Assembly: GCA_947626585.1 (NCBI GenBank)
Contig: CANQSU010000014.1
Location: 1-32,189, forward strand
Direction: 5' to 3'
Length of the DNA stretch: 32,189 bases
Source: an uncultured Oscillospiraceae bacterium
GTDB taxonomy: Bacteria > Bacillota > Clostridia > Oscillospirales > Oscillospiraceae
Made by a program: the position numbers and the translations under genes. The notes below the pieces were generated by a model that saw only the letters and a list, made by a program, of their open reading frames with translations, did not search any database and was not told the origin of the DNA. How positions within the stretch are numbered: the first letter of the stretch is position 1; each line of letters begins with the position of its first letter. Below, piece after piece: positions 1 through 32,189 of this stretch.

Positions 1-833
1 CAGGGGCCGTTCACGACAAAGTCGTCCAGCAGCGGCTTGGTCTTCTTGTAGACGGCGGGGCCGTTTTCCTTGCCGAGCTTCTTCATCAGGATGGAGCGGT
101 ATTTCGGCGCCCTGGCCTTGGACGGCAGCTTGACGCACGCCGCCATGGCGGACGAGATCGTCTCGGCCCATTTCCCGTAATATCCGGTGATCCCCCGGAT
201 GCTTTTCTCATAATCCAGGCAGCACTCGTCCAGCGGCTTGACGCCCCGGGCGGGGCCGCCGTCCTGCTTTTTTGCGTGCTTTTTGGGCCGTTTGCCGTCC
301 GCGGCGCTGTATGTACGCGTCTGGGCGTCGGGTTTCGACGTCGCGGTGCACGCCTCCGGGTCGGATTCCGGCGGGATTTCCTGGATCAGGTCCGTGCGGC
401 CGCCCGTTTCGGACGCGGTGTTCATGTCCTCCTGGGGCTCTGGGAATGGGCGGCGGACCATGACCTTGTACCCGTAGTCGGCCCAGAAGGCCTGGAGCGG
501 GTCGTACCCGTGGTCCCCGCTGAAGATGACGTATTCACAGGGTTCCGTGCCGGGCTTTGCGTCCATCTGGGAAACGTAGTCTTCCCGGATGAGCCAGCCT
601 AAGTAGCTTGCCAGCTGGAAGTCCAGGGCGTTGTGTCCGGAGCCGCAGGCGATGACCCTTATGGACGCCTCGATGCGGGAGATCTTTTCCAGGACGGAAA
701 ACCTGGCCTGCATGGACATGGTGTGTTCCGTGCAGAACAGGATGACCTCGTCGCCCGGTTTCAGGTTTGGGATGACCTGTTCATACGCGTATTGGACGTT
801 CTCCGTGTCGATCAGGTATATGGTCTTTGCCAT
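1..833 (-). CDS. PIN/NYN-like nuclease domain protein, 3' end cut off by window edge
   Basis: An open frame of 277 codons starts at 833 and runs off the left edge without a stop. The N-terminal ~125 residues look like a PIN/NYN-fold nuclease. They open with IYLIDTENV (Asp9, Asn12), then have GSGHNALDFQLASYLG (Asp71) and FSGDHGYDP (Asp107, Asp111), so four acidic or polar residues sit where this metal-dependent RNase fold places its active site. A Pro/Lys-rich linker follows at about residues 135-195, and then a helical basic C-terminal region. The start has AAAAGGAGG upstream and lies one base after the stop of the preceding gene (TGACATG). Family knowledge suggests RNA cleavage. The actual substrate is unknown, and the C-terminal region could target it. 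Confidence 0.75.
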   Translation of the reverse strand, partial: MAKTIYLIDTENVQYAYEQVIPNLKPGDEVILFCTEHTMSMQARFSVLEKISRIEASIRVIACGSGHNALDFQLASYLGWLIREDYVSQMDAKPGTEPCEYVIFSGDHGYDPLQAFWADYGYKVMVRRPFPEPQEDMNTASETGGRTDLIQEIPPESDPEACTATSKPDAQTRTYSAADGKRPKKHAKKQDGGPARGVKPLDECCLDYEKSIRGITGYYGKWAETISSAMAACVKLPSKARAPKYRSILMKKLGKENGPAVYKKTKPLLDDFVVNGP

Positions 834-834
834 G

Positions 835-1197
835 TCAGCCGTCCTCCTTTTCACAAAGCTCCACGGGCATGATGCCGCGGGCGATGTCGCTGTTGAGCAG
901 GGTCGTGAAGCCCGTCTCCAGGTGTTCCCGGCTGCTGTACAGGAATTTGTTGTAGGATGGGATCGCGGGGTCGTCGATCTGGGCCCCGGTCTCATGGGGA
1001 TACAGCACGACGGCATACTGCCAGTCTTTGCGCTTTTTGTCCTTCGTGTCCAGGGTGAGCCGGTATGTACCCTGGTTCGACATGGGGACGCGGACCTGGT
1101 CGAACCCGCTGATGTTTTTCGGTTCCAGGTGCAGGGTGCCCTTGGACAGCTTCAGGTCCAAAGCCGTCAGGGCGTCTTCGGTCATAGGCACACTCAT
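835..1197 (-). CDS. Hypothetical protein, 120 aa
   Basis: I do not recognise this protein. It begins MSVPMTEDAL and is predicted to be mainly beta strand with a helical C-terminal end. No cysteine pairs, membrane segments or catalytic motifs are visible. I chose the start at 1197 because AAAGGAGG lies 11 bases upstream. A longer in-frame extension would run into the next upstream gene and has the arginine-rich look of an off-frame read. It ends one base before the PIN/NYN-like gene, so the two are probably translated together. Confidence 0.75.
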   Translation of the reverse strand: MSVPMTEDALTALDLKLSKGTLHLEPKNISGFDQVRVPMSNQGTYRLTLDTKDKKRKDWQYAVVLYPHETGAQIDDPAIPSYNKFLYSSREHLETGFTTLLNSDIARGIMPVELCEKEDG

Positions 1198-1216
1198 GAT
1201 CGCATGCCTCCTTTCT

Positions 1217-1447
1217 TTAATCAAAATCGATGCGTTTGTCGCCATCGTAGAGTTCCGCCCAGTCGTATGGCGTGCCCGACGCGGTCTTGATCTGCTCGTC
1301 CCGGATGAGGCCGCCAAAGAAGGTCAGGGTTTGCTTTGCCGTGTGGTCGGAAACGTGGAACGGCGTCAGGTCGCAGATTGTGTCCAAGGCGTCCCGGTCC
1401 TTGTCGTAGGCTTTTATCACATAGGCGTGTGCGTGTGTTTTCGGCAT
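1217..1447 (-). CDS. Hypothetical protein, 76 aa
   Basis: A short unrecognised protein beginning MPKTHAHAYV, with an acidic C-terminal end (YDGDKRIDFD). AAAAAGGAGG precedes the start at a normal distance. It sits 17 bases after the upstream gene and 19 bases before the next, in line with the rest of the operon. It is small, soluble and has no visible motif. Confidence 0.7.
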   Translation of the reverse strand: MPKTHAHAYVIKAYDKDRDALDTICDLTPFHVSDHTAKQTLTFFGGLIRDEQIKTASGTPYDWAELYDGDKRIDFD

Positions 1448-1464
1448 GTTTTACGGCCTCCTTT

Positions 1465-2058
1465 TTATTTGACGATATCGGCGCGAAGCGGCCGGACGTA
1501 TTGGCCGTCCATTTCATATCTGATAATTTGGACGTGCCCACATTTCTTCACGGCGTCTCGCAGGCAGGCGGCCGTGCCGGAACGCATGTTTGGGTCCTGC
1601 CACGCGTCGTCGTCGGTCCACAGGCCGATACAGGTGTCCGCGTCGGCCAGCATGGCGCTGTTGCGTGCCATGAGGAATTTAACAGCGTCGCGGTAGCCGT
1701 CCGGATTTTTATCAGAGATGTATTTGATCTCCGTGGCATTCCGTTTCATGAGCCCGTACTCCTCCCGGCCGAAGGGTCCCGTGGCGGACCAGTTTCGGTC
1801 CTGGGATGGGAACGGCAGGTAAAGGGCGTTTTCCATGGGCAGTTTGGCGGTTGTTTTGACACTTGCCACGGCCCAGAAGACGAGCTGGTCGAATCCCTGG
1901 GCACCGCCGGTGATGAACCTGGCCTTGTACGGGCACAGCTCTGCCTCTATATATTCCTGCAGGAAGCGGAGCAGGCCGTCGTAGTTCTTATGGACGTATC
2001 CGCCCAGGTCCTTGGGGCGGCGCCCGGTGAAGCAGACTGCCGTTGTCTTATCGGGCAT
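1465..2058 (-). CDS. SLOG-fold protein of the YpsA/DUF1273 type
   Basis: A 197 aa protein of the length usual for the DUF1273/YpsA group of the SLOG (Rossmann-like) superfamily. The first strand and turn read AVCFTGRRPKDLGG (residues 7-20), and the nucleotide-site turn reads FITGGAQGFDQLVFWAV (about residues 48-64). Both are the glycine-rich signatures of the family. SLOG proteins bind or process nucleotide-derived ligands. YpsA in Bacillus affects cell division, and phage versions are common but mostly uncharacterised. A weak Shine-Dalgarno (AAAGGCGG) precedes the start. Function here is inferred only as ligand sensing or nucleotide metabolism. Confidence 0.85.
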   Translation of the reverse strand: MPDKTTAVCFTGRRPKDLGGYVHKNYDGLLRFLQEYIEAELCPYKARFITGGAQGFDQLVFWAVASVKTTAKLPMENALYLPFPSQDRNWSATGPFGREEYGLMKRNATEIKYISDKNPDGYRDAVKFLMARNSAMLADADTCIGLWTDDDAWQDPNMRSGTAACLRDAVKKCGHVQIIRYEMDGQYVRPLRADIVK

Positions 2059-2077
2059 TTCATGTACCGCCTTTCGT

Positions 2078-2156
2078 TTTCTTATTTGCCGATTGATGTG
2101 AGTATCGGCGTTTTGTCCGGAAAACCGTAATTGTTTTTACAGTTTCTTATTTGCCG
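2078..2156. repeat. 14-bp direct repeat pair with small inverted repeat in an intergenic gap
   Basis: The sequence TTTCTTATTTGCCG (plus strand) occurs at 2078-2091 and again at 2143-2156, one copy on each side of the 99-base gap between two genes. An inverted repeat (GCCGAT/ATCGGC, 2088-2109) overlaps the first copy. This could bind a regulator or simply be a duplicated leader. No convincing promoter or U-tract accompanies it. Confidence 0.45.
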
Positions 2157-2157
2157 G

Positions 2158-2364
2158 TTATTTGCTGAGCTGGGCCGGGACGGCGCGCAGGGTCCGGTCC
2201 TTGACGTCGGCCGTGACGCGCCAGTTGAATTTCTGGGCGGCCAGTCGCCGGTTGATCTCGTTCTTGTACCGGTACACGGTGCTGCGGGAGCAGCGGCCAA
2301 GGGAGACGGCCCCGTCTATGCCGAGTTCCTCGATCGTCATGGCGATGTTGTCGACGTCAGGCAT
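2158..2364 (-). CDS. Small helix-turn-helix-like protein, 68 aa
   Basis: The protein is short and basic toward its end. The stretch AVSLGRCSRSTVYRYKNEINRRLA (about residues 19-42, split here as AVSLGRCSRSTVY and RYKNEINRRL) reads like a helix-turn-helix recognition helix (SRSTVYRYKNEI), of the kind used by resolvase-type and small phage DNA-binding proteins. GGAGGA lies 8 bases upstream of the start. The first 8 bases overlap the end of the upstream zinc-ribbon gene. A regulatory role is plausible but inferred from this motif alone. Confidence 0.65.
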   Translation of the reverse strand: MPDVDNIAMTIEELGIDGAVSLGRCSRSTVYRYKNEINRRLAAQKFNWRVTADVKDRTLRAVPAQLSK

Positions 2365-2848
2365 TCTCTCTGTCCTCCTGGCTTTCCTGGGGTGGGACGA
2401 GTTTCATCAGGTCCTCCTTGTCGATAAAGGCCTTGCCGGATTTGAGGATATTCTCGGCGGCCTCCGGGACGAAGACCCGCTTGATCATCTCCGGCCTTAC
2501 AACGGCGTAGTACGGATGCGGATAGACCTGTACGCCGGTGGCGGGATCCGTCTGTACGGGCGGCATGCCCTCGATATAGGGCCGGTTGCTGCAGGCCATC
2601 AGGGTGATGCCCTTGGACATATTTTCTTTGCACTCGTCGCAGGGCTCATAGTCCAGGATCATGTTCCTGGGGGCCTCCATGTCGTTGTCGAGGACCTTGG
2701 TGGACGTCCCGCCCCAGGCTGTGTTGACGACCTTTTTACTGGAAAGGCGCCCCAGGAGGGCGATCTCGTTCTTTTCTTTTCCACACCAGAAGCAGATGGG
2801 GATTGTCGGGTTCACCCCGTGCTTGGGGCTGATCGTGATGTTCGGCAT
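2357..2848 (-). CDS. Zinc-ribbon-like hypothetical protein, 163 aa
   Basis: The pairs CFWC (Cys19, Cys22) and CDEC (Cys70, Cys73) suggest one zinc-ribbon fold spanning the first half. The second half is acidic and predicted helical (KRVFVPEAAENILKSG). I recognise the overall pattern from small phage and mobile-element proteins of Firmicutes but know no function for it. The start at 2848 is preceded by GGAGAG and lies one base from the stop of the YhaM-like gene. Confidence 0.75.
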   Translation of the reverse strand: MPNITISPKHGVNPTIPICFWCGKEKNEIALLGRLSSKKVVNTAWGGTSTKVLDNDMEAPRNMILDYEPCDECKENMSKGITLMACSNRPYIEGMPPVQTDPATGVQVYPHPYYAVVRPEMIKRVFVPEAAENILKSGKAFIDKEDLMKLVPPQESQEDRENA

Positions 2849-2849
2849 G

Positions 2850-3809
2850 TCAGTTCTCTCCTTTCGCCTTATAGACGTAGTGGCCCAGGGCGTACACGCG
2901 CTGGGTGCTGTTGGTGCCAGGCTCCATGGCCTTGTAAGCGTTGCGGTAGACTTCGACCCTGGCGTCCATCATGTCCAGCATGGACAGGATCTCGGCCTCG
3001 GGGCAGGCTGGCTCGACGGCCGCGCCGTACTCCGGCTTGCCGTGGTGCGCCAGCAGCATGTGCTGCAGGAGCAGGGATTTTTCGCTGTCCGCTCCGATGG
3101 CGATGCAGGTGTCCCGGACTTCCATGGCGCCGAGGACCAGGTGCCCGGCTAGGTTCCCGGCCGTCGTGAAGCCGGAGGCGAGGCCTAAGTCCGTGAGCTC
3201 GTATTCCTGGAGCTTCCCGATGTCGTGCAGGATGGTGCCGGCCAGGAGCAGGTCCCGGTTGACCACGTCGCCATAGATAGACGCGGCCTTCAGGGCCATC
3301 CAGGCCATGTCCCGCGTGTGCATCAGGAGTCCGTGCAGGAAGGCGTGATGTACGCCCTTGGCTGCCGGTGCGGCGGTGAATTCCGCTTCATGCTTGCGGA
3401 GCAGGCGCTCCGTCACGCACCGGTAGACTGGGTCCTGGATCCCGTCGACGATACCCATGAGCTCGCCCCAGGCGGCGTCCGCGTCGATGGGTGCGACGGG
3501 CACCAGGCGGGCCTTGTCGATGTTGTCGGAGCCTTCGGCGACGCGGATCTGGTCACAGGTGAACTGGAGGGCGCCCTGGAATTCGGACACCGCGCCTTCG
3601 ACGTACACGGGCGTGCCGGCGCTCTCGGAGTTCAGGCTGCCGGTATAGTTCCAGGCCTTGCCGGGGATCTTGCCGGTGCAGTCGGACAGTGTCAGGTCCA
3701 GGTAGGGCTTGCCGTTGCGGGCGGTCTTGACGGCGGCCGCGTCCATCAGGTATACCCCGCGGACCAGGTCAGAGGCGGCGAATTCGTTGACGTATTTGTA
3801 AAAATCCAT
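2850..3809 (-). CDS. YhaM-type 3'-5' exoribonuclease (OB-fold plus HD domain)
   Basis: At 319 aa it matches the usual length of YhaM (about 314 aa). Residues ~15-92 look like an OB-fold nucleic-acid-binding domain (KPYLDLTLSDCTGKIPGKAWN). Residues ~154-290 form an HD phosphohydrolase domain with HHAFLHGLLMH, the catalytic dyad LLAGTILHDIGKLQEY (His195-Asp196), HMLLAHHGKPEYG (His250, His255, His256) and a late Asp in MMDARV. YhaM degrades single-stranded RNA or DNA from the 3' end using manganese. The start at 3809 is chosen for the TGGAGG just upstream; the frame extends further 5' but only through the next gene. Substrate in the phage context is unknown. Confidence 0.88.
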   Translation of the reverse strand: MDFYKYVNEFAASDLVRGVYLMDAAAVKTARNGKPYLDLTLSDCTGKIPGKAWNYTGSLNSESAGTPVYVEGAVSEFQGALQFTCDQIRVAEGSDNIDKARLVPVAPIDADAAWGELMGIVDGIQDPVYRCVTERLLRKHEAEFTAAPAAKGVHHAFLHGLLMHTRDMAWMALKAASIYGDVVNRDLLLAGTILHDIGKLQEYELTDLGLASGFTTAGNLAGHLVLGAMEVRDTCIAIGADSEKSLLLQHMLLAHHGKPEYGAAVEPACPEAEILSMLDMMDARVEVYRNAYKAMEPGTNSTQRVYALGHYVYKAKGEN

Positions 3810-3832
3810 AGGATTACCTCCAGTATTTATAT

Positions 3833-4108
3833 TTATCTTGCGAAGCTGTTCGACATGTAGGCTTCGAAGCTGTCGAAGCCCAGGTAGGAGTCCCAGTCGT
3901 CGGTGTCCGGGCAGTCGTCCTCGACCCAAAGCCAGACGCGTTTGAGGTCGCGTATGTATTCCAATTGGCTGGGCCGGATCCCGTATTTGACGCAGTATTT
4001 TATCCACAGGACCCGGAGCCGGCGGCGGATGCTGCGATCTTCCAAGTCTTCGGTGTAGGCATATGTGATGATTTTATCCAAATCATCACGCCTTTTCCAG
4101 TCCATCAT
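3833..4108 (-). CDS. Hypothetical protein, 91 aa
   Basis: This is an unrecognised small protein, basic in the first half (RSIRRRLRVLW) and acidic in the second (DDCPDTDDWDSY). Two ATG codons occur in tandem at the start (4108 and 4105), so the true start could be either. No clear Shine-Dalgarno is present. The start lies four bases after the previous stop, so translation probably depends on reinitiation by ribosomes finishing the upstream gene. Confidence 0.65.
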   Translation of the reverse strand: MMDWKRRDDLDKIITYAYTEDLEDRSIRRRLRVLWIKYCVKYGIRPSQLEYIRDLKRVWLWVEDDCPDTDDWDSYLGFDSFEAYMSNSFAR

Positions 4109-4112
4109 CGTT

Positions 4113-4415
4113 TTAAGACATGGGTACGATGTTCAGCACGTATGTGTCGAACCCATAGCTGATCTTCCATTCGCCGCCGAAATGGCCCTGGCTGAATAAG
4201 TTTGCCAGGACCTTTCCGTCATAGTCGTACAGGACGGCGTTTGCCTTGTTGTCCCGGACGGAAATTTCGATGGACGTGCCGTCGTCGAAATAGGCTTCCT
4301 GTGAGATGCACGAGCCCATCTGCTGCGGTACGCGCCTTGAGGCGAATTTGTCCGCCAGGTCAAGGACCGGGCGGAGGACCGCCAGGACGCAGCGGTGTTC
4401 AGTCGGAGCCCTCAT
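4113..4415 (-). CDS. Hypothetical protein, 100 aa
   Basis: I do not recognise it. The C-terminal two thirds read like an antiparallel beta sheet (FDDGTSIEISVRDNKANAVL, then YDYDGKVLANLF). The start at 4415 (MRAPTEHRCV) is preceded by GGGGTG and overlaps the last 17 bases of the upstream zinc-binding gene. An earlier in-frame start is rejected because that extension lies wholly inside the upstream gene and has off-frame composition. Confidence 0.65.
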   Translation of the reverse strand: MRAPTEHRCVLAVLRPVLDLADKFASRRVPQQMGSCISQEAYFDDGTSIEISVRDNKANAVLYDYDGKVLANLFSQGHFGGEWKISYGFDTYVLNIVPMS

Positions 4416-4614
4416 CCATGTCACCCCACTCGTCGCACTCGTGTTCGTCGAAGCGGCCGTCCTCGCAGCAATCTTTGCAGACCACGGCGCCGCAATCCGG
4501 GCAGACCGCCACCTGGTCGTCGGGTCCGATTGGCTTCCCGCAGACGTCGCAGGCCAGGCCGTCCGTGCCGAGGGTGCGGTATTCAAAAGCGTTGTCTTCG
4601 TGTTTGTAAGGCAT
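4399..4614 (-). CDS. Small double zinc-ribbon protein, 71 aa
   Basis: Three cysteine pairs, CDVC (22/25), CPDC (38/41) and CKDC (46/49), followed by another Cys and an HEC, make a compact two-site zinc fold similar to double zinc ribbons. The C-terminal end is strongly acidic. GGAGGA precedes the start at a good distance. Such proteins often mediate protein-protein or RNA contacts; nothing here identifies the partner. Confidence 0.75.
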   Translation of the reverse strand: MPYKHEDNAFEYRTLGTDGLACDVCGKPIGPDDQVAVCPDCGAVVCKDCCEDGRFDEHECDEWGDMDEGSD

Positions 4615-4622
4615 AGTTCCTC

Positions 4623-5474
4623 CTATTCTTCACCGTCGTATTCCGTCTTGACCAGCTCGTTGAGCCAGTCCGGGCCGGTGATGGTTCCCCGGGTGAACCG
4701 GGGCATGTCGTCGTAGGAATAATCACAGAGCCGCATCAGCGACCCGTCGCTGGAGACGTAAAGCTGTTCGATGCGGCAGTTTCCGTCCCGTTCGATCTCG
4801 ATGTCGATGCCTGCATAGTCCTCGTTGAACTCGGACCCGCGGACCGGGTCGTGTTCCACGGACTCCGCCAGGCCGTTCCAGTAGGCCCGGCCCTCGCCCA
4901 TGACCCAGCGGGTGTCGCCGGGCTTGTCATAGATGTGGGCCTTGTCCGGGACGAGGTTGGGCAGCGTCAGGAGCCTGGCCAGGCTCTCCGGGCTGATGTC
5001 GTCATGGAACATGTCCAGGCTTACGGCCACGTAACAGCCGTATTCACGTTCAATATATTCGGCCTCGGCGCGGTCCTTCAGGATGCGCTTCAGGACTTCC
5101 GAGCCGGACCAGGACGTGTTTTTGAAATACTGTTCCGTCGTCCACCGGTTCCACGCGTGGCAGGCTTTGATGAACTGGTCAGATACTTCCTTCCCGTTGG
5201 TCGCGAGCCAGACCGTCTCGACGCTGACGCCGTATTTTCTGCAGAGCCGCAGGGCGTCCATCATGGCGCCGGGGTTCAGGGATGGCTCGCCGCCGGTAAA
5301 CGTGACCTCCCTGACATGGCCCAGGCGCGTGAACAGGCTTTTCAGCGTGTCGAACTGGATGTTCATGTCCTGGGCGTCGCCGCGCAGGCAGTGGTCACAG
5401 CACATGTTGCAGCGGCGGGTGATCTCGATGACCAGGTTGTCAATACTCGCCTTTGGTTTCGTCGTACGGGTCAT
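4623..5474 (-). CDS. Radical SAM enzyme, 283 aa
   Basis: The N-terminus holds the [4Fe-4S] cluster motif CX3CX2C as Cys22, Cys26 and Cys29 (ITRRCNMCCDHCLRG), followed by VTFTGGEPSLNP (GGEP at 61-64), the S-adenosylmethionine-binding element. Both are diagnostic of radical SAM proteins. The rest is a partial TIM-barrel-like region and an acidic tail without the extra cysteines of a SPASM domain, apart from a lone LCDYSYDD. The substrate cannot be assigned. GGGAGGA precedes the start, which lies inside the 3' end of the upstream small membrane gene. The stop is TAG. Confidence 0.85.
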   Translation of the reverse strand: MTRTTKPKASIDNLVIEITRRCNMCCDHCLRGDAQDMNIQFDTLKSLFTRLGHVREVTFTGGEPSLNPGAMMDALRLCRKYGVSVETVWLATNGKEVSDQFIKACHAWNRWTTEQYFKNTSWSGSEVLKRILKDRAEAEYIEREYGCYVAVSLDMFHDDISPESLARLLTLPNLVPDKAHIYDKPGDTRWVMGEGRAYWNGLAESVEHDPVRGSEFNEDYAGIDIEIERDGNCRIEQLYVSSDGSLMRLCDYSYDDMPRFTRGTITGPDWLNELVKTEYDGEE

Positions 5475-5634
5475 AATCTGCGTCCTCCCAGATCGGTTTG
5501 AAAAAGTCGTCGTATTCCTCGGGGTGCCTCTCGTAATTTTTCCACTCGTCCGTCTTCGTCACGGCGATGGTGAAAATGGTGAAAGCCACGGGGACCATCA
5601 GGATCCTGATCAGATATACGATGGATGTCAGCAT
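5440..5634 (-). CDS. Small single-pass membrane protein, 64 aa
   Basis: Residues ~2-25 form a hydrophobic segment (SIVYLIRILMVPVAFTIFTI) followed by an acidic cytoplasmic-type tail with WKNYERHPEEYDDFF. I chose the start MLTSIVYL at 5634, one base after the upstream stop (TGACATG), because GGAAGGGAG lies at the right distance. It overlaps the radical SAM gene by 35 bases. The role is unknown; small phage membrane proteins often act on the envelope or on superinfection, but that is not shown here. Confidence 0.7.
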   Translation of the reverse strand: MLTSIVYLIRILMVPVAFTIFTIAVTKTDEWKNYERHPEEYDDFFKPIWEDADYDPYDETKGEY

Positions 5635-5635
5635 G

Positions 5636-6367
5636 TCACTTGCTCCCTTCCTCCGGATAACCGGGTGTTTCCGGAACTGCGTCAAAGCAGGTCCAGTAGG
5701 TGTTCATTTCCCTTAATAATCTTTTGCCGCCGTCCGTGAAGATCACGATGCGGCGGTCCGTGGCGGCGTCCTCGGACAGGTCCTTGATCTCCTGCACGAC
5801 GCGCCACCGGCCGTTCCGGTTGTCGACCCAGAACTGTAGGGCCTTCTCGACGAACCAGACAGGCGTCCCGGGCACCAGGTCCGCGGGATGCAGTTCTTTT
5901 GCCATGCCGACGTATTCCTCGCGGAGCAGGCCGAAACCTTTTTTGGCCCAGTATTCGTCCGGTATGATGTCCGGCGTCAGGGACTTGAAGATCTCCGGGA
6001 TCGAACTGGTGTCTGACCGCAGGAGCTTCCGGTGGGGCATGGTCCCAATGTACCAGCCAAGGGTCACCGTCGTGTCGTCTGAATTTATGTTCGGGTGGGA
6101 TGACAGGATCGCGATGGGGTTTCCGTTGGGGTCGTAGGAGACGAATACGTGTTCCAGGCTTCCGTCGGCCGAATACTGCGACGCGTGCAGCGTGATGACG
6201 CCCTTTTCCGGGACGAGCAGGGGCTTGAGCCGGTTTATCTCAACGATGTACCGATCGGTGTCCGTGAGGCAGCCGTGAGGTTTACGTGATGGGATCGGGC
6301 TGGACATGACGACCCGGAGTGGGCCGTCGTCCAGTTTTGCGATCACTCCAGGCCTAAGTGTGTCCAT
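5636..6367 (-). CDS. Hypothetical protein, 243 aa
   Basis: An unrecognised soluble protein of mixed alpha/beta character. Residues ~65-105 alternate strands (HVFVSYDPNGNPIAIL) and the C-terminal third carries RRIVIFTDGGKRLLREMN followed by a Trp/Cys (YWTCFD). No known catalytic motif is present. AGGAGC precedes the start, which overlaps the end of the DUF5983 gene by 14 bases. Confidence 0.72.
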   Translation of the reverse strand: MDTLRPGVIAKLDDGPLRVVMSSPIPSRKPHGCLTDTDRYIVEINRLKPLLVPEKGVITLHASQYSADGSLEHVFVSYDPNGNPIAILSSHPNINSDDTTVTLGWYIGTMPHRKLLRSDTSSIPEIFKSLTPDIIPDEYWAKKGFGLLREEYVGMAKELHPADLVPGTPVWFVEKALQFWVDNRNGRWRVVQEIKDLSEDAATDRRIVIFTDGGKRLLREMNTYWTCFDAVPETPGYPEEGSK

Positions 6368-6944
6368 TTTCTTGCTCCTCCCTGCTGAACAATTCCGTGC
6401 AGAACGCCCTGACCTTGGCGATCTGCCTGTATGTCAGGCCCGTCTTCTCATGGATCAGCTCGTCGCGATGTTCCAATATTTTTCCGATGGGGTGCCAGTC
6501 CCCGAAGTAATTGGCCAGCGGATGGGCCAGGGACACGGGCAGGTCGGTTTTGCACAGGGGCGTCAGGAATATCTCTTCAGGTGCCTCGTAGTCCTCATCG
6601 TCGCCGTAATATTTGAGATACGGGATCTCGGGCCCGTCGGCGTCGAGGCACAGGATGTTGCAGCCCATGTCGTGGCAGTAGCGCAGGACGTCCTGCAGGT
6701 CCTTCGGGACGGTGTAGGAAATGCCGAAACGCGTGCAGCCGGCAGGGGTCTCCGTGTAGGGGATGTCCACGCCCCTTGTCTCCACAGGGGCCGGCAGATA
6801 AATGATAAATCCGAAGTCGTCTTTCTCATAGACATCGAGGCCGAAGTTGTTTTCTTCGGACTCGCGGAGCAGCATGTTCCTGGTGCATTCGGTCACGTGT
6901 CCGGTGGACAGCGTCAGCATCCGGGAGATCTCAGGTTTGCTCAT
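6354..6944 (-). CDS. DUF5983 family protein, 196 aa
   Basis: The N-terminal part (ISRMLTLSTGHVTECTRNML, then NNFGLDVYEKDDFGFIIYLP) matches my memory of DUF5983, a family common on conjugative elements and large phages of Firmicutes and of unknown function. A middle section (DLQDVLRYCHDMGCNILCLDADGP) is typical of its second half. The C-terminal helix GLTYRQIAKVRAFCTELFSR may be a small interaction domain. GGAGGA lies upstream of the start. The family name is from recognition of the sequence pattern, not from a search. Confidence 0.72.
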   Translation of the reverse strand: MSKPEISRMLTLSTGHVTECTRNMLLRESEENNFGLDVYEKDDFGFIIYLPAPVETRGVDIPYTETPAGCTRFGISYTVPKDLQDVLRYCHDMGCNILCLDADGPEIPYLKYYGDDEDYEAPEEIFLTPLCKTDLPVSLAHPLANYFGDWHPIGKILEHRDELIHEKTGLTYRQIAKVRAFCTELFSREEQENGHT

Positions 6945-6958
6945 GGGCCGTTCCTCCT

Positions 6959-7189
6959 TTATTTCTTATTTTCGGGCCGGCAGGGGCACCAGTCCGGGAC
7001 GGGCGGGATGTCCGAGGCGTATTCCACCTGGGTGATCTGCCGCCCGGTCACGTTTAATTTCTTGTACCGCGGGTCGTTCGCGCAGTACTCTTTACATATC
7101 CAGCGCTGCGTTTCGTGCCCGCGGATCTCGATATTTGGACAGAATGAACAGTTGCTGATGTCCAGCACGATGCGGGTTGTGTCAGCCAT
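6959..7189 (-). CDS. Cysteine-rich hypothetical protein, 76 aa
   Basis: Cysteines at residues 14, 17, 32, 36, 68 and 70 (NCSFCPN, ICKEYC, DWCPC) suggest a small zinc- or metal-binding fold. The ending IPPVPDWCPC resembles the IPxWCP ending of small cysteine-rich proteins seen widely in gut bacteria and their phages. I chose MADTTRIVL at 7189, four bases after the previous stop, over an upstream in-frame start that lies within the neighbouring gene. The Shine-Dalgarno is weak (GGGTGA). Confidence 0.7.
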   Translation of the reverse strand: MADTTRIVLDISNCSFCPNIEIRGHETQRWICKEYCANDPRYKKLNVTGRQITQVEYASDIPPVPDWCPCRPENKK

Positions 7190-7193
7190 GGCG

Positions 7194-7832
7194 TCACCCG
7201 TCGATGCCGGGGATCCGGCCTTTGTCGTACATGTCCGCAAATTCTCGGAGCGTGTTCCGGACGGATTCGGACAGGGTCTCGGCGTGTTCGTCGGCGTATC
7301 CGCGCAGGAAATTGGCGTGTTCCGAGGTTGATTTTTCATAGGTCCAGTCGGCGTCGCCCGGCTCCATTGAGTTAAACGCGTCGGTCAGGTTCCGGAGCTC
7401 CACGGTCGTGTCGCCGTTTTCCGGCAGGGTGAAGCGGCCCTCGACGTTGGCCGTGGTCGTGACGCGCACGGCCAGGATGCGCCGGTAGTCCCGTTCGGGA
7501 TGCAGGTAGTGCGTGTAGTGGTCCCAGCAGTCGTTCTTGAGCCTGGACATGAGGAAGCCAGTGCCGTCCACGCCGTTGCGGCGGATGCCGAAGACGATGA
7601 TCGAGTCCTCACCGGGCTCCACGGGATGGGCGGAGATCAGATTGTGGATGTATTTGAGCTCGTAGAGCATGTCGCCGGCGTAGCTTTCGCAGAAGCGGCC
7701 GACGTCGTGGATCAGTGCGTTCAGGATGCTGGAGATGTTGATCTCGTCACGGCCGAGGCGGCCATGCTCGATGAAGACCGTGCTGCCGTGCTCCCACGCG
7801 CTGTACAGCAGTTCTGGTGTCGGGTAGTACAT
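7194..7832 (-). CDS. Hypothetical protein, 212 aa
   Basis: I do not recognise it. It is an acidic alpha/beta protein with a central strand region (DSIIVFGIRRNGVDGTGF) and a helical C-terminal region (HAETLSESVRNTLREFADMY). An isolated IHDVG resembles an HD dyad but the other metal ligands of that family are not seen. GGAGG lies 7 bases before the start, and the gene begins just downstream of a terminator, after about 50 noncoding bases. Confidence 0.72.
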   Translation of the reverse strand: MYYPTPELLYSAWEHGSTVFIEHGRLGRDEINISSILNALIHDVGRFCESYAGDMLYELKYIHNLISAHPVEPGEDSIIVFGIRRNGVDGTGFLMSRLKNDCWDHYTHYLHPERDYRRILAVRVTTTANVEGRFTLPENGDTTVELRNLTDAFNSMEPGDADWTYEKSTSEHANFLRGYADEHAETLSESVRNTLREFADMYDKGRIPGIDG

Positions 7833-7864
7833 AGTGCGCCTCCTGTATTAAATTTTTTTTCTGG

Positions 7865-7883
7865 AAAAAAGGGGCGCCGCCCC
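7865..7883 (-). terminator. Rho-independent terminator
   Basis: Read on the minus strand, GGGGCGGCGCCCC folds into a GC-only stem and is followed directly by six T residues. It starts two bases after the stop of the 346 aa gene. The next gene downstream has its own good ribosome binding site but no clear promoter, so termination may be partial. Confidence 0.8.
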
Positions 7884-7885
7884 AC

Positions 7886-8926
7886 TTACTGGTGGTAGAC
7901 GGCGCCGCAGTTCTCACATGTCCCGTAAAATTTCTGTTTCGGCCCCACGAGGCGGCCTTTGACGCGGCCCTGGCAGAAGACGCAGGACCAGTCGGGATAG
8001 ACCGGTTCCTGGTTTTCCGCGGGCGCCTTGTATTCGTATTCCCGGCAGGACCCGATGACCTCGTTCACGAAGTCGGCCATGGATTCCGCGTCGCTGTAGC
8101 CCCAGCAGGACTCCTGCTCGACGAACTCGGACTCGTCGGCCGTTTCAGGGTCGTCATGGTCCCAGGGTTCGAACTTGGACACGACGATGCCGTAGTATTC
8201 GCCCTGCAGGTATTTGTCGTACTGGATGACCTGGTCCTTGAGTTCCTGGCGGGCCCTGTCTACGTCCCAGTCGGCCTCCCAGAGTTCCTCGGCGCGCTTC
8301 GCGTCGGTATGGATCCAGCCTATCTGGCCGGAGTCCCAGCGGTCATAGAAGTCCTCCGTCGATATGGAGAGGCCGGAATGGTCCATCAGGTACAGCGGCA
8401 TGAAGAGGTACCCGGACTGGTTTAGGATCGTGATCCGTTCCTGGGTGTACATCTCGTCGCAGCAGGCGTCGAAGAAATCACGCGGTACCGTGTCAAGGTT
8501 TTCCGGGTCCGTGACGATGACGGTGAATACGTCGTTGGGGTCGTCGACCATGGAGCCGTAGAACAGGGTCCAGGACTGGGTCTTCGCCTCCGGGTTATTT
8601 TTTACGGAGATGTGCGTGCCGTGCGGGTTGGTCTTCAGGAAGTCGTACACGGCCTTGGCCTTCCCGGGTTCCGAGAACGCGTTCTTGAAGAACATGGCCA
8701 GCCAGTTCTGGGGATCGTCCTTGGGCTGTTCGTTGCCTAATGCATAACGGCGGTGCCAGCAGGTCAGCGTGCCAAGGTTGCTTTCCCATTCGCACGGATT
8801 CTCAGGCTCCGGGTCTGCCTTTTTCTCGATGCGCCACACCGTGCCGTCATTGTCGGTGACATGGATGTGCCCGCCCTCCGGCAGGTATTCGAGCGCGTTT
8901 TTGAGGTCGAATTTGTTCTCTGACAT
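7886..8926 (-). CDS. Conserved hypothetical protein with C-terminal zinc ribbon, 346 aa
   Basis: The central region LYLMDHSGLSISTEDFYDRW then DSGQIGWIHT is a pattern I recognise from a widespread uncharacterised family on Firmicutes phages and conjugative elements (usual form LYDHSG...WDSGQVG). A following section with DQVIQYDKYLQGEYYGIVV fits the same family. The last ~33 residues hold two cysteine pairs (CVFC, CENC) forming a zinc ribbon. GGAGAGA precedes the start and a terminator follows the stop. Function is unknown. Confidence 0.78.
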   Translation of the reverse strand: MSENKFDLKNALEYLPEGGHIHVTDNDGTVWRIEKKADPEPENPCEWESNLGTLTCWHRRYALGNEQPKDDPQNWLAMFFKNAFSEPGKAKAVYDFLKTNPHGTHISVKNNPEAKTQSWTLFYGSMVDDPNDVFTVIVTDPENLDTVPRDFFDACCDEMYTQERITILNQSGYLFMPLYLMDHSGLSISTEDFYDRWDSGQIGWIHTDAKRAEELWEADWDVDRARQELKDQVIQYDKYLQGEYYGIVVSKFEPWDHDDPETADESEFVEQESCWGYSDAESMADFVNEVIGSCREYEYKAPAENQEPVYPDWSCVFCQGRVKGRLVGPKQKFYGTCENCGAVYHQ

Positions 8927-8942
8927 GGTTCTCTCCTTTCCG

Positions 8943-9476
8943 TCAGTCGATGACGAAAGTGCTGACCTTCGTCACGTTATAGAACCATCCTGCGGACAGC
9001 TCTTGGAACTTGATGTCCGAGATCTGCATGTTCGGAATGATCCGGATCGTGCTTGGCGTGTTGACGGACATGACGCCGGGAAGCTGGTTCGTGATCTTCT
9101 CTTTTGCCTGGTCTACGTCGTAGGCCATGACAACGCCGGTGATGGTACGGGTGATGGGCTTCTCGGACGTCTTTTGGGGCTGGGAACTGAGGACGACGTT
9201 GGCACGGAACAGCCTTGGCCGCTTCACGTGCTCGGCGAAGAGCACCCTCGGGTCGTAGCGCTTTTCCCTTCCGGCGATCTGGACGGCCTCGTCCTCGGAC
9301 TCGGCCAGGAACGTGCCAATGTAGGCGTATGGCTCGATGTCGTGGCAAAGATTTTCGGTTTCTTCGGACGAGAAATCCAGGTTTTGGAGCTCGTCGTCGG
9401 TGAGCCCGCTGGTGTCGATCATCTGTGCGTCACGGATGTAGTATGGGTCCATGAATACGTTGAAAAGTTCTTTCAT
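8943..9476 (-). CDS. Hypothetical protein, 177 aa
   Basis: Unrecognised. It carries two similar strand-helix elements, FLAESEDEAVQIAGREKRYDP (residues ~54-74, here split as FLAESEDEAVQIAG and REKRYDP) and GVVMAYDVDQAKEKI near residue 115, the shape seen in small alpha/beta proteins where a strand is followed by an acidic DEA helix. No catalytic residues stand out. A short GGAG lies upstream of the start. Confidence 0.7.
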   Translation of the reverse strand: MKELFNVFMDPYYIRDAQMIDTSGLTDDELQNLDFSSEETENLCHDIEPYAYIGTFLAESEDEAVQIAGREKRYDPRVLFAEHVKRPRLFRANVVLSSQPQKTSEKPITRTITGVVMAYDVDQAKEKITNQLPGVMSVNTPSTIRIIPNMQISDIKFQELSAGWFYNVTKVSTFVID

Positions 9477-9485
9477 CGTTTACTC

Positions 9486-9956
9486 CTATTCGTATTGGTA
9501 GAGCAGCGCGTCGTATTCGTAAGTGTCGACCAGGTCCGAGTACCGGTACAGCCATCTTAAATAGTCAGGCCAGGTCCCGGAATGGCGGTTGTTCCGTTTC
9601 GTGTGCCAGTCCACGTAAGTCCTGCACCCGAGGCGGCGTGCCGCGGCGAACATTTTCTTCAGGGATTTTAACTGGTCCCGGGTCGGGAGGCCCCAGAGCT
9701 CGCAGCAGTAGTCCGTCGTCCCGCAGCAGATCCGGATGTTCCCACGGCGCATGAATTTCTTGATGTAGATATAGGAACTGCCTGGGTCCTCGAATTTCGA
9801 GTGCTTGAAGAACTCGCTGATCTCGTGGTGGTCCAGGTCGCGCTGCCAGCCCTCTTTCGAGCCGTTGACCATGGTCCCGTCCTTCAGCATCCAGGCGGCG
9901 AATTCCGGGATCGTCGTCCCGCCGTATTTTGCGTATAGCCTTTCTTCGATCGTCAT
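9486..9956 (-). CDS. Hypothetical protein, 156 aa
   Basis: A basic and aromatic-rich protein, with IKKFMRRGNIRICCGTTDYC and, near the end, PDYLRWLYRYSDLVDTYEYD. It is not one I can name. I chose MTIEERLY at 9956, which has AAGGGGA upstream. An in-frame ATG at 10028 would add 24 residues but has no ribosome binding site. The stop is TAG. Confidence 0.7.
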   Translation of the reverse strand: MTIEERLYAKYGGTTIPEFAAWMLKDGTMVNGSKEGWQRDLDHHEISEFFKHSKFEDPGSSYIYIKKFMRRGNIRICCGTTDYCCELWGLPTRDQLKSLKKMFAAARRLGCRTYVDWHTKRNNRHSGTWPDYLRWLYRYSDLVDTYEYDALLYQYE

Positions 9957-10029
9957 GTGCCGTGATCCCCTTTTATTCTTGATATGGGCATGTTGTGCGC
10001 GCCCGGTGTTTCCGGTCGCCCTTTCCATG

Positions 10030-10063
10030 AGGCCGGACCGGCGCGCCAGCGACGGGCCGGCCT
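10030..10063. repeat. Inverted repeat in 118-base gap
   Basis: AGGCCGG and its complement CCGGCCT face each other across about 20 bases between two genes. No T-run follows on either strand, so it is not a standard terminator. The rest of this gap shows no promoter or small gene that I can support. Confidence 0.4.
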
Positions 10064-10074
10064 TTAGCCCAAAA

Positions 10075-10533
10075 TCAGGTTTTCCGGCGGGGCATTTCCA
10101 GGCCCATGCGCGCCGCGGCGACCTGGGTGAACTGGTACGGCGTGTCCGCAAAGTCCAGGGAGATGGGCGTGATGACGCCGCGGTCCGACAGGGCGGCCTG
10201 GAATTCATCTAAGAAGCATGGCTGGCCGCTGAAGCTGATGGTCTTGATGATGTAGCCCCAGCTCCGGCGATGTAACTGGGCCAGGACGTAGTTCAGGTCC
10301 GGCATGAATTCCCGGATGCCGTCCCGCGTAAACCAGAACGTGATGGACGAGGGATCCACGTCCAGTTCCGGCGACGGCAGGCGCTCGTTGAACGGCCGCA
10401 TGAGCCGGTCTCCGATGCTCTGCCCAAGGGCGTCGGGCAGGCCCTGGAACAGGCCGATGTGCTGGTCGTTTCCCTCGAAGCTCAGCGTGATGCGCATGAG
10501 CGTTAAGTCTTTTACAAGGTCAGGCGTCTGCAT
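10075..10533 (-). CDS. Hypothetical protein, 152 aa
   Basis: Unrecognised. It opens with MQTPDLVKDLTLMRITLSFEG and has a mixed alpha/beta pattern, with a central ITFWFTRDGIREFMPDLNYVL. The start at 10533 is preceded by GGGAGG and overlaps the final 14 bases of the upstream gene in another frame, so the two are probably coupled. Confidence 0.7.
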   Translation of the reverse strand: MQTPDLVKDLTLMRITLSFEGNDQHIGLFQGLPDALGQSIGDRLMRPFNERLPSPELDVDPSSITFWFTRDGIREFMPDLNYVLAQLHRRSWGYIIKTISFSGQPCFLDEFQAALSDRGVITPISLDFADTPYQFTQVAAARMGLEMPRRKT

Positions 10534-10903
10534 CGTCCGCGCCTCCCGGTTCCGGCAGTGCCATGGCGTAGGCACGGCACACGTCGGCAATCTCCATGGA
10601 GAAATAGAAATTCGGGTGGAAGCCCTTTGCCATGTAGGTGTCGATGGCGCCGTTGGCGAACTGGATGTAGTCCAGGCGCGTCCTTTGGGCGGACGGGATG
10701 TGTTCCGCATGGATATGGGTGTAGGCCATGGCGTCCAGCTCGACGGACTGGTCGACCGTCTCCCAGCCGGCGCCCCAGGACGTGCGCCGCGCCACCGTGT
10801 CGTAGTTGTGGGACGACGAGAACAGGATGCCGCACGCCAGGTCGGCGTTCAGGCAGCCAATGGATTCCAGCTGCATGGCGTGGGCCTTCGGTGTCAGGAT
10901 CAT
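10520..10903 (-). CDS. Hypothetical protein, 127 aa
   Basis: Unrecognised protein with an Ala/Asp-rich ending (GGADDADA). The middle contains HIPSAQRTRLDYIQFANGAI and FYFSMEIADVCRAYAMAL, predicted helical. A strong AAGGAGG lies upstream of the start, about 12 bases after the previous stop. Confidence 0.7.
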   Translation of the reverse strand: MILTPKAHAMQLESIGCLNADLACGILFSSSHNYDTVARRTSWGAGWETVDQSVELDAMAYTHIHAEHIPSAQRTRLDYIQFANGAIDTYMAKGFHPNFYFSMEIADVCRAYAMALPEPGGADDADA

Positions 10904-10915
10904 GATGCTTCCTCC

Positions 10916-11077
10916 TTATCGCTTGCCCTGGCAGCGGGGCCGGGGACGCTTGGCGTTTTTCGGCTTCGGGTCGGCGCCCGGGCGGGGCATGCGCTTGTCC
11001 CGGTCGGTCGGCGTCATGTAGTACGGATGTTTGAGGGTCGAGATCTTCAGGTTCCTGGGGCGGTCTTCGTTCTTCAT
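10916..11077 (-). CDS. Small very basic protein, 53 aa
   Basis: A Lys/Arg/Pro-rich peptide beginning MKNEDRPRNLKI and ending in RPRPRCQGKR, likely unstructured and able to bind nucleic acid through charge. Its ATG overlaps the upstream stop as ATGA, and GGAGGA lies about 9 bases upstream, supporting this start over a longer frame that would be inside the neighbour. No family is recognised. Confidence 0.65.
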   Translation of the reverse strand: MKNEDRPRNLKISTLKHPYYMTPTDRDKRMPRPGADPKPKNAKRPRPRCQGKR

Positions 11078-11448
11078 TGCGGGTCGTCCTCCTTCTTGGC
11101 GGTCACGTAGCTGCACACGCCGGTCTGTTGCATGGGTATGAGCCCCTTGGTGCGCATATGGTGGTATGACGGGACGAGGTAGGGCCAGTCCGGTTCCGAG
11201 AGTTCCGGGTGCGGCTTCATCACGCCGTCGATGCGCACGACCAGCGTTGGTTTGCAGTCTGAGATGGGCCTGGGGTCCAGCGTCCTTGAGAAGTTTTCGT
11301 TCGGGTTTTTGTACAGGATGAGGTCCGAGACGTCGACACGGACCGCCTCCAGCCTGTCGTCCAGGCTGTTGTGCGTGTAGAGCCTGTGGTCCGCCACGGG
11401 GTCGCTGGGTTTCACGGACGGGTTCTTGATGTACCTGTACTGGGGCAT
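11074..11448 (-). CDS. Hypothetical protein, 124 aa
   Basis: Unrecognised, Pro- and His-containing protein beginning MPQYRYIKNP. Short strands such as LEAVRVDVSDLILYKNP and PTLVVRIDGV suggest a beta fold. GAAGG precedes the start. It lies four bases after the upstream gene and overlaps the next gene by four bases. Confidence 0.7.
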   Translation of the reverse strand: MPQYRYIKNPSVKPSDPVADHRLYTHNSLDDRLEAVRVDVSDLILYKNPNENFSRTLDPRPISDCKPTLVVRIDGVMKPHPELSEPDWPYLVPSYHHMRTKGLIPMQQTGVCSYVTAKKEDDPQ

Positions 11449-11452
11449 GTCT

Positions 11453-12391
11453 TTAACCTTCTTTCATTGTGTCATAAAATCCGCGCAGGATCTCCCACCC
11501 GAGCGGGATGATCGTGTCCATGGCCATGGCGAAGTCTTTTTCCGGCTTGCCGGCGGCGGCGCGCAGGGTCCGGGCCGTGTCCTCATTGTAGAGCATGGCG
11601 TTGCGGTATTCCCCGACCTTGGAGCGGAATTTCGCGGCGCGGTCCTCGTCCATGTCGGAACAGGTTTCGATCAGCGCTTTCCGGTAGGCTTTCGCCAGGA
11701 CCGGCTGCAGGTATTTGTCCAGGACGTTGTCCCAGGTGTCGTTGTCGGTCATGGCCGGGGTCATGTCGAGCTCGAACTTGTCGGCCAGCATGTCCAGCAC
11801 GCCGCCCCATACCTCGCCCTCGCGGGCGCCGGGGATGTCGTCCGGTTCCAGGCCGTAGTCGTCGAGCCAGTTCACGATGTGTTCCCCGGCGTCCTGGGTG
11901 AAAAAGGCGTGGCGGACGTCGCGGAAGATGTGATCCAAAAATTCCGTGGGCAGGGCGTTTTCCAGTTCGTCCTGGCGGATGTAATACCCGAAGGGCGCCT
12001 CGCCGCTGCTGGAAATTTTGATTGGCAGGGCGACGCTGTCCTCATGGTGATAGGCCATCAGGAAGCCGTCCGGGACGGCCGCATGGTTTTCTAATCGTTC
12101 GGCCATGACACAGATGCTGTCCGCCGTCACGTCGGTGTTTGGGACGGCGCTGGTCGGCTCATGGGCGATCATCTTCCAGACGCCTTTTGTCAGCAGGTTT
12201 TTCCGCCAGCCTTTCTTCTCCGGAAGGCCGAGGAATCTCGGCTGGAAGTTTTTGGTTTCGCAGGCCAGCATGACTTTTCGGAAATCCTCGTCGGATATCA
12301 GGCCGTGGATGACGGCGTCGTTCATGGTGATGAAGCCGTCCTGGTTGTAGGAATAAAAGATCTTGGTATTATTCAGTTTCGGCTGGCTCAT
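11453..12391 (-). CDS. Hypothetical protein, 312 aa
   Basis: An acidic, largely helical protein that I do not recognise. It has HIFRDVRHAFFTQDAGEHIV in the middle, a Trp-containing acidic stretch, and ends in helices (RTLRAAAGKPEKDFAMAMD). I chose MSQPKLNNTK at 12391 because AAAGGAGG lies 8 bases upstream; this overlaps the end of the preceding gene by 23 bases. It is one of the longer unknown genes of the window and is a candidate for structural modelling. Confidence 0.72.
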   Translation of the reverse strand: MSQPKLNNTKIFYSYNQDGFITMNDAVIHGLISDEDFRKVMLACETKNFQPRFLGLPEKKGWRKNLLTKGVWKMIAHEPTSAVPNTDVTADSICVMAERLENHAAVPDGFLMAYHHEDSVALPIKISSSGEAPFGYYIRQDELENALPTEFLDHIFRDVRHAFFTQDAGEHIVNWLDDYGLEPDDIPGAREGEVWGGVLDMLADKFELDMTPAMTDNDTWDNVLDKYLQPVLAKAYRKALIETCSDMDEDRAAKFRSKVGEYRNAMLYNEDTARTLRAAAGKPEKDFAMAMDTIIPLGWEILRGFYDTMKEG

Positions 12392-13172
12392 TTTCGCCGC
12401 CTCCTTTCGTATCGATGTCTGGGCCTGTCCCCACGTCCAACGGGAAGTGCAGGACGCTGATTGTGTCCCGCAGGAATTTTTGGATCTGGTTTCTGGTCGT
12501 TTTGCCGATGCCGGGGATCCGGGCCCACATTTCATCGGTCATGACGTAGGCCGTGCCGAGGGAGATCCGATGGTTCTTCATGACCGTCACGGCGCGTTTC
12601 GGCAGATAGTAGCGTTTCCCGGTCCGGACCATGTAATAGTCCGAGGCGAGGTCTTCGTAGGGCTTGGGGCCGAAAGGCTGCCAGACGACCGGCGACGCGG
12701 CCCGGAGCGGGGCGATCAGGTCAGCGGCCGTTTTTATAAATACGCTGGCGCCGTGGGTGACGTCGTATATGATATTGTCCGGGGCGGCGTTGGCGTAGTC
12801 CCAGGTCGGCACCCAGTGGAGCGGCATCTGGTGTCTCGGCTGCGTGATGCCGATGGGATTGGCGACGTGGGCAAATATCGTGACGGTGCATTTGCTGAAA
12901 ACACCGTTTTCGTCCAGGTACCTGTAGCAAATGTGGCCGCAGTTGACCGGCGCGAGTTCCCCGGGGCCCTTTTTCCCGAGCTTGTCGAGGTTTTCAGATC
13001 CGACAAGGTCGTACAGGATCCCGCGGGCCGTGATGGTGCCGTCGCCGTACGATATGATCTTTTCCGGCGGCGCGAGCATGGTCGTCCCGTCCGTCTTTAC
13101 TTCCTCCTGGAGCAGGATCTGGCGGCCCGACGGGCTGAAGATGAGTACCAGTGCGGTCTTGACGTCAGGCAT
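12369..13172 (-). CDS. Degenerate Nudix-like protein with C-terminal helix-hairpin-helix, 267 aa
   Basis: The opening KTALVLIFSPSGRQILLQEE resembles the first two strands of a Nudix fold, and ARGILYDLVGSENL sits where a Nudix box helix would, but the catalytic REXXEE residues are absent. Near residue 220 MWARIPGIGKTTRNQIQKFL is a good helix-hairpin-helix, a DNA- or RNA-backbone contact. GGAGGGA precedes the start. The Nudix reading is an inference from pattern; the helix-hairpin-helix is clearer. If correct it would bind rather than hydrolyse a nucleotide-like ligand. Confidence 0.6.
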   Translation of the reverse strand: MPDVKTALVLIFSPSGRQILLQEEVKTDGTTMLAPPEKIISYGDGTITARGILYDLVGSENLDKLGKKGPGELAPVNCGHICYRYLDENGVFSKCTVTIFAHVANPIGITQPRHQMPLHWVPTWDYANAAPDNIIYDVTHGASVFIKTAADLIAPLRAASPVVWQPFGPKPYEDLASDYYMVRTGKRYYLPKRAVTVMKNHRISLGTAYVMTDEMWARIPGIGKTTRNQIQKFLRDTISVLHFPLDVGTGPDIDTKGGGENEPAETE

Positions 13173-13192
13173 ATGTCCCTCCTATTTTGGGT

Positions 13193-13221
13193 ATGCCCGG
13201 ACGGAGCCTCCGTCCGGGCAT
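13193..13221 (-). other. Strong hairpin downstream of thyX
   Basis: ATGCCCGGACGGA and its exact complement, separated by three bases, form a 13-bp stem in the 58-base gap after thyX. No U-run follows on the minus strand (ACCCAAAATAGG), so it is not a standard terminator. It could slow or block 3' exonucleases, or shield the next ribosome binding site, which starts some 12 bases later. Confidence 0.7.
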
Positions 13222-13230
13222 GGGTGTGAG

Positions 13231-14487
13231 TCACAGGATGCGGTACTGGCCCTGGCTGTAGACGAGGGTGTCGTCCTTCTTGAACATGGCGTGGTTCTCG
13301 GTCTTGTCCAGCACCGGGTTGGCCAGGACGGAGGCCGTGCCGGGCTTTATAAGCCCGATGCCTTCGGCCTGCCGGACGAACTCCTCGCCGGCGGCGTCGT
13401 CCTCGACTTCCATGATGTGTCCGCCGTCGATCGTGAGCGGCATCAGGTCTCCGTCCGCGTCCGTGACGAAGATGTAGCGGCGGCCGGAGTCGTCCGCGAC
13501 GCGTCTGGGCAGGGCCAGGTCCTTCTCATACAAACGGCCGTCGGAGTGCATGCGGAGCAGCGGGGCGGCCATGAGCATGACGCGGCGCATGTCGGGGTGC
13601 GGGGCGCCGGTGGTGCCGTAGGTCCTTAGGTTGATGATGTGCTCCCATTCGGCTTCCACGGCCGTGAGGATGATGTCGGCCTTCACTGACTGGGGCAGGA
13701 CGGCGCGGGCTTCCTGGGCGACGGCACCGTGCGCCAGCATGGACATGTAGAGGCGTTCGGCCTGGCGGCAGCCCTCCTTCCAGTCGGCATAGAAGGCGGC
13801 CTTCTTGTACAGGTCGTCCTCCACCCAGAAGGGCTCAACGACGGTGATCTCCGTGCCGAACTTGCCCTTGGAGTAATTGCAGTACCGGGTCGACTCCTGG
13901 GCGAAGCTGGCGGGACGGTGACGGACCAGCTCATGGGTCACGCCGCGGTCCACATGGAACAGGACCGTGTGCGGCAGGCATTCACGGAGCGCGTCCCAGT
14001 CGTTGTCAAACTTGCATTTGTCGATGAACTCCGTGCGGGACAGGACCTGGAAGTCCTGGTCGATGGCAACCATAGCACCATCGTAGCTGCAGCGGCCGAA
14101 GATCTCGGGGTACAGGCCGCGCATGGCTTCACACAGGCGGCGCCAAATATGATTGTGCGGGCAGGAGCTGTTTTCGAGCATGTCGTACATGGCGCGGAGG
14201 CTGGCGCTGAACTTATGGCCGGAAACATGGATGTAACGGGTGTCCTTCGGGTCCATGGTGTCCAGCATGTCAAGGAACCGTCCCGTGACGGTCATGTAGA
14301 TGAAGGCGTGCTCCAACATGGCCCCGTGGCCCTTCTGGGCGAGGTCTGTGATGAACTTCCGGGCGGATTCCGGCGTGATGCGGTCCTCGGATTTATAACA
14401 GGTGCGCCCGACCTTCTCAATGAACTGGAGCGGGCCCTGGTACTGCGCCGGGTCAAGATACTCGGCGCTGGGTTTGATGATCTGCAT
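13231..14487 (-). CDS. thyX: Flavin-dependent thymidylate synthase ThyX, long form
   Basis: ThyX makes dTMP from dUMP using FAD, NADPH and methylene-tetrahydrofolate. The signature RHRxxSx4SxR is present as RHRPASFAQESTR (residues 189-201), with LEH upstream (residue 58-60) and PHPDMRRVM later. Typical ThyX is 220-250 aa with the signature near residue 80. This one has 418 aa: about 100 extra residues lie between LEH and the signature, and about 100 residues follow the normal end (YIFVTDADGDLMPLTIDGGH). It probably helps DNA synthesis during infection. GAGGA precedes the start. Confidence 0.92.
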   Translation of the reverse strand: MQIIKPSAEYLDPAQYQGPLQFIEKVGRTCYKSEDRITPESARKFITDLAQKGHGAMLEHAFIYMTVTGRFLDMLDTMDPKDTRYIHVSGHKFSASLRAMYDMLENSSCPHNHIWRRLCEAMRGLYPEIFGRCSYDGAMVAIDQDFQVLSRTEFIDKCKFDNDWDALRECLPHTVLFHVDRGVTHELVRHRPASFAQESTRYCNYSKGKFGTEITVVEPFWVEDDLYKKAAFYADWKEGCRQAERLYMSMLAHGAVAQEARAVLPQSVKADIILTAVEAEWEHIINLRTYGTTGAPHPDMRRVMLMAAPLLRMHSDGRLYEKDLALPRRVADDSGRRYIFVTDADGDLMPLTIDGGHIMEVEDDAAGEEFVRQAEGIGLIKPGTASVLANPVLDKTENHAMFKKDDTLVYSQGQYRIL

Positions 14488-14515
14488 GGTGCTGTCCTCA
14501 CTTTCTTATTTTGTT

Positions 14516-14767
14516 TTATTTTGGGCCGTACCCGTTGGGGTCACGGTCGTTTTTGGATAACGACGGCTGGACGTTCTTGTAGCACATGCCCACATGGCCG
14601 GTGAGCTTGACGTTTCCGGCGGTGAGCTGGTTGTGCTTGAACCACTCGTTCAGGTTCTCGGCGGCCTCGGCCTTCGTGACCGGGACGGGGAAGGTGAACG
14701 GAATCGTCACCGTGCGGCTCTGCTCCTCGTCGTCAATGTCCGGGATCGGGTTTTGGTATTTTGGCAT
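14516..14767 (-). CDS. Hypothetical protein, 83 aa
   Basis: Unrecognised small protein. VTIPFTFPVPVTKAEAAENL followed by NEWFKHNQL has the strand-helix pattern of small alpha/beta proteins, and the end is polar (NDRDPNGYGPK). GAGGTG precedes the start at 14767. It lies 28 bases before thyX and probably shares its transcript. Confidence 0.7.
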   Translation of the reverse strand: MPKYQNPIPDIDDEEQSRTVTIPFTFPVPVTKAEAAENLNEWFKHNQLTAGNVKLTGHVGMCYKNVQPSLSKNDRDPNGYGPK

Positions 14768-14778
14768 ATCGTGTCACC

Positions 14779-15480
14779 TCAACTCTCGGAAAACGGTGTT
14801 TTCCGGCGGCGCCCAAGGCAGGGACGGGCAATGAGACAGGCCGGGTCGCAGTGTTCGGCTTTTGCAGCCAGGCGTTCCGCCTCGGTTTTTGAGCCGGCAT
14901 GGTAGATGCCGGCGAAGACTTCGGCCTGCGGCGCCTCCTGGATGTCGGCGCTGTCCAGGCCGAGATGCGGGTCGGTTTTTTCAAGGCAGGCGCCGTGTAC
15001 GGCGTCGGGGCGGTAGCAGACGACGAATGGCTGTGTCTTGCCGCCGAAGGACTCGATGGCGCGGAGTCGCAGGGAGCGGAGCTCGGTCTTCCACTGGTCC
15101 CGCTTGCGTTCCAGGGTGAACTCGTTGACGTCCCTGTCTGGGTCGAATTCCATCGCGTCGATGTCCGCGGATTCTTCGTCGATCAGGCCCAGGACGGCGT
15201 CCAGGATCTTCTCATGGTCAGCGGTGTGCCCATATTCCGGGACGACACCGGAGCGCATGACGAGGTCCACGTTGACCGTCTTGGTGACCTGGCCGCCGGC
15301 GTTGGCATAGCCGACGCTGCGGACTTTATAAATACCGCAGGGCAGGATCAGGTCTTTCCCAGGTTCCGCGTTGTCCAGGATGGACGGCAGGACGCCGTAG
15401 CCGCCGGATAAGTCCACCGGGGCAATGACGTCGCGGCCGTCGCGCAGGACGCGGATCTGGCTGTGTTTCTTTTCAGGCAT
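14779..15480 (-). CDS. Hypothetical protein, 233 aa
   Basis: Unrecognised. The first 100 residues look beta-rich (IRVLRDGRDVIAPVDLSGGYG; LILPCGIYKVRSVGYANAGG), the middle is a charged helix (LERKRDQWKTELRSLRLRAI), and the end has two Cys (CDPACLIARPC). The start MPEKKHSQ at 15480 is chosen over a GTG four codons earlier, because GAGG lies upstream of the ATG. Confidence 0.68.
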   Translation of the reverse strand: MPEKKHSQIRVLRDGRDVIAPVDLSGGYGVLPSILDNAEPGKDLILPCGIYKVRSVGYANAGGQVTKTVNVDLVMRSGVVPEYGHTADHEKILDAVLGLIDEESADIDAMEFDPDRDVNEFTLERKRDQWKTELRSLRLRAIESFGGKTQPFVVCYRPDAVHGACLEKTDPHLGLDSADIQEAPQAEVFAGIYHAGSKTEAERLAAKAEHCDPACLIARPCLGRRRKTPFSES

Positions 15481-15488
15481 GCCGTGCC

Positions 15489-15719
15489 TCACTTTCTTTT
15501 CCGGACGACCTTGGGGAACGGGGTCTTATCGGAAATGGTGAAGGTGTCGTACCCGGACGCGGACTGGACCACGAAGCTGATTTTATTCTCTTCGGCATGA
15601 AGGTCCACGACCGCCCATTCCGTAATATCAGGGCACTTGATGTTGATGTGTTCCTCCAATTGGTCCAGGGCGTCCTTGGCGCGGGTGACGCAGTTGTCTC
15701 TTGAGTGGTTGATGGACAT
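15489..15719 (-). CDS. Hypothetical protein, 76 aa
   Basis: Small unrecognised protein. A helix (CVTRAKDALDQLEEHINI) is followed by strands (WAVVDLHAEENKISFVVQSA) and a basic end (KVVRKRK). Its ATG overlaps the upstream stop by one base (TAATG) with GGAGGA at normal distance, showing tight translational coupling. Confidence 0.7.
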   Translation of the reverse strand: MSINHSRDNCVTRAKDALDQLEEHINIKCPDITEWAVVDLHAEENKISFVVQSASGYDTFTISDKTPFPKVVRKRK

Positions 15720-16411
15720 TACAGATCCTCCTCCGTGTTTTTCAGGTAGGGTTCAGGGTTTTGGTTCTGGGACAGGAACGAGGCAATGACGGGGCACTGC
15801 TCGTAATAGCAGTCCACGCGGGTCACGCCCTCTTTTGGCGTCTGCCAGCAGGGCACGGGCTCGTCATCATCATGAATTGTGACGCCGCCCGGGACGCAGG
15901 AATGGTAGCCCCTGGACCATAACGCGTCCACGACGGCGTGCAGGACGGCGTCGATGTCTTCGGGCATGAAGCCGACCAGGGCCGGTTTCCGGGACGGGTC
16001 CACCAGGTCCCGGCACAGGTCCAGGACGTCCGACCGCAGGACGGAGGCCCGGACGTCGCAGAACGAGGCAAACATGGCCTGCGGCACCGGGTCCGGGTTC
16101 GGGACGAATTTCAGGTTCTGGTTCTTCGTGATGATCTCCGCCTCGGTCTTGCGGATGACGGGGAGGCCGTCGAACAGCATGTCAATCGCTTTGATATACA
16201 GGCCGTCCAGGGACGTCAGCGGCCTGTCCCAGCCGGGGGTGAACTCCGGGGTGGTGTCGGACAGGGCGCAGACGTTTTCGGCGGCGAATTGCAGGTATAA
16301 CGGGTCGGATTCCAGGGCGGCGGCCCGGGACCTGGACAGCTTGGATTTCTGGACGAGGTCCCGGATCTTTTCCCGGATCTTCGTGTCTTCCAGTGAAAAC
16401 GTTGCCTTCAT
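15719..16411 (-). CDS. Hypothetical protein, 230 aa
   Basis: Not recognised. It begins with a basic helical region (KIREKIRDLVQKSKLSRSRA) and continues with mixed helices. Three Cys and several Asp lie in the C-terminal third (YHSCVPGGVTIHDDDEPVPC). The start has GGAGGA upstream. No membrane segment or catalytic motif is visible. Confidence 0.7.
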   Translation of the reverse strand: MKATFSLEDTKIREKIRDLVQKSKLSRSRAAALESDPLYLQFAAENVCALSDTTPEFTPGWDRPLTSLDGLYIKAIDMLFDGLPVIRKTEAEIITKNQNLKFVPNPDPVPQAMFASFCDVRASVLRSDVLDLCRDLVDPSRKPALVGFMPEDIDAVLHAVVDALWSRGYHSCVPGGVTIHDDDEPVPCWQTPKEGVTRVDCYYEQCPVIASFLSQNQNPEPYLKNTEEDL

Positions 16412-16429
16412 TAGGGCATTCCTCCTGAC

Positions 16430-16846
16430 TTAGTAGACCAGCACCGGCTTTTCCGTCGGGCTGGTGGGGAAGACGTAGACGACCTCTCCGTTGTGCCAGG
16501 TTTCTGTCATATGGGCCGTGACAGAGACGGATAAATTCCGGAGGAGGTAGTCGATGGTCTTTTGGTCTAAGCGGTGTACGGGACGGCGGATGTAGCTGTC
16601 AAACGTGCGTCTGACGACGTCGCAGACCGCGTCCCGCTGTTCCTGGGTCGACTCCTTATGGGTCAGCTTCAGGTCCCTGATGTAGGTCCGTTCGTCCCTG
16701 CACCATTGGTCGAGCCAGGCGTGGTGTTCGTTTGTGTCTTTTTCCGGTTCAGGGCCGGGGTCGTGCTGCCCGGTGCTGATGTAGTTGCCGAACTGCACCA
16801 GGAGCCCGGAAAAGTCGTTGTCGTGTACGGTAAGTTTGAGGATCAT
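16430..16846 (-). CDS. Hypothetical protein with LTVHDN N-terminus, 138 aa
   Basis: The start MILKLTVHDNDFSGLLVQF is a pattern I recall from small uncharacterised Firmicutes phage proteins and is shared in outline with the 104 aa protein at 22923-23237 (FNLTIHDS). The middle is helical and charged, with RTFDSYIRRPVHRL. I chose the ATG at 16846, which has a GGAG upstream. Function unknown. Confidence 0.7.
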   Translation of the reverse strand: MILKLTVHDNDFSGLLVQFGNYISTGQHDPGPEPEKDTNEHHAWLDQWCRDERTYIRDLKLTHKESTQEQRDAVCDVVRRTFDSYIRRPVHRLDQKTIDYLLRNLSVSVTAHMTETWHNGEVVYVFPTSPTEKPVLVY

Positions 16847-16862
16847 GGTTTTTCTCCGTTGT

Positions 16863-17588
16863 TTATAGGTCGTGGCGGCAGTGCCTGCAGCGGTCCGGGC
16901 CGGCATAGCAGATGTGCTCGTCGCAGTCGTTCCACGGGTGGCAGGTGTCGATGCCGGCGTCCATCAGTTCCTTTTCGATCAGGTCCGTCAGGGTTCCAAT
17001 TATTTCCATGTTCCAGTCCGGGATGCCGGTCTGGAAATATTTTTGGACGGCGTCACTGGTGATATAGCTGATGGTTTTGTCCATGACGGATTTGATCTTC
17101 GCGTATGGTCCGGATGTGACTGCGTTCCGGTCCAGGGCGATTTCAGACATGGCGCCGAGGACCGCCTGGTTCGTCGTGTTTTTGGGGTCCCGGATGACGG
17201 CTTTTGCCGCCGTGAAGCATGCCGGTTCGTTGTCGAGTGCTATGGCTTTTTGCAGCAGGGTTTTATTGGCCGAAATGGACGTCACCAGGACGGCGTACCA
17301 GACGGCGTTGTCGATCCGGTCGCCTGCCGTTGTCAAAAGGTCGTCGTCGGAGTGCGGCACGTCCTTCGGGAAGACGTGGCCTTCCGGTAGCTCGTCCATG
17401 CGGACGGCTTCGGCGCCGCAGACGGCGCAGGTCCAGATGTTCCCGTCGTCAGGCGGGGCCGTCGTCTCATCCGTGCTGATCTCTTCGATGAATTCCCCGT
17501 CCCAATTGACGCGCCAGGTCTGCGCGACGTGGGCCACCGTCAGGAATTCGGTCCGTCCGCAGACGGGGCAGATGTGCCTTGATCGCAT
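16863..17588 (-). CDS. Hypothetical protein with N-terminal zinc ribbon, 241 aa
   Basis: Cys pairs CPVC (7/10) and CAVC (54/57) form an N-terminal zinc ribbon. The middle is helical (TNQAVLGAMSEIALDRNA) and the C-terminus has another Cys/His group (CDEHICYAGPDRCRHCRH), a second possible metal site. AAGGAGGGA precedes the ATG at 17588. That start lies 49 bases inside the upstream gene, an overlap larger than usual in this window. Function unknown. Confidence 0.7.
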   Translation of the reverse strand: MRSRHICPVCGRTEFLTVAHVAQTWRVNWDGEFIEEISTDETTAPPDDGNIWTCAVCGAEAVRMDELPEGHVFPKDVPHSDDDLLTTAGDRIDNAVWYAVLVTSISANKTLLQKAIALDNEPACFTAAKAVIRDPKNTTNQAVLGAMSEIALDRNAVTSGPYAKIKSVMDKTISYITSDAVQKYFQTGIPDWNMEIIGTLTDLIEKELMDAGIDTCHPWNDCDEHICYAGPDRCRHCRHDL

Positions 17589-17752
17589 TGGTCTCCCTCC
17601 TTTTGCATGATGCTGTCCGGGATCCTGTAGCCTTTGTGCCGTTCCCGGCAGGCCGGGCACGCGACGGCGTCGCACTCATAGTCGGAGCGGCCGTCGGGCC
17701 GGCGGTGTTTTCTTTTGGTCGGTTCGATGCAGGTTTCACATTTGTCGATCAT
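17540..17752 (-). CDS. Small zinc-binding protein, 70 aa
   Basis: Cys pairs CETC (5/8) and CPAC around residue 35, with another Cys before it, indicate one zinc site in a basic, Arg/Lys-rich N-terminal half. The C-terminal end is low in structure. The ATG at 17752 lies five bases after the upstream stop and has no strong Shine-Dalgarno, so reinitiation is likely. The last 49 bases overlap the start of the next gene. Confidence 0.6.
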   Translation of the reverse strand: MIDKCETCIEPTKRKHRRPDGRSDYECDAVACPACRERHKGYRIPDSIMQKEGDQCDQGTSAPSADGPNS

Positions 17753-17756
17753 AGTT

Positions 17757-18299
17757 TTAACATGACAGTTGCGTCTTGAATTTCTCACCCATGATTTCTT
17801 CCAGTTCATCATAGATATGGTCTTCGAGTGTCAGGAGCTTGCCTTCGGTTTTCGTGAGGATCAGTGCGTGTGCCCACAGGGACCTGAGCTTTTCGTAGCC
17901 GATTTCCATGACGACAATACAGTCATCCTTCGGGATTAGGGGCTGGAGCAGGTCGACAAACGCGTCCTCGCGCTCCCACGTGTCGGCGTCCTCGTATTCT
18001 GAAACGTCAATGCCGTTTTCGTCGCACCAGGCCCGGACCATGCGGCCGTACTCGTTATGGTTGGCCTGGGCTCGGACCGGTATGGTTTTGTCCGGGTGTG
18101 CTTTGGCGAGCAGGATCTCTTCGGCGATGCTGTCCGGCAGGTCTCCGTCCTGGGACCCGAAGGCGTATTTCCCTTCGTCGTTCTGCCAGAGCTTGCCGTT
18201 CTGCAGGTTGAACCCGGCGACGTCCATGAGGGCCTTGAATTTTGCTTCGTCCGCCACGGAGAAGTAATTCGTGCGGAACCTGGAGACGGGGTCTGCCAT
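17757..18299 (-). CDS. Conserved hypothetical protein, 180 aa
   Basis: The opening RFRTNYFSVADEAKFKALMD is familiar from uncharacterised phage and mobile-element proteins (RxNYFxVxDxxxF pattern). It is acidic, with EYEDADTWEREDAFVDLLQP in the centre and a helical end. GGAGGTGG precedes the start. No function is known to me. Confidence 0.75.
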   Translation of the reverse strand: MADPVSRFRTNYFSVADEAKFKALMDVAGFNLQNGKLWQNDEGKYAFGSQDGDLPDSIAEEILLAKAHPDKTIPVRAQANHNEYGRMVRAWCDENGIDVSEYEDADTWEREDAFVDLLQPLIPKDDCIVVMEIGYEKLRSLWAHALILTKTEGKLLTLEDHIYDELEEIMGEKFKTQLSC

Positions 18300-18301
18300 G
18301 G

Positions 18302-18784
18302 TCAGCCCACCTCCGTTTCATCGGCGAAGCGGCATTCGGCCGCGTGTACGACTTCCTCGCCGGAGAGCAGCTCGATGGAGTCCGGGTCGGCCGTAAGCTC
18401 GGCCAGGTCATAATGTGCCTTGGCGTATTCGATGGCATCATCCAGGGACAGGTTCGCGGGGACCTTGCAGCTGGCCGTGTAATAGGCTTTGCAGGTCATG
18501 GCGAGGACGAGTTCCCTTTCACCGACCGCAGACAGGTTGAACCGGACAAAGAAACCGGTGGACGACTTGTCCGCCGGCGTGACTTCGCAGGCGGTCACGT
18601 CGACGACGTGGTTGGCGGAGTTCATCTGTTCGTAATGTTTACGGACGATCTGCTCAGCCGCGGCGGCGTCGGGGGCCGTGACGAACCCGGATTCGGTCTC
18701 GATGGATCCCTGCTGGTAATTCGTGCCGGGCATGACGGTCTGGGTGAACCGCACCGTGGCCTTGAATAAAACATTGTTTGGCAT
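18302..18784 (-). CDS. Hypothetical protein, 160 aa
   Basis: Two halves each hold strands followed by an Ala/Asp-rich helix (TAPDAAAAEQIVRKHYEQM; NLSLDDAIEYAKAHYDLAEL), suggesting an internal duplication. The middle strand segment is FFVRFNLSAVGERELVLAMT. The ATG at 18784 has GGAGTG upstream and is preferred to an ATG three codons earlier that lies too close to it. Not recognised. Confidence 0.7.
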   Translation of the reverse strand: MPNNVLFKATVRFTQTVMPGTNYQQGSIETESGFVTAPDAAAAEQIVRKHYEQMNSANHVVDVTACEVTPADKSSTGFFVRFNLSAVGERELVLAMTCKAYYTASCKVPANLSLDDAIEYAKAHYDLAELTADPDSIELLSGEEVVHAAECRFADETEVG

Positions 18785-18807
18785 CGTTGTCACTCCTTTC
18801 GTGTGGT

Positions 18808-19314
18808 TTATTGGCAGGCGACGCTTGCCGGAAGGTCCTTGTACGGCCGTTTCGGCCTTGCGCCTGTGATCTTGATCGGGAATGGGAGCATGGCATTGGA
18901 CATCTCGTCGCAGGCGATCTCGATGCCGAGGCAGCGTTTCCAGTCTGTTTTCATGTACGTGCCGCAGAGGCCTTTGTCGGCGTAGTGTGCGGCGATGCCG
19001 GGGCAGTCCTGATCACGGCCCTCGTCGATGGCCTTGGCGAGATCGAAGAACACCTGTTCAACTTTTTTGTGCCTGGTCTTGTTGTACAGGGCGGCCTGGA
19101 TGCGGCCCCTGTTCCAGTCGACTACAAGGTCGTAGGCGTCGCGGCCGTCAAAAATGCCGTATCCTTCATAATCTTTTTCTTCGTACACGGTCCCGTCCGG
19201 CGCGACCAGATATCCGCGGCCGCCGTAGGGCAGCTTGCATTTTTGCAGGAAGTCCGTGCCGGACTTATCATATTGGGCCGGCCTGTCGGCCAGCGTCCAG
19301 GTAAAGAACCCCAT
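18808..19314 (-). CDS. Conserved hypothetical protein, MGFFTWTLAD family, 168 aa
   Basis: The N-terminus MGFFTWTLADRP and the following KLPYGGRGYLVAPDGTV and YEGYGIFDGRDAYDLVVDWN are the hallmarks of a widespread uncharacterised family I know from Firmicutes phages and conjugative elements. Its function is not established. GGAGG precedes the start. Its presence is one reason to place the element in the gut Firmicutes mobile pool. Confidence 0.82.
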   Translation of the reverse strand: MGFFTWTLADRPAQYDKSGTDFLQKCKLPYGGRGYLVAPDGTVYEEKDYEGYGIFDGRDAYDLVVDWNRGRIQAALYNKTRHKKVEQVFFDLAKAIDEGRDQDCPGIAAHYADKGLCGTYMKTDWKRCLGIEIACDEMSNAMLPFPIKITGARPKRPYKDLPASVACQ

Positions 19315-19325
19315 GGCATTTCCTC

Positions 19326-19646
19326 CTAAAATCCGGACCGGTCGCCGACGCAGATCGGTGGCAGGCCGGCGGGTTCAAAATTTTGCACCAGGTAGTCCGT
19401 GTAGCCGCAGATAGCCTTGTTTTCCTCTGTTGTAGGGACAACGCCTTCCTTCCAGACCGGCATGAGCCAGTACGGTTTGGCGTTCCGGGCGTTTAAGACC
19501 ATGCACTCCGTGCATTCTTTCGGGAGCGTCTTTGGATAGTTCTTGGCGTTGTAACGGCAGTAGGCGCAGCCGGAATGTTCGCGTATGATCTCGATGCACT
19601 CCAGCTTGTCCCGGATGCTTTCTGGTATCTGTTTTATCGTCTTCAT
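19326..19646 (-). CDS. Cysteine-rich hypothetical protein, 106 aa
   Basis: The pairs CAYC (27/30) and CTEC (46/49), plus two later Cys, point to a zinc-binding fold. The N-terminus is basic and helical (KTIKQIPESIRDKLECIEII). GGAGGA lies before the ATG at 19646, which overlaps the upstream stop as ATGA. The stop is TAG. Not assigned to a named family. Confidence 0.7.
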   Translation of the reverse strand: MKTIKQIPESIRDKLECIEIIREHSGCAYCRYNAKNYPKTLPKECTECMVLNARNAKPYWLMPVWKEGVVPTTEENKAICGYTDYLVQNFEPAGLPPICVGDRSGF

Positions 19647-19864
19647 GCGAGTTCCTCCGGCCATAGGCCTTTGTCCAGGAAATTGGACAGTTCTTTGTAG
19701 GACAACAGGGAATAATCGGACCCGGACAGCCATGGGCGGCCGTGGCTTTCACACCAGCAGCCGGACATGGACCGGTAGAAGCCGCGTTCTTCCATGAGCC
19801 GGTACTTTTTGAACATGGCCGGAAGGTTTTTCACGTGGCGCCAGATTTTTGACAGGAATTTCAC
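19643..19864 (-). CDS. Small basic/aromatic protein with GTG start, 73 aa
   Basis: GGAGGG precedes a GTG at 19864 that overlaps the upstream stop (GTGA), so GTG is the likely start. The protein starts MKFLSKIWRHVKNLPAMFKK after initiation at GTG: a basic amphipathic helix that could contact membrane or nucleic acid. A CWC follows. Not recognised. Confidence 0.65.
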   Translation of the reverse strand: MKFLSKIWRHVKNLPAMFKKYRLMEERGFYRSMSGCWCESHGRPWLSGSDYSLLSYKELSNFLDKGLWPEELA

Positions 19865-20724
19865 AGCGAGCCCTCCTTCCGCATGGCTTGTTCCGTCGCG
19901 TACACGGAGCGCCAGAGGTCGAGTTCCGGGCCGGCGGCGTCGATTTTTGCGTTGATCCATTTTAAGATGGGCAGGTCGTTTTCCCGCCATTTTTCCATGA
20001 CCCGGTCCACATTGGCGTTTTTGAAGTGCGCTTTGACGTACTCACGGATCCTGTTTTCATCCGTGCTGGACCTGACCATTGGATAATACCTGGGCAGGAC
20101 GGGGATGTCGAGCCCGGTGTTCTCTTTCGTGAGCAGGACGAACTTGTCCACCACGCAGGACCGGACACCGTTTTCGTCCGTGACGTAGGCCGTCGACCAG
20201 TAGGCCGGAACTTCGCTGGTGGCGATGTAGTTTTTGGCCATGTGCAGGACGTGCTCGATCAGGTGCTTCATCGGGATGTGGAGCAGCCGTGTGCTCCAGA
20301 GCCGGTATAGATATCCGTTCCAGTCGTGCACCCATTCCGTTGTCTGGTCGAGCCATGGCTTTTCTTTCTTGGCGATTTTCATGGCGTCCGTCCAGGCCAC
20401 GGAGAGTCTGTCCAGGGCACCGTAATAGCTGCGGGCGAGTTCCTGGTCGATTTTATCGGCTGTCCGGAACGGGTGGTTCTCGACGTCTGACACGGCCTCC
20501 TGGAGCAGGTATTTTGACGCGGCGACGCGTTCCTCCTGGGACATTTTCTGTTCCGGAATGAGCAGGCCGGCGCGGACCAGGTCATGGATCCAGCCGTCGA
20601 AGTCCGTCCCCTGGAGCTTCTGGTCCCGGAGCCCCTCGGAGCTGTCGAAGTGCCGTTTTAGTTCGGATTCCAGGAAGATCTCCAGGTAGTTGTTTTCATG
20701 GTACGCGTATGCCCTGCCAGGCAT
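19861..20724 (-). CDS. Hypothetical protein, 287 aa
   Basis: A largely helical soluble protein that I do not recognise. It has several Trp-rich segments (WLDQTTEWVHDWNGYLYRLW) and two Asp/Glu-bearing helices, but no complete catalytic motif. I chose MPGRAYAYHE at 20724, which has AGGGGGTG upstream; a longer frame would lie inside the neighbour. Its stop is shared with the following GTG start. Confidence 0.72.
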   Translation of the reverse strand: MPGRAYAYHENNYLEIFLESELKRHFDSSEGLRDQKLQGTDFDGWIHDLVRAGLLIPEQKMSQEERVAASKYLLQEAVSDVENHPFRTADKIDQELARSYYGALDRLSVAWTDAMKIAKKEKPWLDQTTEWVHDWNGYLYRLWSTRLLHIPMKHLIEHVLHMAKNYIATSEVPAYWSTAYVTDENGVRSCVVDKFVLLTKENTGLDIPVLPRYYPMVRSSTDENRIREYVKAHFKNANVDRVMEKWRENDLPILKWINAKIDAAGPELDLWRSVYATEQAMRKEGSL

Positions 20725-20725
20725 A

Positions 20726-21196
20726 TCAGTCACCCCCTTCGAAATGGTTGTCCGTAAAGCCGTCGAGGGCTTCGCGCAGGTTGCCAAGGGCTGCGATGAA
20801 CCAGCCAAGGACCCTTTGGCCGCCGATGGTCTTCGCGTCTTCGACCGTGTCGGCCTCAAACGGAGGGCAGTTGAAGTCCACTTTCGTGCCGCCCATTACC
20901 AGGAAGATCACGACCATCCACATGTTGTCCCCGCCGGGATAGGGCAGGAGCGTTGCCTGGAAGCCGTCGACGGGGCCTTCTTCAGGTTCGTGGTGGTACA
21001 CAAACCCGTGCATGACACCGGGAAAACGCATGTGGTTGCCGAATATCGCGGCGATGGCCTCGTCCAGGCTTTGGGCCTTGGAAAGGCGCTCCCCGACGGT
21101 GCCGTCAGGGACGTCCTCCGGCGGCGTCTGGAACGGGAAGATCCGGTCCACCGGTATGTCCAGGGGCTCCCATTTGAATTCAATGTCGTCAGGCAT
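20726..21196 (-). CDS. Hypothetical protein, 156 aa
   Basis: Unrecognised. Mixed alpha/beta, with GVMHGFVYHHEPEEGPVDGF and NMWMVVIFLVMGGTKVDFNC in the centre; the second stretch is hydrophobic but is probably a buried strand pair, since Asp and Cys follow at once. The C-terminus is helical (RVLGWFIAALGNLREAL). GAAGG precedes the start. Confidence 0.7.
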   Translation of the reverse strand: MPDDIEFKWEPLDIPVDRIFPFQTPPEDVPDGTVGERLSKAQSLDEAIAAIFGNHMRFPGVMHGFVYHHEPEEGPVDGFQATLLPYPGGDNMWMVVIFLVMGGTKVDFNCPPFEADTVEDAKTIGGQRVLGWFIAALGNLREALDGFTDNHFEGGD

Positions 21197-21214
21197 CCTA
21201 TGTCCTTCTTTCCG

Positions 21215-21568
21215 TCACTTGTAGATATGTTCGGCGATAAAGCCGGCGAGCGTGGCCGCGAAGGCTTTTTTCTGGGCCGGGCCCATGCCGGCGTTTTCCA
21301 TGGCTTCCGGGATGCCCTTCTCGAACAGGCAGCAGAGCCAGTGGTGGTTCCGGTCCTCGGTGATGTTGGCCAGGATTTCCAGGTAGTCCATCCCGGTCCA
21401 GTCCGCACGCTGGACTTCCATCAGGCCTTTGAAGTCGTCCGGGCCGTATTCTTCCAGCGGCCCGTAGACATACTGGTGGCGGCCGATGCTGTCGGCCATG
21501 ACGGTCCAGTTTTTTACGAACCCGTCCAGGATCTCGGCTTTGCGTTTGTTTTCGGGGTCTGTGATCAT
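21215..21568 (-). CDS. Hypothetical protein, 117 aa
   Basis: A helical small protein (DPENKRKAEILDGFVKNWTV; MDYLEILANITEDRNHHWLC) ending in a helix that includes AAFAATLAGF-like hydrophobics. The ATG at 21568 overlaps the stop of the 446 aa gene as ATGA, with GGAGAGGA upstream, so the two are coupled. Not recognised. As the immediate partner of a possible Acr-like gene it deserves attention. Confidence 0.7.
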   Translation of the reverse strand: MITDPENKRKAEILDGFVKNWTVMADSIGRHQYVYGPLEEYGPDDFKGLMEVQRADWTGMDYLEILANITEDRNHHWLCCLFEKGIPEAMENAGMGPAQKKAFAATLAGFIAEHIYK

Positions 21569-22905
21569 GTTTCCTCTCCTTTGATTTCGACCGTGCGGTG
21601 CGCCGGGGCCGCCGCGACGTCCTTCAGGGCCTGGCGGGTCTTGACCTGCGGTCCGATCCAGACGCGCTTGCCGGTCTTTTTGTAATAGCGCCAGTGCCCG
21701 GCCTGGGTCCATTTTGGCGTGCGGTACAGGGCGGCGCGACGCTTGGTCATGGCCTGTGGTAAGTTCTCGGATTTTACTGTGATCGGGCCTACGGCGCGGA
21801 CGGTGCGTTCGGGGTACTGTACCGGAGTGTTGGCTGATTTTTCCTCGTCGGTGCGGGGTACCGTTTCCGGTTTTTTCGCCGCGGGCTTGGCCTTTTTGCG
21901 GTTTGCGTGGATCAGGGCGTTTGCCAGGGAAATGAGCCAGAAGAACTGCATGCCGAGGGTTGAGAGCGGCGTGCAGCCGTTCTGTTCCATATGCCGTTCT
22001 GCCCGTTCCGCGACGTCGATGGCTTCGTTCTGCCAGATTTCTCGGTCTGTGTCGGTCCAGCCGTTGAATTTTGCCGTGTCCAGCTTTTTGTAGATCTGGG
22101 ACGGTAGCATTTTGTCTTCATCGTTGGTGTCCAGGGCGAAGCGGTTCCCGCCGGAGAAGATGAACCCGACCTCGCCACACATGCCCGGAGTCCAGCCGTC
22201 CCACTCCATATGGTCGTGCAGCCACACCGTGACAAGCTGCCGCTCCGTGCTCACGCCCGTCACGCGAAAGTAAATATAGCGGTTGTCGTTGGCCCGGACG
22301 ACACCCTCGTTGAAGCAGGGGATCGCCGCGGCGAAGGGGCCGACGAGGTTTTCGTAGTCCGTGTCGGCCTGGTCGTAGGCGGACTCCGTCGGGACGGAAT
22401 GGCCGTCTCCCTTGTCTTTATAGGCGCCGCGCATGTCCAGCACGTCAAAATCGTGTTCCAGCTGCCAGCGGGTGTACCCGTATCCGGATTCCAGCAGGGC
22501 CCTGTTGTAGTCCCGAGCCAGCTCGTCCCGCCGCACGGTGACGGGTATGTAGTCGTCCGGGTTGCCGTGTTGTCCTGGGAAGCGGACAGCCGTGAATTGG
22601 CCTTGCAGGCTGTTGTCCCGCATGTACGCTTCGGCAACTTGCCCGATGTTGACTGGCGCCGGGTTTGTTCCAGGCCGGAGCAGCAGGGCGTTCGGGGTCT
22701 GTGTCGGCTTGTGGTTCGGGCCTCCGATCAGGTTGCGCTGGACCGTGACCTGCGGGAAGCCGCGCATGCCGGACTTGTACACTAGCATGGACTTTACTGG
22801 GTTTTCAGACGGGATTTCTCTCTGGGTGTTATCCTCTAGGAATTGCGCTGCCGGGTCGCGGGCCCGTTTTTCCTGCCGCACGCGCGGCCGTTTCTTCTTT
22901 GCCAT
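21565..22905 (-). CDS. 446 aa protein, paralogue of the 26870-28057 gene; possible remote AcrVA2-like architecture
   Basis: A basic N-terminal tail (MAKKKRPRVRQEKRAR) is followed by a central fold with AAAIPCFNEGVVRANDNRYI, VTVWLHDHMEWDGWTP and an aromatic helix (LGMQFFWLISLANALIHANR), then a Lys/Pro-rich linker and a final YRTPKWTQAGHWRYYKKTGK ahead of RVWIGP. The same order of elements and the terminal GHWxxY...G...R-W-x-P motif remind me of AcrVA2, an anti-Cas12a protein ending in RRGHWHGYWQG. This is inference from motif order, not a search. The start has AGGACAGG upstream and the gene is coupled to the next by ATGA. Confidence 0.7.
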   Translation of the reverse strand: MAKKKRPRVRQEKRARDPAAQFLEDNTQREIPSENPVKSMLVYKSGMRGFPQVTVQRNLIGGPNHKPTQTPNALLLRPGTNPAPVNIGQVAEAYMRDNSLQGQFTAVRFPGQHGNPDDYIPVTVRRDELARDYNRALLESGYGYTRWQLEHDFDVLDMRGAYKDKGDGHSVPTESAYDQADTDYENLVGPFAAAIPCFNEGVVRANDNRYIYFRVTGVSTERQLVTVWLHDHMEWDGWTPGMCGEVGFIFSGGNRFALDTNDEDKMLPSQIYKKLDTAKFNGWTDTDREIWQNEAIDVAERAERHMEQNGCTPLSTLGMQFFWLISLANALIHANRKKAKPAAKKPETVPRTDEEKSANTPVQYPERTVRAVGPITVKSENLPQAMTKRRAALYRTPKWTQAGHWRYYKKTGKRVWIGPQVKTRQALKDVAAAPAHRTVEIKGEET

Positions 22906-22922
22906 GCCCTGTCCTCCTGTCC

Positions 22923-23237
22923 TTATAAGCCTAATTCAGCGGCGAGGTCTTCGTCGTGTTCCACCTCCATGTCCATGGACCGGTTCGCCTTTACGGGATA
23001 CAGCCCTTCCCGGATGTAATAAGGCTCGGGTACGGAGATGGCGACGTCGCCCCAGTTGAAGCTGCCGTTGTTGTTCTCGATGTCCTTCTTTCCGTCCTCG
23101 GATAAAAGGTAGTTCTTTACGGCCGCGCGGACCGCGGCCTCGGCTGTCGCCGGGCTCGTGTGTTCCGTCCTGAAGTTCAGGACGATGGCTTCGGCCTGTC
23201 CGGTCGAGTCGTGGATCGTCAGGTTGAATGCGTACAT
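22923..23237 (-). CDS. Hypothetical protein, 104 aa
   Basis: Starts MYAFNLTIHDSTGQAEAIVL, close in pattern to the LTVHDN protein at 16430-16846, then a helix (PATAEAAVRAAVKNYLLSED) and a strand/acidic end (MEVEHDEDLAAELGL). The ATG at 23237 is chosen for GGAGA upstream. Function unknown. A distant paralogue relation between the two is possible. Confidence 0.7.
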   Translation of the reverse strand: MYAFNLTIHDSTGQAEAIVLNFRTEHTSPATAEAAVRAAVKNYLLSEDGKKDIENNNGSFNWGDVAISVPEPYYIREGLYPVKANRSMDMEVEHDEDLAAELGL

Positions 23238-23260
23238 GGCGGTCTCCTTTCTCAAAACAT

Positions 23261-23419
23261 TCAGAAACCCATGCGCTCCATGGATTCGCGGAGGCGGTAC
23301 AGGTCATGGTACATGGTTATCGCGTCCTCGTCGTAATTCAGGTCTTTTTCGCTGGGTTCCGGGCCGTCCGTCAGTCCATCAAGGATTGCCTTCAGGCTTA
23401 TCAGTTTTTCCCTGTCCAT
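23261..23419 (-). CDS. Very small helical protein, 52 aa
   Basis: A short frame with AAAGGA 10 bases before the ATG. It reads as two charged helices (MDREKLISLKAILDGLTDGP, then MYHDLYRLRESMERMGF) joined by an acidic loop. It fills exactly the gap between its neighbours, with 17-23 bases on each side, which supports it being real. No family recognised. Confidence 0.65.
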   Translation of the reverse strand: MDREKLISLKAILDGLTDGPEPSEKDLNYDEDAITMYHDLYRLRESMERMGF

Positions 23420-23437
23420 TGTGTTACGTCCTTTCTG

Positions 23438-24022
23438 TTACAGTGTGATTTCCAGGAAGTACATGATCGCCAGCTGGAGCCTGGCATTGATATCTGATTC
23501 CCAGTTGAGCAACTGGTTCGCCTCGGACCGGCTGAGCCAACGGGCCTCGATGGGCTCCAACGGGTTATCCTGCACAGGCTTCGGGTTTTTGTACTTCGTC
23601 GCGTCGGCGTAGGCGAAGATTTGGGTGATCCTGGTCGAGCCGACGGCGTCGTTCGCGTAGGCCGCCGGGAGCTCCCGGTCAACGGCGGATATCTTCACGC
23701 CCGTTTCCTCCAGGAGTTCCCGTTCCATCGTCTGGCGCGGCGTTTCGCCCGGTTCGATGATCCCCTCGGGGAGCCGCCACACCCACCGGTTCACGGCGGG
23801 ACGGAATTCCTTTAAGGCCAGGAGGCGGGGACGGCCCGGGGCCGGGTCGATGACGCAGGCGCTGACGCCGTCTGGCTTGTCGGCCCAGGCTTTGCCGATG
23901 CGGGCCGCCGTCTCGTAAATCTTGTGGCTGCCGTCCGGCAGCTCGTAGTCCATGGCGTAGAGCCCCAGGTGGCGGCCCTGGGCCATGATCGAAACGTTTT
24001 TGAGTTCCATGGGTTCCCGCAT
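23438..24022 (-). CDS. Nudix hydrolase, ADP-ribose pyrophosphatase-like, 194 aa
   Basis: A complete Nudix box GX5EX7REUXEEXGU lies at residues 87-109 (GIIEPGETPRQTMERELLEE then TGV). The preceding strand (SACVIDPAPGRPRLLALKEF) and the VWRLPEG lead-in match ADP-ribose pyrophosphatase-type enzymes, which split nucleoside diphosphates linked to X. Length fits. Phage Nudix enzymes can act on NAD-derived or mRNA-cap-like substrates, so ADP-ribose, NADH or NAD-capped RNA are all possible. GGAGGA precedes the start. Confidence 0.88.
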   Translation of the reverse strand: MREPMELKNVSIMAQGRHLGLYAMDYELPDGSHKIYETAARIGKAWADKPDGVSACVIDPAPGRPRLLALKEFRPAVNRWVWRLPEGIIEPGETPRQTMERELLEETGVKISAVDRELPAAYANDAVGSTRITQIFAYADATKYKNPKPVQDNPLEPIEARWLSRSEANQLLNWESDINARLQLAIMYFLEITL

Positions 24023-24038
24023 GTGCGTGTCCTCCTGT

Positions 24039-24626
24039 TCAGATGTTTTTCCGGATGTACTGTTTCAGGTTGCAAAGGCAGCGGGGCAGGTCGTTGTTCT
24101 GGAACCGGACACGGATGCCCGCTTCGCGGATGTTTTGTTCTGAGAAATCGTCACAGTCCGCCAGGAAGCGCCGGCACATCTCCCGGTACTTCGGGTGTTC
24201 CTGGCCGTTCTCCCGGTCCAGCGCCCGTTGCAGGCGTTCCCGGTCGTCCACTTCGAGATAGAGCGGTACGACGCAGGCGGGACCGTAGTAAGCGCTCATT
24301 GATCGAAATGATTCCAGCGTTCCGATCCCGAGGTAGTTCTTGGATTTCAGGTCCAGTCCGTCGTAATGTGCCGTGAAGTAGTGCCAGACACCCTGGGCCG
24401 TGTGGTACGTCCGAAGCTCGATGAGCCGGCCCTCTGATTTTATTTTTGCCAGCCCGGCCTCATCGGTGAAGAAATATTCGGCGCCGTTTGTCTCGCCGCT
24501 CCGGATCGGGCGGGTCGTGTACATCACGAGTGGCTGCAGGCCCAGGGCGGCGTCGTTCAGCAGGGATTTGTAGACCGTGTCCTTTCCGGACGCGCTTTTC
24601 CCCATGAGATAAAATATTTTTCCCAT
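24039..24626 (-). CDS. Guanylate kinase-like nucleotide kinase, 195 aa
   Basis: The N-terminus IFYLMGKSASGKDTVYKSLL holds a P-loop (GKSASGKDT, residues 9-17), and VMYTTRPIRSGETNGAEYFF matches the GMP-binding segment TTRxxRxGE..G.xYxF of guanylate kinases. Length agrees with the ~190-200 aa family. It would phosphorylate GMP or dGMP for the phage nucleotide pool. The lid and C-terminal parts are more divergent. The ATG at 24626 lies one base after the upstream stop, with only a weak Shine-Dalgarno, so coupling is likely. Confidence 0.85.
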   Translation of the reverse strand: MGKIFYLMGKSASGKDTVYKSLLNDAALGLQPLVMYTTRPIRSGETNGAEYFFTDEAGLAKIKSEGRLIELRTYHTAQGVWHYFTAHYDGLDLKSKNYLGIGTLESFRSMSAYYGPACVVPLYLEVDDRERLQRALDRENGQEHPKYREMCRRFLADCDDFSEQNIREAGIRVRFQNNDLPRCLCNLKQYIRKNI

Positions 24627-24627
24627 A

Positions 24628-25629
24628 TCAGTCGGACAGGTACTCGGCCGCGATCTTGTCCAACCCGCGGTCGGCGTAGTAGTCATACAGGAATTCCCGC
24701 TGGGCTTTCGTGATGCGGCGGGATTCGTCCCGGGTGACTTCGGCAATGCCATGGTGCGTTGAGTGGAGCAGGATCCAGCCTTTCTTGGCCAACTCGTCGC
24801 CGGCGGTCATGTCCACGCGCATGTCCATGACGGCGGAGTGGCTTTCCCACTTGTCGTCAGGGAGGTTGAATTGTTCCGGGTGCGCCAGCATGTAGTCGCC
24901 GGCCCAGCCCTGGTGTTCGCCCCATTCCACCGGATGGAACTCGCCGGTCGGGGACAGCCAGCCGTAGTCGTCGCCTTTGTTGACCCGCTGTGCCGTGATG
25001 TAGTCGTCCAGCAGCGCCGAGGCGGGGGCGTTCACGCGGTCCAGGACTGCTTTATTTTTGGCTGCCACACGGGCGGCGACGTCGTCGTCACTGACGCGGC
25101 CGTCCATCATGTCCACGGATCGCAACGCGGACCAAAGGGCCGGCTCGTCGCCGGGCGGCAGCTTGGTGCTGTAATGGTCCGGGAAGAGCCAGGGCTGGTT
25201 GAGTTCGTCCACGGGGTCTGACGGGTCGTAGACGTCCTCGTGCCAGTGCTGGTTCAGGTCGGCGATCTGGTAGTCCTTCAGGTCTTCGCCGATGAAGCCG
25301 ATCTTCTGTTCATAGGCGTAGACCTGGCGTTTCAGCTTTTCGTTTTCCGTCCTGAGCCCGTCGAATACGGCCAGGATGCCGGGCGTCTTCTCCGTCGGCT
25401 CGGTGTCGTAAACGCTGTAGTTCTCGTCCGGGTAGACGCCGCGGATCTCTTTCCGGCCCTCCAGGATGTCCACACAGAGCTTGATGTGCTCCCCCTCGGA
25501 GATTTCATCCGTGGTGGTGCAGGACATGAGCAGGTCCATGGCTTTTTTCAGGTCCTTGGACTGGTACAGGTGCTCGCGGGCCATGTTCGTGATGAACTGG
25601 CCTTCGATGCGGAATGTCATGTTCGGCAT
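24628..25629 (-). CDS. Conserved hypothetical protein, 333 aa
   Basis: The C-terminal half, with DYGWLSPTGEFHPVEWGEHQ, GWAGDYMLAH, KKGWILLHSTHHGIAEVTRD and ITKAQREFLYDYYADRG, fits an uncharacterised family I recall from Firmicutes phages and conjugative elements. Residues ~85-115 may be a short coiled coil (LRTENEKLKRQVYAYEQKIG). GGAG precedes the start. No enzyme motif is clear. It lies directly before the kinase gene. Confidence 0.78.
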   Translation of the reverse strand: MPNMTFRIEGQFITNMAREHLYQSKDLKKAMDLLMSCTTTDEISEGEHIKLCVDILEGRKEIRGVYPDENYSVYDTEPTEKTPGILAVFDGLRTENEKLKRQVYAYEQKIGFIGEDLKDYQIADLNQHWHEDVYDPSDPVDELNQPWLFPDHYSTKLPPGDEPALWSALRSVDMMDGRVSDDDVAARVAAKNKAVLDRVNAPASALLDDYITAQRVNKGDDYGWLSPTGEFHPVEWGEHQGWAGDYMLAHPEQFNLPDDKWESHSAVMDMRVDMTAGDELAKKGWILLHSTHHGIAEVTRDESRRITKAQREFLYDYYADRGLDKIAAEYLSD

Positions 25630-25646
25630 AGTTTTGTCTCCTATTT

Positions 25647-25677
25647 AAGAAAAGGGCCGCGGTCAAGGCCGCAGCCC
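25647..25677 (-). terminator. Rho-independent terminator with stop codon in the loop
   Basis: On the minus strand GGGCTGCGG pairs with CCGCGGCCC (one G-U pair), followed by TTTTCTT. The six-base loop carries the TGA stop of the upstream 92 aa gene. This is an economical terminator separating the sigma4/alpha-CTD block from the kinase block. Confidence 0.8.
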
Positions 25678-25941
25678 ATTTAAGCCGTGCGCCGTCTCGA
25701 AGTCCGCGAGTTCCTGGCAGGCCTTGTCGAAGGCGGCGTCCGTTTCCGGGTTTTTGCAGACGCCGACGGCATGCCCGGCGCTCTCGGCTTTTCGGGTGAG
25801 CGTTTTCCATTGTTCGTATGCGTATACGGAAATGTGCAGGTGCTGCCCGCATTCGTGCTGGATCACGGCGTCCCGGTCTGTCGATTGGAACGTGCAGTGG
25901 GCGGGGTCACGGTTGCACAGGTACATGGTCACTTGTCTCAT
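25663..25941 (-). CDS. Small zinc-finger-like protein, 92 aa
   Basis: Cys9, Cys16, His29, Cys31 and His34 (YLCNRDPAHCTF, IQHECGQH) suggest a C2H2-like zinc site. The second half is helical (KACQELADFETAHG). GGAGGA precedes the start, which lies 35 bases inside the preceding sigma4/alpha-CTD gene, and its stop is inside a terminator loop. Overlap with a transcription-type gene hints at a shared regulatory role, but that is inference. Confidence 0.68.
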   Translation of the reverse strand: MRQVTMYLCNRDPAHCTFQSTDRDAVIQHECGQHLHISVYAYEQWKTLTRKAESAGHAVGVCKNPETDAAFDKACQELADFETAHGLNGLRP

Positions 25942-26497
25942 CTTGGTCCTCCTGGATGTGATTTAACGCGACGGCCTTGAGCTTCCCGGCCGTTTCTGGG
26001 CCGATGTTCTGGACGTCCGTGAGCCTCTGGGCGTTGAACACGTCGCGGCAGGTGTAATAGCCGGCCTCGGCGATGTCGGCGATGCGGCGCCAGGTGACGA
26101 CGGCCCGGAGCGGGGCGAGGTTTTTGATCGCGTCGCAGGCCGGGTCGGACGGCAGGGCCGTGCCGAATATGAGCCCGTACAGCGGGTTCCGGGACAGCAC
26201 GTATAGTGCGCAGCTGTCCAGTTCAGACGCCTGGGACGGCGTCAGGGCGAGCTTTTCCGCCATGGTCTTGTAGGTCATCTGCTCGGCATACCGGAGCAGG
26301 ACAGCCTGGCGGAGCGGCTCCGGGAGCTTTTTGACGGCCGCCCATACGTTGTTTGCCAGGCGTTCGGCCTCGGCATCCGTGAGCCGCTGCAGGTTCAATC
26401 CATTGGGCAGCTTGCGGTTGGATTTCCTGGCCACGTTGTAGGCCAGGGTCCGCTGCCAGAATTCGGCGCCTTCGAGGCGCGTCTTGTTCTTCGGCAT
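25907..26497 (-). CDS. Sigma-region-4-like HTH fused to RNA polymerase alpha-CTD-like domain, 196 aa
   Basis: Residues ~50-103 (VWAAVKKLPEPLRQAVLLRY, then TYKTMAEKLALTPSQASELD) match the helix-turn-helix of sigma-70 region 4, which reads promoter -35 boxes. Residues ~125-178 (RAVVTWRRIADIAEAGYYTC, RDVFNAQRLTDVQNIGPETA) match the alpha-subunit C-terminal domain, with the helix-hairpin-helix LTDVQNIGPETAGKL corresponding to its L..IRNIGKKTLEEI. No region 2 is present, so it is unlikely to be a full sigma factor. It could redirect host RNA polymerase or act as an activator. The ATG at 26497 is chosen with AAGAAGG upstream. Confidence 0.78.
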   Translation of the reverse strand: MPKNKTRLEGAEFWQRTLAYNVARKSNRKLPNGLNLQRLTDAEAERLANNVWAAVKKLPEPLRQAVLLRYAEQMTYKTMAEKLALTPSQASELDSCALYVLSRNPLYGLIFGTALPSDPACDAIKNLAPLRAVVTWRRIADIAEAGYYTCRDVFNAQRLTDVQNIGPETAGKLKAVALNHIQEDQDETSDHVPVQP

Positions 26498-26499
26498 GG

Positions 26500-26877
26500 T
26501 CAGCCTTCTTTCTTTGTGTTGGCGGCGTCCACCAGGACTTTCGTGACATGGTTCAGGACCAGGTTCCAGTATCCGGCGTGCTCGCGGTCGTGCTGTTCGT
26601 TCTCGCCGGCGTACCACTGAAGCCACCTGGCCGTGAAGCGCTGCAGGTCGTACGGCGTGTCAATGGGCATCTCGGCGTCCTTGGGGCGGATGCTTATGCT
26701 GATCCCGTAATTATATTTCCCTTTGGAATACAGCGACGCCGTATGGACGGGTTCACGTGATTCCTTGTCAAAATTCGTGACGAGCTTGAGCGTGCCGTCC
26801 ATCAGCAGCAGTTCGGCCATTGTCACTGTGTTGTTGTCCTGGACCAGGTTGAAGCCGTGGAATACTTTTTCATCCAT
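26500..26877 (-). CDS. Hypothetical protein, 125 aa
   Basis: Unrecognised. Beta strands (MAELLLMDGTLKLVTNFDKE; YNYGISISIRPKDAEMP) come first, then an aromatic helix (LQRFTARWLQWYAGENEQ). A weak purine-rich AAAGAAAA precedes the start, which overlaps the upstream gene by 8 bases. It lies two bases before the sigma4/alpha-CTD gene. Confidence 0.7.
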   Translation of the reverse strand: MDEKVFHGFNLVQDNNTVTMAELLLMDGTLKLVTNFDKESREPVHTASLYSKGKYNYGISISIRPKDAEMPIDTPYDLQRFTARWLQWYAGENEQHDREHAGYWNLVLNHVTKVLVDAANTKKEG

Positions 26878-28057
26878 CGTTTTCTTTCTCCTTCGGGGTG
26901 TTATTGATGACGCGGATCACGGACTGGGGTATTTCTGAATTTTGGTTCAGAAGCGCCTTGCGGTGCCGGATCGACTCTTTGAACGGGACGAGCTTGCCGG
27001 ATTTGAGGCGGCGGACGCCGCCCCGGGCCTTCCAGACCGGCGTCTTGTAGTGCCGGACGGAGTCCTCTGTCGGGGCTTTTGGCGGCTTGACCGTCGTGAC
27101 GATGGCCATTCCGACCTGGCGCACCAGGCGTTTCGGAGGCTGTGCTGTCTGGGTTTCCGGCTGGTCCTTTTGTTCCATCTGGACGTGCGTCGGTTTCTTT
27201 TTCACCGGCTGGCGGATGGCTTTTGGCTTGTTCCGCTCCAGATAATAGTTCAATAATGCCATGTAGCGCAGGAACACGCGGGCCAGCTCCTGGATCCCGT
27301 TTGTGTTCCTGCTTGCGATGGCCTTTTCACAGTCGTCCGTGTATTTCAGCTGGAACGATTTCCAGATCTCGATGTCGTAGTCCGTCCAGTGCAGGTCTGT
27401 TTTGTAGTCCAGCAGGCGGTACATGCGGCCGAAGGTCATGGCGTCGTCCCCGGGTACGGACAGGCTGACGCTGCGATTGTCGGCCTGGAACGAGGCCGTG
27501 ACGGTGCCGGAGACGCCGGGGGACCACAGGCCGCTGAAGTTCGTGTAGTCCTGGACCCATACGGAGAAGTTTTTTCCCGTGACGTCGATGAATTTCATCT
27601 CGAACCGGATATACCGCGTTGTGTTGATACGGAGGACGCCGGCTGAGATGCATGGGATGGCACGCAGGAACATGTCGTCGATGTGGTTGACGTAGTCCAC
27701 GTATTCCGGGGCGTCAAAGGCGTCGGAGTCCGGGATGGCGGACGGGTCGCAGGGCTGTTTCGCGATGGCGGTCATGTCTATCATGTCCATGTTTTTTATC
27801 TGGGCACGTGAGCAGGCCAGGCCCTTGTCGATGAGGGCCAGGTTGTAGTCGTGGACCAGTTCCCGGTGGCGGGCCAGGCGCCTGCTGCTGTCGGATTGGC
27901 GCATGAGTTCGGCCATGCGTTTGTCCAGGATCGCCCCGGCGCCGGGATTGTCCACGGGAAGCCTTGCGGCAAATTCCGAGGACGCCACGCTGCGTGGTGT
28001 GATTGGCATGGCCTTTGGGGCCGGTTTTTGCGTTCGTTTCTTTTTCTTTTTGGACAT
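26870..28057 (-). CDS. 395 aa protein, paralogue of the 21565-22905 gene
   Basis: It has the same plan as the 446 aa protein: a Lys-rich start (MSKKKKKRTQKPAPKA), LRAIPCISAGVLRINTTRYI, a WTDYDIEIW segment, an aromatic helix (VFLRYMALLNYYLERNKPKA), a Lys/Pro-rich linker, and YKTPVWKARGGVRRLKSGKL ahead of VPFKESIRHRKAL. Shared elements run at the same spacing, so the two arose by duplication. The terminal GHW of the other copy is replaced by GVR here. AAGGGG precedes the start. A host-directed role such as anti-defence is possible but inferred. Confidence 0.72.
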   Translation of the reverse strand: MSKKKKKRTQKPAPKAMPITPRSVASSEFAARLPVDNPGAGAILDKRMAELMRQSDSSRRLARHRELVHDYNLALIDKGLACSRAQIKNMDMIDMTAIAKQPCDPSAIPDSDAFDAPEYVDYVNHIDDMFLRAIPCISAGVLRINTTRYIRFEMKFIDVTGKNFSVWVQDYTNFSGLWSPGVSGTVTASFQADNRSVSLSVPGDDAMTFGRMYRLLDYKTDLHWTDYDIEIWKSFQLKYTDDCEKAIASRNTNGIQELARVFLRYMALLNYYLERNKPKAIRQPVKKKPTHVQMEQKDQPETQTAQPPKRLVRQVGMAIVTTVKPPKAPTEDSVRHYKTPVWKARGGVRRLKSGKLVPFKESIRHRKALLNQNSEIPQSVIRVINNTPKEKENDG

Positions 28058-28082
28058 ACGTGTGTCGGCCCCTTTCTTTGAG

Positions 28083-28114
28083 AAAGCCCGGTAACGGCGT
28101 TGTTATCGGGCTTT
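28083..28114 (-). terminator. Terminator-like hairpin after the AT-rich gene
   Basis: AAAGCCCG and CGGGCTTT form an 8-bp stem around an inner TAAC/GTTA stem, followed on the minus strand by TTTCTC. The plus strand reads out into TTTT, so it may work both ways. It lies 14 bases after the stop of the promoter-driven 122 aa gene. Confidence 0.65.
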
Positions 28115-28128
28115 TCCGTGTGTTTGGT

Positions 28129-28497
28129 TCAATTTTCGATGAGTCCTGGGAACAGGTCTTTCAAGGCGGATTCTACGGTTTCCGCGCAGGACTTGATGTC
28201 CTGCAATTCTGAGACGTGTTTGTCGATGTCTTCGACTTCAATGGAACCGATTCGTGACAGGTGGATGACGGTGTGCAGGTGTTTGCCCTTGAGGTACATG
28301 TCCGGGGATGACAGTACAGGCCATTTTTCTTTTGTGATGAAAATCATGTCATCCGCTGAGAAATTTCTGTTTTTGAACGCACTGTCATAATCACCGTAAG
28401 ACCTGATTTTGATCCACCACGGCACGCCGTCTTTCTTGATTTCAACGGATGTGCCAATGGCTGTCTTTTTCAAATCTGATATAACCCATCCATCCAT
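28129..28497 (-). CDS. Small AT-richer gene with its own promoter and terminator, 122 aa
   Basis: Not recognised. The protein begins MDGWVISDLKKTAIGTSVEI and ends with an acidic, coiled-coil-like helix region (DIDKHVSELQDIKSCAETVE). It has visibly lower G+C than the genes on both sides. GAGGT lies before the start. With a consensus promoter upstream and a terminator-like hairpin downstream it forms a self-contained unit, the arrangement called a moron in phages, so it may be a recent acquisition with a host-directed role. Confidence 0.75.
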   Translation of the reverse strand: MDGWVISDLKKTAIGTSVEIKKDGVPWWIKIRSYGDYDSAFKNRNFSADDMIFITKEKWPVLSSPDMYLKGKHLHTVIHLSRIGSIEVEDIDKHVSELQDIKSCAETVESALKDLFPGLIEN

Positions 28498-28524
28498 GAA
28501 TTTACCTCGTCAGATACGTGTTCT

Positions 28525-28553
28525 ATTATACGATATTATGGTCCGTACGTCAA
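28525..28553 (-). promoter_or_regulatory. Consensus sigma-70/sigma-A promoter
   Basis: On the minus strand TTGACG (28553-28548) and TATAAT (28530-28525) are separated by 17 bases, the ideal spacing, with one mismatch to the -35 consensus. The start of the 122 aa gene follows about 28 bases downstream. It lies in the 63-base gap between the helicase stop and that gene. Confidence 0.88.
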
Positions 28554-28560
28554 TGCTTTT

Positions 28561-30336
28561 TCACTGGAACAGCATGTCCAACACCGTCTGGACCGAGACT
28601 CCGGTGGCCTCGCAGCAGATGGCCAGGGGCGCGTCCGTGGAGCCGTCGTTGCCGACACGCATCAAAGATTCGGCGTCCTGGAGCGGGTAGTCGATCTTCT
28701 TTTCGGCGATGATCCGGCGGAACTCGTCGTAGAAGTCGGCAATGTCCAGGCCGTAGATCTCGCTGAGTTCTTTGTCTGAGATGGGGTAGGGGATGTTGTG
28801 GTTCAGGCACCAGGAGCGGAAGTGCAGTTGCAGGGCATATTTGCAGCGGTGCGACATGGGTTCCGCCATGGCCTTTGCCAGGATTTCTCGGTACGTCGCC
28901 TCGTGGCCTGTGGCTTCCAGGCAGTCCGCCGTCACGCGGTTGATGTCCTTTTCTGGGGACGCCGCATTTGAATGATTGACGACCTGCCCGTCGTCGTTGA
29001 GGCCGAAGGTCGACGGGTTGCCGTTCTTGTCCACGATTTTGCCGGTGTCCGGGTCGACGTGGTACTGGGTCGGGATCTGGTCACCCGCGGGGTCGTTGTA
29101 CAGGATGCGGCCGGTTGTTTTATCTAAAACGTAATCGTCGTTCTTGGCATGGACGCGGTGCTGGCGGGTCGCCGGGGTCTTCACATAGAGCTCGTAGGCG
29201 GCCTTGCGGTGCAGGTTGTCCACGATGTCGAAGACGATGGCGGAACCGTCCGCGCCGGCGGAGAGGGCACGGCCCAGCTGCTGGGTGAAGATCGTGTTGG
29301 ACTGGGTGCCGCGGTACATCATGATGCCGGTCTGGTCCGCCACATGGTAGCCCAGGTTGAGCATGTCGATGCAGGCGATCAAATCGATGGTCTTGGGCCG
29401 GCGGGTGAGCATGGGCAGTTTGTCCGTGTTTTTCGACTCGCCGTCGGTGGAGCTGGAGATGCGCAGGGTCTTGATCGCGTGGTCCGGATAGGCCTCCCGG
29501 AACCAGTCTTCGACCTCGCCGATCTTCTGCTTCATGTGCAGCTTGTTGGCGAAAAACACGATGAACTTCATATAGTCCGTGTCCTTGGCGTATTTGTCGC
29601 ACACTTCCCGGATCACCTTGGGCATGGCGTAGATCTTGGCCAGCTCGATGACCTTGGCGTTGATGATGTCCGATACGCTGGGGTCCTTCAGGTCCTGGCC
29701 GGATTCTTTTGCCGCGTTTTCCAGGTCCCTGCGGAAATCGTAGGTCGCATAACAATAATGCGGTTTGGCGATCATGCCGGCGCCGATGGCATCGTGGAGC
29801 GTGTAGGCGTAGCACATGTGGTCGGCGTAGAAGTGGCTGCAGGGGTCGAAGTTATCCATGCGGGTCGGGGTGGCCGTTGCACCGATGAAGTCGCAGGTGA
29901 CTGGCAGGGTCGCGAACAGGAATTCCATGGCGGCCTTGGTGCGTGCGCCGCCGAGACGGTGCGCCTCGTCGCAGATGACCAGGTCGAAGTCCATGGCCTC
30001 GAAGTCGGACTTGGACAGCCGGACCAGTTTGGCGTAGGTCATCAGCGTACAGTTGGGGATGAAGCTGATCTGCCGGTAGGTGTCGACGGTCTCGGGGTCC
30101 AGAGGTTCGTCCTCATTGGGGTCGGGAAGGTCGTAGTACCGGTCCACGACGGTGTCGCGGACGACGGCAGACGGGTAGAGGTACAGGACCTTTTTGTAGT
30201 CCTTGATGAGTTCGGTGAGCAGCCAGGTCTTGCCGAAGCCGGTGGGCCGGATCACCATGCACTTGTGATACGTTTTGAGCAGGCGGCGGGCTTCCGCCAG
30301 AGTTTTGGCCTGCTCCTCAAATTTTGTCTCGGGCAT
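28561..30336 (-). CDS. SF2 DEAH-type helicase, 591 aa
   Basis: Motif I RPTGFGKT (Walker A, residues 31-37), motif II ICDEAH (123-126), motif III IGATATPTR (153-159), motif V CIDMLNLGYHV (~322-332) and motif VI QQLGRALS (352-358) identify an SF2 ATP-dependent helicase of the RAD25/type III restriction-like branch. After residue 400 comes a strand-rich insert with two copies of a DxxTG[RK]I element (DKTTGRILYND; DPDTGKIVDKNG) and a helical C-terminal region. It probably unwinds DNA or RNA during replication or recombination. GGAGGA precedes the start. Confidence 0.9.
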   Translation of the reverse strand: MPETKFEEQAKTLAEARRLLKTYHKCMVIRPTGFGKTWLLTELIKDYKKVLYLYPSAVVRDTVVDRYYDLPDPNEDEPLDPETVDTYRQISFIPNCTLMTYAKLVRLSKSDFEAMDFDLVICDEAHRLGGARTKAAMEFLFATLPVTCDFIGATATPTRMDNFDPCSHFYADHMCYAYTLHDAIGAGMIAKPHYCYATYDFRRDLENAAKESGQDLKDPSVSDIINAKVIELAKIYAMPKVIREVCDKYAKDTDYMKFIVFFANKLHMKQKIGEVEDWFREAYPDHAIKTLRISSSTDGESKNTDKLPMLTRRPKTIDLIACIDMLNLGYHVADQTGIMMYRGTQSNTIFTQQLGRALSAGADGSAIVFDIVDNLHRKAAYELYVKTPATRQHRVHAKNDDYVLDKTTGRILYNDPAGDQIPTQYHVDPDTGKIVDKNGNPSTFGLNDDGQVVNHSNAASPEKDINRVTADCLEATGHEATYREILAKAMAEPMSHRCKYALQLHFRSWCLNHNIPYPISDKELSEIYGLDIADFYDEFRRIIAEKKIDYPLQDAESLMRVGNDGSTDAPLAICCEATGVSVQTVLDMLFQ

Positions 30337-30369
30337 AAACGTTTCCTCCTATTGCAGTGACATGGAAAG

Positions 30370-30396
30370 CCCCCGGTCCGGGGATCGGGCCGGGGG
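30370..30396 (-). terminator. GC-rich hairpin between two genes
   Basis: CCCCCGG and CCGGGGG pair, with a further CCG/CGG inside. On the minus strand an A10 tract (complement of T10 at 30410-30419) precedes it and only TTT follows, so termination on the minus strand is probably weak or partial. On the plus strand the T10 run follows after 13 bases. Confidence 0.5.
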
Positions 30397-30427
30397 TTCC
30401 TGGTCTGCGTTTTTTTTTTGTTATGGA

Positions 30428-31543
30428 TCACATGCCGAAGTCGAAGTCGGCTTCTTCGAAGTGGGCTTCGTCAGCGCCGCCATGTCCGGCGTCGAGATCC
30501 GCGTGGTCGGGTTCTGCCGGTGCATCGGTGGATACGGGTTCCGGATCCGGGGCAATGTCCGGAGCGCCTACGGCTTCGAGCAGGCTGCCGCCGACATCGT
30601 CGAGCTCCGGTCCGGAGCCGACATCATTGCGTTCGATGTCGCGTTCAACGGCATTTTGTACGCTGCCAACTCCGTGCTGCACGGCTCGCGCCGTGGCGAC
30701 GTCGCCGCTGTTGATCATATCCTGGATCTGTTGGGCACTCGCGCCGGCGGCGACGGCTTCGGCGATACCATCGTGATCGACCGCGGTGCTGCCAGCCGCA
30801 GCTCCTGCTGCGGCCCCGGCTACGGCAGCGCCGCTGATGCCGTCGTTGCCTTTGAAGGCATCTGCGGCAGAACGGGCTGCACCCTGTATGGCCTTGCCGG
30901 CCACCTGGAAGATGCTTCCGCCTTCGACCTCTTTCGACGCTTCTTTTGCAGGCTCGTCCTTGTCGATGCCCAGCCTGTCCTTGAAGTCGTCAAACTTGTC
31001 GCCGATACTGTCGGCAAAGTCGTGGATGTTCTCCCTGGTCTCGCTGATGGTCTCTTTGAAGATGTCCTTGATCTTGTCGCCGACGTCCTTGGACTTGTCG
31101 TTGAAGATATCCTTGATCTTGTCCTGGAAATCCGGTTCGTCGGGTTCGGCCCAAATGGGCTCAATGGGAATCGGTTCCAGGCTCGGGTCGTCTACTCCGG
31201 GCTGGACGACGATGGGCGCCGGGCCGATCCGCTGGGTGGGCCCAACCGGCTGAACACCGATGCGTGTGGGGCCGACCTGCTGGATGGGTCCGCTGGGCTG
31301 GCCACCGATGCGCTCCGGACCGCTCTGCTGGAACGGGCCTGCGGCGCTGATCGGACGGTATCCGGTGTTGCCTCCGGATGCGATGGACTTGATGTCGCTG
31401 ATCTCCTGGTCTTCGCGGTCGATCTGGGGACCGTCGTCCACGTCAATGCGGCGCACCGCAGTAGGCTGGCCAGTTTGAACGTCGGTGAGGCCTTTGCTGC
31501 CACCGCCGCCATCGGAAAAGCTGACGTTGTTTACGATTGCCAT
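30428..31543 (-). CDS. Disordered Pro/Ala-rich acidic protein, 371 aa
   Basis: Not recognised. Residues ~70-115 carry a repeated Q..GP.RIG.QP.GP pattern (GPERIGGQPSGP, GPTRIGVQPVGP), ~139-165 hold a doubled DKIKDIF helix, ~212-255 are Ala/Gly-rich (GAAVAGAAAGAAAG), and the end is strongly acidic. Such composition points to an extended or scaffold-like protein, possibly structural, made in quantity from the strong promoter just upstream. GGAGA precedes the ATG at 31543; a longer frame has no ribosome binding site and would run upstream of the transcription start. Confidence 0.8.
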   Translation of the reverse strand: MAIVNNVSFSDGGGGSKGLTDVQTGQPTAVRRIDVDDGPQIDREDQEISDIKSIASGGNTGYRPISAAGPFQQSGPERIGGQPSGPIQQVGPTRIGVQPVGPTQRIGPAPIVVQPGVDDPSLEPIPIEPIWAEPDEPDFQDKIKDIFNDKSKDVGDKIKDIFKETISETRENIHDFADSIGDKFDDFKDRLGIDKDEPAKEASKEVEGGSIFQVAGKAIQGAARSAADAFKGNDGISGAAVAGAAAGAAAGSTAVDHDGIAEAVAAGASAQQIQDMINSGDVATARAVQHGVGSVQNAVERDIERNDVGSGPELDDVGGSLLEAVGAPDIAPDPEPVSTDAPAEPDHADLDAGHGGADEAHFEEADFDFGM

Positions 31544-31596
31544 GTTCTTGTATCTCCTTTCAGGATCTGATTTGGCCTGTTTTCGGGCTTGCATAT

Positions 31597-31626
31597 ATTA
31601 TATACGCGCCGGGCCGGAGATGTCAA
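31597..31626 (-). promoter_or_regulatory. Consensus sigma-70/sigma-A promoter
   Basis: TTGACA (31626-31621) and TATAAT (31602-31597) lie 18 bases apart on the minus strand, inside an AT-rich TATATAATATAT block. The 371 aa gene starts about 54 bases downstream. Together with the terminator just upstream this marks a transcription unit boundary. Confidence 0.88.
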
Positions 31627-31655
31627 GATATACAGCTTTGGTTTTTTTTACGAAG

Positions 31656-31684
31656 AAAGCCGCCGGTTTTGTGCCGGCGGCTTT
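31656..31684 (-). terminator. Rho-independent terminator
   Basis: AAAGCCGCCGG and its exact complement form an 11-bp stem with a seven-base loop, followed on the minus strand by a T-rich TTTCTTC. It lies 16 bases after the stop of the repeat protein and separates it from the promoter of the next gene. Confidence 0.82.
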
Positions 31685-31700
31685 GTTGGTGGGTTTTGGA

Positions 31701-32189
31701 TCAGATCTCGGGACCGATGTCGGTGTTTTCCAGGTCCTCACGCTGCTCTTCGGTGATCCCGTTGGCCTCGAAATTCTTATCCACGGCGGCTTCGGCCATG
31801 GAGTGGTCCTCGGACAGCATTTTGTCGGCGGAGGCAATGGAGTCGATGAGTGATGCGTTGCCGTCGCCAAGTTCGTCATGGTCTACCGCATAGTAACGTT
31901 CCCTATCGGGGTCGGAAAGGCCCGGCATGCGCACGGGTTTGGGTTCGATGCGGTCCGGCAGGATGTACGGATCCATGTCGTCCGGGATCAGGTCCGGTTC
32001 CTCTTTCGGGAAGAGCTCATCCGGATCGATGTAGTCCGGGGCGGCTTCTGGGTTTATGCGGTCCGGAACAATGCGGAAACCAGGGTCCGGTACTTCCTTC
32101 GGAAAGAGCTCATCCGGATCGATGTAGTCCGGGGCGGCTTCTGGGTTTATGCGGTCCGGAACAATGCGGAAACCAGGGTCCGGTACTTC
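31701..32189 (-). CDS. Acidic Pro-rich repeat protein, 5' end cut off by window edge
   Basis: An open frame runs from the right edge to the stop at 31701 (163 codons seen). Its N-terminal part in view consists of 31-residue repeats (EVPDPGFRIVPDRINPEAAP, DYIDPDELFPK), with two near-identical copies and a degenerate third (PYILPDRIEPKP). The C-terminal ~70 residues are acidic and helical (SLIDSIASADKMLSEDH). It shares low-complexity acidic character with the next gene. The start lies outside the window. Function is unknown. Confidence 0.75.
   Translation of the reverse strand, partial: EVPDPGFRIVPDRINPEAAPDYIDPDELFPKEVPDPGFRIVPDRINPEAAPDYIDPDELFPKEEPDLIPDDMDPYILPDRIEPKPVRMPGLSDPDRERYYAVDHDELGDGNASLIDSIASADKMLSEDHSMAEAAVDKNFEANGITEEQREDLENTDIGPEI
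32011..32189. repeat. 93-bp tandem repeat within coding sequence
   Basis: The block from 32011 to 32096 recurs without change at 32104 to 32189, a period of exactly 93 bases (31 codons), and the window ends inside the second copy. More copies may follow. Near-identity at DNA level points to recent duplication. Confidence 0.9.

Follow-up and report, generated by a model that had tools for sequence, protein, structure and literature searches.

The window, as we call the whole stretch of DNA that was analysed, comprises 32,189 nucleotides of contig CANQSU010000014.1 from an uncultured Oscillospiraceae bacterium (assembly GCA_947626585.1). It carries the gene of a 196-aa protein, P0001, whose reading frame opens with ATG; an AGAAGG motif, the probable ribosome-binding site, ends 6 bases ahead of this start (Table 1). 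A second copy of P0001 was found near the end of contig CANPXZ010000001.1 (183,961 bases; G060:C1, hereafter the 184-kb contig) from the uncultured Oscillospiraceae bacterium isolate Lapin-005__bin25. Both proteins are identical at 192 of 196 residues. The P0001 gene is thus real and, taken whole, is under purifying selection as judged from its codon differences, since 15 of the 19 are synonymous and four nonsynonymous (dN 0.009, dS 0.12). The last 86 residues are identical in both copies, with two silent changes, and this half alone is not informative on selection. Because the copies found are two and near-identical, deep conservation cannot be read from them.

P0001 belongs to a gene cluster on one strand that includes a helicase, a NUDIX gene and a guanylate-kinase-like gene. 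Nucleotide-metabolism genes for a ThyX-type thymidylate synthase, a NUDIX hydrolase and a guanylate-kinase-like protein were observed on the reverse strand of the window, at 13231-14487, 23438-24022 and 24039-24752. The same strand also encodes two paralogous proteins of 446 aa (21565-22905) and 395 aa (26870-28057), whose sequences share 31% identity across 309 columns (E 4e-45) and for which no Pfam match was obtained.

Table 1. Coordinates of P0001, its parts and neighbours in the window, and of related features on two further contigs.
Feature	Position	Strand	Basis
P0001, 196-aa sigma-4/hairpin protein, whole gene	25907..26497	-	Translation; second copy 98% identical; differences mostly silent
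Probable ribosome-binding site of P0001 (AGAAGG)	26504..26509	-	Sequence directly; same in second copy
Sigma-70 region 4 (aa 50-88 by Pfam)	26234..26350	-	Sigma70_r4_2 over cut-off; NCBIfam sigma70-ECF; 36 of 36 re-read ORFs
Possible helix-hairpin-helix domain (aa 131-185), alpha-CTD-like solely in predicted helix order	25943..26107	-	HHH_5 and Cdd1 below cut-off; hhalign with shuffles; low-confidence helices
125-aa neighbour, immediately upstream of P0001 (2-base gap)	26500..26877	-	No family match
92-aa neighbour, overlapping the P0001 3' end by 35 bases	25663..25941	-	Cys/His-rich start by eye; no family match
591-aa DEAD/ResIII helicase, common to the second element	28561..30336	-	Pfam ResIII 1.7e-11, DEAD 1.2e-9
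Giant RNA-polymerase-like protein, 2803 aa	G060:C1 56001-64412 (L036:6001-14412)	-	DFDGD motif of beta' plus beta-like motifs, single chain
Giant homologue, 2773 aa, contig C8 of the window's assembly (G000:C8)	L046:1498-9819	-	68% identical
210-aa sigma factor, region 2 and region-4-like end	G060:C1 173706-174338 (L042:8706-9338)	+	Sigma70_r2 over cut-off

A reading made from the sequence alone had seen a sigma-70 region 4 in the first half of P0001 and no region 2. Both points were borne out by profile searches. Pfam Sigma70_r4_2 matched residues 50-88 at E 8e-8, with 32.2 bits against a cut-off of 25.7; Sigma70_r4 reached 17.8 bits, under its cut-off of 24.1. The NCBIfam sigma70-ECF model (TIGR02937) matched residues 40-92 at 3.6e-7 with the region-4 end of the profile, its 30.0 bits lying below the whole-protein cut-off of 42.9, and a sigma factor family of PHROGs matched at 3.4e-5. 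Sigma70_r2 was absent among the seven Pfam families reported for P0001 at E up to 10, so that P0001 is not a complete sigma factor, which would include region 2. We also built two local profiles from proteins of other genomes, a sigma-70-type one (13 proteins) and an ECF-type one (12 proteins), which recovered P0001 among 2140 ORFs at 1.4e-10 and 1.7e-15, respectively. At E up to 1, the sigma-70-type profile reported three of the 2140 ORFs, namely both P0001 copies and a 210-aa protein of the 184-kb contig, and the ECF-type profile reported the same three proteins plus two more at 0.11 and 0.28. As the proteins in both profiles had been found via P0001, its recovery is partly circular, and it is the curated Pfam match that provides independent evidence. 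On the evidence of these profiles, the first half of P0001 is a sigma-70 region 4, without detectable region 2.

We then looked at how far relatives of P0001 extend along the protein. Among plasmid records, 115 matches were obtained at E up to 1. Eighteen of the best 20 came from Rhizobium and covered residues 14-91 (best 7e-3), and 17 of these 18 are annotated as sigma factor. The remaining two of the best 20, from Shinella (0.6) and Methylobacterium (0.3), extend beyond the first half of P0001 into the second; the latter match begins outside the annotated gene and was taken as chance. Phage records yielded a single match (E 0.03, residues 51-88). No relative was found in viral_contigs, and one was found in genome_contigs, among 30 candidate stretches. 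In genomes, P0001 had matches in 16 of 60 relatives at E<=0.01 and in 18 of 394 members of the order at E<=5e-4, its own genome counted. This gave 38 other genome matches, 36 of them with a locus, one place being counted twice (L012, L091). When these were re-read as open ORFs, all 36 sigma-like loci matched P0001 within residues 6-108 only, and none of them encoded another protein with the P0001 architecture. Longer matches in genomes G546 and G496 (to residue 145) and G037 (to residue 128) span a stop codon and were ruled out. In the searches made, full-length relatives of P0001 were found only in this type of element. Scans of viral_contigs with the element's giant protein, helicase and sigma factor and with the 395-aa neighbour, which depend on short exact peptide matches and so overlook distant relatives, detected no related elements.

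The sequence-only reading had taken P0001 for a phage protein, which the gene content of the 184-kb contig does not support. The end of this contig overlaps the window, with 92.6% identity over 25693-28472 and 94% over 28550-30396, the helicase region, and the contig runs on past the window. It encodes a MobL relaxase (3.1e-36) and a 1473-aa VirD4-type coupling protein (T4SS-DNA_transf 2.8e-20, TraG-D_C 2.9e-13), the pair of proteins by which we define a conjugative element. Moreover, none of the ten long unassigned proteins scanned from it matched PHROGs at 0.01. The contig further encodes a type IA topoisomerase, a 1896-aa T-Q ester-bond protein, two AAA proteins (one FtsH-like, one other), a RecJ-like protein under its model's cut-off, one tRNA-Pro and a 2094-aa protein with a Phage_lysozyme2 domain, a domain that also occurs in conjugation lytic enzymes. 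An exact terminal overlap of the contig was absent at the five lengths tested. Several gene groups were observed in addition: two MgsA-type AAA proteins encoded nearly adjacent to each other (L042:2168-3604 and 4385-5644, forward strand), two DUF3232 proteins (L042:7541-8104 and 15615-16160, forward strand), and the type I-C CRISPR genes Cas8c/Csd1 and Cas3, both over their cut-offs (L022:11152-15742, reverse strand). The scanned ORFs of the window itself included no transfer genes. We read the window as conjugative because it overlaps with the 184-kb contig and because another contig of the same assembly, C8, can be aligned with the stretch of the 184-kb contig that encodes the polymerase and the coupling protein. 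The carrier of P0001 thus looks, from its genes, like a large conjugative element of Oscillospiraceae.

Directly downstream of the coupling-protein gene, on the same strand, the 184-kb contig encodes the 2803-aa giant protein. Its beta' domain lies above the Pfam cut-off (6.2e-7 for the whole protein, 2.3e-9 for the piece), the DFDGD motif is intact at position 2154 and is present in both giant copies, and hhalign aligned the beta' region with the MAG's own beta'. A PDB profile search gave 0.02 as its best value, and eight of the 12 reported matches were to RNA polymerase chains and fell on the beta' motif. Upstream of DFDGD, we observed the beta-like motifs GYNMEDG (1444; pattern GYNxEDG) and GNKG (1485). 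On this beta side, Rpb2_6 matched at 0.027, below cut-off, and hhalign with the MAG's own beta gave no alignment. The assignment of the beta half is thus less certain, as it relies on motifs. NCBIfam at 0.001 returned nothing for the giant protein, and neither the 50,697 phage records nor the 72,556 plasmid records gave a tblastn match at 1e-5. In three overlapping sets of genomes, the giant protein was found in one of 400 of the family (its own), in three of 394 of the order and in one of 398 of the phylum (its own); those of the order were its own genome and two with matches at 5e-5, to ORFs of 1185 and 1218 aa that are taken to be host beta'. The 210-aa protein recovered by the local profiles is a sigma factor: it passed the sigma70 superfamily cut-off, and its best models, SigK and SigE, scored under their respective cut-offs.

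These genes bear on what P0001 works with. It had been proposed that P0001 redirects the host polymerase; this is now one of two options, because the related element has a polymerase-like protein and a sigma factor of its own. P0001 might instead serve the element's single-chain RNA polymerase, either as a subunit or as a promoter factor, in step with the element's sigma factor. The over-cut-off beta' domain and beta-like motifs of the giant protein would fit this, as would the position of the sigma factor gene, about 9 kb from the P0001 copy, and the occurrence of the giant homologue on another contig of the window's assembly. However, the sole link between P0001 and the giant protein, a putative polymerase with a putative flap, is the shared element; the sigma-4 similarity of P0001 is to ordinary bacterial sigma factors; and none of the three contigs examined from the window's assembly (C14, C8 and C99) was found to carry the element's sigma factor. 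We therefore consider a role of P0001 with the element's polymerase to be rather unlikely. We likewise regard as rather unlikely the wider proposal of a bacterial conjugative element that has its own transcription apparatus, in which the giant protein would be a single-chain RNA polymerase working with the region 2 and 4 sigma factor and with P0001 as a region-4/hairpin promoter factor. Phages inject virion polymerases, and, purely by inference from gene order, the giant polymerase could be sent into the recipient along with the DNA.

The second half of P0001 had been read as an RNA polymerase alpha-CTD with a helix-hairpin-helix. The hairpin was found to be plausible, with signals below every curated cut-off, and the alpha-CTD identity was not confirmed. 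HHH_5 matched at E 0.083 with the whole protein and at 0.032 with residues 101-196 (13.8 and 15.1 bits, cut-off 27), and Cdd1 at 0.02 and 0.042 (15.5 and 14.5 bits, cut-off 25.5). Pfam detected no RNA_pol_A_CTD (PF03118), either in the whole protein or in the second half, and the PF03118 matches in the window's assembly do not include P0001. Two local alpha-CTD profiles were also used. The first consisted of the C-terminal domains of 18 RpoA from related genomes, the other 12 of the 30 RpoA loci being left out because of another reading frame or the motif filter; the widened profile contained this RpoA set plus five alpha-CTD-like segments of other proteins, chosen by eye. Neither profile singled out P0001 within the set of 2140 ORFs: the RpoA-only profile placed it 283rd of 965 reported ORFs at E 320, and the widened profile 87th of 993 at E 150. 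With hhalign, P0001 aligned to the RpoA-only profile at E 0.078, and six of 200 shuffles were equally good; the widened profile gave E 0.008 with none of 200 shuffles equally good, a result that hinges on the segments picked by eye. The alignment places residues 137-184 on the alpha-CTD, in the register that the sequence-only reading had implied. We take it to hint that the second half holds a hairpin domain, short of proof for an alpha-CTD.

Structure prediction yielded models of low confidence that did not decide the fold. AlphaFold modelled the whole of P0001, from a two-row alignment, at pLDDT 39.6, and residues 112-186 alone at pLDDT 58.0. The low-confidence helices of the latter model span residues 119-125, 131-145, 150-155 and 167-185. 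The E. coli alpha-CTD has helices near 264-273, 278-283 and 297-309, and the order of the last three P0001 helices is presumably that of the alpha-CTD helices. A structure search with this 75-aa model returned nothing meaningful, as expected at pLDDT 58. The sole matches of the second half in a phmmer search of the PDB were two designed toroid proteins (5.7e-4 and 0.0056), which were discounted because their summed score comes from repeats. Elsewhere in the window, a weak helix-hairpin-helix signal was seen in a 267-aa protein (12369-13172, reverse strand; HHH_8 0.024, below cut-off).

The proposal that P0001 is a true sigma-4 plus alpha-CTD mimic, which redirects host polymerase by copying two of its DNA contacts, has to be weighed against these results. 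The helix register and the hhalign alignment would fit the alpha-CTD layout, and alpha-CTD modules do occur outside RpoA in related genomes, as 154- and 130-aa proteins over the PF03118 cut-off and as larger multi-copy ones. On the other hand, PF03118 went undetected in P0001 and the profile ranks were low. The DNA-contact residues that are critical in the E. coli alpha-CTD are R265, N268, G296, K298 and S299. Assuming the weak hhalign register, R137 and G166 of P0001 would keep R265 and G296, and T169 would be similar to S299, but A140 and E168 would stand in place of N268 and K298, so that two contact positions would not be kept. We consider a true alpha-CTD mimic unlikely. The second half is thus best described as a possible helix-hairpin-helix domain of unproven alpha-CTD identity. 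Finally, since Q-like and ArpU-like phage regulators use a sigma-4-type helix-turn-helix and Q-like anti-terminators were among the weak PHROGs matches over the same stretch of P0001 (0.14 and 0.17), P0001 might be an ordinary DNA-binding regulator without polymerase contact, but its best matches are genuine sigma factors and we regard this as very unlikely.

We favour, with a probability of about one half, the reading of P0001 as a transcription factor of a conjugative element that combines sigma-4 docking with a DNA contact by the hairpin and serves as a co-factor or split-sigma partner, likely of the host polymerase. The sigma-4 part would dock where sigma region 4 does, on the beta flap of RNA polymerase and/or on -35 DNA, and the C-terminal hairpin domain would add a second, largely non-specific DNA contact upstream. 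Because it is without region 2, P0001 would need a partner, either the host holoenzyme or the element's sigma factor and polymerase, and is not expected to open promoters alone. Of the two settings, the host polymerase would be likelier than the element's single-chain polymerase with the element's sigma factor; we lean to the former because the sigma-4 domain of P0001 resembles those of ordinary bacterial sigma factors. We infer the hairpin fold, the binding of DNA and of polymerase, and the choice of polymerase.

Among known proteins, ECF-type sigma factors share with P0001 a similar region 4, as seen from the Pfam match over cut-off and the match to the region-4 end of TIGR02937; in contrast to them, P0001 is without region 2 and has an extra C-terminal part of about 90 aa. 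Proteins with an alpha-CTD (PF03118) resemble it in predicted helix order, in a weak hhalign register, but P0001 has neither a PF03118 match nor a profile ranking. The best-described functional parallel among those considered is gp33 of phage T4. This protein takes the place of region 4 on the beta flap, can be regarded as a split sigma together with gp55, recognizes no DNA sequence and tethers the sliding clamp (PMC2988020). By analogy, P0001 could fill a region-4 role without region 2; unlike gp33, it has a recognisable sigma-4 helix-turn-helix and a possible DNA-binding hairpin, and the parallel is one of function, not a claim of homology. SigO-RsoA of Bacillus subtilis is also a split sigma, with the activity divided between two proteins, and is likened to P0001 by this idea only, not by sequence. 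P0001 is thus apparently a variant of known region-4-type regulators, and the larger surprise is the element's apparent polymerase of its own. If this reading is true, a factor that has region 4 alone and carries a further DNA-binding domain would offer a compact means of steering promoter choice.

For the giant protein, the closest comparison is with single-chain polymerases of cellular fold, YonO and the RNAP of crAss-like phages, described from phages (PMC5467207, PMC7481178). Like these, it would unite beta' and beta features in a single chain, by its beta' domain and its beta-like motifs; unlike these, it rides an element with a relaxase and a coupling protein. Plasmid-borne polymerases are described from yeast (PMC6211774), and a study of proteins of phages and conjugative elements places N4-like virion polymerases only in phages or prophages (PMC5512222). 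Searches of the open-access literature turned up neither a bacterial conjugative element that carries an RNA polymerase nor a sigma-4/alpha-CTD fusion. The setting of the element matters more than P0001; the giant protein had no relative in the plasmid records searched. Should the element indeed transcribe its own genes, it would provide a test case for how transcription systems gain independence from the host.
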